A DNA stretch of 64,000 bases, taken from positions 434,001-498,000 of the forward strand of contig WHVD01000002.1 of the NCBI GenBank assembly GCA_015178975.1. Direction: 5' to 3'. A model generated the notes under the pieces. The model was given only the letters and a program-made list of their open reading frames with translations. It ran no database searches and was not told where the DNA came from. This stretch comes from Hysterangium stoloniferum (lineage: Eukaryota > Basidiomycota > Agaricomycetes > Hysterangiales > Hysterangiaceae). This document shows positions 1 through 64,000 of this stretch, in pieces. Numbering within the stretch: the stretch's first letter is position 1; each line of letters begins with the position of its first letter. Made by a program: the position numbers and the translations under genes.

Positions 1-397
1 AATAAAACCCACTGAAAAGTTCTGTTGTATGTGAAAAGAATGAATAACAGTCAATATAAGCTACACAGAATTCTTTAGGTTGGATTTTAAACATAAGTTG
101 CAATTAAGTGACCTACAAGGCCTAATTAAGTTAACCAAGCTTAATTTTGAGGCAAATTTTAAGGAATTTTAAGGGCTCACATCAACAAACCAGACAATTT
201 TATAGTACAAAGATGGCTGCTAAACCTTTTCTTTACTATTAAAAGGCCAACTACCCATTTTATATAATATTTGAAGTGCAATACAGGCCCAACATATCAA
301 ATAAGTTTCATTGAATGGTCTATTGCCTTGAGCATGTGTTGAAGAATATAAGCTGCCCCATTTTGTATGGCTATATGTATGATAAATGCTACATGAA
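1..397. other. AT-rich stretch without a gene
   Basis: No open frame with coding character, no tRNA and no clear repeat is visible. The stretch ends at the AGATA target duplication of the element that begins at 403. Confidence 0.5.
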
Positions 398-402
398 AGA
401 TA

Positions 403-1341
403 TGTTAAAAGTGTAGAAAATGAATGGCCAGACTGGGAATTGAACCCAGGGCTTCTGCTTACATAACAGAGGTGTGTTTAGAGTCCTGCATGGAGGGTTT
501 CCGGAGAAACCTGTAGGAAAGCTGGTAGGACTTCGCTTCAGCTTATAGGCTGCACCCTCATGAGATTGTCTTGTCCAATTTCAAATGGGCAGATGGGAAT
601 CCCAGGGAGTCTGGGTGGGGTTTGTGTGTGGAGAGGTCAGGGAGTCGAGATAGATAAGTCAGAGGTTGAGTGATAGATAGGTCAGAGCCCATGGGCTCTA
701 ATGAGGTAAAGCAGTGTGTTTCAAAGAGGAGATTAGAGTGGAAAATGTACTTGAGATTACTGGGGGAATCTAAGCTGATTTTCTGACTGGATTGTATGTA
801 CAACATCTGCCAGACTATATAGACTGTGGAGTGAATAACATACCAAATCCAGTAATAATGAAAACTAAACTAGCAAACATAAAATGAGATAAATAAACAC
901 CAAACTTGGTGTTAGGAATGGAATGGAGTGGAGTGGAGTCCAAAACATGACAGGTTGTAAAACCATAACAGGAATGGGGTGGGAGCAGAGTCCAAATCGT
1001 GACAGGTCATTTGACCATAATGGGAATGGGGCTCAGTTAGAGAGCTGTTGGGTTTTCTGAGTGGAGTCTGGTGACTGATGTGTGGGACAGGGTTGGGGAT
1101 AGACAGGAGTGGGTTCCGGTGGGTATTCCAGTGACTGATACATGAAGTAACAAAGGTCGAGCATGGACAGGAATGTTGTGCGGAGTCCGGCAGGTATTCT
1201 GGTAAATGGATAATTGGTGCATATAGGGTGTGGGTGCATATAAGTTAGCGCCCGGAGTCCAGTGGGATTTCCAGTGGTAACAAGGTGTTAACCATTACAT
1301 CCAACCCTGGGAAAGCAGTGCTAGTATTACACAATCTAACA
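403..1341 (-). mobile_element. tRNA-bearing TG..CA element, split by a nested solo LTR
   Basis: Read on the minus strand the element starts TGTTAGATTGTGTAATAC at 1341 and ends TTTTAACA at 403. It is flanked by the 5-bp duplication AGATA (398-402 and 1342-1346). A solo LTR at 475-1282 plus one copy of its AGGTG duplication interrupts it. Without that insert the element is only about 126 bp, and most of it is a tRNA-like sequence: D-arm ATGGTTAACACC, anticodon stem TCTGT/GCAGA, T-arm CTGGG TTCAATT CCCAG. Start, T-arm and tail match the copy at 6085-6328. TG..CA ends with a 5-bp duplication are what retroviral-type integrase leaves, so I infer an LTR-derived element; the tRNA-like body is a direct observation. 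Confidence 0.75.
475..1282 (-). mobile_element. Solo LTR, Ty3/gypsy-like, nested in the tRNA-bearing element
   Basis: An 808-bp element with TG..CA ends: on the minus strand TGTTACCACTGG to GACTCTAAACA. It is flanked by AGGTG (470-474 and 1283-1287). It contains the motif TATAAGCTGAAGC near its minus-strand 3' end, as other LTRs of this window do. About 570 bp of it (roughly 492-1062) recur at 1590-2216. No internal coding region is attached, hence solo LTR. Assignment to Ty3 rests on similarity to the LTR joined to gag at 23219-23745. Confidence 0.75.
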
Positions 1342-1450
1342 AGATAAATTAAATTCAAAATTATTTCCAGTGAAACTGGTAATGTAGTCAACTATGAGTC
1401 TCATCCATTGTGAGATTTGAATAAATTTAAGAACTGTCTAAGAACATTGG

Positions 1451-1577
1451 TGTAAGCCTGGCACCCCAGTCTTACACATTCTCCTTTTGTTCCACTCTTT
1501 TTGTTCCACCCTTTTGTTCTATTAGCATGTGATCACAGCATATATAACTAGGTACATAGTTTCCCTTCTCTTACGCT
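1451..1577 (+). mobile_element. 5' part of an LTR with a terminal hairpin, interrupted
   Basis: Starts TGTAAGCCTGGCACC and continues CCAGTCTTACA, so the first 26 bases can fold into a hairpin. A TATA-like GCATATATAACTAGG follows about 90 bp later. The same start, the TTTTGTTCCACTC repeats and the TATA region are present at 52142-52340. The copy stops where another LTR begins at 1578. Confidence 0.6.
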
Positions 1578-2216
1578 TGTTAAGAGTTGTGCACGGAGCT
1601 TATCAGAGGGTTTCCGGAGAATCCCACAGGAAAGCTGGTAGGACTTGGCTTCAGCTTATAGGCTGTGCCCTCACGAGATCGTGTTGTCCAATTTCAGACA
1701 GGTGGAGGGAATCCCAGGGAGTCCGGGGATAGATGATAGGTCGTGGGTTGGGAGGTCAATGGTGGGAAACCTGTGGAGTTGTTGATTGGTCGGGGAAGGT
1801 TGAGTGATGATAAGTTGGAGGTCAAGCAATAGGGGAGTCAGAGCCTGTGGGCTCCAACAAGGTTGAAGTGGTATTCTCAAAGAGGAGTTTAGAGTGGAAA
1901 ATGTACTAGATTACTGGGGGGAATCTAAGCTGATTTTCTGACTGGATTGTATGTACAACATCTGCCAGACTATATAGACTGTGGAATGTATAACATACCA
2001 AATCCAGTAATAATGAAAACTAAACTAGCAAACATGAAACGAGATAAGTAAACACCAAACTTGGTGTTAGGAATGGAATGGAATGGAGTGAAGTCCAAAA
2101 TGTGACAGGTCATTAGACCATAAATGGAAACAGGGTGGGAGCAGAGTCCAAAACATGACAGGTCATTTAACCATAATGGGAATGGGGCTCAGTTAGAGAG
2201 CTGTTGGGTTTTCTGA
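1578..2216 (-). mobile_element. Second copy of the Ty3-like LTR, 5'-truncated
   Basis: In + coordinates it begins TGTTAAGAGTTGTGC inside the LTR that starts at 1451, and from the sequence GAGGGTTTCCGGAGAA onward it parallels 492-1062 closely (CTTATAGGCTGTGCCCTC, CTGCCAGACTATATAGACTG, AATGGGGCTCAGTTAG). Similarity ends near 2216, where the other copy continues to its terminal TGTTACC. No target duplication can be tested because one end is missing. Confidence 0.6.
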
Positions 2217-3659
2217 GAGGCTGCTGGATGGTGAGCCTTGCAATTATATTATGGGCAAAAGTGGCTATCATGTGGTTTGTTATGAAACCAACACACTTTC
2301 CAACTCCATAATCTCCTTTTATTAATTATATACCATTATAAATCAAAATATATATTATTATCTTCAGTGCAAAAAGGTGATCAATCAAATAAACTACTCG
2401 AGCCTATGAAAGGGAAGTATGTTCAATTATGTAAGCAACTTGCGAAACTTTGTCACACTCTGCCTTGACATCTTACCCTCACCTCTGAGTGCATTTTTAC
2501 ATCACCACTACCATGAGGGTTTTTTTTGTGTCACGGTGCTACTCCACCATCATCATACATACATACTAGTGCATCTGGATGAACTTTACCACTGTCATTT
2601 CTCTAATGGCTATGTCTATTTTTTGGGGCCTTAGGTACTCAGAACAGCTGTAACCGTAGAAATTGTATCCTACGCATTTTTTGGCGATGAAATTTTGCCT
2701 CTATGATCAAATTATGAAGTACATGTAACAGAGTATTGAGAAATCGAAACATGCACGGATTTACGAGTACATTATGGTTAACAATCGCAGTTTTCATACT
2801 GGTATAATGATGCGAGTCGTAGGGGCCACCTTTTTCAATGTCTACCGCAACCACTCATCAAAGGGAAAATGGACTGAACCATCTCTGAATGGTCATTTTG
2901 GGTACTAGTGAGTATAGAGTCTATATGAGGCAATTCTTGAACAGTCAAAGATACTGATGTGTATTTGCATTCACGCTAGAGATATGTGCAGATTACATGC
3001 TGTATGCCAATCACAAACTCGTCTTCGACCTCCTGTGCAGCGGCAGTTTGTAACATAAACCTTCACCCCAAACCCCACGACACGCCTGCACACAAATGGT
3101 GCCAAGGATGTCTCTGGACACTGATGGTCGATGTCATTCTGTGGATGTCTGAACCCTAACACAGAGAGGAGCAATGACTGGTTGATGTACTTCATTATTA
3201 AGGTTAAAGATTGGTATGGCAATCGTGGCTGTGATGTACTCGTTGACTATCTTGGTATCGATATTAATGACCTTCGCTTATGTTCAGCAATAGAAGTAGC
3301 TATCCTCAGTGGCATCTCCTGTATGTACCTCTTTCCTGTCATCGTTCTGAAGCATAACTAACTACACCTTTCTCCACGCCAGAAACGCCGCAGCCATACT
3401 ATCAAGCATGGGCTCAAGGAGGTAGAACACTCATATTTCTTTGACATGGTTCGGCCTTAGCCACTGGAGTTTGACGATAGATGATGTTGGATAATGGATG
3501 TGGGGTTTATGACAAATTGTCTGACTATACAGCTTTGACTAACACTGGTTCGCCTAGATGCAGTGTCTCAACACACTTGGAGAATGTGGAGTACAATTAG
3601 CATGTATTTCCAAGGGACTTGGCTACTATGACCTATTTGCTATCAAACTAGTCTTTTTA
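2217..3659. other. No recognisable gene
   Basis: Low-complexity AT-rich DNA and short open frames only. A 76-residue frame at 3131-3361 (+) resembles nothing I know and has no splice context that would extend it. I see no RNA gene. Confidence 0.45.
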
Positions 3660-4030
3660 AAGCAATTTTCCCCATACGAAGAGCTTGAAACCCAGATCAG
3701 GGGAACTATGGAAGCTACATGACCTCAAGATGGCACCATACTGGCCACATCCCCTCCACTTCCTTTCTTTCAACTCCAATCCCGCCTCTTACCCTACCAC
3801 ATTGACATCTATTCCATTGACCTCAGTACAGTGTTGTCAGTAGGCGATGTCCTTGCAGGTATCTATCACAAACCTTTACGACATGTCGCATGCGCTGGAT
3901 GGCATGGTGCACCAGTTAACACCAGGAAGTGCATCAGGGCAGTCATCACTCTGCCATTGCAAGCACCAGCTGACACAGAGTGACCACTCAACAAGATTAA
4001 CTCAAGAGGTAGCTAGCAGAGTTTGGGGAC
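3660..4030 (+). pseudogene. Possible DUF6699-like remnant
   Basis: One + frame around 3755-3985 reads YHIDIYSIDLSTVLSVGDVL followed by AGIYHKPLRHV. This recalls the DUF6699 pattern of basidiomycetes (hydrophobic-D-hydrophobic strand, then VTVxDVLxxIYxxLRTPV). No start, no convincing downstream half and an early stop. The family call is inference from a short motif; it could be chance. Confidence 0.3.
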
Positions 4031-4501
4031 TCTAGTACTGCCAGTTACCTGTCCTCATTATCTGAGCTATTATGTGTCGCGCCTCTCCTCATATACCCAT
4101 TTGTCCTTTGAAACTGTCCTTTCTTGGTCGATTCATTCACTATCACCATGGGACTCTCTTCACTCCGTCCTCCTTCAACATACATGGCTAAGCACTATGC
4201 ACCTGCACCTCTGCACCCGCATCCATGCACCTATGCATCCCGTACCTGCGTCTAACCTGCAGTACCCTTGTCAAACTAACCTGCGGCTTGTAGGGTATGC
4301 CCCGGTTGTGCCTGTCAACTACAGACACAGTCCATCAGAGAAAGGTCTGCATTGATTTATCTACCCCCACACGATTAATATCTTCGTACTAATATGGCAC
4401 TCGCAGGAATCTGTATTGAGCTGCAGGTTCATCAATTGCCGTTGTAATAGTAATCGAGCAGATCCCAACAGTTACCCACACTCATGGTCTCCTTCCTACA
4501 G

Positions 4502-5221
4502 ACTGTGCTAGACTACTTGATGTCACACCCCATCTTCAACTCACCTCAAGGTGACACTGAGCACGTGTCCAATATAATCATATACAGCCAATCCATCAGT
4601 GCAGTGTGGGCTTGGACCTGGCTGCCCGACATCCCCATGCCATCCAAGGGATCATCCTCGAGAATACATTCCTCTCTATCATATGTTGCCTCTTGACTTT
4701 TCTTGTCCCACTCTTGCACACACTGCCTCATGAAAACACACCCTTTGCTTGTGTCTTTGTCTTAGCCCTGCCTGATACCGGACATGATGCCCTACTTGAC
4801 CTCAGTTTCGTTCCTATGCCACCAGCGCTGGGATAATGCAGTCGCAATCACAAAGCTGCCTCCTCCCACAATGGCCCTTCTGATGCTGAGGTATGGACAG
4901 GGGTCTCATTGTGTTGTCGGCTAGTTACTCACTTTTGTTTTTCTCTTTTTATCACTTGCATGGATGATAGCGGATCGCAAGATGAGATCATACCTTCGTG
5001 GCACATGAAAGAACTCTGGGACATCACAAAGATGAGTGGGCGGAAGAACACCACATGGGTAGATTTTGTTTCTGGGCATCATAGTATGTTGGATTTCACA
5101 CCACACCACTGTGAGGTGATGACTGGTGGTGTGGTTGCGTGTTCACCAAACTGTATTGACTGATTTTCTGTGAAGATGACACATGTATGCAACGGGGGTA
5201 TTGGGAAGCGGTCAGTGACTT
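4502..5221 (+). pseudogene. Decayed BEM46/ABHD13-like alpha/beta hydrolase
   Basis: Three blocks in order match this membrane-anchored serine hydrolase family. First TVLDYLMSHPIF (after a splice-like CCTACAG) and YSQSIS, where the family has YGQSLGG. Then, after a frame jump of two bases, GLDLAARHPHAIQGIILENT. Further on come CHQRWDNA, GSQDEIIPSWHMKELWDITK, the histidine segment SGHHS, and DTCMQRGYWEAVSDFI up to a stop at about 5215. Serine, aspartate and histidine positions remain, but both glycines of the GxSxG elbow are serine here and frames are broken. The N-terminal third is not recognisable. A pseudogene of a single-copy eukaryotic gene is the best reading. Confidence 0.75.
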
Positions 5222-6084
5222 CATACAATGATTGGCGGGTGGATCAGGATTGGGATTGAAGGAAGGATTGGCGTTGTGATGGTGCACCTGTGAGGATGCG
5301 TATATTCGTGTATTCTATGTTATCTGTATATACCCCGACCCAGGGTATAAGTTGGCAACTGGGAATTTTTAGTACCAATTATAGGATTTGCAGAGTCCTT
5401 AATTTATGGTGTGAAGTTGGCTTTTGGACATCAGAAATTCATCTGTAGGTTAAAATTTCATTTCTTTTTGTCATCTACCCAATGTACATATATCTGACAA
5501 TACTACTCAATGCAGACACATGGGAGCAAAATTTAAATCACACAGTAGATCTTTTATTGAAGCATTCTACAATGACTGGCTGCTCAACACCATGAGGAAA
5601 GTGCTTGTAGAAAAAATGTCAAAGGCAGCTCTGTTGCCAATACTGAATGGCTCAAACAAGCCTCGAAAAGAAAGCATGGTATGGTGAGTAATAGCTCTAA
5701 TGGCTATGATGGATATGTCCAGCGTGGAAAGGAATGGTTGAAGGGATTGGTTGAAAGCTCTACATTGGAAAGTACATTAGAGAATCCAAGAGGTTGTCCC
5801 GACAGCCTGGAAGGGGTGAAATGGACTATGGCAGATTTGGCCCATGCATTTGATATCAAACCAAATTGAGCATCTCCATGGGCACTGGCCAGTTTTATTA
5901 GCTGGAAGTGCTTTGAGAATAATCTGGGGAAGTCAACAGCAGATGGTGCCCATGCTGCATTCAAGAAATATTGGGATAATTCGCAAGTTTAACTATTTGT
6001 TATTTCCAGGTTGGACTGTGCTCACTAATGGATTTTAATCCTTCTCCCTCCAGAGAAAGTGAAGGTCTTTATCGAGGGCCATGG

Positions 6085-6328
6085 TGTTAGATTATATAAT
6101 ACCAACCATTGTTCCAACTGGGACCATATGGTGTACAGCTCTGAGTTCAGTGTGTATATGATCTAATAGGAATGGCACTTAGGGTTATATCCTTAAGTAC
6201 AGTGTAAGACCAAACCTACCCAAGGTCAGATGGTGTAGTGGTTAACACCTTTGTTATGTAATCGAGAGATCCTGGGTTCAATCCCCAGTCTGGCTATTCA
6301 TTTTCTACATTACTTATGTTTTCTAACA
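6085..6328 (+). mobile_element. tRNA-bearing TG..CA element (244 bp) inside the recombinase gene
   Basis: Begins TGTTAGATTATATAATACC and ends GTTTTCTAACA, so the outer 7 bases are inverted (TGTTAGA/TCTAACA). It is flanked by CATGG on both sides (6080-6084 and 6329-6333). Removing it with one CATGG restores the recombinase context RGPW..WDESSNTAVGN. It holds a complete 73-nt tRNA-like sequence near its 3' end. It is the same family as the copy at 403-1341 but about 118 bp longer, the extra DNA lying between the 5' terminus and the tRNA part. Compare plant Cassandra TRIMs, whose LTRs carry 5S rRNA promoters; a tRNA version would be the analogous case. Confidence 0.8.
6224..6296 (+). other. tRNA-like sequence with A and B boxes
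   Basis: Folds as a tRNA: acceptor GGTCAGA/TCTGGCT (7 pairs, some G-U), D-stem GTGT/ACAC, T-arm CTGGG TTCAATC CCCAG, variable loop AGATC, discriminator A. A box is TGGTGTAGTGG, B box GGTTCAATCCC. The anticodon arm is weak (TTTGT against TCGAG) and position 33 is A, not the universal U. It is therefore unlikely to decode, and its likely role is as a Pol III promoter or relic. In the other copy (403-1341) the anticodon stem TCTGT/GCAGA is well paired. Confidence 0.6.
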
Positions 6329-8079
6329 CATGGAGGTGGGATGAATCTTCTAACACTGCAGTTGGAAATCTGGCAACTGCATCAGATGTAATGGACACCC
6401 TCCATGCCACAAGCAAGAAACATGGTGAGGAAGGAATTCAGACACACTCAGGGGCCATGAGCTTGAGTTACATATATGGAACACATTTTTGAGTGGTCAC
6501 AAAGTGTCTTTCCGATATCCTTCCCTCTGTGTCATTCCACAGAGCTCTCTTTGAATGAGTGGCAAATGTTACACAAGCATCTGGGTTGGCATGCATTATC
6601 TGCCACTGCATGGACTGTCTGTACCAGGTATGCAATTAATTCTTCACTATTAATATGTGTACCATTGTAAACTGGTTTTGTGGCATTTAAAATAGGAATT
6701 TCGAGACTGTAAAGCTGAAGTGGAAGCATTTCACATTTGGGTGTGTGACAGAAGATGAATTTAGGATACCACACTGGAAATTATCTCTTGTTGAGAGAAA
6801 GAACTGGCAGAGTAAGCTCAACAATGAGGTGGATTTGCGAGGTATATACCCAGTCACATATGTTTTGAGAAATTGACACACAAAGTGCATAGGACACATA
6901 TATGAAATATATCCACAGCCTGAACTACCATCTGTTGATATGGATCAGCACATGCGCAACTGGATTAGCTTTCTTGAATCACATGTATATGGCCGAATAT
7001 TGCAGTCTGAGGACTTTTTATTCCCATCTGTAGGAAGCAGTGGCATTGTTCAACCCGGATCTGCTATGTCTCATGATGTGGTGCAGAAATGGATCAAAGA
7101 GTTTTGTACAGGGGCTGGTATTGATGTCACACTCACTCACCTTTCAACTCACTGTTTCCAGAGAGGTGGCTCTCAATATCGCTTCATGCTGGCATCAGTC
7201 AGAAAGTGTTGGACACTAGCAACAATCCATTGGTGGGGTGGATGGGCAGAGGGAGAGCATGTAAGTTTCATTAAATATTGGACAGAGATTGATCAGAGCT
7301 AATATTGGGAAAAAGCGAGATACTCTGATAAGATACCTACTTGATGAGCTCCATTATTACGAGGAGGGGCATGGTGATGCTTTGCGACCAATTCAACGTG
7401 AAGTCAACATGTCATTCCTTGGTGAGCATAAGGATATCCGCCCAGCATCACTCTTAGAAATGAAAGAGTTGTGGTCTTCTATGGAGAGATCTATGGGGAA
7501 AAAAATTAAAGCTGAATTCTCCCATTCAATTTCTGGGGTAGCAGCAGCCTCCCACCGGCATGGTGAACACACAGGAATACAACCCGACAACACCACCACC
7601 AATGCAACCAATGTGACCCCAATTCCACTTCTGTTATCATCATTATCAGCACCATCTCCCCCTCCCGGGCTATGCATTCCAGCTACACGAAAAGGCATTC
7701 CAAGGCATGAGCGATGGCTCATATTTGTATATGATTGGGAAAATATAGATGAAAGTCGAGGTCTCCACAAACTGCTGAAGGATTGGCCCACCAAATGGAA
7801 GACTCACCCAGCTTTTGCGATGAGCTACCGTGCTCGAAGAGTACATCTTAATGTGCATTAAACTTCTATTTATTAGACTCAAAGTATCTCGATTCTAATT
7901 CCATGAACAGATGCAGACGTGACACTGAGGTCTTTCTAAAAAAGTGGCCGATGGCAGTAAATGGTACAACAGAGCTCACCCTTGCACTAAGGGATGCTCT
8001 CAAAGAAGAAGGTACTTCTAAACCATGGAGAAGCCAATATGGCACTCCCAAAGAACAGGAGAAAAAAGTGCGAAAATAG

Positions 8080-8400
8080 TGCTGAGGTGAATATGGGAGG
8101 GAAACACTGGAAGTAGGTAGGATGATTCCCATGACTGCAACAAGGAGGGAGACAAAGGATGATGATACTAGTAGTTAGCCGTAATTAGATTGGGCAGAAA
8201 AATGGCAAGTGAGATGCGTGTGCACCTAACAATGGCACAATGGGGATGCCCCTTTTTGTGAAGCTTTGCTCCATGCGTGCGGCAACGTATGTGTTCATGG
8301 CATATATCTCTGTGAGAGTGCAAGGATTGAGATTATCATTGTCATGTCTGAAATCGCACTACCGCGCACAGCACACATCAGTCCTGCATCATCCCGGCAA
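8080..8400. other. No recognisable gene
   Basis: Sequence between the recombinase 3' end and the first endopolyphosphatase-like segment. No coding, RNA or repeat signal could be supported. Confidence 0.4.
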
Positions 8401-8449
8401 TAGATAGACATGACATACCTCACACTGTCTCCTGTCCCTACAAACACAC

Positions 8450-9545
8450 ATGGGGCTGACCCGCTGTACCGCTTCAATGCCACCATCGCTTCATCGTGCC
8501 ACTGGCCTCCCAAGGCCAAGGCTCAGCCCAAACGTGGTGAGCACGCACCAAACCATGGTCTGTAGCAGCAATTGTGCGTGGTTGTTACGACCGTGTCGCA
8601 ACCCTATCGGCCCCGAGGTTATCGCCACTTGTCAACATTTCAAGTCATCCTCTCGGAAACCATCGGCACCAAAGCTGACGAATGTTTCACGAAGATCAAA
8701 CTCCATTTACGCCCACGTCAAAATAACTCGTATTGTCTGGTCAAACTTTGATACGTCCCCTTTATTATGTTGATCCGTTCAATCTTATGTTTCGCATATG
8801 TCTATCTATATTTGTAGTCCTCGAACCATTTCCTTTTATCGTAATCCCACTCTCGGTTATCATCGGCCTCCGAACTAATCATAAACTTCCCGTTCCTAGT
8901 CAAGCTTATTGTTAATACCGTGTTCCGCCCTTCTCCCCATTAGTATTTTCCAGACGCCTGTTACTTGTATATGAACCCACTGTAATTGTAGTTACTAGGC
9001 AATCAGAATATCGACTCAGAATACCCTCATACGTCTGTAGCAGTCTCATACTAGAAGAACCCCCTTCCGCCTTCGCGTGCGCTCACCCATTCTCGGCCCG
9101 ATCCCTTGGCCCGACACTTGACCTGTCCTTCGGTTCCGATCAGTATCTCACCGAAAGGTCCTTCTTAGGATATAGTCTTCGCCTGTCCGAAATTTAAGGA
9201 CAACCTACGGATATTTGCGAGGGCGCAGCACATAAGCTGAAGCCAAGTCCTTCCGATCGGTCCCCGTCGGCCACCGACATTAGTCAGTTTCCAGTTCTTA
9301 ACAGTGGTCATTTGTGCAGAATGTGCTCACACCTGTGACAGACACTGACACAGAGATGTCCATGGCGGTGCACATGTCGGGGTATTATGGCACCCCGTAC
9401 TCAAGCTGCAACTCGTCCCTGCAGTTTGTGAACCTCACGCTGGACTGGCTCGAGTGGGAATGGGCAGGTGAGGTTGATTTCATCAGCGCTGATCTGAATG
9501 TGGCAGGGTGATCTGATAATGAAGGGAAGATTTCTTTTCATACAA
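8450..9545 (+). pseudogene. Decayed endopolyphosphatase (PPN1-like) fragment split by a solo LTR
   Basis: Before the LTR one frame reads ADPLYRFNATIASSCHWPPK, resembling the family segment with the metal-ligand region HPDPxY and a following SCH..KPK. After the LTR comes SGYYGTPYSSCNSS followed by LTLDWLEWEWAGEVDFIS. This matches the conserved GYYGTPYSxCDSP..LTNLTLDYL..EW..EIDFVIWTGD block of vacuolar endopolyphosphatases. The WTGD metal-binding motif that should follow is garbled (ADLNVAG, then a stop). The rest of the phosphoesterase domain is absent. A non-functional fragment. Confidence 0.55.
8583..9303 (+). mobile_element. Solo LTR, Ty3/gypsy-like (721 bp)
   Basis: Starts TGTTACGACCGTGTCG and ends CAGTTCTTAACA. 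It is flanked by the perfect 5-bp duplication GTGGT (8578-8582 and 9304-9308). Contains GCACATAAGCTGAAGCC near 9228. The last roughly 520 bp closely match the LTR at 9714-10436, while the first roughly 200 bp are quite different, so the two are related subfamilies and not the two ends of one element. Confidence 0.9.
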
Positions 9546-9713
9546 TGGTAAGTTCAAGTTCCTACCTGCAACAGAAGTAGCAATAGGCATGGACCCAACC
9601 GACCCAACTGAACCAACTGCCCAAGACCAAAGTATTGGCCGTTGGTGCAATACTCTGGGTACAACTTGAAGGAAGTTTGAGAATGGTGGAATCATTGTCC
9701 TGTTGTTAAGTGT
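9546..9713 (+). other. Short host spacer between the two solo LTRs
   Basis: One frame reads MDPTDPTEPTAQDQ and FENGGIIVLL, possibly more of a decayed coding region, but I cannot assign it. It ends with the AGTGT target site of the next LTR. Confidence 0.3.
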
Positions 9714-10436
9714 TGTTACGACTGTGTCGTAACCCTTCGCACGCCGACGGTCCCCGATGGAATACCCTCGTTATACGTCTTCGACAATACAAGATTTCGG
9801 AAGCCGTCGGTCCCCCAACGCTGACGTATGCTCTCCGGTCAATCAAACCCGACTACGCCTTTCTGTCTGGTTATGCTTTGATATGTCCCTTTCATCATGT
9901 TGATCCGTCTCATCTTATGTTCCACATATGTCTATCTATATTTGTAGTCCTCGAACTTTTTCCTTTTATCGTAATTTCCATTCTCGGTTATCATCGGCCT
10001 CCGAACTAATCATAAACTTCCTGTTCCTAGTCAAGCTTATTGTTAATGCCGTTTTCTGCCCTCCTCCCCATTAGTACTTTCTAGACACCTGTTACTTGTA
10101 TATGAACTCGCTGTAATTGTAGTTACTAGGCAATCAGAATATCGACTCAGAATACCCTCATACGTCTGTAGCAGTCTCATACTAGAAGAATCCCCCTTCC
10201 GCCTTCACGTGCGCTCGCCCACTCTCGGCCCCGATCCCTTGGCCCGACACTTGACTTGTCCTTCGGTTCCGATCGGTATCTCGCCGAAAGGTTCTTCTTA
10301 GGATTTAGTCTTCGCCTGTCCGAAATTTAAGGACAACCTACGGATATTTGCGAGGGCGCAGCACATAAGCTGAAGCCAAGTCCTCCCGATCGGTCCCCGT
10401 CGGCCACCGACATTAGTCAGTTTCTAGTTCTTAACA
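9714..10436 (+). mobile_element. Solo LTR, Ty3/gypsy-like (723 bp)
   Basis: Starts TGTTACGACTGTGTCG and ends CTAGTTCTTAACA, flanked by AGTGT (9709-9713 and 10437-10441). Contains the same GCACATAAGCTGAAGCC motif near 10368. Its own duplication shows it inserted independently of the LTR at 8583-9303. Confidence 0.9.
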
Positions 10437-12153
10437 AGTGTTATGTGTGAGCTTCATAAACTGGTTCAGTTGTGTGCCATGTAGTGGAACAATTGGGATG
10501 TTGCCTACAAATCAAAATTGCAGTGGTCTCCAAGACGGCGAAATCTCTGTCCTTGTGGTCAACTATGGTGGGAATACGACCTGTCGTTACTTTTAAATTA
10601 GTGTTATGTCAGGCCCATGATAACCATAGGTGCTGACCATTGGGATTACTGTTGGAGTCTGCGAGCCATAGAAGCTGCGTGACCCCCGTGTTGTCTCAGA
10701 TGTTTGATTCTGAGATTGAATTGAGTATCTGGGTATATAATAAAGGTCATGTAGTCAGTGTTATACAATAATGTTCTTTGCCCTTTTACATTAAGTCCCC
10801 CAAAATATTCAATAATTACCTTTGAATGAGATAGCTTTGACCTCGTCTGAAATTTCTACTTGTTATAGTTTAAATCAGAGAGGGAATTGTAGCACTCACA
10901 AGGAACATCAAGTTCTTCCAATGCAATTGAGATGGGATCACCTAGTATATTAATATCAGCGAATATTGATCCAAGCTACATATTGAAACAGACCATCGGG
11001 GGTGCTCACAGTGTAAAGAGTTATGGGTTTTGACATTTTTATTTGAGGAAGACAGATTTTCCCATCAGGTCTTAAATACTACAAAGATAATCCCCTGGTG
11101 GCGTATTCGCACATCATAAGCTTTTTCCAATAGTGGCTTGAAATAAATAAGGCACTTCCCATTAATCCATCCGTCCCCAACCGCTCTCAAGTGCGTATCC
11201 CGTGTTACCTTATTCCTACACTTGATCTAAATTAGCGGATGAAGCAATATGCAGCAATTCGATGCTGTACCTTGAGTTTATGCATCCGCATAGATGAGGA
11301 GTACTCGGATTTCTAATAAAATATTAGCAATGTCTTAATTATGTTAGCTGAGATCATTTTGGTTTGTGACCTGCCCACTAAGTACTCGATTACATATATA
11401 TATACGTGTGTGAATCCATCACACTAGCACCATTTCTGTTGCAAGTATCCATGTCAGCGATAAAATGAAAAAGTAGAATATGCACCAAAGAAGGGTGAGG
11501 GTTCAGACTTTCCTTGAAGATATGCCCCGGTTGGTGGGTATAATATTGTTTCGTCAAGCATCGAGTTGTGCTCATGGTCTCTCCCAATTATATTGTAAAT
11601 ATTGTAAATATTTATATATATATTTTACATTTTGCCCAGGGAGCGACCCAGCATGGGAAGATAATGCCTAATCGGGAATACTCGGGTATCTCGCGCGCGG
11701 GGTATCCCGCGGATGAGCACGGAGGCAAAATGGGTGGCCAAAAGCGGCTTAAAACTAAGTGAGGTCACGTTACGATTTGGGCGCCCACGGTGCCCATGGA
11801 AGCGACCCGGATCGGTCAAGCGAAGTCTGGCTCGTCTAGCTGCCGGGAAGTGCAAGACCATCCAGCAGGATACGGCTGAATAGCGTATGCATTCTAGTTA
11901 GGTCGGAGTTCAAGGGGTTATGCGGGAAGCTAATTAGGTCAAATAGAAGATACACAGGTGCTAAAAGGCTACTGGACGTTGGTAGCGGTAGGAATAGAAA
12001 AGGATAATAGGGAGCAAATAAGCTTTGGTTAACGCGTGCCACTCGTCACCACGCGCCAAATTAATTATGATTCCCGTATCGGGTTTCGGGTGCTTATTGA
12101 AATAGAGTACATTTGTATCGACCGTTATTGGCGTTTGAAACCCCCATCCGGCC
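10437..12153. other. Intergenic, no gene recognised
   Basis: A 1.7-kb stretch with short open frames only. 11690-11870 is more GC-rich but shows no family motif. The 3' part must hold the promoter of the DUF6535-HEAT gene; no clear TATA box is seen close to its start codon. Confidence 0.4.
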
Positions 12154-15100
12154 ATGTTTTCGCAGCAGTATGCACAAGACCTTAGTTGCGCCGAATCACA
12201 AACACCGTTTGTCTCAGGTATTAAATCGGATTTTACACTTATTCTTAACTGAGGCACGCAAACAGAGGAACAAGGAACGACCAACCATCAACCTTCGTCG
12301 ACTGAAAATTTTTCAGGCCCCATTGAGACAGCATCCAGTCGCCATAATGGCTTAGAAAGCGAAGACGATAACCCCTATAGCAAGCACCTTCAATCGGATT
12401 CAACCATATGGTCATTATATCTGAAGGAAACGGAAAAAGACGATAAAGAACTTGCCAACTCATTGCAAGTTGGTGTCGACGAGCTTCTCATATTTGTATG
12501 TTGAATACGATTTTTTTGCTTTATAGATATTCCATTAATACACAGTTTTTCAGGCGGGTTTGTTTGGAGCAATTCTTACCGCGTTCCTGATCGAAAGTAG
12601 GAAGGATTTGCAGGTAGATCCTGTTCAGGAAATCCTTCAGGCGCTTCAAAATCACTTCGCTGTAACTACTACCTCTCAGCCTTTTGAAGTCTCCAAATCA
12701 TCCCTTATTGTCAACTATTTGTGGTTCACTAGTCTCGGTCTGACTCTCTTCAGTGCTCTTTGTGCTGTACTTGCAAGAGAATGGCTGGCGAAGTATATTC
12801 CTGTGTCCCCCGGAAGTCACTCAAATGATGCATGCCAACGTCTCCTTCGTGTTAAGAGAGCACAGCAATGGCGTCTCGAGTCAGTTGTTACTGGAATCCC
12901 GCTTTTGATTCAACTAGCTCTCTTCCTTTTCTCTGCAGGTCTCGTCTTATTCACTTGGAATAACAGTGCAGTTTTGGGCGTTCTTATGCTTGTTTTGACC
13001 ATATCTGCAATCGTGCTATATATACTCGGCACTATTTTTCCCTTGTTGTCCCCCGCTTGTCCCTTTCAAACAACAGCGTCGCGGTTTTTCCCAGTCGTCT
13101 ATGCAAGCGCAAAGTATGACGCGTACACATCACATTACTGTGGGTCTTTGCCACGGACAAGGACGTATACATCCAGAATTTCTGAATGGCTAGAAAGCCT
13201 TTGTCGGTTCCTCGCCGAATTGCATGGCAAGCCTCCACGAGCTGAACTTGAAGCTGATGTCCTGGCATGGGTGATTGCAAACTCCACATCCAAGGAGGCA
13301 GTCAACGAGGCACTTAGGGCTGTAGCAGGGGCTAAACAATGTGAACAGTTGCGGATTGCCTTGTGCCAACCAGCCGTGACGGAGAAATTATGCAACATTT
13401 TGGAGAACTGCTTCCACCTCACCGCAGGCGTCGTGACTGTAGGTGATCTAGCGCTTGCGGAAGTTTCTCTCCTTGCAATGTCACGAGTCCTATCGCCGCC
13501 AACAAACAAACTCATGAACACAGAGTACCTTGCGCCCTTCAAAACACTCCTACATGTCGGGAGACCGTTACATCGGTTGGACAATTTAGATCGTTGCGTG
13601 AAGACATTGGGGTGGGCGGTTTATATTGGTATTTGGGCAAACATGAATGACGGTAACGTGGAGGTGCCGACAGGCCCACACATGGACACGGTGACCACTA
13701 TGGGTGCAGCACCATACGAGCGAAGGACGTTGATGGCGGCGATTATTGATGGAGCACGGTCAGAAAAACAGGGCTTACGTGCAACCTGCGAAGGGTTAAT
13801 ATTACCATATTGGCATCTTGGTGGGGAATCTTTTCATGGCGGCCCGCAAAGAAGCTGATTGATGGGCAGCGGATTGCCGGAAAATGCTGAAAGAAAGGCT
13901 CAATAGCAGGTAAACTGTGTATAACATGAGTCAAAATACACGTTCCTAAGCATTATCACAACAGGGATGAAACGGAGTGGATGAGAAAAGTGGCTGAAAA
14001 AGAAGATTGTACAGGGGAACGATTACTATTGGAATGTGGTAAGAAAATGCCAAATGAAGGAGTACGATTTGACATGCACCGCTTTGTAGCTAGATTCCCA
14101 ACTGGCATCGTTGGTGCAATTCCCGCCATTGTTCAACTGTTGAAGGGCTCTGGTTGGGGCGTTCGATCGAGGGCAGTATGGGTCCTAGGAAAGGTTTCAG
14201 AGCAAGGTGCGGTATCTGATAATGGGATGGGAATCCAGCTGACATTTGGCCACAGCCGAATTTCGAGCCGCCATTGCCCCTGTCATTCCCGGCATTGTTG
14301 AACTGTTGAAGCACTCTGGCTCTGATGTTCGAGCAAGGGGAGTATCTGTCCTGGGGAAGGTTTCAGAGCAAGGTGTGGTGTGATAATAGGATGAGAATCC
14401 AGCTGACATCTGGCCAAAGCCGAATTTCGAGCGGTCATTGCCCCTGTCATTCCCACCTTTGTTGAGCTGTTGAAGGACTCTCACTCTGAGGTTCGAGCGA
14501 GGGCAGTATCGGTCATAGGGAAGGTTTCAGAACAAGGTGCGGTATGTGATAATGGGATGAGAATCCAGCTGACATTTGGCCACAGCCGAATTTCGAGCGG
14601 CCATTGCCCCTGTCATTCCCGCCATTGTTGAACTGTTGAAGCACTCTGACTCTGACGTTCGAGCAAGCGCAGTATCGGTCCTAGGGAAGGTTTCAGGGCA
14701 AGGTGCGGTGTGTGATAATGGGATGAGAATCCAGCTGACATTGGGCCACAGCCGAATTTCGAGCGGCCATTGCCCCTGTCATTCCCGCCTTTGTTGAGCT
14801 GTTGAAGCACTCTGACTCTGACGTTCGAGCAAGCGCAGTATCGGTCCTGGGGAAGGTTTCAGAGCAGGGTGCGGTGTGTGATAATGGGATGGGAATCCAG
14901 CTGACATTTGCCCACAGCCGAATTTCGAGCGGCCATTGCCCCTGTCATTCCCGCGTTTGTTGAACTGTTGAAGGACTCTCACGCTGACGTTCGAGCAAGC
15001 GTGGTATCGGTCCTGGGGAAGGTTTCAGAGCAAGGTGCGGTGTGTGATAATGGGATGGGAACCCATCTGACATTTGGCCACAGCCAAATTCCGAGCGGCC

Positions 15101-18100
15101 ATTGCCCCTGTCATTCCCGCCATTATTGAACTGTTGAAGGACTCTCGCTGGCGCGTTCGATTAAGTGCAGTATCGTTCCTGGGGAAGGTTTCAGAGCAAG
15201 GTGCCATGTGTGATAATGGGATGGGAATTCAGCTGACATTTGGCCACAGCCGAATTTCGAGCGGCCATTGCCCCTGTCATTCCAGCCATTGTTGAACTGT
15301 TAAAAGACCCTGACTCTGAAGTTCGAGCAAGGGCAGTATCGGTCCTAGGGAAGGTTTCAGAACAAGGTGCGGTATGTGATAATGGGATGGGAAGCCAGCT
15401 GACATTTGGCCACAGCCGAATTTCGTGCCGCCATTTTCCCTGTCATTCCCGTCATTGTTGAACTGTTGAAGGACTCCAAATCTGACGTTCGAGCAAGGAC
15501 AGTAACGGTCCTGGGGAAGGTTTCAGAGCGAGGTGCGGTGTGTGATAATGGGATGGGAATCCAGCTGACATTTGACCACAGCCGAATTTCGAGCCGCCAT
15601 TGCCCCTGTCATTCCTGCCATTGTTAAACTGTTGAAGCACATTGACCCTGACTTTCGAGCAACGGCAGTATCGGTCCTGGGGAAGGTTTCAGAGCAAGGT
15701 GGGGTGTGGTAATGGGATGGGAATCCAGCTGACATTTGGCCACAGCCGAATTTCGAGCCGCCATTTCCCCTTTCATTCCCGTCATTGTTGAACTTTTAAA
15801 GCACTATCGCCGAGGCGTTCAATTAAGTGCAGTATCGTTTCTGAGCAACGTTTCAGAGCAAAGTGCGGTGTGTGATAATGGGATGGGAATCTAGCTGACA
15901 TTTGGCCACAGCCGACTTTCAAGCCGCCATTCCCCCCGTCATTCCCGCCATTGTTGAGCTGTTAAAGCACTCTGACTCTGACGTTCGATCAAGTGCAGTA
16001 TCGGTCCTAAGGAAGGTTTCAGAGCAAGGTGCGGTATGTGATAATGGGATGGGAATCCAGCTGACATGTGACCACAGCCGAACTTCGAGCGGCCATTGCC
16101 CTTGTCATTCCCGTCATTGTTGAACTCTTGAAGGACCCTGACTCTGATGTGAGAGCACGCGCAGTATCGGTCCTGGAGAAGGTTTCAGAGCGAGGTGCGG
16201 TGTATGATAATGGGATGGGAATCTAGCTGACATTTGCCCACAGCTGAATTTCGAGCGGCCATTGCCCCTGTCATTCCCTCCATTGTTGAACTGTTGAAGC
16301 ACTCTGACTCTGACGTTCGATTAAGTGCAGTATTGTTCCTGGGGAAGGTTTCAGAGCAAGGTGAGGTGTGTGATAATGGGATGGGAATCTAGCTGACATT
16401 TGGCCACAGCCGAATTTCGAGCGGCCATTGCCCCTGTCATTCCCGGCATTGTTGAACTGTTGAAGCACTCTAACTCTGACGTTCGATCAAGTGCACCGTC
16501 GGTCCTGTTGAAATTATCAGAAGAAGGTAATCCAATAAATATTACTGAAGGATTTGTCTTAAATCTCCATAGGGGAGCTTCTCCCTCTCGTCAAGGCTGC
16601 CGTGTGTGTGGCGGTAGGATTGTCGGACAATGCGCCACCGACGCTGCCTGTGTCACTTTCAATCCCACTTCAACGCATGCCAATTCCCTCTTGTTTTCCA
16701 TCCCATTCTGATCGATTTTGCTGTAATCTAGCAAATGTGCCCGATATACGATCCCTCTCCGCATTGCCTACTCGTCATCTATCGTCAACTGTGGATCTCT
16801 TCCATAGTCCTAATTGTATTTTGCGTCATGAAGCCATCAGGATTATTCAATGCGTAACAATGACTTGTATGTGAAGAGAGATTATGTATCATACATTGAC
16901 TAATTTCCATACCACTTTAAGCGCGGACGTTTTCCCTTCTTTTATGCAGATTCGACCTCAGAGACCAACAAGGAAAGTTCGCTCTGATAACCGTGGTCAC
17001 TGCTTTACATATGTTTGGTATGGGCACCAACTCGCCGTAAACCGCCAGGACTCATGGGCTTGTAGACACTTTTGGACCCGCCATTGCCCGTGTCATTACC
17101 GACATTGTTGAACTGTTGAAGGACTCTGACTCTGACGTTCAAGCAAGGGCAGTATCGGTCCTAGGGAAGGTTTCAGAACAAGGTGCGGTATGTGATAATG
17201 GGATGGGAATCCAGCTGACATGTAGCCACAGCCGAATTTCGAGCCGCCATTGCTCCTGTCATTCCCGGCATTATTGAACTGTTGAAGCACTCTGACTCTG
17301 ACGTTCGGGAAAACGCAGCATCGGTCCTGGGGAAGGTTTTAGAGCAAGGTGTGGTGTGTGATAATGGGATGGGAATTCATCTGACATTCGGCCACAGCCG
17401 AATTTCGAGCCGCCATTGTCTCTGTCATTCCCGCCATTGTTGAACTGTTGAAGCACTCTCCTCGGGGCGTTCGATTAAGTGCAGTATCTTTCCTGGGGAA
17501 GGTTTCAGAGCAAGGTGCGGTGTGTGATAATGGGGTGGGAATCAAGCTGACATTTGGCCACAGCCCAATTTCGAGCCGTCATTGCCCCTGTCATTCCCGC
17601 CTTTGTTGAACTGTTGAAGGACTCTGACTTTGACGTTCGAGAAAGCGCCGTATCGGTCCTGGGGAAGGTTTCAGAGCAAGGTGTGTGATAATGGGATGGG
17701 AATCCAGCTGACATTTGACCACAGCCGAATTTCGAGCGGCCATTGCCCCCGTCATTCCCGCCATTGTTGAACTGTTAAAGCACTCTGACTCTAACGCTCG
17801 ATCAAGTGCAGTATCGGTCCTAAGGAAGGTTTCAGAGCAAGGTGCGGTATGTGATAATGGGATCGGAATCCAGCTGACATTTGACCACAGCCGAACTTCG
17901 AGCGGCCATTGCCCTTGTTATTCCCGCCATTGTTGAACTGTTGAAGGACCCTGACTCTGACGTTCGAGCACGCGCAGTATCGGTCCTGGGGAAGGTTTCA
18001 GAGCGAGGTGCGGTATGTGATAATGGGATGGGAATCTAGCTTGACATTTGGCCACAGCCGAATTTCGAGCCCCCATTGCCCCTGTCATTCCCGCGTTTGT

Positions 18101-20847
18101 TGATCTGTTGAAGGACTCTGACTCTGACGTTCGAGCAAGCGCAGTATCGGTCCTAGGGAAGGTTTCAGGGCAAGGTGCGGTGTGATAATGGGATGGGAAT
18201 GCAGCTGACATTTGACCACAGCCGAAATTCGAGCCGCCATTGCCCTTGTCATTCCCGTCATTGTTGAACTGTTGAAGGACCCTGACTCTGACGTTCGAGC
18301 AAGCGCAGTATCGGTCATGGGGAAGGTTTCAGAGCGATGTGCGGTGTGTGATAATGGGATGGGAATCCAGCTGACATTTGGCCACAGCCGAATTTCGAAC
18401 AGTCATTGCCCCTGTCATTCCCGCCATTCTTGAACTGTTGAAGGACTCTCGTTGGGGGGTTCGATTAAGTGCAGTATTGCTCCTGGGGAAGGTTTCAGAC
18501 CAAGGTGCGGTGTGTGATAATGGGATGGGAATCCAGCTGACATTTGACCACAGCCGAATTTCGAGCGGCCATTGCCCCTGTTATTCCCGCTATTGTTGAA
18601 CTGTTGAAGCACTCTCGCCGCGGCGTTCGATTAAGTGCAGTATCTTTCCTGGGGAAGGTTTCAGAGCAAGGTGCGGTGTGTGATAATGGGATGGGAATCC
18701 AGCTGACATTTGACCACAGCCGAATTTCGAGCGGCCATTGCCCCTGTCATTCCCGGCATTGTTGAATTGTTGAAGGACTCTGACTCTGACGTTCGAGCAA
18801 GCGCAGTATCGGTCCTGGGGAAGGTTTCAGAACGAGGTGCGGTGTGTGATAATGGGATGGGAATCCAGCTGACATTTGGCCACAGCCGAATTTCGAGCCG
18901 CCATTGTCCCTGTCATTCCCACCTTTGTTGATCAGTTGAAGGACTTTGACTCTCACGTTCTAGCAAGCGCAGTATCGGCCCTGGGGAAGGTTTCAGACCA
19001 AGGTGCGGTGTGTGATAATGGAATGGAAATCCGGCTGACATTTGGCCACAGCCGAATTTCGAGCCGCCATTGTCTCTGTCATTCCCGCCATTGTTGAACT
19101 GTTGAAGCACTCTGCTCGGGGCGTTCGATTAAGTGCAGTATCTTTCCTGGGGAAGGTTTCAGAGCAAGGTGCGGTGTGTGATAATGGGGTGGGAATCAAG
19201 CTGACATTTGGCCACAGCCGAATTTCGAGCCGTCATTGCCCCTGTCATTCCCGCCTTTGTTGAACTGTTGAAGGACTCTGACTCTGACGTTCGAGAAAGC
19301 GCCGTATCGGTCCTGGGGAAGGTTTCAGAGCAAGGTGCGGTGTGATAATGGGATGGGAATCCATCTGACATTTGGCCACAGCCAAATTTCGAGTGGCCAT
19401 TGCCCCTGTCATTCCCGCGATTGTTGAACGGTTAAAGGACTCTCGCCGGGGCGTTCGATTAAGTGCAGTATCTTTCCTAGGGAAGGTTTCAGAACAAGGT
19501 GCGGTGTGTGATAATGGGATGGGAATCCAGCTGACATTTGGCCACAGCCGAATTTCGAGCGGCCATTGCCCCTGTCATTCCCGCCATTGTTGAACTGTTG
19601 AAGCACTCTGACTCTGACGTTCGAGCAAGCGCAGTATCGGTCCTGGGGAAGATTTCAGAGCAAGGTGCGGTGTGTGATAATGGGATGGGAATCCAACTGA
19701 CATTTGGCGACAGCTGAATTTCGAGTGGCCATTGCCCCGCTCATTCCCGCCATTGTTGAACGGTTGAAGCACTCTCGCTGGGCCGTTCGATTAAGTGCAG
19801 TATCTTTCCTGGGGAAGGTTTCAGAGCAAGGTGCGGTGTGTGATAATGGGATGGGAATCCAGCTGACACTTGGCCACAGCCGAATTTCGAGCGGCCATTG
19901 CCTCTGTCATTCCCGGCATTGTTGAACTGTTGAAGCACTCTGACTCTGACGTTCGGGCAAACGCAGTATCGGTCCTGGGGAAGGTTTTAGAGCAAGGTGC
20001 GGTGTGTGATAATGGATGGGAATCCATCTGACATTCGGCCACAGCCGAATTTCGAGCGGCCATTGCCCCTATCATTCCCGGCATTGTTGAACTGTTGAAA
20101 CACTCTGACTCTAACGCTCGAGCAAGCGCAGTATCGGTCCTGGGGAAGGTTTTAGAGCAAGGTGTGGTGTGTGATAATCCAATGGGAATCCAGCTGACAT
20201 TTGGCCACAGCCGAATTTCGAGTGGCCATTGCCCCCGTCATTCCTGCCGTTGTTGCACTGTTGGAAGACCCATATTCTGAAATTCAAACAGAAGTTGTTG
20301 ACCTTCTCGTTATGCTAGCAGCCCATGGTGTGTGCCTCCATATGCAAGTCGATACTTTCATCTCATCCATGTTTTCAAAGCTTGCTTTCGTCAAGTTATT
20401 ATTAACTGCAACTTATCACATCACTGTATATCCCTTGTTAATGCTGACAATGACAAAGCTGTTTCTGCTGGTGGAAAATTGTTTGTAGCTTTTGCTCAAT
20501 ATGGTGAGCATTAATTATTTGCATCATTGACTCTTTTCACTGTCTTGCAGGTTACCTTCCCAACATTAAGCTGCGGGTAGTCCTGTCTGCATTGTGCCAT
20601 CTATATTTTCCTATTCCACCTCTGCCACCTCGTTGTATCTTGATTGAAATCCTCTTGAAATCGAGTAAGTGTTTGTATTCTCTCGTTGTCATGGATGCTG
20701 ATCCTGCCAGCTTGTGTAAGCCATACCATCCTTGAAGTTGCTCATATTTTCTCCTTCATAATCTATTTCATGGGGGACATTTCTTCTCAGGAAATTCAGG
20801 TGTTAATCCTACAATTGAATAGACATGGACTATTAACATCCTTGTAG
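12154..20847 (+). CDS. Giant DUF6535-HEAT repeat protein, 45 predicted exons, 2181 residues
   Basis: Exons: 12154-12217, 12254-12495, 12554-13820, 13870-13909, 13965-14038, fifteen 117-bp exons from 14090 to 16526, 16573-16866, 16922-17017, twenty 117-bp exons from 17066 to 20327, then 20381-20503, 20551-20664 and 20711-20847. The spliced length is 6546 nt, a multiple of three, with one terminal stop. The start is the ATG at 12154; a 36-bp intron at 12218 is the least certain junction near it. Residues about 99-268 form the DUF6535 domain: four hydrophobic helices (LLIFAGLFGAILTAFLIES; LIVNYLWFTSLGLTLFSALC; IPLLIQLALFLFSAGLVLF; VLGVLMLVLTISAIVLYILG) with the family's AREWLAKY between helices 2 and 3. 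HEAT repeats fill residues 563-1147 and 1278-2057. Function is unknown; a membrane-anchored protein with a long binding solenoid is the inference. If the 49-bp intron at 13821 is not real, a frame break and a TGA (13860) would disable the gene. From exon 3 onward the introns split codons after the first base, except the one at 13910, which splits after the second. Confidence 0.7.
14090..20327 (+). repeat. Tandem exon-intron array: 35 HEAT units, about 166 bp each
   Basis: Each unit is a 117-bp exon (39 residues, type AEFRAAIAPVIPAIVELLKD then SDSDVRASAVSVLGKVSEQ) plus an intron GTGCGGTGTGTGATAATGGG..CAGCTGACATTTGGCCACAG, normally 49 bp (44, 47, 48 or 50 in a few). Block 1 exon starts: 14090, 14256, 14420, 14586, 14752, 14918, 15084, 15250, 15416, 15582, 15746, 15912, 16078, 16244, 16410. 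Block 2: 17066, 17232, 17398, 17564, 17725, 17891, 18058, 18222, 18388, 18554, 18720, 18886, 19052, 19218, 19382, 19548, 19714, 19880, 20045, 20211. First and last units are the most divergent, as expected for caps. All 35 exons are exactly 117 bp and start and end in the same phase, so any number can be gained or lost without a frameshift. Confidence 0.9.
16527..17065 (+). other. Non-HEAT linker between the two repeat blocks
   Basis: Predicted introns 16527-16572 (GTAATC..CATAG), 16867-16921 (GTATGT..TTTAAG) and 17018-17065 (GTATGG..TTGTAG) leave two exons, 16573-16866 and 16922-17017, giving 130 residues without HEAT pattern (ELLPLVKAAVCVAVGLSDN; later FDLRDQQGKFALITVVTALH). The frame joins both blocks without a stop. 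The alternative is that block 1 ends at a TGA at 16872-16874 and block 2 is a second, 5'-less copy. The exact 117-bp size of the exon at 17066 supports the last splice site. Confidence 0.5.
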
Positions 20848-20997
20848 TTTCCCAATATAGCCTATAACTGAATGTATAGCAACAAATCTATCTATGACTA
20901 CATATTGTTGATACTAAATCTACACTGCGAATATTCAATACACAGCTATATCTTTACTATTTGTTAAGATTTAAGCAAAAATGGGGAAGAGCTCTAT

Positions 20998-21623
20998 GTT
21001 AGGGGGGTTGATGATAGAGATTGTACTAGTTGGGAGGTCTGACTCTATAAACATAGTGGAGCTTGGCTTCAACTTATGTGTTGTGCCCTTGCATGAACTG
21101 TTAGGGTGCTCTGGGAGTTCAAACAGAGTGGATAGTACAATAAAAACAAAGATCAACACTTAGCTCAATCAACTGGAGGGCCACAATACTAAGAGTCAAA
21201 TAGCAAAGGGTTGCAGCTTGCCAAAGACACCTGTAAGAGTATTATAACAAGAGGAAAAGACTGAGAACTAAAAGGGGGTAATCTAAGTTGATTTTCAAAC
21301 TGGAGAACTGTAGCATACATGAAAGGAGCTTTATACTACAGCAAGAGAGATGATCAGAGGGCTGATCAAAGAAGTGAAGGGTCAAACAGATCAAGAGAAA
21401 TAAGTGATAAGGCAGGGAAACAAGGGGAACTAAGCTAATCATCTAGCTGCACTTGTTCAGATAGGGACAAAGTGTAGACCTTACAGTTGGTGGCTTTAGC
21501 ACTGGGCTCCAGCTCAATGGCATGGTCCCAAATATTATGTTCTGGGAGAGTGTCAAAGGACTCCTTTGAGAAGACATCATGGAATTACTGTGTTTGGCTG
21601 TAGAAGATAATACTTCCTTACAA
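20998..21623 (-). mobile_element. Probable degenerate Ty3-like LTR
   Basis: In + coordinates begins TGTTAGGGGGG and contains GCTTCAACTTATGTGTTGTGCCC, the reverse complement of the shared LTR motif, at about 21064. A possible end is CTTACAACA at 21623. No target duplication was found, so both ends are tentative. Confidence 0.4.
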
Positions 21624-21639
21624 CAGCCCCCCCCTCATA

Positions 21640-22430
21640 ATGGTGCCAGCTGTACTTAACCCTGAACCTCCTAACTCTCAACCAAGGAAACCTAGAGCTC
21701 GAAAACCTCATTGGGAGCAAATATTACCAAACCAATTCACCATTGCAGCCACTCTGAGCCCCAACTCCCTATCTCTCAAGGTGGAGATCCAAACCACCAA
21801 TACTGCTGAAGTCTTTGGAGTGTCTGCCCTCCTATATTCTGGAGCAACTGGATCCTTCATCAATTCTGAGTTTGTAAAGGAGAACTGACTCACCACTCAG
21901 AAGCTTCTCCACCCTACCCCAGTGCACAATGTAGATGGAACCCTGAAAGAAATCACTGAGGTGTTGACCTGATTCTGCCCTACAAGGATCATAGTGGGCA
22001 TACTCCAATGGTAGTGACTAGTCTGGGTTTCCAAAAGCTAATCCTGGGATATACCTGGCTGAAGGAACACAACCCAGAGATTGAGTGGCCAACCAAACAG
22101 GTCAAACACAGCTGCTGCCCAGCAAAGTGTCACACCTGCCAACAGGAGGTGCAGAGGGAGACACAGGAACACAGAAGAGAGATTCACAGGGCCTGACTCT
22201 GCAGGCAAGGGCCTTGTCCATTCCTTGTAGAAGAGCTGGAAGGTCTAGAGGACTCTGAGAGTCAAAAGGAATCCATGGAGCATCAACCAGAGATCAAGGA
22301 CTCTCAACTGACCACATCCTTGTATGAACCAGGAGATCAAATCTTGTTCATTATTCCCCCCTCAATAGAAACCATTGCAGCCAGCTCCACCACTTCATGG
22401 CATCTGGAGAAGCCACCCACCACAATTTCA
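21640..22430 (+). pseudogene. Ty3-type retropepsin and pol linker fragment
   Basis: The first frame (21640-21888) ends in SALLYSGATGSFINSEFVKE, matching the retropepsin core LLDSGATGSFI of basidiomycete Ty3 elements, but the catalytic aspartate codon reads Tyr. After a stop, LILGYTWLKEHNPEIEW (22030-22085) is the usual downstream strand, and from about 22325 YEPGDQILF..ASSTTSWHLE resembles the pre-reverse-transcriptase linker. Stops at 21886 and around 21970 and 22197 show decay. No reverse transcriptase follows. Confidence 0.65.
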
Positions 22431-22439
22431 GGACAGAGG

Positions 22440-23219
22440 CCAAAATTCCAGAGTAACTTCAAAATGATTATGTACAGGCAGTGGAGGAGCACTTCTCGTC
22501 CACTGCAAGGCCCAAAATCTTCTTCTACTTCCTCAGTAGCTACTACACCTTGTGCATCCATATTCTGTACCATTTCTGCAGTGTGCACATCAGCTGCAGC
22601 TAACAACTGCTCTAACAGAGACACCTGTTCAACTGGGATAGCCTGAATATCAAAGGCATGGGGGCAGTCTTTTAGCTAGATGCTCTGGACTGCCATAACA
22701 ATAACAAGGTCCTGGCAGTCCCCGATTGCACTTAAGGGTGTCTACCTCCATGGGTACAAGGAGGCTGACATGGCTCTGCACAGGCATGGGGAAGGAATGG
22801 AGTGGAGACCCTGGAGGTGGTGCATAGACAGGGGCTGTTACTGGTGCAGGCCTACTCAGAGCAGGGATAGGATGATGCAAAGGAGGACCTGATGACACTG
22901 AAGAGCACCCTGAAGTACTGAATGCTTGGTTAGCTGCCTGATTGGCATCAAGGTGATGTGCTGCCTCAGACCAGGCCAAGAGATCTTCATTGGAGGGGTG
23001 GTCAGAGCCCAACTCAGCAATGTGGTCCTGAAGATGCTTGTCTAGGCTTCTTCTGAACTTGATGACAATCACTTGTCCCTCTGTGTTCCTCACTTCAGTA
23101 ATCAGCTCTTCAAACTGATCAGTGTAATCATCAATGGGATGGTAGCCTTGGAAGTAACCTGTTTCCTCTAATTTGGTGGAGGCAACAGCTGTCTCTGCCT
23201 TGACACTGTTAAGTGCCAT
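22440..23219 (-). pseudogene. Ty3-type gag fragment
   Basis: The minus frame from 23219 reads YDDYTDQFEEL-type capsid sequence (DDYTDQFEELITEVRNTEGQ), then PMEVDTLK and a zinc knuckle CYCYGSPEHLAKRLPPC. An AAAA run (near 22668) shifts the frame: one base fewer would read HLAKDCPHAFDIQ and continue LLEQLLAAADVH with the usual gag tail. The start codon overlaps the end of the LTR at 23219. Gag is on the opposite strand to the protease fragment next to it, so the two do not belong to one intact element. Confidence 0.7.
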
Positions 23220-23745
23220 GTCGGAACTTATTCTGGAACTATTGGAAAGCCACTGGGAAGTTGGGAACTATCGGATAGGGTCAGGATGTCGGCTTCAGCT
23301 TATGTGCTGCACCTCTACACAAACACTCAGAAGTCCTTAATTTCAAAGGTGAGACTTTCGATGGAAGATATGGATATTCAGAGTTCTGAAGAGTTCTGAA
23401 TATCAAGCATACAGAAAGATGGAAGAGGGAATAAGAAACTAAGTCAATATCAGATCTGAAGTAAAGTACAAATTTGCAGAAACTAATATGTATAAGTCTT
23501 CTTGTTATTGTACTACAAACTAAGACCACAATAAAACAGAAATGGAAGTATTCTGAAATGGGAATTCAATAAGACAAATTGGGGAGACAATATTCCAAAA
23601 TGGGAATATAATAAACAAACAAGTGAATACTTGTCAACAGAAAATTACCTAATGTGGAACAAGGGAAGAATACGGAAGATATGGTAACTATGATGTTCCG
23701 TAGTCGGAAGTCAGATATTGAAACATCCAGGAACGGGTCATAACA
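23219..23745 (-). mobile_element. Ty3-like LTR adjoining gag
   Basis: On the minus strand it runs from TGTTATGACCCGTTCC (23745) to AAGTTCCGACA (23219) and is followed at once by TGGCAC.., a position where a primer-binding site would lie, and by gag. It contains GCACATAAGCTGAAGCC at about 23292. Start and motif match the solo LTRs at 8583 and 9714, which ties those to the Ty3 class. Confidence 0.6.
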
Positions 23746-24124
23746 GACACCTTGTATTCACCTTAGCCATCACCCCACACTTGTCCTTACTTCTGCCTGC
23801 AATGTACTGTTTCTCTTTTTCTTTCTTGTTTTTTTGCTTGTCACATTACTGTCCCTGCTGTGCTGAAAGACACAGTATTGTTACTGTTGTCTTTCTCACT
23901 GGATTATATTTGTTATAACAACAAGTTCTACATGTCTTCACAACAGCCAACTATACTGGTTGTTTCATTGCTTGTAGTGTGAATGTTGTTTATGGCTTGT
24001 TTTTATTTATTTATGTATTTTATGGCTTTTGAGATGATGAATACATGGGGGAGGTACATCTTTTTTTTCTTATATTTTTATTGTTTTTTGTGATTGTGCT
24101 ACTAGTTGTACTAATGTTTGATAA
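23746..24124. other. T-rich flank without a gene
   Basis: Long T runs and a TTTATTTATTTATG patch. Ends with the TAA target site of the foldback element. Confidence 0.5.
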
Positions 24125-24790
24125 CACTGGAGGCACCCCAAGATTTTTGGAGTTGCAAAACCTTCAAAAAATCTTGCTATTTGGCCAAATTTGCTAAGCA
24201 TTCTTTGAACTGAAAAACTGTTCAAAAATCTTGAGTTTTAGTAGGTTTTTCTGAGGACAGAAATTGTATCTGAAAACCCTAAAGATGTTGATCAGGAAAT
24301 TCTAAGGAAACATTGTTGGAAATAGCCTATTTTCTGTGGATTTTCTAAATGGGGAAATTCTTAAAAAACCCTGGGTTTTGTTAGGTTTTTCCACCCAACA
24401 GAATTCTATGAAAACTGTAATAATTTGCCTAGAGAAATCAATTGAAAACCACATATTTCTGCTCAATTTTTCTGCTCAGGGAATTGGGTGAAAACTATAA
24501 TTTTTTACCAGGAAAATCTTGTGCCAAGACAATGTTTTGTTAATGTTTTGTCAAGGGGAAAACCCATAATGAAATTGACAATTTAATTATATGGGAAATC
24601 ATTGAATAATGATAGATTTCAATAAGATTTTCCTTGGCCACAAACACTATGGAAATTCAAAAAATGTGTTGGTGAAATCTTGAAGAAATTAACAATTTCA
24701 CATGAGTTTCTTAAAGGTTTTTCAAGATGAGAAACCTTGAACTGATTTTTCCTGATTGAGCATGATTCACAAATATTTAAGAGGATTGTT

Positions 24791-27096
24791 TTAGATTCAG
24801 GTAGATTCTTTTAGATTCAGATAGATTCTTTTAGATTCAGATAGATTCTTTTAGATTCAGATAGATTCAGATAGATTCTTTTAGATTCAGATAGATTCTT
24901 TTAGATTCAGATAGATTCTTTTAGATTCAGATAGATTCTTTTAGATTCAGATAGATTCTTTTAGATTCAGATAGATTCTTTTAGATTCAGATAGATTCTT
25001 TTAGATTCAGATAGATTCTTTTAGATTCAGATAGATTCTTTTAGATTCAGATAGATTCTTTTAGATTCAGATAGATTCTTTTAGATTCAGATAGATTCTT
25101 TTAGATTCAGATAGATTCTTTTAGATTCAGATAGATTATTTTAGATTCAGATAGATTCTTTTAGATTCAGATAGATTCTTTTAGATTTAGATAGATTCAG
25201 ATAGATTCAGATAGATTCTTTTAGATTCAGATAGATTCTTTTAGATTCAGATAGATTCTTTTAGATTCACATAGATTCTTTTAGATTCACATAGATTCTT
25301 TTAGATTCACATAGATTCTTTTAGATTCACATAGATTCTTTTAGATTCACATAGATTCTTTTAGATTCACATAGATTCTTTTAGATTCACATAGATTCTT
25401 TTAGATTCACATAGATTCTTTTAGATTCACATAGATTCTTTTAGATTCACATAGATTCTTTTAGATTCACATAGATTCTTTTAGATTCACATAGATTCAG
25501 ATAGATTCAGATAGATTCAGATAGATTCTTTGAGATTCAGATAGATTCAGATAGATTCTTTTGGATTCAGATAGATTCTTTTAGGTTCAGATAGATTCTT
25601 TTAGATTGAATAGATGCAGATAGATTATTTTAGATTCAGGTAGATTCTTGTAGATTCAGATAGATTCTTTTAGATTCACATAGATTCTTTTAGATTCAGG
25701 GAGATTCTTTTAGATTCACATAGATTCAGATAGACTCTTTGAGATTTTTTTAGATTCAGATAGATTATTTTAGATTGAGGTAGATTCTTGTAGATTCAGG
25801 TAGATTCTTTTAGATTCACATAGATTCTTTTAGATTCAGATAGATTCTTTTGGATTCACATAGATTCTTTTAGGTTCAGATAGATTCTTTTAGATTCACA
25901 TAGATTCTTGTAGATTCAGGGAGATTCTTTTAGATTCAGATAGATTCTTTTAGATTCAGATAGATTCTTTTAGATTCAGATAGATTCTTTTAGATTCAGA
26001 TAGATTCTTTTAGATTCAGATAGATTATTTTAGATTCACATAGATTCTTTTAGATTCAGATAGATTCTTTTGGATTCAGATAGATTCTTTTAGATTCTTT
26101 TAGATTCTTTTAGATTCTTTTAGATTCTTTTAGATTCTTTTAGATTCTTTTAGATTCTTTTAGATTCTTTTAGATTCTTTTAGATTCTTTTAGATTCTTT
26201 TAGATTCTTTTAGATTCTTTTAGATTCTTTTAGATTCTTTTAGATTCTTTTAGATTCTTTTAGATTCTTTTAGATTCTTTAGATTCTTTTAGATTCAGGT
26301 AGATTCTTTTAGATTCAGGTAGATTCTTGTAGATTCAGGTAGATTCTTTTAGATTCAGATAGATTCTTTTAGATTCAGATAGATTCTTTTAGATTGACAT
26401 AGATTCAGATAGATTCTTTTAGATTGACATAGATGCAGATAGATTATTTTAGATTCAGGTAGATCCTTGTAGATTCAGATAGATTCTTTTAGATTCAGAT
26501 AGATTCTTTTAGATTCACATAGATTCAGATAGATTCTTTTAGATTCTTTTAGATTCTTTTAGATTCTTTTAGATTCTTTTAGATTCTTTTAGATTCTTTT
26601 AGATTCTTTTAGATTCTTTTAGATTCTTTTAGATTCTTTTAGATTCTTTTAGATTCTTTTAGATTCTTTTAGATTCTTTTAGATTCAGGTAGATTCTTGT
26701 AGATTCAGGTAGATTCTTTTAGATTCAGATAGATTATTTTAGATTCACATAGATTCTTTTAGATTCAGATAGATTCTTTTGGATTCAGATAGATTCTTTT
26801 AGGTTCAGATAGATTCTTTTAGATTCACATAGATTCTTGTAGATTCAGGGAGATTCTTTTAGATTCAGATAGATTCTTTTAAATTCAGATAGATTCTTTT
26901 GGATTCAGATAGATTCTTTTAGATTCACATAGATTCAGAAAGATTATTTTAGATTCAGGTAGATTCTCTTAGATTCAGATAAATTCTTTGAGATTCAGAT
27001 AGATTCTTTTAGATTCAGGTAGATTCTTTTAGATTCACATAGATTCAGATAGATTGTTTGAGATTCAGATAGATTCTTTTAGATTCTTTTAGATTC
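24791..27096 (+). repeat. Decamer/20-mer satellite, left arm
   Basis: Dominant unit TAGATTCAGATAGATTCTTT, with TAGATTCACA variants (25260-25500) and pure TAGATTCTTT decamer blocks at about 26085-26285 and 26530-26690. The 10-bp register is kept through nearly the whole 2.3 kb, close to one DNA helical turn. Confidence 0.95.
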
Positions 27097-27109
27097 ACCC
27101 TAAACCATA

Positions 27110-28893
27110 AAAGAATCTATGTGAATCTAAAAGAGTCTATGTGAATCTAAGAGAATCTATGTATCTGAATCTATGTGAATCTATGTATCTGAATCTATGT
27201 GAATCTATGTGAATCTATGTGAATCTATGTGAATCTATGTGAATCTATGTGAATCTATGTGAATCTATGTGAATCTATGTGAATCTATGTGAATCTATGT
27301 GAATCTATGTGAATCTCAAACAATCTATCTGAATCTAAAAGGATCTTTGTGAATCTATCTGAATCTAAAAGAATCTATCTGAATCTAAAAGAATCTACCT
27401 GAATCTAAAAGAATCTACCTGAATCTAAAAGAATCTATCTGAATCTATCTGAATCTAAAATAATCTATCTGAATGTAAAAGAATCTCTCTGAATCTACAA
27501 GAATCTACCTGAATCTAAAATAATCTATCTGCATCTATGTGAATCTAAAAGAATCTATCTGAATCTATGTGAATCTACAAGAATCTACCTGAATCTAAAA
27601 GAATCTAAAAGAATCTAAAAGAATCTAAAAGAATCTAAAAGAATCTAAAAGAATCTAAAAAAATCTAAAAGAATCTAAAAGAATCTAAAAGAATCTAAAA
27701 GAATCTATCTGAATCTATGTGAATCTAAAAGAATCTATGTGAATCTAAAAAAATCTATCTGAATCTACAAGGATCTACCTGAATCTAAAATAATCTATCT
27801 GCATCTATGTCAATCTAAAAGAATCTATCTGAATCTATGTCAATCTAAAAGAATCTATCTGAATCTATCTGAATCTATCTGAATCTAAAAGAATCTATCT
27901 GAATCTATCTGAATCTATCTGAATCTAAAAGAATCTAAAAGAATCTATCTGAATCTAAAAGAATCCATCTATGTCAATCTAAAAGAATCTATCTGAATCT
28001 ATCTGAATCTAAAAGAATCTATCTGAATCTAAAAGAATCTCCCTGAATCTACAAGAATCTACCTGAATCTAAAATAATCTATCTGCATCTATGTCAATTT
28101 AAAAGAATCTATCTGAATCTATGTCAATCTAAAAGAATCTATGTCAATCTAAAAGAATCTATCTGAATCTAAAAGAATCTATCTGAATCTAAAAGAATCT
28201 ATCTGAATCTAAAAGAATCCATCTATGTCAATCTAAAAGAATCTATCTGAATCTATGTCAATCTAAAAGAATCTATCTGAATCTATCTGAATCTAAAAGA
28301 ATCTATCTGAATCTAAAAGAATCTATCTGAATCTAAAAGAATCTATCTGAATCTAAAAGAATCTATCTGAATCTAAAAGCATCTATCTGAATCTAAAAGA
28401 ATCTATCTGAATCCAAAAGAATCTATCTGAATCTAAAAGAATCTATGTGAATCTAAAATAATCTATCTGAATCTAAAAGAATCTACCTGAATCTAAAAGA
28501 ATCTACCTGAATCTAAAAGAATCTAAAAGAATCTAAAAGAATCTATCTGAATCTATGTGAATCTAAAAGAATCTATCTGAATCTAAAAGAATCTATCTGA
28601 ATCTAAAAGAATCTAAAAGAATCTAAAAGAATCTATCTGAATCTAAAAGAATCTATCTGAATCTAAAAGCATCTATCTGAATCTAAAAGCATCTATCTGA
28701 ATCTAAAAGAATCTATCTGAATCTAAAAGCATCTATCTGAATCTAAAAGAATCTATCTGAATCTAAAAGAATCTATCTGAATCTAAAAGAATCTATCTGA
28801 ATCTAAAAGAATCTATCTGAATCTAAAAGAATCTACCTGAATCTAAGAGAATCTATCTGAATCTAAAAGAATCTACCTGAATCTAAAACAATC
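27110..28893 (-). repeat. Decamer/20-mer satellite, right arm (inverted)
   Basis: Reverse complement of the left array (GAATCTAAAAGAATCTATCT), about 1.8 kb. It has its own sub-blocks, such as GAATCTATGT repeats at 27190-27310 and AAAAGAATCT at 27595-27700. Block order and lengths do not mirror the left arm, so the arrays have changed since the inversion. Confidence 0.95.
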
Positions 28894-29583
28894 CTCTTAA
28901 ATATTTGTAAATCCCACTGTACTATTCCAAACAATTGTGAATCATGCTCAATCAGGAAAAATCAGTTCACAGTTTCTCATCTTGAAAAACCTTTAAGACA
29001 CTCATGCGAAAATGTTAATTTCTTCAAGATTTCACCAACACATTTTTTGAATTTCCATAATGTTTGTGGCCAAGGAAAATCTTATTAAAATCTATAATTA
29101 TTCAATGATTTCCCATATAATTAAATTGTCAATTTCATTATGGGTTTTCCCCTTGACAAAACATTAACAAAACATTGTCTTGGCACAAGATTTTCCTGGT
29201 AAAAAATTATAGTTTTCACCCAATTCCCTGAGCAGAAAAATTGAGTAGAAATATGTGGTTTTCAATTGATTTCTCTAGGCAAATTATTACAGTTTTCATA
29301 GAATTCTGTTGGGTGGCAAAACCCTAACAAAACCCAGGGTTTTTTAAGAATTTTCCTACTTAGAAAATCCACAGAAAATAGGCTATTTCCAACAATGTTT
29401 CCTTAGAAATTCCTGATCAACATTTTTAGGGTTTTCAGATACAATTTTTGTCCTCAGAAAAACCTACTAAAACTCAAGATTTTCGAACAGTTTTTCAGTT
29501 CAAAGAATGCTTAGCAAATTTGGCCAAATAGCAAGATTTTCTGAAGGTTTTGCAACTCCAAAAATCTTGGGGTGCCTCCAGTG

Positions 29584-29716
29584 TAATAATAATAATCACT
29601 TTCACATCACAATTGTATTTAAATTTTTTAAATTCATTTTTCTAAATGACTATTTATTATAAATATTATAAACACAGTTAGACCAACTCCTGGAGGCTCC
29701 AGAGCACATGCTCATT
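29584..29716. other. AT-rich flank of the foldback element
   Basis: Begins with the TAA duplication and TAATAATAATAAT. No feature seen. Confidence 0.4.
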
Positions 29717-29938
29717 TTACTGATGTAGGAAGTTCGGAGTTATTTTCTCCAGGCCACGATGGCAATCGCTGAGTTGTATGTAGGCTATCAGCAACGCAAC
29801 GAATTTCATTAGGTTCTCCACGTAAAGGAATGGAGTCGACTTGGCAGTCGCGGAACGGTCATAGTACAAAGGTTTAATGGAAAAGTCTGCGACCACAGCA
29901 TCAAAGACATAGTTATGCAGGTTCCCATGAAAAAACAT
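29717..29938 (-). pseudogene. Possible FunK1 (fungal-type kinase) fragment
   Basis: The 73-residue minus frame has FDAVVADFSIKPLYYDRSAT followed by AKSTPFLYVENLMKFVALLI. It resembles the FunK1 segment with a tyrosine-rich strand, YDRSG, PFxF and a helical FVxLLxA. No catalytic loop is present. The frame stops close to the foldback element, which may have replaced the rest. Confidence 0.35.
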
Positions 29939-31027
29939 CTTTAGAGAATAACTGGCAGATTGAAAATACGGGTCTTCCGCTGGTCCCTCGGCTCTGGTTT
30001 TTTTTTTTCGGTTTGGTCCGTATTACCGAAGAAAAACATTTCTTTGAAACTGAGGCACTCAGTGTTAAATTATCTGAGATTTGCTTTGTGTCTATTGCTG
30101 TCGCGTTTCTAGGACTACGCCTCGATGGGTCTTGCGATTCAGTTTTAACACGTGCCTCGCTGGTTTGAGGTTTTTAAGATGGTTTCGGTGCAGCTGCATT
30201 GTGGTTTTAGACAAGTGATGATTGTCGTGGTCAAAAGACACTTACCCACCGCCCCAGTGCTTCTTGGGGTCCCCCGTATCTTTTCAATTTAAGTTTGAAC
30301 TCCCAGAAGTCCGAAGGTTCCAATGGATTACATCTTCCCCGCTAGGCTCAGCCTTCGACAGGTTATCCTCATCATCACGGGTTCCGAGGCTCAATGCCTC
30401 ACGAAAAATGAAAAAAATCTCTGGCTTTCGTCTTGCATACGAATCCCAGAGAAATGAACAATCGTCTTGGAAGAATGATAGCTTGGAGCATCTGGCACGA
30501 TGCGATGATATATGGTCGAGCTTGATATTCCACATGTTTCACGAACTTATCGAACTCGATTTGGGCGGTGTATCATCGGTGAGATACCCATAGTAGTGAA
30601 CCCGGTCAGTCTGAGTGTCGTAAGATCCGTGAGTTTCCCGCTCCTTGACTAAGGGGGGTGTTTTAAAAAGTAGAATCCAAGGCCTCGGCAGAAGGTGGAT
30701 TTTTAGACGAGGTCACTGGTGTCGGTGAATTCGATTTTGTTCAGAATTTTTTCTATGCTGTCATGAAAGAAAAAAATCACTGGCCACAAGCTTCGCCATC
30801 CCCTAACATTCTAAGCGACGCGGTGCGGCCATTTCTAAAAGCATCCGTAATCCACCCGGTGCTTTAACTAGTAAAACCCAGTTCAGGAACAAAAACCGAC
30901 TAATAGATTTTAAGAATTTCAATCAACCCAACCGCCATGAAACAATACAAGAAAGCAATATATCAGTGCGAACAGTCTATTAATGCAACCAACCCAGGGC
31001 TGGAATGAGTTCGTTCAGATGAGTGTC
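29939..31027. other. No recognisable gene
   Basis: Contains a 123-residue + frame (30222-30593) with no motif I recognise, and a coding-looking stretch near 30720-30860 (EFDFVQNFFYAVMKE) without start or end. Neither is supported as a gene. Confidence 0.35.
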
Positions 31028-32666
31028 TTAAACAAAATTTATCCGTAAACTCAAGTTGAATGGTAGAGATCTAGCGGTGACGGAAATCTCAGCCCCATTT
31101 GGCACCAAGTCACTAAGCTTCTTCTCTAAATTGGGCCGCGTTTCCTCCTCAAGTTGCGGTGGCGATTGATAATAAAGGGCGTTTTTCGTTGGTGGAATAG
31201 GATTCGGAGTGGAAAGTGACGGTTTTTTCACTTGTCTGATAAATCACAGATCAGAAGTGTTTGACGAGCCAGAGAAAAAAAGACATACAGCTCCTGTCGT
31301 TCCGCTAATGATTCAATGAACTGTTCCAGGGTCCATTCCCTTTTGACGTCTATATCGCGCGATTCGCCTCCGCATACCGGACAATCAGGCCGCTTTTCGT
31401 GTTGAAATGTATAAGAATATACACCATCTGTGCCGATTAACATAAAGTAGTTGTCCAAGTACGGAGCTGAGGTCGTAGCAATCTTGAATGCCTCGTTGCA
31501 GCAAGAAGCGGCAATTATCGCATTTGTGGAAGCTATGGCAGGAATGATATTTTTAACGACGCCTTGGGTAAGAGACCATGTTACTCCTTCGATGTTAAAT
31601 TCTTTGGCGCGAGCAACAGCGATGCTGTAGAGCCAGCTGATATGTTCGGGGTTGTCTGTGTCCATTTTCTGGTCTGGTAAATCATTAGCTCAACTCACTG
31701 ATTATAAAAAGATGGATACACTTTTGTGTACCCGTGGCCATTCTAATACCGATGCCCATTCTATACAATGCTCTGGGAGACGAGGAGTGTTTGCAATGGT
31801 ACAAATAGGAAAAGCGGTAGGCTTGTTTAGCATATCAAGAGAGCACTCGTAACACGAGGTCACATGTGGTAAAATGACTCGAGCTTGGCCCTTGAAACCT
31901 AGGGGGTGAGATGAAGTCTAACTGTCGTAATATCAAGAACACATCTCTTCTCTACCTTCTGTTCCGCCATCAATAAGAGGTTTCATAGATTCCTGATCAT
32001 CCTCATCGAACATTTCGTGCAGCGTTGCGTTAATCCATCTCCGGGCTTCGACAGAATCAAGACCACAGATAATAATGTTAAATTGCATGTAATAGGCGTG
32101 ATCCTTATCCTGGATTTTCCCGTGGTACCTAAACGCAGTGAAATAGTCTAAGCTCTGCGTTACATATTCAGGCTAGCTTAATAGCACTCACGGGGTGACC
32201 TTGACTCCCGCAACTCGTTTCATAACGAACTCGGCTGCCACAATCGCCTTCGGTCTCCCGACATCAGCAGGTCTGCAAATAGAAAGACAACTTCCCCAAA
32301 AACGACAAACAAAAAAAAAATCTGAACTAACCGAAAAAGGAACTGACGATTCAGATTACTGATGTCGATGGTGTCCATGTCGATCACGTGAATATCCTTG
32401 AAACCCGAAAGTGCGAGATTGCTGAGGATCTCACAACCTAAGCCTCCAGCCCCAATGCATAATATTTTGCATTCTTTCCTAAGGAAATTCTTTACCTATA
32501 AAGTAAAAAAGTCAACAAGTATGTGGGCGTGACGAACAGAACCTCCTACAATGTCTCCTGCTGCGAACTGAGGATCTGTGCGTGGACCAGGCTTGTCTAG
32601 TATTTGGTCAACGTGGTGATACCTCCCAGGCCAATCTTCCGCCGCTATATTTGAGTCTCCATTCAT
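31028..32666 (-). CDS. UBA3: NEDD8-activating enzyme E1 catalytic subunit UBA3
   Basis: Seven exons on the minus strand: 32666-32550, 32495-32332, 32272-32192, 32128-31956, 31898-31722, 31673-31289 and 31235-31028. They join to 1305 nt, 434 residues, with frame kept throughout. The adenylation fold shows [35 protein letters not shown] and RPKA near the N terminus. The zinc ligands are CYEC and CPVC, and the catalytic cysteine lies in [20 protein letters not shown]. The C-terminal ubiquitin-fold part ([12 protein letters not shown]) is present. With an NAE1/ULA1 partner it adenylates NEDD8 and passes it to UBC12, which activates cullin-RING ligases. Length is close to the human protein. It looks intact; the donor at 31721 was chosen by frame. 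Confidence 0.95.
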
Positions 32667-34030
32667 ATCTAGCGATCTGCGGATGATGGCGGCAGAAATG
32701 CTGCAAATGCGACAGGCGCCAAGTAACAGTCACATCACAGCTAGATTTCCCAATCTAGAAATAGAAGTCTTCTCCCAGGTGTAATAATCTCGGATATGAC
32801 AAATATAAATTTTTGTAGGCTTTTTCAACTCAATTATCACAGAGGTATACAGCGTATACGGCGAAATTGGATGTGATAAGGGATCACAAAATCATTGAGA
32901 AGGGAATTAGTTAGGGCGAGGAAGAAAAGATTTTGTAGCGAAACTTCGTTCGATATGATGGGTCTAATAATTCAGGAGGAAAGCTTAGGGACCACATGGG
33001 GGTATATCGCCGGTGCGTGGTGGAGACAGGAAAGAAATAAAAATCGAAAGTCATCATTAGGTACTGTAACGAAGGACCTATCCTAGCCCTAAATTCACCC
33101 AGGGATAAGTGCAGGTGTCATTGGGTCACTGAAGATGGTTCAGTTCAAGATTCCACATAAGCTTATCACGATGATTTCCGTATTACTACTCTTCAGATCA
33201 AAAGCATCTGATAAATAATATTATGCCATTGTATAAGCTCTGCGGTAAAAAACAAACAATGAGCTTGTATGAAGTACCATTTTTTGTAAAGCTGAAAACC
33301 GTCTTTATTGCCTAAACTTTCGGGTTCTTGATACAAAGTAGAGGAGAAAGCCACCTGTTTTCTTTCTTCAGTGACATTATTTTAATATAATTGTTCTCAC
33401 GAAATTGCAGACTCGTTATCAAGCCACGATCAAGTTTTTTACAATGGCTCCTGTACACTGATAGTTTCTAGATCCTGCAAAGATGTTTAAAGTTGTTGTG
33501 AGTCCTGACACAAAGTTATGACTGTGGAAGACTGATAATATCCCTCTCCTGCCCATGATGCCTCGCTCACCTGGTAGCCAAGAGGTGGTTTGGCATGCTT
33601 TATGAATAAATATTACGAGGTTGATGTTGCAAGTTTCCGGAACTATGAAACGAACAAAGTATCAAGTCTTCCTACCGTAAATTCTGTCAACTTTCTCTCT
33701 CAAACTCGACACGATAAATAACCAATATAGACTATTTAGACCCACGCCATGTTGGACTTTGGCATCTCCGATTGAACTTCATAACGGGATGTGAGGGGAC
33801 GGGCCTCAAGTAAATATTTGTGGTAATTTTGGCTAAACTGGGGTGCGGAGCAAGTTGATCATAAATGGATATAATATGCATATTTTGTATTTGTCTTCTT
33901 TTTTCTTAATCCGAAACTTCACGCAGCCCACGTGTATACCAATCTGACCACGGACTCTTGGAGAATAATATGCCCTAAGATTCCAGAGGAACCAAGATCA
34001 TCCAGACATCCCTAGAAGGAGATGCATAGA
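32667..34030. other. Upstream region of UBA3 and non-coding DNA
   Basis: A splice-like ATTTGCAG precedes the UBA3 start by about 35 bases, so a 5'-UTR intron is possible. No further gene is seen. Confidence 0.35.
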
Positions 34031-34034
34031 ATCT

Positions 34035-34235
34035 ATTGAAAATAGTATGGGTTGACTTATTGTAAATGTACAATCTACAAGGGTTTTCCAAACTTGTAAT
34101 AGAAGTATTGTGTGTCAATCAATGTGTCAGTTAGTGAGTCACCATCTGACATGATAGGTTTGGTGATAGTTTAGGTGGACATGGGTAAAATGATGCATTA
34201 GCCTCAAAAAACATGTCCACAATATGCATTTTCGA
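34035..34235 (+). repeat. Dispersed repeat, copy 1
   Basis: The segment GGGTTGACTTATTGTAAAT .. GGTTTGGTGATAGTTTAGGT .. ATGTCCACAATATGCATTTT is repeated in inverse orientation at 56485-56690 with roughly 75-80% identity by eye. It contains no open frame worth calling; a MITE or LTR fragment is possible. Confidence 0.6.
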
Positions 34236-36132
34236 GGCTAAAACTGGGAGAGTGGTGGACCCTGGAGAGGTAGGTGTTTTATCACCATTTTTAACAGAAT
34301 TATGGTTTATTATGTCAAATTGGTCTGGATATAATGTCCTTCTCTTTGACATCTCAGGCTATAGTTTTATAGGGCTGCAGCAATTGATCCATATCGAAAG
34401 TGGGAATAGGAGAAGCTCTTATTGCAGTTTCATCTATCAACACGAATTGATCGATTGGGGTTGGTTAGTGAAATCATCCTTGATGATGGGCGACGTACGA
34501 CCGTGATGCTACCCAGCATTTTGACGGAAGAAACAGAACACGGCAATATCATCCACGTTATTGTTAACTATCCAGACGACCTTCAAAAGTCCAATGATGA
34601 AGCTTCTGGTTTCCCCCATTTCGCAACTGACAAATCTTCGACGGTTCATCACATTTGAATCCAACTATCAATGACAGCAATATAGATGTTTTCCGTCTAT
34701 GGTATCACGTCGAATTGTTGTATCGATTTACCAGCTGAATTAGTAGACGATTTTGCCTTTACAGTGCCAGGTCTTGGGCCCCTTGAGGCAGATATTTTGA
34801 TTTATCTTCATCCCCCTCCGAAGAGGTATGTGTTGAGTTTTGGGGATTCGGTAAGCTAGTTGCAAGGACTCGAACCATACGGGGGATATTAGTTAGCAGG
34901 TTACTAGGTATATAGGGTATAGAACTGATCCCCGCCCAGATATGGATACATATGGATACATGTATTATAGTCCTCATCCGTTACAACGAGTTAACCGGCA
35001 CCTTACTCAGACAAATGGAAGGTTATTCGGTTTAGGAACACCACCATGAAAACTTCAACAGTATGTGTCATACAATGTCAATCTTTCCATCTGATTTTCA
35101 AACCGACAATTACCTCTGAAAATTTTAATTGTCTGAGTTCCCTGGGTAATCTTTCCCACTTCACGCACCTCTATGGCGTGTTCAACTCGTTAGAACCGCC
35201 CCCTGCCCTCCTCGAAGCTATTGTTCGGTAGCTTGCTCTTATACCTGACCTTAAATCTATCTCGATGGATGTGGAAGATCTGAGAGGTATGGGAGATAGT
35301 TAAGGAAATTATACAGGATTTCGCTATATTACGGTATTTGAAGATGACGAGGTGCCGGATGAATGGGGTAATACATATTCGTTGATGTTCATTCTCTGGT
35401 GATTGCTTCTCCGGCTGTTGATTCTCCAGCGATCTAGTAGGACGTGGCACTCATAAGACGACCATATGATGCATGGAAAGGCAGTATATATATAGACGCC
35501 ATGTTCTCTGCAATACAAGCGTGCATACTTGGTTGGTTTAAAGAGCAAAGTTGACAATGGAATATTGAAAGCATCTGCCCTGAAATTATTGGTAAGGCCG
35601 TTGCCAGAGAGTAGTATTATCATGCCGGAAGCGAAATTCTTGTTGGCATAGGATGCGAGCAACAAAAGTTATTATTACTAAAGGTACTGTAAAGAACTCA
35701 CTAGCCGCTATCGGAACTTTCCTGGTATCTTTCCCAAGACGAGGGAGGGGCGTATTCGTCCAGGTTTGGGTGAGACTTGTTGTTTGATCTACGATCGCTT
35801 GTGTTGTGGCAGGCAATACTGTTGATAGTCAATTACAAGTCATCAGCCCAGGTCCTATATCTCATCATGGCCCTATACTTGTTCTACATATGTGGGCGTG
35901 GAACCATCAAGCTGGTCACGATGGCAATGCATGCGCTTACATCGCCATTCATTCCTTGAAAATGGAGACCAGCTCCCGGGCTTCCGGTATGAAGATAAAA
36001 TATATCTAAATGTATATAAAGTACAATGCAATATTTAAATACGACAACCCACCTGACCGAGATTAATCGTACAAAACCAACCACTCAGCAGTCACATAGG
36101 AATGGCTACAAATAACACATACAAGGGGTATC
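34236..36132. other. No recognisable gene
   Basis: Several frames of 60-113 residues, for example minus 35324-35665. None has a family motif or splice-supported extension. 35090-35230 (ENFNCLSSLGNLSHFTHLYG) faintly recalls an F-box LRR tail. Confidence 0.35.
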
Positions 36133-37033
36133 TTAGCTGGTGACTTCAACACCGCCAATCTTTACATGGATATTTATAGGAAACGGCGATAGGCCCTCGA
36201 ATGCGTTTGTAATTAACGGAACAGCAGCTCGGCCGCGTTCCGAAGAAGTGTGGGCAAGAATCTTACGAAGCGCATCTATCAAGGTAGATGATAGCGTGGT
36301 ATTTAATGCCTGACGTTCTAATTATACCATTAATAATTAATAGAATTCAGGACAAAATTACGATCTACCTCGATCAGTGTGTGGTTGACATAGGTCCATG
36401 TTGATGACCCTAACATAGAATTTGAGTAATCGTACTATTTAGGTGACTCTTTGAACGAACCATTCCTCCCATGGCACTTCCTCCTACAAAATAAAAAGGA
36501 GAGATGTAAAAGGTATGACCTTGATGCATGTATTATTCTGCCTCACCTCACCCTGACTAAAAATATGGGTTACGGTCCATTTCTTCTGTCGCTTCTCCGT
36601 CATATCAATAACAACCTTTATAATATGAACTATTATTTATAATATATTCATATATGTAGAGATTAATACACACCTGCGCTCGTTTATGCCTGCCTGCCTC
36701 TACTGCCCGCCAAAACGTGTTAACCTTGTCATCTACCATCTGTTCAATTTGTGCATCCTTAACAGCCGGCTAACTCGGAAAATTAGGTGTAAATAAATAG
36801 TGTATAAGGAATGTTAACAAACCAATGTAACATCGAGAACCTCTAATGTCTGTGGTTTAACTGTTCCCAATAGACGATGAAATAGAATTGCATGCAGTAA
36901 TCCTCGTAAGACTTCTTTAGTCATCTGGCGTTCCACGACCTGTGATGCTTCACATAAGACATGAAAGCATGAAAGCAGTTGAGCTTACAATGTCGATAAT
37001 AATCTCAGGGGCCTTGCTGCCATCGCGGTCCAT
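36133..37033 (-). CDS. ATG101: Autophagy protein ATG101
   Basis: Minus-strand exons 37033-36989, 36939-36823, 36769-36674, 36615-36574 and from 36483 onward. The translation begins MDRDGSKAPEIIIDI and continues VVERQMTKEVLRGLLHAILF, HRLLGTVKPQTLEVLDVTLP, VKDAQIEQMVDDKVNTFW, then EEVPWEEW. The last exon ends LSPFPINIHVKIGGVEVTS at a stop at 36133-36135. This is the HORMA-fold subunit of the Atg1/ULK1 complex that stabilises Atg13. Introns are 49, 53, 58 and 90 bp. The junction after EEVPWEEWF is unresolved: no canonical pair of sites between 36430 and 36380 keeps the frame into VINMDLCQPHTDRE, so a mutation or assembly error there is possible. Confidence 0.85.
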
Positions 37034-37289
37034 TCTAAGTTAGGAGGCCTAGGGGTGTCAGTGGGCGTTATTAATCTTGCTGTTTCGGGCTGCTGCTGTT
37101 TAGTCATAACAATAGATACCACTCACATAGTGACAAGTATACTCTCATGATGATCCGCATGATTGTTTTATTTAGTGACACAAAGGAAAGGGACGATTGT
37201 GCCGAGCGAGCACTGGTCCACAGTATATAAAACAAGGAATAAAACAAAGAACAAGACGATGAAAACGAGGACCTTCCCCATCTGATTTC
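37034..37289. promoter_or_regulatory. Divergent promoter region
   Basis: The 256 bp between the ATG101 start (minus) and the ATG at 37290 (plus) must carry both promoters. AGTATATAAAACAAGG (about 37213) is a TATA-like sequence for the + gene. Confidence 0.4.
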
Positions 37290-38261
37290 ATGAACATACT
37301 CTACCCTCCAGGAGCTTTTCTCCTTTGTACGCTGAATTCTCAAGCCACTCTTTCCCCATTGAAAGATAGTACAGCCACTGAAGTTGCAGAGAAGATTCAT
37401 CACAAAACGTGAGTCGCACACTCCCAAATAAAGATTCATATTTTTTACTATATAATCTCGTAGATATCTGGCACTTCTCATGGGGACAACTCACGGTCAT
37501 CATCATGATGGGATTGAACTTAAGTTGCAGCTGCGAATAGTTTCACGCAATCCACCAACAGCAAAGCCTTTTCCAGATTTGAACGAGCTCTCCTTCGTCG
37601 CTATCCATCCAGCAGTTCACCCTCTCGGTCGCAAGGCTGTCCACCCCAGTTCGCCACTTCCATGGGACAATTGCATGTTTTATTGTGATGACATACGCAC
37701 ATTTTCACCCGCCGCCCAAAATCGTGAGGTTATAACTGGCATAAGCGTGAGTGATGGTGACTATTGTTATTTGGAAGATGTCATCGATCAAGATCGGTCT
37801 GATCGAGAGAAGCAATGGAGGCCGACCTTTATCAGACAACCCTTCTCCGGAGTAACCTTTCCCTCATCCGAAATACAGGATAGCAGCGTGTCATCGAGTG
37901 CGGATCCTTCTAAAGATCATGAAGAAATCACTTCCTGTCGCTTCAATAAGCCAGAAGGGAAGCACCCGCACAATTCTAAGGAGGAAGCGATTTTGTTGCG
38001 TCGTCTGGAGTACATTGATGAGAAGCATGATTATATGATGGATATTTCATTCGATTTGACGTCATGCTGTGAGATAGGGGACTTAGCTGACCTATTGGGA
38101 GAGTGCAAATCTCTATCTGAGTACGCCGTTGACTTCACCCTAGTATCATGAAATTAGCTTACCCCTTGCTATGAAAACAGAATTGTGCAGAAATCGAAGG
38201 AACGCACTCAGACACGCTTGCAAGAGCTTTCAAACAGCAAGGAAGATACATCTATTGGTAG
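37290..38261 (+). CDS. Unknown protein, two or three exons
   Basis: Exon 1 is 37290-37408 and intron 37409-37463 (GTGAGT..CGTAG) joins HHKT to YLALLMGTTHGHHHD. Exon 2 can run to a stop at 38151 (268 residues). Alternatively a 38-bp intron at 38143-38180 adds a 27-codon exon, NCAEIEGTHSDTLARAFKQQ, ending at 38261. The first residues are mildly hydrophobic but not a clear signal peptide. A His-rich GTTHGHHHDG follows; the second half is acidic and serine-rich. I do not recognise a family. Confidence 0.55.
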
Positions 38262-38965
38262 ATTGTTAACTCGTACTGCGTAGATGGTCTTACTGACTTT
38301 CATAATTTTTCTAAGAGAAAGAGATCGGTCTTATGGATGGATGAAGAAACAACTGATTGACGCACACGCAACTTGGGCCATAGTATGAGGTCCGGAAAGA
38401 GGTCCAGCAAGGCAATATTCGGGCGGACATTTGCCATCCATGTGTTTGGGTTGTTAGAATTAAAGCGCAGGTATGCGTCAATACGTCGTGGACGCGAACA
38501 AAAAGCGTTAGTATTATTAAGCAGCTATACAGTAGTTACCTATCTATTTACATAAGAATGCAAGATTACTAACTAAACATATACTATATTTCAACATGGG
38601 TTATGTGAGGCCCTCAGAAAAAAGTATTATTGAGGACAATACTAGTTTAATGAAGAATTCTATTGCTCTCATTCAAGCTGCGATAAACACTGCTGTACTT
38701 TTCAATTTTTTTTAAAAAAACGACAAACACAAAAATCCCGCTTGGGAATGGAATCTCGACAGTATGAGGAACCTTGAATAGAATAATTTACCAGAGACAG
38801 TACTTTATATTCCTTTCTATTTTTACCATTTCCAAATATTAGTACACGAGTGGCCCAACTATTTGGAACAGCGTCTCTTTGAACCATAAATCCCACAAAT
38901 TAACCGTTACCAGTAGCAAGACTGAGTGACACCACCGCAGTTTTCTCCACCACCCACCTTGTTTC
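38262..38965. other. Intergenic, no gene recognised
   Basis: Short frames only. The 3' part is the upstream region of the F-box gene. Confidence 0.4.
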
Positions 38966-40542
38966 ATGGGGTCGATCTTGTCAAGTCCGATATTGAAAAG
39001 AGGTGACAACAACAGATTTGGATTCTTCGAGTCGGAATCTCCTGGTAGTATCTGTTCTCCTCGAGCTAGTGAGTGGCGTACGGTGCATTTACCTCTAAAC
39101 CCTGAATAAATCACCAAGTAGCCTGCAGCAGCGACCACATCAACGCACTCCCGGATGGAATATTGCGTCGGATATTCGCTCTACTCTTTGAGCCTTTTCC
39201 TTCAGTGGACTATACGACGTTGGATCTAGTCGTCATGCGCCCAGAGCTCCGGCTGTCTGACAACTACCTCGACCTGCATTACGGGCAACATATATTGACT
39301 TCGGTATGCTCACGATGGCGTTCTATCATGCATGATACACCTGCTGTGTGGAGTACCATTGTGCTTGAGAGGTTAAACCCATGGTATACCGATAGACTGA
39401 GCCAATGCCTCAAGTTCTCCGGCACACATCCTCTCGATGTGTATATCCGAATATACTTCGCCTATACGTCACTTGCTGACATGGTCCCCTATTTGTTATT
39501 GCTCAACAAAGAGCAACAGCGTATTCGTCTGATCGTGTCTCCCCATTTGTTCCAAGTTGAAGCACTGGCGCTATTTCCTATTGACGAAGATCGTTCATCT
39601 AAGTATATCTCTCTCAGAGTACTTCAGATACAGCGACTCGAAGCGGACTTGAATAGTTGCCCCATAGGTGACTTATATACTCCCAACCTCCGTTACCTGC
39701 ACCTACCTGAAAGCACTGCACTTGCATCCTTCGTTGCTGAGCTTCTGCCCATTCGATTTCTAGACGTCTGGCAAAACAACCCCCTAACGACAGCTTTATC
39801 GGTCTTCGGTTTTCTGCAACGTTGTCCCCAATTAGTATTCCTTCACTTGGGGATGGGGGAAGATTTTTCAAGCACGGCCTACATGGTGTCGCCCGAGACA
39901 AGAATCACCTTATCCCTATTACGCCACCTCGTATTCCAATCATACGGAGGTCCAAATTCTACGATTCTACTTCGTCTTTTAGATCTTCCCGCTCTAAGAG
40001 AACTCGAATTAGGCGATTTGGAGGGTCAGATATCCCCAGACCCTTTCTTCAAATGTGAATTACTCTGGCATCTCTTACCACAGATTTCTTCGACGCTTAT
40101 AGAATTGACTTTTCACCGAAGTTGTCTTGCAACTGGGGACCACGTCATTGAGCCGTTGCTCGCAGGACTGACCAATATGCGAACACTTTCATTCATTGGT
40201 TTGGAGATGAAACAGAGCTTCCTGGAACTCCTTATCCCTGTTACAGATGGTGCAGAACAAAGCTGCGCAATGCCGCATCTATACCATTTAAATTTGTTCG
40301 AGATAGACATTGAAGGGGATGCATTAATCAGGCTCATTAAATATCGTGCACCATCCGACGAGGAGCTAAAGCTTATTGAAGTCAACAAGGATGGTCAGGC
40401 TACAACATCGGGACTTCAGGTGAAAAGCTTGCGAAAAGTAATATTGTTGAGGTGTTGTGTCCTGGAAGATGCGACGTTCTCACAGTTGCTGTCGATTCAA
40501 AAGACTCATGAGACTATATTAAATGTTGTTACCAACTTCTAA
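38966..40542 (+). CDS. F-box protein with LRR-like C-terminal region
   Basis: Two exons: 38966-39068 and 39122-40542 (intron GTGAGT..CAAGTAG), 507 residues. The N-terminal F-box reads INALPDGILRRIFALLFEPF .. VCSRWRSIMHDTPAVWSTI, the usual basidiomycete arrangement, and joining the small first exon is what completes it. The remaining roughly 400 residues show irregular leucine-rich strands (LRYLHLPES, LRELELGDLEG, MRTLSFIGLEM, LYHLNLFEIDIEG). It would recruit a substrate to a Skp1-Cul1 ligase; the target is unknown. No lesions seen. Confidence 0.8.
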
Positions 40543-40984
40543 TTATGGTTCTCCTTCCTAAACGGCCAATATTATTAACTTCTGCTTAGGCTAGTGACCA
40601 TTCTGTGTCATTTTGTAAAATTCATTGAAACTTTATCTTATAATGAACCACTGGACAATAGTCCAATGGACACTCTTTCCAACTGCCCCAATCTCAAGTT
40701 TCATGCAATGCATATTAGAAAGGGTTGGAGTTAAAGGATGGCTTCAGAGGAATCCAACCAACCCAGTGAACGGAGGTTACCAATTATATCCGACAAGTAA
40801 GCGGAACCTTATTAACACGGTAGTTGCTTAGGTAAGATAACGGGTTCGTAGTCAACCTGGGTTGACTAACTTGTTGGAGAGGGTGGATTTGGCCTATTGG
40901 AAAATTTAAGCAGAGTTCGGGATTGCAGGTCCCCATTCTCACGGATGGACGTCATCGGAGCGTCAATCGGAGTGGGAAGTCTCC
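40543..40984. other. Intergenic
   Basis: No coding or RNA feature supported. A splice-like GGATTGCAG at about 40928 leaves open an upstream exon of the HNH gene. Confidence 0.35.
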
Positions 40985-40990
40985 GTGCAC

Positions 40991-42286
40991 ATGGATTCGT
41001 ACATCGTCTATTGTGAAGAAGAGACGTTTTCTCCCTCTGAAGCTCTTTTAAGTATTCCTGTGTCGGATGCCTCTCTATATTCGACGAAGCCTTTGAAATG
41101 GATCCGATATATAATGGCTGCCGTGGTTGGCTGTGAAGGCGAGTTGGCTACATATACCGAAGATGAAAACGATAACGAAGGACAAACCCGTCTCCCTCTC
41201 AATTTGGAGGATACGGCCCCTCAACATCGAAACTTGTGTTTTACTCCCCAAGGCCCTATCAGTTTTGTCGACGTCGACGGCTTAAACCATCTGAAGTCGT
41301 CACAATTCACTACACCAAGTCGAGCAGGGTTTAGAGATCACGTTGCGGAGAGGGATAGGAGCAGCGTTATTAATGGAGTAAGGGAAGAATTTTGCGATGC
41401 ATGTCATCTCATTCCTCATTCAAAGGGTAATCAGGTGCGCCAATCGTGTACTCACAGAATCTTTAAATATAATGACATGTAGTACATTCAAACTCTTTGC
41501 ATATGGAGAACTATCGCGGAGGATCCGGAAATCGAAAATATTGATGACATTCGAAATGGGATTCTCGTGACTCTCGACTTTCACCGTTTCTTCGGCCTGT
41601 CTCATTTGGCCGTCTTACGTGTGAGTTTATGGAGGTTCAGCTGTTGTCGAAATATTCATTGGCTGTAGACTCCCAATTTCGCTCTGAGTATGGATGAAGT
41701 CTTACCGAATCCAACATATCAAAACCCGTCCTTCCGCTTTACCCCACATTTCTTTGTACCCAATCCTTCCGACGCCGAATTAGCCTTCATAAATCCGTAC
41801 CGGCGAGATTTTCGCTACCCAGTGGATATGGTCGATGAATGGCCAAAAGACTGGCCACCGGCTTTTCTATGGGATTTCATCTACGGTGTCATTATCGTCA
41901 AGAAGTACGGAAATCAGAGTGCTGTCGACATTGCGGCCGTTGCATCGAAGACAAACCTTTATCCAGAAGGCATTCAAACAGCCACCGAGCGAGCAGAGAA
42001 AAACCTTGAGCGTAAAAAGCAGGAAAATAAACGGGGGAAAGAGGAGCAGGACAGCGGGAGGGACGAAAGAGCGGGTCGACGAGGAGGGGATCAGGACCAG
42101 CTCAGCTTCTCTGATGCAGCTGATGTAGTCTTCTGTCTGTGGATGAATTCTCTTCTGGGACGGTCTGGACAGGATGCACGGTCGAAAGGGATGGCAGAAC
42201 GCACAAGGCGCGAACAAGAAGAGTCCCGTATGACGTCAGAAAGAGTGGATAAATGGCGGAGTGAAGTTGTGGATTCAGCCGACTGA
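40991..42286 (+). CDS. HNH_2-type nuclease-domain protein
   Basis: Exons to 41434, 41483-41620 and 41669-42286, introns GTGCGC..TGTAG (48 bp) and GTGAGT..TGTAG (48 bp). The N-terminal part has KPLKWIRYI..VVGCEG, which precedes the nuclease domain in basidiomycete members. The HNH core is FRDHVAERD..CDACHLIPHSKG, then IDDIRNGILVTLDFHRFFG carrying the N and second H. The C-terminal tail is charged (EKNLERKKQENKRGKEEQD), probably a coiled coil. I start at the ATG 40991; the frame is open further up to about 40910. This family is expanded in Agaricomycetes and its role is not established. It appears intact. Confidence 0.75.
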
Positions 42287-42309
42287 ATGTTTTATAGGTG
42301 ATGGTAAGG

Positions 42310-42630
42310 AGCGCGTCGACCTTGAGGACGATGAGTGCCTCACAGTATCATCGCCATTCTATTTCTGGCTTGTCTTCACCATAGATAAGTGGTGCAGCGT
42401 CCTGAAGCCCGAGGAAACAGTCTATTGTGGCACTATCTACTACAGAGACCGAATACATTGCTGTTATTCGGGCGGCGAAAGAAGCACTTGGGATTCGAAT
42501 GTGTCTTGCCAAAATCGCCCGCATCCTCGTTTTAGTTTCGAAAAATGACACCTTCCATGTACGTAGGAAACATATCGATATTCGTTATCATTTTGTCCGT
42601 GACATTGCGCGTAAGGTTCTAACCGTTTAG
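42310..42630 (+). pseudogene. Ty1/copia RNase H fragment
   Basis: ALSTTETEYIAVIRAAKEAL, then KNDTFHVRRKHIDIRYHFVR, are the two hallmark blocks of copia RNase H (ALSTTEAEY; KHIDIRYHFIR). The preceding GYVFTL..W strand is present in a shifted frame. The catalytic glutamate after STT is kept, but nothing else of the element remains, so this is a 3' remnant with frameshifts. Confidence 0.75.
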
Positions 42631-43000
42631 TATATGTTTCCTTGCTGGAGGTCAAATAGACGGATACGGTTGGCTAAACAATATAACTAGCTATATAGGT
42701 TTATACACAGTATGTATACAGCTTTTGTGTAAAGCTATTATTTTTTCCTGTTATCGCCGTGCTTCCATTGCGGCACCTTTTTAGGCATCATGTCAAACAG
42801 GCGCTCCGTATGCATGCTTTGGTGAGTAGTGCCACTCTGAACCTATTTTTCTTCGGAGTTTGGCACATGTCGGAATTTATCATTCGGACTCCCTCCGAGT
42901 CTTCTTGCTGCTTCATTGCGGGTGATTCAATCTATTACTATCGATAATACGTACATGTTGACATTCGGACACATAGCAGGCTTTCTTAACCGTACACGGA
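42631..43000. other. No recognisable gene
   Basis: AT-rich DNA after the copia fragment; possibly the unrecognised 5' part of the next gene. Confidence 0.35.
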
Positions 43001-45512
43001 ATGAACGGTTTACTCGTCGACGGCTGCAAAGTCGGGCCTTCGGAGACCCTTGGAGCTCGCCATCCTATTGTGCCACTTACCAATGGTTCTGAAAACGAAA
43101 TTCAACAAGAAGCAGTTTCGACTCGAATATCCTCCCAAAGAGATACGAGCCGCCCTTCTTTCTACTCCGCTCCATGTCAAATCTAGGAAGTCCTTGCGCA
43201 TGAGCATGATTAGAACAGCGCAGGTGTATGCGTCTCGTGCGGGTGGTGCGGACAGACTTCCATCCACTCCCCGAAGAAGTAGCATCAAGGATAACATAGA
43301 CTGGGAGGCCCTCAGAACCCCGGTTCGAGTACCTAGTGCGAAGGATTCTACGGAAGAGATGGCTTTGCTTGACGGGACGGGCGATGACGCCACTGTTGTA
43401 GAGGAGGCGGACCTTATTATCCTTGAGCGTGTGAACGAGAAAACCAAGATGGTTAACTTGTATTCCATCATTCCATCATTATGTTCACCATTAACTCCCC
43501 GCCATAGCGCGTCAATGTCTCGCCATCAAAACAGAATGCTACAATCCTAACTCGCACTGTGGCGTTTTCGTTACCTACATCCACAGCCCCGCCGCCTAAA
43601 GCAATCCCAGTTCCTATATCAGCCTACCTAGTACAAGCTACAGTACCCCATACACTGCCACATAGGAGACAGTCTGTTCTATCACTGCGCCGTGCGGTCG
43701 TGCTGCGGTCGTACAACGTATATTTCTTGAAGGCCAAACCGTGGAAGAAAAGCAGCTCAACAGTAATCGCATAGCAGAAGAGGAGCATCAGGTAGGGAAT
43801 TTGCGTATTATACAATTTGACGTGATTTTAATAGCTTGGTAAGGCGATAAATGCACGTTGCAAGTCTGCGCTGAAAACGTCGACGACATTACCAATGCCC
43901 GGCCCTCTCAATAACGTCATCCCATCTCGTTGCCTAAGCGATACCTATACTCCAAGGGAAGACAAATATGAGGACCCCGAAACAATGTTGAAAAAAATGA
44001 AACAGAAAATGGACAGCGTCAGACAGAAGAGCGAAATTAGACGGATGCGTCTCAGTATTACAGGTTCTTAGAAGAAACCGGATTTCTCTTGGGGTCATCA
44101 GATAGTAGCCATGGTGAACAGGGTAGCAATTTCGATATAGAGGAAACCACCGACGATAAACTTAACTTGCCCAAAACCCCTGTTCGTGTCACTCCCGCGC
44201 ATATCTCCCACACTCCCCGTTTCGACGGTGTACGGGAAATGTTCCAACAACCTCGCCTGAATCCGGGAACGCCATCCTTTGCGGGTGTCAAGGAGATGTA
44301 TCAACACCCCACCATGCCTCTGAACACTCCATCTTTCTGCGGTATCAAGGAAATGTACAAAGCTGGTCCCAGCTCGATACCCGCTACGCCTCATATGAAC
44401 CTAGACGAGATATTTGATGATCGTGAGGTGAAATACGAGGGCAGTCGCTTAGACAAAAAGTCCGATCATTTGATGTCGTTAGATGAAGAAATGAAGGTCG
44501 GACAGTTCAAGCCTGCATGTTATTCAAGGTCTGGAACTGCCAGAAATTCTAAGAGGGCAATGACATCAAAGAGATTGGTCGATGTATCATCCAGCGTTTC
44601 TGCAGCTGAAATCGACAAAGTCGAACCTACTGCCTCTACCCGTCGTACTTCCAAACGATCTTCTAGAAAAAAACTGTGTTAGCGATTCAAGAAGAAGGAA
44701 GTGAAGATGTTGTTCAGCCCAAGGCCTCCAGAGTGATCAGAAGAAAGGCTCCCACGCAGCCTGAAGCAGCCCTTCCCGCTCCCAGAGGTTTAACTGTGCC
44801 CAAAACCACGAAAACCAGACGGCCGGTAAACATAGAAGAATCCAATGAGGAACTCGCCTCTGATTCACTATCTAAAAAGTCTATCAATGTTAGACGAAGC
44901 GCTAGATCCAAGAATCCAAATATGGCAGAAGCGGTATTTTGCTCTCTACTAAAAATTCGTTTTTTATTGCTCACTGAATTATCTTGACAGGAAACGGTAC
45001 CATGTCAAGTCGAGGAGCTTACTTTTCCAAAGACCCGCAGTGGGAGGGCTGTCAAGGCTCCTCGGCCAATCCTTGCCCAAGAAACAGTGTCGGCTTCTGC
45101 TAAGACGACACGACGTGTCAAGATGGGGATGCTCCCGGACGTGGAAGTCCCTGAAACCGACTCAATACCTACCAGAAAGAAGCGTGGCAAGAAGACAAAG
45201 GAAAGTGATCACGATGAAAATCAAGGTTTACCTGGGGACGTCGACGGTCCGCCAAGTGATGCCGAGAATATCCCTCTTGGAACCAGTAGAGGTTGCGCTC
45301 CTCGGCCGGCCACTAGAAATAATACTTTGGCTATCAAGGTCGTTGTCGAGAACGATAAGGAGAATGGCGATGAACCGTCTGCCACTCTGTTGGGAAAGAC
45401 ACCGGCACCTCAGGGACGTCGAACCACGGCGGGCGCTCCTGCCGTAGCATTGGATGCACCAGCTAAGAGAATGAGATCAAGAAAACGAATGATTGATCAT
45501 TTTATGATGTGA
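43001..45512 (+). CDS. Ki-67-like nuclear protein (FHA remnant plus repeats), frames interrupted
   Basis: The segment 43003-43110 reads NGLLVDGCKVGPSE..VPLTNGSENEI, FHA-like. One base out of frame it continues KKQFRLEYPPKEIRAALLST and DWEALRTPVRVPS. Three spaced motifs at about 44205-44365, FDGVREMFQQP, FAGVKEMYQHP and FCGIKEMYKAG, resemble the GFKELFQTP motif of Ki-67 repeats. The rest is Ser/Lys/Arg-rich and ends KRMRSRKRMIDHFMM. Clear intron 44934-44990 (phase 0); another at about 43796-43833. A seven-A run at 44666-44672 breaks the frame (one more A would join SSRKK to VLAIQEEGSED), and two further one-base jumps occur near 43105 and 43705. Either a recent pseudogene or assembly indels. 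A role at mitotic chromosome surfaces is inference from the resemblance. Confidence 0.5.
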
Positions 45513-45907
45513 CAGCCCTTTCGGTTATATTTGTAAACGATTGTAAACGTGACGTTCGTCAGAGTATCACTATAATATATATTCCCACACGTTATCTGTG
45601 CATCTCAAAGAACTTCATTGGAAAATCTCACTTGTCTTTACTATATAGGCTTGATTTTGCAACCCCAAGACTAAGATTTGGAGGCAAGACAAGATCGTTG
45701 CGTAAACTTTTGAGTAAAATAACTTTCGATTCGAGCTCCATATTTGGAACAACTCTTCCGGTGAGATTGCGAGTCGATGAACCTTAGCCTCCTGCCCTTA
45801 TTAGTATTTGATGGTCTCAAAAAATAATAAAATAGAAGGAATCTGAATTTCATGCAAGTTCTATCAACCGAGTATGATTGGGGGGGATATATTCCACCGA
45901 CAGTAGG
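45513..45907. other. Convergent 3' intergenic region
   Basis: Lies between the stop at 45512 (plus) and the stop at 45908 (minus). Short frames only; no terminator motif distinguished. Confidence 0.4.
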
Positions 45908-47348
45908 TCATAATTTGTAAATGATCCTGCTCTCACTTTCCTCGGCCTTAACGTGGTTAGTGCCACTCGCCATAATCTCCATTTCACGGAGTGCCCAATT
46001 ACGAATCAACCACACAAAATCCCACATCTCTTTCTGCGAATTCCCTGCATGAATGGTGACTCTCAGTCTTTCCGAGCCCCGTGGAACCACCGGAAAAGCA
46101 ACAGCCAAAACCCTGTGGCCATGTTTGCACAGATATTCTTCCAGTGAAACGACTTTAGAAGAGAGGATTGGGAATATAGGAGAAATGAGTACAGGCTGCG
46201 CCGTCACATCTTCTTTTGAGGGTATTTGGATTGACTGATTAGGCCACAGGAGGAGGGTTGTGGGGATATCGGTGAATGATTCTTGGAGCAAGCGCGCAAA
46301 GAACCGAGTGTTCTCATGAAGCTTTTGTCTTTGCTAGACGATCGTGAGAGAGGCGAAATACAATAATACCGTGTGTCGCATACCATATCTCCCACCGGTC
46401 CCATAACCAAATTAAAACATTGCTTGATTGCGATCAGATCAACGAAAGGCAATGCCGTACCGTACACATACGGCCGAGCAAAGGTTTCCATGAAATCCAA
46501 AATTGTGGTCGATGTCAAGATTACCGCTGCAATACCATAAAATAATTAGACAGTTAATATAAATTGAATTATTCAAAGTATAAGCCTTACCCCCTATGAT
46601 TCACGCCTTTGGTCAAGGGGTGAATTACTGTATGAATACGGTCTTGACGTCCCCACAAATGAATAAGACCTTTTCCTTGCGGCCCATACAATCCAATAGT
46701 GCGTGCCTCATCGACGACTATGTGTACTGCCTCCGGTGGAATATATTTCTCCACCAAATTAACAAGCTCAACAAGTGGACAAAAATCACCATCCATGCTA
46801 TATGCCGATTCTAGAATAACAAATAGGGTGGCTTTCCCAGATGTGATGAGTTGATTCTCCTCGATGATCTTCTTCAAGTGACCCTCTAGCGATTGCATAC
46901 AATTGTGTTCAAAGGGGATCATGGAGTGTCGTGCTCGGGACATCCGCATCCCGTCAATAAGGGAGGCATGCACTAACGAATCATAGAGCAGGACATCCCC
47001 CATCTGAGGGATTGTTCCGGTAAACGCAATGTTGGCCGTAAAGCCACTATTGACGAGGATTGCAGCTTGTGCATTGAAGACTTGACGAAAATACGCTTCG
47101 AGGGCCAAATGCTCCAAATTCGTACCGCCTCCTACACGTGTGCCCCGCGCACCGAAGAGAAATGGTGAAGTTTCGAGGGCTTTGAGATATCCACGACGGA
47201 GAGTAGGGTTGGAAGATAAAGATAGATAGTCGTTATTGGCGAAATCTACTGTGGCAGGGAGGTGGATCTTTTCAGCGTTGTGTGGGATTCCTGAGGCGCG
47301 ACGTTCTTCAAGACCCTTCTCTAGAGTTCGTTTGAGAGTTGAATACAT
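45908..47348 (-). pseudogene. Alpha-oxoamine synthase (8-amino-7-oxononanoate synthase-like), likely inactive
   Basis: Minus exons 47348-46591, 46526-46384 and 46333-45908. PLP fold-type I enzyme of the AONS/ALAS/KBL family: FANNDYLSLS, GARGTRVGGGTNLEHLALE, VNSGFTANIA, YDSLVHASLIDG, ESAYSMDGDFCPL, the lysine segment IHPLTKG (family HTFGKALG), FARPYVYGTALP and a C-terminal VPRGSERLRVTIHAGNS. The conserved DEAH reads DEAR, so the histidine that contacts the cofactor is replaced (CGC, one transition from CAC). At the first exon end the five-G run makes the spliced frame one base too long; with four G the frame would join to AVILTSTTI. Total about 441 residues if in frame. Members make a biotin precursor or similar aminoketones; a specialised-metabolism role is equally possible. 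Confidence 0.8.
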
Positions 47349-49113
47349 TGCTGGGAGGTTTGGAAAAAGTTATCGTAGACTCGTGGGTTTTACTGGCACC
47401 TTTAACCACTCCACCTTTATATCCCAAATTATATCCTAAATTAATAAGTTGGTTTTTGATCCCGACTGCTCCCGGAGGAAATACAGTTTGGTCCCATCAC
47501 TCGGACCGTCTGGAGCAGCAGCATCCGGATTCCCAGAATAAGGGCACTTTCTCCAGCGCCTAAAACCATTTTACAGAAGGGGCCCTCGTAATAATATGCA
47601 TCTGTAAATGCTTTTCGCGCCGAGAAGATCCAATTTGAGATCCTCCCACATTCTATGCTGAAACGCACTGAGACCTCTTGAACCTTCTAGTCCGAAAACC
47701 CCGGAAGTAGGTCAGACCGCTTAACAAAGCCTGTGTATTGCTCGACGAACTAACGAACAGGATACATTGCTGGGATGATTATGTAAGTAACTAAAGGCCC
47801 GCTAGTATGCCTGGGCGCCAGGCTTACACTTCACCGATGCTCTTCAAGAGGACGAGGAAAAGAGAATGTTCTACATCACCTCGGAAAATAGTTCTAGGGT
47901 AGGATTCTGCGTGCCCTGCCCTTATTTAGTACTTGTACATATTGATTGAAGATTGTTCGGCTAGCAACGAGGCGGTGTGTGGCGTGTGACCAGGCGCACT
48001 TATAAGACGGCCTTGGCCCGGACAAGGGAAGTTGTGAATATAGACACGTATAGACACGGCGTGGGTCCATATAGGATTCCATCAATCTGGTCCACGAAGT
48101 CCCTGTATGTCTACCGCGAGCAAACACTGAGGTAAGTTTCCTAACTTTTATGCTCCTTGGTGAGTTACTATTTATACTTGCGACATAATTTTCATTGTCT
48201 AGTATCTATTCTAATATGCGGACCCAAAACAGCATTCAGCTTTGGTGACCGGTAGTTGGCCGTGATCCATGTGTGGTAAAATAATCGGTTGCTGCTCTGA
48301 AGACGGCCTAATATTGTTAAGATTGAAGAGCTTTCGAGCTTGCACACACCGTTTATTGTTCATCGTTTATCACATATCATATATTTACACACCATCACTT
48401 ATCCATATCGGCTGTGACTGCCTGTTTAGGACTCGGGATTGGATTAGGGGGAAGAAGCAAACTTGCACATCATGATGGAATACTAGAGAATCAGGGAGTG
48501 CAATTAGTGAGAGGTTTAGAGGTGCGGCAAAATATTTGACCCCAGAGTTTTCTGTTATCTCCCTCAGTTTTGAAAGTTTTAAGGAGCTGTCGAACCATTC
48601 TGTTCTAAGACCTATTTGAGTGTTTGGTTAAAGGAATAGGCATTTGGACTTGTGTGTGGCCAGAGTATAGCGTTTTGTACAAAAGTGGCGGTGACCAAGT
48701 GAATGGTACACCCCTTTCACCCGCACGAAAACCTGCCGTGTATTTTCAGCACGAACTTATCCGGGTTGTAAAATTGAAAAACCTTCCCGAAGGTCGGCGG
48801 AGAAGTGTTTCGTTATTTGCTCTTCATGACACCTGGGTGTGGATCTTGTCTAACGAACACCCACCGCGCTGAGGCTTAAATTCTTGATTTCGGAATATCC
48901 TCCATAAAACCTTCACAATTTTTTTACAGAGGATCCTCTCGTCATACCCTGATATGTATCATCAGATATATAAAAATCGTGGAGAAGTATTTTCTTTTTG
49001 TGTAGACTCGAATGATTGCCTAGCAGATGTTCACAACAAGGGTCCATTCGTCCATTTGTTGCAATACCTATTGAATAAGTGTTATAAGTGAGGTTGCGGC
49101 GGAACGTAGTGAC
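47349..49113. other. Mostly non-coding
   Basis: Includes a 75-residue minus frame (47441-47668) of unknown nature and a perfect short palindrome GCCTGGGCGCCAGGC near 47809. The latter resembles the terminal hairpin of the LTRs at 1451 and 52142, but no full LTR could be delimited. No gene supported. Confidence 0.35.
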
Positions 49114-49150
49114 GCCTTACTAGCTTAATCGATAGAGTGTAAGATTCTTA
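49114..49150 (+). other. 5' half of a tRNA-Lys(CTT)-like sequence
   Basis: GCCTTACTAGCTTAATCGAT followed by AGAGTGTAAGATTCTTA matches the first half of fungal tRNA-Lys (CTAGCTCAATCGGTAGAGC.. with CTT in the loop). The variable loop, T-arm and 3' acceptor are missing, so it is a fragment, perhaps of a SINE or a past tRNA-targeted insertion. Confidence 0.45.
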
Positions 49151-52141
49151 CCAGCCCCGTCTGATTGACTAATATCACTTGCTGTACATGCTATCCTGTA
49201 CTGCCGCTTCATTGAAACTTGGATTCACAAGGAACTAGTTCATTTTATCATTTATTTTTTTATCCGTGAGTGCAACTCATGTTATCGCTCTTACATACCA
49301 ACAACCAGCTTTCCGGGCCCGGAGGCTGTGTAGACCAGGGCACCATCGGCTCGAGTTTCCGCTTTTGATTGTCCCAAATGACTTCTAAACTAGGAGGAAT
49401 CCAACTTACCTTACCCTTCTATGTGAATACTCGTCCCGGCTTCAGTCACATGTCTTTCTTCAAGAATAAATTGAATTCTATACTACTAAGGAATGGAGAT
49501 CAAAACCGGTCCGACTGCCATTTGTAAGGCCATAATGGTATATTTATCTCGGAAAAGTGTTTGTATCAACGGGAGAATTGAGGCGCACAGGCACCATATT
49601 GTGGGAACTAATATCGGATCAAAAAAAGCCAAAGTATTTCTCTGGCTCAACTTCATGAACACAGTCAGCAAATCATTGCCTGAAAGATCTTCCGTGTCAA
49701 GATTATTAATCTTACCAAAACTTCTCAGAAATCTTATTTAACCAAAGCCAACCAGAACCCATCAGTTTTTAGAACCTTGAATCAGCTTATTGCACTTGTA
49801 AGTAGTATATAGCCAAGAACACCATCTGAATTGATGGGCGATTTCCGAACGAAAATGCAGAATTCGTATGCTCGAGACAATGAGCACGAAGAGATTCATT
49901 ATGGAATATGTGTTTCAAATATCCAAATGCCAAGTTAGATTGTGTGGGCTGATGTGAAATATGTTCTTACCAAGCCTGGCCCTTGCACCTCGAATGACTG
50001 ATATGCAGAACAGCGGTTGTAACACCACTAGCGATATTTTTCCAATATAGTGCCGTGTATGCATCCGGACGGTGTGTGTGTGTTATGATTAATGGACACC
50101 ATACCATATGGCGGACCTAGATCAAGCAAAGGTATAAAAAGAAACTTGGCAGAAGCTCCGTAGGAAATCTAATCTGCGTCCTCCGGATATATGGAAATAT
50201 TAGCGCAGTATTAAGGTTTAAATAGGTGGTCTACCGAGATTATATCTCCGTCACGCAGCGCTGCCTTGGGGGTTCTCAGTTCGAGTAGCAGATGTATAAA
50301 GTCTGGTTACCAGGTATTATGCACGACCTACATTCTCGACGAGTGGGTAGTGCTGGGGTATTAAAGGACGAAATGTATCCATGTTTCCTGATCGGCGAAT
50401 GAGTTTCAGCGCCGGATCTTGTCCTAGCTTTCAGGCCCGCTGAAACCTTCCAGAATGGGGTTGTCCTCTTCGGAGAATCTCCCCCAGGAGCCTCCCGGAC
50501 TTAGAAGCTTAAGCATCTGATTCGCACCCAGTGATGTAAGGAGCAGAGCAAGAAGCTAGGCAGCGATAATGGATCACGTATTCATGAAGACATGTAAAGA
50601 GAGTTCAGATGACGACGGGACAACCTGCTGCCAGCCACCAATTTCGAGGCTACCAGGGCCCCTGAAAGAGCAATTTAAAGGATGTTATGGTATAACCAGC
50701 TTCGCATTGCCGTTCTTGCGTTTGTACTGTCTCTAGGATGCCCAAATATTTGTCAAGTGAAGCCTGAGCAACCTCACTGAGCATACGCTAGTCGTGTTAG
50801 TTTTATAGATAGTACATGATTCTAGATTTCTTATCTCACTTTCTTACCTCACTTCTACTTCATGTATATGACATCCCCTCAAGTGAAGTCACTTGCTTCA
50901 CATGCCCTTACAAAAGGCAGAATGACAGATCTTCTCCCATGTCCAGATGATAACAGGCACTTCCCGGGACCTTCGGTTTTCGTCACCTTTCAGTCTTTTG
51001 GTATAAGCACAAATGAATCTACCACGCGAGCTTCTGGTGGACGTATAAAGAACATCAGGGAGACTTAACAATTGAAGTGACAGGCACCAAGTAGAAAATG
51101 AAATATGGTATTTCTTACGGACCGAGCTGTGAATGCTCATGCGTCAGGGTTGTACTACACAAATCTGTCAACTCAGAACACTCTTTTTATAAAGATGTTC
51201 CTGATAAATAATCGCCTTCTCTTGAACGAGTGAAGTATTTTGAGTCAGGTTGACTGAAGGCTCATTACCCCACTTTTGTCGCAGCGTCTGTCGGACATTC
51301 TTCTCCCGGGTAGGGTCGCAAACCGAGGTAGTGTGCTGGGTGGCATTTATCACTAGGTAACACACTAGTGACCTAACGACAAGAGGTTTCAGCAAGCGGC
51401 GGCAGATGAGCAAGGGTTTCTCAAATCCATCTTCATGGGGTTTCGGCGATATTTTCACTGGTCCAATTGACACTGTGAACTCTGAGGAAGTGACAACATG
51501 AAGAATGATGGATGAGCCACCAGATAAAAACGCTCTGGTGAATCCTCATGTGATTGGTATGCGTTGTATGAGATTCCCCCTATTCAGACCTATCCTAATA
51601 TTGGTTCTATTACACAAAAGAAATTGAGATAGCAAATTAGGTTGCTTCTAAAAGCCTTTCTAAACGCTGTGAAAGTCGGCTTCACTCGAGTAGGTCCCAC
51701 AGAAACATTATCCTCATTTTGTGAGGTATGATAAAATGAATGAAAAATCGTATTATTGCTATTAATATCAGAATATAGATGTGGATATTTGTCTAATCCC
51801 CTCTTGCTTTGAAAAACCCACATTTTAGAAACACAACTTTGACGAACACTTGATGCTTATGCATGATACATCTCAGCTTGAACTTAGAAGGGCTCAACAG
51901 CAACAGCATTCTATATCAAACTTTCTATTACAGATGAGGAGATCAAGTCTCTACTACAAATAAACAGATGAAGAGGATAATTGGAGCGGGGAAAGCGTAA
52001 GAAAACAATGCAGAAGGGCCAACAAATTTCGAAGAGCACAACAAGATAATATAAGTACATATTTGGCAAATACGATGTTGTGAATGATGGAGCTGATGAT
52101 GATCTGGCGAATAATGGCACACTGAAGACAATGCCGGACAT
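49151..52141. other. No recognisable gene
   Basis: About 3 kb with frames below 102 residues and no family motifs. The longest (minus 51168-51473) starts GPVKISPKPHEDGFEKPLLI and is unknown to me. Confidence 0.35.
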
Positions 52142-52340
52142 TGTAAGCCTGGCGCCCCAGTCTTACTCATTCCTTTTGTTCCACTCCTTTGTTCTCATTG
52201 TCCTTTTGTTCCACTCCCTTGTTCCACTCCCTTTGTTCTACCACATGATCATAGCATATAAAGCCTAGGTAGTTTTCCTTCTCTTACCTTACCGTACGCT
52301 GTAACATCCTGTATCTCGTCTCAGTTCTAGACAATACAAC
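52142..52340 (+). mobile_element. LTR copy with a terminal hairpin
   Basis: Begins TGTAAGCCTGGCGCC then CCAGTCTTAC, has four TTTGTTCCACTC-like repeats and a TATA-like GCATATAAAGCC, and may end TACAACA at about 52340. Same family as 1451-1577. No matching 5-bp duplication was found, so it may be part of a truncated element. Confidence 0.55.
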
Positions 52341-52552
52341 ATGGTCCTGTCAACTCATGTGACCGCCAGTGATCCCAATTGACGACGGGATTACAGACAT
52401 GCTAAACTGAGATATACTTGAAAGTTTCCGAATGCATGAGATATGCCTCCAGAATGCCACACAGACCATGGTCTATCGGCGCATCTTGGAAAAGAGGGAA
52501 TCAGCTGTGAGAGGCCAGACAGATGTAATGATACCGCGACCACTATGAAGTA

Positions 52553-53125
52553 AAAGACCGAGCGAGCCGGAGACTACTGGGCAGGATGTGGTTGTCAATA
52601 CGTAAGAAGCATGTTAGTAAGAACATCCTATGGCAGACCTTGCTTGCAGACTTGTAAAACAATGGCTAACTATCCCGCAATTCGAAGAAAGGGCGGTTTG
52701 TGGAAAGTGTGAATGCATCGAATCTATAGATCATATATTGATTACCTGTAAGCCTCACGGGAGGGAACTTGTTGGACAATTAATTGAAAGGGCGTGGGCG
52801 AAAACCGGCGAGGAATGGCCTGGGGTAACCTTAGGAACCATCTTGGGCCATGGACTGGCGAATTACAACCCCCGGAGAAAACCAGATACCGCTAATAATC
52901 GCATCTTCGCCATCCTTGTAATGGAGGCTGTCCATCTTTGGAAGATACGTTGTGAGGCACGGATTGGTGCCACGGAAGGACCCTGGTGAAATGATGGCCT
53001 CCGAATCCGATGGGAGAAGGTGCTGGCATAACGGATTCAGATGGACCGCGTGGCCACCAACGTAGGCAGATACAAGAGAGAGGCCGTCCCTGTATGTTTG
53101 GTGAGTGAAACATAGAAAACATTAC
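52553..53125 (+). pseudogene. Non-LTR (Tad-like) retrotransposon 3' fragment
   Basis: FEERAVCGKCECIESIDHIL followed by ITCKPHGRELVGQLIERAW is the zinc-binding (zf-RVT) region after reverse transcriptase in basidiomycete LINEs (RALCGxC..ESMEHIL..C). Next come PGVTLGTILGHGLANY, NRIFAILVMEAVHLWKIRCE and, beyond a stop, RIQMDRVATNVGRYKREAV, in the family's order. In-frame stops at 52987 and 53029 and a frame jump upstream show it is dead. Confidence 0.75.
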
Positions 53126-54244
53126 TGCGCAGAGATAAGCTAATATACATGTCCAAGAAAGATATTACGGGGGTTTCAGTGGGTATTGGTCGGGGAAGGC
53201 CTTCATGAGGCTGTTCCTAGCTTGAGTCCTACACTAGCAGCCTGTCTGTTGTGCGTAAAAGCATTTCCTCAGGTGGTAAACGTGCGACGACAGCTATGCG
53301 CAAAATATCTTTATTCTTCTTCCCTGTGTCCTATTGACACTACGGCCTATGAATTTATCTATATCCTACCTGGTGTGAGCAATCTTATTAACGTAGCCGG
53401 GTTGAGGCGAGGGGCATGGTTACTCCTCCCTTTCCCAGAACCCCCCCCAAGAGAAAATGGTAAATATATTAGTTTTGCCCGTAATACCATACTAAGAAAA
53501 TTGTATAGAAATTGTCCTTTGGCTGAGGTATTGCGAAAATAAAATATTTTTATAGGGAAGAGGTTGGGCCATTCTAAATCCATCTAATATGCTCAAGATC
53601 TTAAGTGAGTTCGGGTTGTTTCCAAGAGTTTCATATTTTTGAATTTTTCAGCCTCGTGTTTTGGAACTTTTAGTTGATGGCTTCTTGGGCGGATGTAGAC
53701 TCGTCTCATTTCGTTTACTGCGGGTGTTTGAATCATTTACCACCATGGGATTCATTATTAGTTAAAAACAGCCGCGAGCTTAGATATTATATTATGTATC
53801 TCAGTATCATTTTTCTCCCTGTACATTTGTGGGAAGTTCAGTGGACATGTGAACGTTTAAAATAGATCCGTGACTGTCGAAGATAGACCAGTCAACCGGT
53901 GAGAACCGGGAAATACACTATCAGGCTTAATCGCGGTATTGACGGGCATCAATAAAGAGACCACTTTGATATGACGAGATCACAATTCTGCCTTAATTAG
54001 GCTACATTAGTACTCGTGTGAGATGACTGCGTTGATAAAGATTACGTTCTGTCACCTACCCAAGCATGACAGCCAACTTCAGTGTGCCCCGATTGATCTC
54101 TCACACGGGAGATGAGGAGCAACCAAGCCACCGAGAAGAACTTAGAATAAACTAATATTACATATTAAGGGCTTAGGATTCCGTACGCGCGTGGCCAAAG
54201 CGAGAACCGTCACCATAGTTTTGAGTCGTGCATCATTGAATTCA
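53126..54244. other. No recognisable gene
   Basis: Two + frames of 118 (53186-53542) and 63 residues (53674-53865) carry no motif I recognise. They may be remains of coding sequence. Confidence 0.35.
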
Positions 54245-55722
54245 ATGGACCAACATCCTCCTGCATTCTCTGACATCGTGGCGCCCTTCGCCCAGCAGGA
54301 GGTTTCCGATCAATATCCACCCATTTACGTGCATGAAGATGAATATGAAGAGCTATGGGGGAGATGGATTATCTCTGCTAAAGCTAGCCAAAAAGTGCTA
54401 GATATTCGGGCTGCACTCGCCATACTCGAGCCCAAATTACAATCGCAGATAAAAGAGCATGAACGATGCAAACAGACAAGGTTAATACATCCATCCCACC
54501 ATGGAAAGTCCCATTATTGAATCTCACTACTTTTATACCATAGCTCCAAAATTCTTACTGAACTTCGCGGCTTGTTAACCACTGCTCGATCGCTCTTTCG
54601 ATTACACATTTTACGACAGATTTATTCTAATGGCGAGCCCGATCCGCACGATAGAATTCGACAGGAATTCAAATTAGCAGTTCAGGCAGAAACTTCAGCA
54701 CAGATAGAAGTGGAGAGTTCACGGGAGAAAATCCAGACATTGAAAGCCCAAGTATGTGATTGTAGCATGACCGGGTTTGTTGAACGGTTACGAGGGGTCT
54801 GAGCAGATGCAAAGTAACATGTCGCTGGCTGGTGATTCTGATCTTCTGTTTGATTCATTGGTGGCGAGAGCGAGTCGTCATATCTCCAAAGGTTGCGGGT
54901 TTCATGTTCAGCCTTACTGCGTACTGCCATCTTATCACTTGTTGATTCAACAGACTCCTCACAGATAGCCATTGATCATATCGCCGCGTCCACAGTCGCC
55001 TATACAATGGCGGGTATTATTGCACTCATTTATATATAGCGCATCTGACATACTATAGGCCAAAGGGGTAGTCACAGAGCTTGAACGTGCCAGAACCACC
55101 ATCCAACATGCACATCGCTTTTTCACAATGACGTTGAAGAGACTTGACGGCGTAAGAGCAATGACATTCTTCCCAGGCAGTGGACTCGTCAAACAGAAGG
55201 AATACATGCGTGAGTGCTATCCGTATAGATGGCATATCTCTCACATTCATAAACACGGCAGTAGCTTCCGAAACTGCAATCAAAGCTCAGGCTTGCTTCC
55301 ATGAGACTTTGCGGGTTCTTGAACCCTACATGAACCGTGTGTCTACGGAGCTGATGGAGGATTTCAACAAGCTAGAAAAATGGGGCCTCCTGCAAGCACC
55401 GAAAATATTCGCTTTGGCATGTGAAACACAGGTCATGTCTGGCGTAACCAGTATGTTCAGCCTATCTCATTGTCTTAGACCCGTTACAACGTAGAAAAAA
55501 GGGACGGTAAATGTACTATATCAAACGCAAGAAGCGGTATTTGTCTGTTTAACACACATAGCGATCTGGGTTCAGGATCAAGTTCCTGTCGCCGAGGCTG
55601 AAGCCCGTAGGGCCCTGACGAAACGGGATGAAGATAGACTTCAACTGGTAACAATATGGAAAACCCGAATAGGCTCGGAGATATGGCCCAACATCAAGGA
55701 GGATACAACGGAACCAGGATAG
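54245..55722 (+). CDS. Unknown helical protein, multi-exon
   Basis: Exons supported by phase: 54245-54480, 54544-54751, 55059-55209 and 55262-55431 (GTTAAT..CATAG, GTATGT.., GTGAGT..GGCAG). A probable last exon ends at the stop 55720-55722. Translation starts MDQHPPAFSDIVAPF and is rich in long amphipathic helices (LRGLLTTARSLFRLHILRQI, IRQEFKLAVQAETSAQIEVE, LERARTTIQHAHRFFTMTLK). The part between 54752 and 55058 could not be spliced with confidence. Coiled-coil or scaffold character is inferred; no family recognised. Confidence 0.45.
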
Positions 55723-56069
55723 AAATCTGCTTGCTCGCACTTTTGCATACTTTGAAAAATTTCACTCACTCATATCTATTTTCACCTTCCATTCATTCAC
55801 CTTTCCTACCATTCAGATGGTCATAAAACTACTGGTCAGTTCGTCAACGTGGATATCAGATTATTGTATTTGTAACCGGCATCACATTCGTTTCACCTAT
55901 TTAAGGCATGTAGTCGCGGTTAGCTGACATGTAATTATCAAGGCTCCCATCCATATGTACACTAGAAAATAATCTAACGAGTAGACATGATCGAGGGCGG
56001 GTAGATGTTAGATGACACATGCTACGGGCCAAGGCTGGTCGAAGAGTGGTGATTGAAAGGTTACATATT
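55723..56069. other. Intergenic
   Basis: No feature seen. Confidence 0.4.
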
Positions 56070-56440
56070 AAGCAATATTCTTATGTGACCTAAAGGCCTA
56101 TGACGCCTTTCCCCAAATTGGTAAACTTTATTGAAAAGCCAAATAATGCACACCGACGGTAAGCCACTCACATCAGCAATAAATACATCCACATCAAGCC
56201 ACCCCTTCAAATCCTCAATTTTCCCTTCTTTGACCATAAAAAACTTGATTATCTTGTTATTTTTACACTCTCTCATCTCCATATTCTCCATGCATCAAAG
56301 CTACCTTGTCTCCTTCAGAAGGAACATTGCTTGGCGCAAACAACATCTTGTCAAACTGGCTCAGCATGGCCACACTGCATGGCAACCATGCCAAACATGA
56401 TGATGCTCCTCCATGGAGAGGGTTTTTGTTGGAAATGGTG
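56070..56440 (-). pseudogene. Decayed SnoaL-like (NTF2-fold) copy
   Basis: The minus frames give FDKMLFAPSNV, then KIIKFFMVKEGKIEDLKGWL and DVDVFIADV. These parallel FEKMTFIASAI, EIIMVFTVKEGKIEELKEWL and VIAFIAAV in the intact gene at 57635-58119. Stops and frame jumps separate the blocks. Confidence 0.65.
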
Positions 56441-56484
56441 ATGAAACACCCACCTCTCTAGGGGCGGTTCACCCTTCTCCTCCT

Positions 56485-56690
56485 ACCGAATACTTGATAA
56501 TACATGTTGTGGACAATGCTCAGTGAGGCTGGTGCATGATTCAACCCATGTACACCTAAACTATCACCAAACTTATCGTGTCAGAAGGTGATCCATTGAC
56601 TCACACATTGATTGATACAAGTACTTCATTACAAGCTTATTAAACCCTTGTATTGTGGATTTACAATAAGCCAACTCATACAATTTTTAA
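56485..56690 (-). repeat. Dispersed repeat, copy 2
   Basis: Inverse-orientation partner of 34035-34235: its reverse complement reads GAGTTGGCTTATTGTAAAT .. AGTTTGGTGATAGTTTAGGT .. TTGTCCACAACATGTATTAT. Confidence 0.6.
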
Positions 56691-57634
56691 TAGTTTTGGG
56701 GGTGGTTATGGATTGATTCAAGGCAAGGGCAATTTCTTTCGGTGGGAGACATCCTGTTGGTTACTTTCAGATACGTCATAGCGACTTCGAGGTAATATTC
56801 TTGTAGAAGTTCCTGTTTTCGCTAACTCTAGTGTGTATTTGTGTGTAATTGCATAGTTTGTTTCAGATAATATCTTAGCTTTGGGGGTGCGTCAGCGATT
56901 GGAACTTTGTAAAGAGGATAGTCTCAAACGGTGCTTCGTCAGCGTCCATGCAACGTTGTGGTATTACGAAGCATGACAGCCTTGTAAGCTGGCGATAGCG
57001 GATGCCCAATCACAGTGGGAATCTTCAGTGTTATATTGTCATCACTGTGACCTTGGTCGTCAATTGTCTTTACTGTGATGACCACACTATTCAGTACTTG
57101 AACCTTAGTACTGCTCAGTATTCTTCCAGCTTATGGTTCGCGGCACGGCTATCCCACAAACGTATCTGGAAGTGAGGTAGCATCGAGAGAGTCGGAGCGC
57201 CAGTCTATGCCTTAGGGGTTGTCTGGCGGTGAACTCAACATCAAGCTGACCAATATTGATCGACAGGCTATGCTATAGCGCCTCATCAAGAGAGAACGAC
57301 ATCGTATGAAGTTAAATTTTTCTAAGGATCCGTAGGACCCTTCCTCCTGTCTAGAAGTGCTGGTGTCGCTACAGATTTTCCGCCAAATGTCCCCCCTTCA
57401 CTTTGTGATCACTAGTTTCGCACCTCTTTTGACAAATACTCTAACATCCATCATCAATCTTCAACTGGGACAACTTACGATATGTCCAGTGGGTTTTCAG
57501 GTCGTCACACAAAGGACACTAGTTACTAGTGAAAAAACATACCTACAGAAAAGTCAGTGGTCATGGAACTAAATATTTACAGAGGAGAGATATGTGCCGA
57601 ATGCCTTTGGATGGAACCAATATAGAACAAGACG
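56691..57634. other. No recognisable gene
   Basis: Only short frames. It forms the 3' side of the SnoaL-like gene. Confidence 0.4.
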
Positions 57635-58119
57635 CTAGTCGAAGACATCTTGCGCTTTGCCCTAGGGTTATGTTGCCATAGATAAAATATACCGAAGCTC
57701 ACAAACGAATAACGACTCACAGCAGCGATAAATGCAATCACCGCAGCTGTATCAAGCCATTCCTTTAACTCCTCAATCTTCCCTTCTTTAACCGTAAACA
57801 CCATTATTATCTCATTACGATACGTCCGTCCATCTGCCATCTCGCCTTCGAGCGTGGCCTCCAAAGCTGCCTTGTCCTTCTCAGCCGTGATGGCACTCGC
57901 TATGAATGTCATTTTCTCGAACTCGTTTAGAATGGCCGCAATTAAGTGATGTCGCTCGGAAAAGGTGATAGCTCCTCCACAGAGAGGAGACCCGGGGTTG
58001 GGGCTACCAACCATCCACCATGTCGCAGATGGAGAGGTCAGAGCGAGAACATCAGGGAATCTGCGATTGTGGAAATGATCGACGAAGGTAGCGACGATTT
58101 CTTTGGGCGTGAGTGACAT
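57635..58119 (-). CDS. SnoaL-like NTF2-fold protein
   Basis: Exon 58119-57721 (133 codons), intron 57720-57662 (GTGAGT..CCTAG), then a tiny exon 57661-57635 encoding GKAQDVFD and a stop; 141 residues in all. It starts MSLTPKEIVATFVDHFHNRR, with the alpha helix, FPDVLALTSPSATWWM, the cavity strands and EGEMADGRTYRNEIIMVF, then VKEGKIEELKEWLD. This is the SnoaL_3 pattern. Such small cone-shaped proteins act as cyclases, hydrolases or binding proteins; the substrate cannot be told. If the small intron is not used, the frame stays open to 57577. Confidence 0.75.
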
Positions 58120-58472
58120 TATGATAGTTGTGGGGGTTGGATTGCAGTATTTTAAATAATCTTTTCCCCGGGGAATGAGGTTAATATATATGCTAACAAT
58201 TGACAATTGACAAAGACGAACTTGTCACATGTTGGACCTTCACTCCGGCATTAATTTCCTTCAAATTCAAGCTCGCCTGCTTAATAAATATGAGATTACT
58301 CATAAATACAACGTCTAGGAGTAATTAAGGTTTTTTTTTTACGTAAATCTGGTGCTTACTTATTTGCAACGAGAATTCAAACTTTCCAACCGCATGATTT
58401 TCTCAAGATCTAAGATTTACCACACATATATTGATTACTACCAGGAGATTGCTTATACTTCTGATTGACCCT
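58120..58472. other. Upstream region of the SnoaL-like gene
   Basis: A TTTAAAATACTG (minus) lies about 30 bp above the start and may serve as a TATA-like element. Nothing else seen. Confidence 0.35.
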
Positions 58473-58915
58473 TTATGAAATTAAGAATAAACATCGGTGA
58501 GGAGTAAGAGACTGGAACTTTTCCCGTTCCGTCCTGAATGATAGCATTTTCAATAAAAAGTATACACTGGATCCCTCGCAGAAGGGAAGCATCGCCACTC
58601 CTGAATCAACACATTCCCACCCCTGTACTATTTTTCCCTCCTCAACAGTAAATACCATATATCCCCCGCAATTATTCGGAACGAAATCTTCCCGAACATG
58701 CTCGATATTGTCTTAATTTGGCTTAGACGGTAAACAGGAGTGTACTCCTTTACATGGAGATTTTGGAATTGGGTCGGCTGGCTATTTACTAGGTTTGTAA
58801 ATGGAGGCGCGAGCGTCGAGGATGACGAACTGGTGAGTCCGAGCACGACAGGGAAAAGTAACCGGGCTATCTCTTTGGAGATCAACGGCTTGTACAATAG
58901 CTGCGGCAGACCCAT
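58473..58915 (-). pseudogene. Decayed SnoaL-like copy
   Basis: Two minus frames give LISKEIARLLFPVVLGLTSS (compare LTPKEIVATF..FPDVLALTSP) and MVFTVEEGKIVQGWECVDSG (compare MVFTVKEGKIEELKEWLDTA). The middle of the domain is lost. Confidence 0.55.
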
Positions 58916-61893
58916 ATAGCCTTGTCTGGAACTAACGCGATTCTAAGTGGGATTTCAAAAATTATATCCTTTGCTAGGTTGCTCGTCCACAATAAGCAGA
59001 GCATTTCTAAGCGGTCTAAATATCACTCTTTTTGGCTTAGGGTTCTCGGTAACCTACGTACACGTCCTCAATCAAACGCTGAACCGCCGCAAAGACCATA
59101 TCTGGTCCGTCTGGCGTGAGTGAAAGCTTAACGCCACATTCCTAATTATCGAAATCTGCATATCCGATCCTGCTTATCGTCCGCATGACGTAGCAGGACC
59201 TCAATTCAACCTCTCGCCTCTCCTTGGAGTTATTGAAGATCTTCAATTGAGAATTACATTGGACGAAACGACAGGCACAAGGTTGACGGATCTAATGTAA
59301 AGATACGGCTCGGATTTACATGTAATGTTCCAGATACATGCCCCTACACTACGTTATACTTGTAAATTAGCAAGCTGCGCTTCACTCAGTTGTTGTTCAG
59401 GTGTGCCCCTCAGTGCTCTGCCGTTGAAATTTTCTGATTGAAGTTATGGAATAATTACATAAACCTTACTTGTGTGGCATTGCTTTAAATGACGCAAGTT
59501 TTACATGATATTGTCGCGCCCTACAACCCAGATAAGCTCAGTTTGTTCGCATTGGCATAAATAATATTGATTTTACGTTTAGTACTATACCCCAACTCAA
59601 TTCTATCCGTAAGGCATTGTCCATATCAGCACGGGCATAGGCCAGATGGTGGGGTTACCCGGTGATCAGGATGTGCCGGTACCTTCTTGCGGGCCATGCA
59701 CCAGGCCCGGAAAACTTAGAAAGACCTGTTTCTAATTTCTGGAAGACTGATGGCTAAAATTTCCCTTCGGTTAGAGTGTCAGCTGGTTGACTGGATGTAG
59801 TACAATCTGATTCGACCACAAACACCCATTGGTCTTTTCTTAGTAAGTCTCCCCTTCAAATTCATCTCGCCTGAGTCCTTCCCCCCCTTGTTTTTTTTTT
59901 CACGTCCGTATCACTAGTAGAACCAATATGCAATATATAATTATGTACAGTTTTTTCACAGGGGTATTTTCGATAGTTCTACTCCATGATAGAAGCAACT
60001 TGTCGAATATGGAATATGACGATTAGAAATTCACGTGGTAGTACCGACACTTGTCTTGCCGCCTCACGGAAAACTATGGAATCATTTACTCAACTCCGAT
60101 ATTTCCTAAATAAAAAAAAACCAAGGTCTTGATCCGCCGGCTCAGTTCTTTGTGGGGCAGTCAAGCTGGAGATCTGAACCCGATGTTCTTCAGAAGAGTG
60201 TTTTGACTCATTGTCTTTTGTGGACATCCTAAACCAGTCATGGAGAAAGATTCCCTATTTTGCACTTTTTTTCCTTCATATTTTACCTATCATCTCAGAT
60301 CTATGCAAAGATGAAAACTCACAATGATATTCGAGGTGGTCGGCGGGTGTCGCGATGGACCGGACATACAGGGCACAGGTATATGTATTATGATCGCCAT
60401 GGATGCCCTCCCCTCTTGGTGATTGGGCCATGTCTGGATTAATCCGTGGTCCGTGGTTATCTCAATGGATCAATTCCTGCTATTCGGCGAAGTTAAGACT
60501 CGTTACATCGCAAACTATGGAGAAAAAGGTTTCAACACAGTCTTGAAATCCGTTAGTGGTGGCACAGAACTCCAAAAAGACCGACACAGGGAATGAATTC
60601 GGCAATTATTTATGAATTATTTCATGATGCCGATTCGGAATCTATGTTAAAAAATTATCGTTCAGTTTCCTTTGCGAGCTTGGTCGGGTAATTCTGGACG
60701 ACTCGTTTGGGTGAATGAATGAAAATTTTTGGTCAAGTCCAGACGTCCTCTTCGTATGAAGGCATATATCTTGAAATATGTTCTGCATTCAGAATGTCAC
60801 AGCTCGTAAATGTGCTGACCGGTGTGAGTTTCAACAGTATGCACTGGTTGGGATGCTTCGGGTCTCGGGGCGCGAACGCCGTGTCATGCCCTTGGCTTTA
60901 TGAATTGGTTCTTTTTAAAGGAGATCGTCATGATGCACCGGACAGAAAGAAATATCATTCAAGGACCGCAATCCATTTATTCATGGGGGGGATCCGCAAA
61001 AATCCTGCCGGACCCCATCCGCCATGTCATCGACGCCAAGTCGAACTTAGGGGAGTAACCACCGCGGTCATCGTGTGGTTCTCAAGAAATAGAGTCCGGA
61101 GCGAAGGCCGGGATTTGCGGATCCCAGCCAAAGGCGACGTGGCAAGGCATAGAAACTGGTTCGAATGAATTAAATGTTAGTCTCCCTCACAACTGCGACC
61201 ACCACGACCTGCCAGCCTCGTGTCTATCGTTATGAGTGCTCCATGTCGTTGAGATACAAGCTTCCAAAATGACACGAATTTTATCCTAATTGTCGAATCA
61301 TTGCGTTCGTGGGCATCCGCATCTAGCTTGAGATATAGAAGTATCCAATACGGGCTGCGTATTAGATTCGGAAAACTGAAGTCCCGGCATGCACTTGCAC
61401 GTTTATACCCCGATATAGTGTGAAGATCCCTTGCACGTGCATGCTGTATACTTATAATGACTTGTTTTTAGATAACACTAACCTCTCATTTGCTTCTATC
61501 GGGAGATATTCCATCAAATTATTGGCACAAGTGTGCCTTAGATGATTGAGCCCTACCCCCCATTGGTTACTATCGGCATATGGCCTCGCCGTCTGCCTGG
61601 TATCTTCTGGTATGTGCTCTTAGTAAAATAGAGTCCTCCATAATTTTCATAATTATGTTGAAGAGGGACGTACTTTCCAAACGACGTTGACTACTTTTTG
61701 AAGTTGATAACATGGGTTCACTTTGACTTATCGATAGCAATATATAATCCATATACGTACTTCACAGGTTCACAGATATCGGGTTCCCTTCCCATCATCG
61801 ATATCGTGTTCCCTTACACACCGAATGACTTGGCAGTAGGTCAGCTTATGTAAGGCACCATGATTATGTTATCCTAAAGTGCTCCTGTCCTCC
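58916..61893. other. No gene confidently recognised
   Basis: About 3 kb of mostly AT-rich DNA. 60260-60442 (+) contains GHRYMYYDRHGCPPLLVIGP, coding-looking but unassigned. A 149-residue + frame (60719-61168) is Arg-rich and unknown. No RNA gene or repeat seen. Confidence 0.35.
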
Positions 61894-63534
61894 ATGCACT
61901 CCTCGCAGTCCTTGAACCGATATCCTCAAGAACAACAAAGACAGGCTTATTTTAATGACCCAAGAATAGCAGACGATACCTCACATAACGGTTACCAGCA
62001 ATCCCAATACGGGGAAGACCAGTACAGCCAGTACAGCGGTCGCCAGCCGCTACCGCAGCAGCAGTTTGCAGAGCATCGTCAGACACAGTTCTATCCAGAG
62101 GAAGATCAAGAATACAACAGACAATCTTTTTATCAGCAACCAGGACCAAGGCAGCCTTCTCCTTACCAAAGTCCAACTAATGAGCGTCCGCCTTCACCTG
62201 CAGCGCCGCTACTTGATCATTCGCATTTACGCCCAGGAAACCAAGCCGCATTACTCTCGCACGAACGAACCCTTGAACTATACCGTGCCAATGCCAAAAA
62301 GACACAAGATCCACAAATACAGTTCGAGTTTGCCGTTTTCATGATTGAAGCTGCAAAATCCTACTTCATACCGCCACTGACCAAGGCCAACGTTATGGAC
62401 GTCGAAAAGGCCATCGAGAAGCGCGACGATCTCATTCGGGAGGCCACTAGTCTTCTTAAGCGCATAGCCGACCGCGGGCATCCCGAGTCGCAGTACTTCC
62501 TCGCCGACTGTTACGCAAACGGCCTCGGCACGGTCAAGGGCCGCCAAGACTTCGACCGCGCGTACCCACTCTTCGTTCTGGCGGCGAAGCACGGCCACCC
62601 CGATGCTGCATACCGTGCAGGCACGTGTTGCGAGAACGGCTGGGGATGTCGCCGTGAAAGCGCCAAGGCTGTCCAGTTCTACCGAAAGGCGGCGGCCGCT
62701 CAACACCCCGGCGCGATGTACCGTCTGGGAGTCGCAGAGCTCAATGGGGAGTTGGGTCTCTCTAGAAGCCCCCGGGAGGGAGTCAAGTGGCTCAAGCGCT
62801 CGGCGGAGAATGCCACGGCTGAGTTTCCGCATGCCCTTCATGAATTGGCTTTGCTGCATGAACGGGGCGTCGACAATGTCGTGTTTGTGGACCATGAGTA
62901 TGCGGCGGAGCTACTAGCGCAGGCGAGCGAACTAGGCAATGCACCGAGTGCGTATCGGCTAGGGGAGTGCTACGAGTATGGGAAGATGGGATGTCCACAA
63001 GACCCCGCCTTATCTATTCATTACTACGTATGTCTCTTTTGTTAGTGCGGCCCTTTCCCCTACTTCTCACTCATTATTATCCACAACCAGAACATCGCTG
63101 CCCAACAAAGTCACCGAGACGCTTGCTTCGCACTAACAGCTTGGTACCTCGTCGGCTCTCCCGGTGTCCTCCCTCAATCCGACACAGAAGCCTTCCTTTG
63201 GGCCAAAAAGGCGGCTGAAGGTGGTCTCGCGAAAGCCATGTACGCGTTGGGCTACTTCTACGAGGTCGGTATAGGCACTCAGACAAGCGGCCCAGAGTGA
63301 GTTTCCCTCGTTTTTCATTTCTCCCCCCTGGTTGATTCTAAGACTCCGTCGTCTCTCAGTGCGGCACAATGGTATAAACGGGCTGCTGAGCTGGGGGATA
63401 AGCGGGCTCAACAACGACTGAAATCGCAGCATGGACCGTTACCAACACCCGGCGCGCCGGGAGCCTTTTTAAGACGAGACGGGATGTCTGACGCGGGAGG
63501 GGGAGAGAACAAGAAGGATTGTGTCGTCATGTAA
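61894..63534 (+). CDS. SKT5/CHS4-type Sel1-repeat chitin synthase activator
   Basis: Exons 61894-63027, 63091-63296 and 63360-63534 (introns GTATGT..ACCAG and GTGAGT..CTCAG, 63 bp each), 504 residues. The N terminus is Gln/Pro/Tyr-rich and disordered. Sel1 repeats follow from about residue 180: GHPESQYFLADCYANGLGTV, GHPDAAYRAGTCCENGWGC, HPGAMYRLGVAELNGELGL, GNAPSAYRLGECYEYGKMGC, GLAKAMYALGYFYEVGIGTQ, AAQWYKRAAELGDKRAQQRL. The protein ends CVVM, a CaaX farnesylation box as in yeast Skt5/Chs4, which brings chitin synthase III to sites of growth. I start at ATG 61894; an upstream exon cannot be excluded. Intact. Confidence 0.9.
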
Positions 63535-63815
63535 CTTTTATTGACTTTCCTTACGACTTGAAGTATGAAGGACTTGCACTTTTACCTTAGAAATATCCCC
63601 CCATTTCGCACGGACAACACTTATGTATTATACACGGCGACCATTTCTCTCGTTACGTGCATGATATAGTCATTTATGGGATGTCATACCCAATTATTCC
63701 CCTCTTATTTGTGTTCTTTGTTATGTAGAGTGTACTATTCAAAAAAGGGACAAAGTTTCTACATCCCCATCCTCTAGCCTATGAATGGCTCACCAATAAT
63801 TACATTCTTACCGCC
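63535..63815. other. Convergent 3' region
   Basis: 281 bp between two converging genes; no feature seen. Confidence 0.4.
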
Positions 63816-64000
63816 CTATACAACATCAGCCTCGAGAGCTATAAACAACTGCATTTGCGCACCGCCCATGCCTGCATCAACCATGAAGAGCTCCACCGCA
63901 AAGCCTCCCTTCGGGCGCAACGCAGCCCCTTTAACCCGAGAGGCAATATCAACAATCGTAGCCTCAAACGTGCTTGTTTTCTTATTAAAAATGGGTCTCC
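63816..64000 (-). CDS. C-terminal end of a gene leaving the window
   Basis: The minus frame is open from the right edge to a TAG at 63816 and reads STFEATIVDIASRVKGAALR followed by PKGGFAVELFMVDAGMGGAQ. Balanced codon use and a lack of stops suggest a real exon. I do not recognise the family, and the rest lies beyond the window. Confidence 0.45.
   Translation of the reverse strand, partial: RPIFNKKTSTFEATIVDIASRVKGAALRPKGGFAVELFMVDAGMGGAQMQLFIALEADVV

Follow-up and report, generated by a model that had tools for sequence, protein, structure and literature searches.

A stretch of 64,000 nucleotides from the fungus Hysterangium stoloniferum (called here the window) contains an array of short exons, for which an earlier note proposed that each exon encodes one HEAT repeat and each intron is nearly identical to its neighbors. 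H. stoloniferum (Hysterangiales) is called ectomycorrhizal in the available text of PMC7550596. The array raises the question of whether repeat, exon and intron are truly locked together in one gene, whether this organization is peculiar to one locus or belongs to a family, and what kind of protein may be built in this way.

The array and the gene that carries it

Tandem Repeats Finder places a single array in the window at 14119-20263, with a period of 166, 37.1 copies and a score of 7213. Division of the window at acceptor-like sites, followed by a search of the window gene with an exon profile, resolves 35 units of 117 bp, all phase 1-1, each directly preceded by AG and directly followed by GT (35/35 on either side). 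Every one of these exons is a single 39-residue HEAT repeat, as the earlier note had it. The units are separated by 33 short spacers (49 bp in 26, 47 bp in four, and 44, 48 and 50 bp in one each) and by a 34th of 539 bp (16527-17065), which splits them into groups of 15 and 20. The array reported at 14090..20327 thus exists, with its period of 166; it is not continuous, the 539-bp interruption having gone unmentioned. Among the introns that measure 49 bp (26, with 21 distinct sequences), mean identity is 92.8%; the introns of successive units are homologous, and their earlier description as near-identical and mostly 49 bp long is borne out. The 35 exons have a mean identity of 83.6% and no two are the same; the interior units have a mean amino-acid identity of 74.8%, and are alike but not near-identical as protein. 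Units 18-19 and 28-29 represent a two-unit copy (98-99% identity). Read without splicing, the array has 93-94 stops in each of the three frames, and removal of the introns is what we infer for the window gene from its sequence.

The window array was compared with 16 paralogous arrays (17 in all, on 16 contigs) and with a further array, L065. The resulting gene model has the following parts.

Whole gene: 12154..20847, + strand; 45 exons, 2,177 aa; flanking splice sites placed by alignment with paralogous arrays
Exon 1: 12154..12217, + strand; putative start codon at 12154, as chosen in the earlier note
Exon 2: 12266..12495, + strand; DUF6535 match begins here
Exon 3: 12554..13820, + strand; main exon of DUF6535; four hydrophobic segments, of which the first starts in exon 2
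Exons 4 and 5: 13870-13909 and 13965-14038, + strand; linker to the array, frame open
HEAT block 1: 14090..16526, + strand; 15 phase 1-1 exons, each 117 bp, separated by short introns; from the exon profile
Block 1 unit starts: 14090, 14256, 14420, 14586, 14752, 14918, 15084, 15250, 15416, 15582, 15746, 15912, 16078, 16244, 16410
Mid-module exon A (exon 21): 16573..16866, + strand; donor GT in 17/17 arrays
Mid-module exon B (exon 22): 16922..17017, + strand; acceptor AG in 17/17 arrays
HEAT block 2: 17066..20327, + strand; 20 phase 1-1 exons, each 117 bp, separated by short introns; from the exon profile
Block 2 unit starts, first ten: 17066, 17232, 17398, 17564, 17725, 17891, 18058, 18222, 18388, 18554
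Block 2 unit starts, last ten: 18720, 18886, 19052, 19218, 19382, 19548, 19714, 19880, 20045, 20211
C-terminal exons: 20381-20503, 20551-20664 and 20711-20847, + strand; placed by alignment with L049, L052 and L060, frame open

Once spliced, the model has an open frame of 2,177 codons that ends in a single stop, and all 44 introns are GT-AG. The linker exons 4 and 5 have GT donors and AG acceptors across 14 arrays aligned by eye. The three arrays used for the C-terminal splice sites are the only ones among the other 13 open arrays that reach far enough. A TGA at 13856 was considered as the end of the gene and ruled out, because the paralogs support an intron there.

The 539-bp interruption holds a module of two exons that is in frame on both sides in the window gene. 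The spacer at this position is 525-543 bp long in all 17 arrays, and exon B is 96 bp and open in 16 of them, the exception being the decayed array L059. Three ways of joining the module exons were considered. Splicing from GTATGT to the later acceptor breaks the frame, and splicing from GTGAAG to the later acceptor leaves an open frame of 2,169 aa, a version since superseded. The final join, from GTATGT to the earlier acceptor, is conserved in 17/17 arrays, open in 16/17, gives the 2,177-aa protein and agrees by eye with the join in the public model P0025. The Pfam scan of the mid piece and the search that matched the array to public H. stoloniferum proteins used queries from the 2,169-aa version, which differ at the module join. 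Within exon A, the 57 bases at 16675-16731 end in AG. Their first two bases are GC in the window gene, several paralogs have GT instead, and single-base length changes around this segment are found mostly in the paralogs with GT. This segment is possibly an optional or young intron.

The N-terminal part of the protein matches DUF6535 (PF20153) at aa 70-234, with 155.9 bits against a cut-off of 23.9 and over the whole profile (1-177). The match lies within the same open 45-exon model as the array, so that the attachment of a DUF6535 domain to the repeats, claimed before, holds. HEAT (PF02985) is matched with 142.5 bits against a cut-off of 23.5 in seven stretches of a 909-aa piece. Hydrophobic windows of 19 residues are present at aa 95-113, 154-172, 213-231 and 238-256 (scores 1.9-2.8). 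HEAT helices also have windows that exceed 1.4 (up to 1.85), so only these four N-terminal windows are taken as candidate membrane segments. They are consistent with the membrane anchor that had been suggested, and the DUF6535 part is probably such an anchor. No nucleotide-binding domain was found in aa 1-909 among the best 25 of 47 Pfam families (to E 2e-6), nor among all nine families of the mid piece and both families of the C-terminal piece, most of block 2 lying outside the scan. The 204 residues coded by 13208-13819 match no Pfam family at E up to 10, and a structural model of DUF6535 (mean pLDDT 68.8) has no PDB match at E 0.001 or better.

A dispersed family with conserved splicing signals

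The cassette unit has at least 552 matches in the genome and DUF6535 has 75. Among the matches listed, cassette arrays occur at at least 42 places on 27 contigs, some places being a single position (43 groups were obtained, and the two ends of the L062 array on C201 were counted as one). DUF6535 matches of at least 60 bits number 60, and for 30 of these listed units lie within 9 kb downstream. One of the other 30 was examined (L065, C550:243000-247000) and the cassette was present there too, with 19 of 20 matches being 117 bp long and flanked by AG and GT. L065 belongs to a divergent DUF6535-linked subfamily, in which autocorrelation peaks extend up to four units (664 bp). The same plan of two blocks and a module is found in all 17 compared arrays, which together hold 500 units, 481 of them exactly 117 bp long. 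That the cassette of one repeat per exon is a trait of a large dispersed gene family is strongly supported.

Public proteins of H. stoloniferum match the array and are annotated as armadillo-type. The models P0025-P0030 and P0033 are fragments of 294-693 aa, some of them reading through introns. In eight public proteins, units are joined at the predicted junctions (27 joins, by a loose motif), and a motif of intron read-through is also present in two of the eight.

The fragments bear on the possibility that the window copy is two adjacent genes, one with DUF6535 and block 1 and a separate one with block 2. The 539-bp module between the blocks would suit such a division, as would the finding that none of the public models examined covers both blocks in full. 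The module is, however, present in 17/17 arrays, and its splice sites are conserved. In the window gene it is joined in frame to both blocks, and it is flanked by HEAT repeats in P0025 and P0026, which run HEAT, module, HEAT. We consider two genes quite unlikely.

Stops and exon lengths that break the frame mark three of the 17 arrays (L050, L051 and L059) as clearly decayed, and these were set aside; the 14 arrays that remain are largely open. Any contrast between open and decayed arrays is descriptive only, since they were sorted by these very defects. L050 (C129) and L051 (C17) are near-identical unit for unit, most units at 98-100%, and about 1 kb that separates units 18 and 19 on C129 is absent from C17. 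The pair represents either a recent duplication or two haplotypes. The decayed copies, together with the difficulty of assembling tandem arrays, would favor the view that the length of the window array is mis-assembled or that the window copy is itself a pseudogene. This is very unlikely, given that all 35 exons are distinct, that the frame is open across 2,177 codons and that the same plan recurs in 17 arrays on 16 contigs and in L065.

The 14 largely open arrays contain 433 units that are complete within the fetched stretches. AG precedes 430 of them, three being without it; GT follows 430 and GC three. A stop codon is present in only two (L052 and L056). Of 412 full exons, 407 are 117 bp long, and the departures (108, 108, 111, 111 and 114) all keep the frame, whereas a length other than 49 bp is found in 115 of the 410 short introns. 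In the 290 introns of exactly 49 bp, G1, A36, A48 and G49 are fixed in 289-290, and position 2 is T in 287 and C in three, as expected of a donor, a branch point and an acceptor. Five bases farther into the intron there is another GT (G in 260/290, T in 284/290); being less conserved, and because its use would break the frame, it is a less likely donor than the first. Exons that keep the frame, introns that are free in length and splice signals that are fixed are hard to explain in combination if the introns stay in the transcript or the exons go untranslated. No intronless retrocopy was found among the matches listed of 518, where spans of about 253-288 bp imply an intron.

Introns diverge less than dS in 17/17 whole arrays, which suggested extreme intron conservation. 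Close pairs of units do not bear this out: intron divergence is 0.081 (97 pairs) against a pS of 0.094. Interior four-fold sites give 0.137 against 0.110 for introns. By both comparisons, the introns look nearly neutral.

Turnover and diversification of the units

For 59% of the interior units (n = 377), the nearest relative lies in their own array; when labels were shuffled 200 times, the mean was 7.4% and the maximum 12.2%. In 14/14 arrays, the first unit is matched best by other first units. The best match is to like-placed units for 95% of the units after the module and 78% of those before it (n = 14 each), and units taken as last match one another in 78% (n = 9, with the stretch ending within 82 bases of the unit in four of the nine, L056, L058, L062 and L063). 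As judged from these matches, the interior units evolve in concert within arrays and the first units are conserved by position. Mean unit identity is 0.843 within arrays and 0.827 between them; the small difference indicates that exchange between arrays, or shared ancestry, also matters.

The number of units varies among arrays: block 1 has 10-26 and block 2 has 12-31 across the 14 arrays, the block 2 values being lower bounds in nine, where the stretch ends no more than 82 bases from the last unit. The proposal that whole repeats are gained and lost in an expandable solenoid is borne out by these ranges. In the close paralogs L056 and L058, the module is 97.6% identical, block 1 has 10 and 11 units, respectively, and the aligned units are 88-97% identical. 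Of the 14 open arrays, only L052 and L055 contain runs of at least three consecutive units at 96.5% or more, four runs in total. It had also been argued that the symmetric phase is what allows units to be exchanged. Exchange of whole units is indeed safe for the frame; the phase is not the cause, since a bare array of 117-bp units would keep the frame in any in-register exchange. What the introns contribute is tolerance of length changes at breakpoints, with 115 altered lengths in 410 introns against five in-frame changes in 412 exons.

Selection was examined in 177 disjoint close unit pairs, in which pN is 0.068 and pS 0.094 (overall pN/pS 0.73). The ratio is 0.16-0.28 at positions in the core of the repeat, I11, L17, L33 and S37 among them. 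At codon 24, 74 non-synonymous changes were counted where 41.3 were expected (p = 2.9e-6), and this codon alone survives correction for 38 codons (p about 1e-4); the ratio also exceeds 1 at codons 22 and 23, not significantly once corrected. Whole-array dN/dS is 0.54-1.19.

The introns provide an independent scale. Over all within-array interior pairs, and with intron splice sites left out, diversity at the first and second positions of codons 22-24 is 0.235-0.488, against 0.037-0.229 in the 49-bp introns. These codons exceed their linked introns in 14/14 arrays, by 1.8-9.7 fold, and core codons are less diverse than introns in 12/14. Codons 22-24 were picked after the pooled data had been viewed. 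When the top three codons are taken from the window gene alone (27, 22 and 23), they are above introns in 12 of the 13 other arrays, L063 being the exception, and codon 24 is within the top five in 12/13. The residue triplets at 22-24 are of 112 distinct kinds in 375 interior units.

The structural model of P0026 (mean pLDDT 66.4) consists of helix-turn-helix units, each with a helix at residues 1-19, a turn at 20-22 and helix B at 23-37. It has 449 PDB matches at E 0.001 or better, and the 50 listed are mostly designed repeat proteins and importins. Its mid module, with pLDDT under 50 at 188-286, is unreliable. According to this model, the variable residues would fall in the turn and the first part of helix B; the models are of modest confidence (mean pLDDT 66-69). 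In the HEAT scaffold of PP2A, such turns form a ligand ridge. Both marks of recognition-type repeats, concerted evolution and hypervariable surface codons, are found here, with the codons chosen post hoc and their surface position taken from the model.

Much of this could in principle arise in an ordinary scaffold protein, in which units are homogenized by unequal exchange and purifying selection acts on the fold only. HEAT solenoids are often scaffolds, the pN/pS of close pairs (0.73) is below 1, and concerted evolution is by itself enough to explain why units are array-specific and why copy numbers vary. Neutral concerted evolution nevertheless meets a difficulty at codons 22-24, which are 1.8-9.7 times as diverse as linked introns in every one of the 14 arrays: a mere relaxation of constraint should not raise diversity above that of linked, nearly neutral sequence. 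Codon 24 is moreover above neutral expectation in close pairs. Such a neutral history is doubtful, though it deserves to be weighed. We regard it as probable, with some reserve, that the protein is a recognition solenoid evolving by cassette exchange and diversifying selection, probably anchored in the membrane by DUF6535.

Known systems, proposed role and surroundings

The WD repeats of Podospora het-d and het-e undergo concerted evolution, vary in number and have, in each repeat, a few hypervariable and positively selected codons on the surface of interaction, according to the accessible parts of PMC1805685, and other fungal NLR repeats follow the same regime in the portions available of PMC4986451 and PMC12222747. 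To the extent covered by these texts, the genes described here resemble het-d and het-e in forming a family with concerted repeats, variable repeat number and a few hypervariable codons on an interaction surface, which in our case is taken from a model. They differ in having HEAT rather than WD40 repeats, in lacking a detected nucleotide-binding domain in the pieces scanned, and in a lower identity between repeats. The accessible parts of PMC4986451 use 85% identity as the mark of high internal conservation in fungal NLR repeats. The window gene (74.8%) falls short of it, and one of the 14 arrays, L052 (85.1%), reaches it. The likeness to NLR proteins with high-identity repeats, drawn from the sequence before, accordingly holds for concerted evolution and site-specific diversification; it does not extend to repeat identity or to the NACHT or NB-ARC nucleotide-binding domain of fungal NLRs, which was not detected in the pieces scanned. 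An intron in each repeat of het-d/het-e-type genes was looked for in the available text on these genes, and none is described there. Fungal N-NACHT NLRs, which are candidate receptors, also carry C-terminal HEAT repeats (PMC12258605, in the part available); here DUF6535 stands in place of NACHT, which was not detected in the pieces scanned. The domain order is shared by P0001 of Mycena venus (807 aa), with DUF6535 followed by HEAT and 37% identity over 99% of a 792-aa query. Its 39-residue repeats are of the AEFR type and, counted by eye, number about five, against 35 units here.

The earlier note knew of no described case of repeat, exon and intron locked together in this family. Within DUF6535-HEAT genes and in the literature searched, this stands; the wider class does not go undescribed. 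Duplication of intron/exon modules is recognized as a class of repeat-protein genes (Street, Rose and Barrick, 2006, as described in the accessible parts of PMC4585158 and cited in those of PMC3995336). As in that class, so far as these texts describe it, each exon is a whole repeat and repeats spread as intron/exon modules. Unlike the genes described there, those reported here form a fungal HEAT family in which each exon holds a single unit and the introns are near-identical; the arrays are dispersed and number in the dozens, and there is an excess of variation at the turn. PMC8786786 was considered as a precedent and rejected, since its genes have one or two introns in the text available. 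One-HEAT-per-exon arrays in fungi were not found in the literature searched, outside which most subscription papers lie, and a single paper was found there that mentions DUF6535, as an entry in a table of expression data. The mechanism class is thus known; what appears new is a fungal HEAT family in which repeat, exon and intron are locked one-to-one, and as a gene-family architecture this is strongly supported by the sequences. Repeat, exon, intron and recombination unit coincide in hundreds of copies (at least 552 unit matches), and since each repeat comes with an intron of its own as a linked and nearly neutral standard of comparison, diversifying selection on a repeat protein can be measured directly. 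Because the public models of these genes that were examined are fragments, families of this type may go unnoticed elsewhere.

The family appears to expand, contract and diversify through exchange of cassettes, in the manner of recognition genes. In a recognition solenoid of this kind, the DUF6535 N-terminus would sit in the membrane, with a long HEAT solenoid of exon-intron cassettes behind it. The sequence comparisons show that the cassette (a 117-bp phase 1-1 exon with an intron of about 49 bp) is the unit that is duplicated, lost and homogenized, with the first units and the mid module remaining fixed. They also show that the core of the repeat is conserved and that residues 22-24, at the turn between the helices, are hypervariable, more so than the linked introns. 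From one repeat to the next, these turn residues may be aligned along a single ridge of the solenoid and make up a surface for a ligand, where cassette exchange and diversifying selection could generate novel binding surfaces, as in the repeats that serve non-self recognition in fungi. The least certain points are the ligand, which by analogy could be a non-self or partner molecule, and the proposal that DUF6535 signals at the membrane on binding. Non-self recognition, with DUF6535 as a signaling or anchoring part, is a guess. If such a function holds, basidiomycetes possess a recognition repertoire outside NLRs. An extended version, which we think unlikely, is a dispersed repertoire of non-NLR membrane-anchored receptors in which the cassette is both the unit of DNA exchange and a unit of in-frame exon skipping, giving many solenoid lengths and ligand ridges per mycelium. 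Such skipping is conceivable because all 35 exons are phase 1-1.

The rest of the window holds other features. About 4 kb downstream of the gene, two long 20-bp satellite arrays (24784-27097 and 27108-28893) stand head to head, and their consensus units are reverse complements of each other. Farther on are a weak F-box/LRR-like ORF (39106-40539), an aminotransferase piece (46590-47369, - strand), a SnoaL-like ORF (57580-58224, - strand) and a Sel1-repeat ORF (61864-63042).
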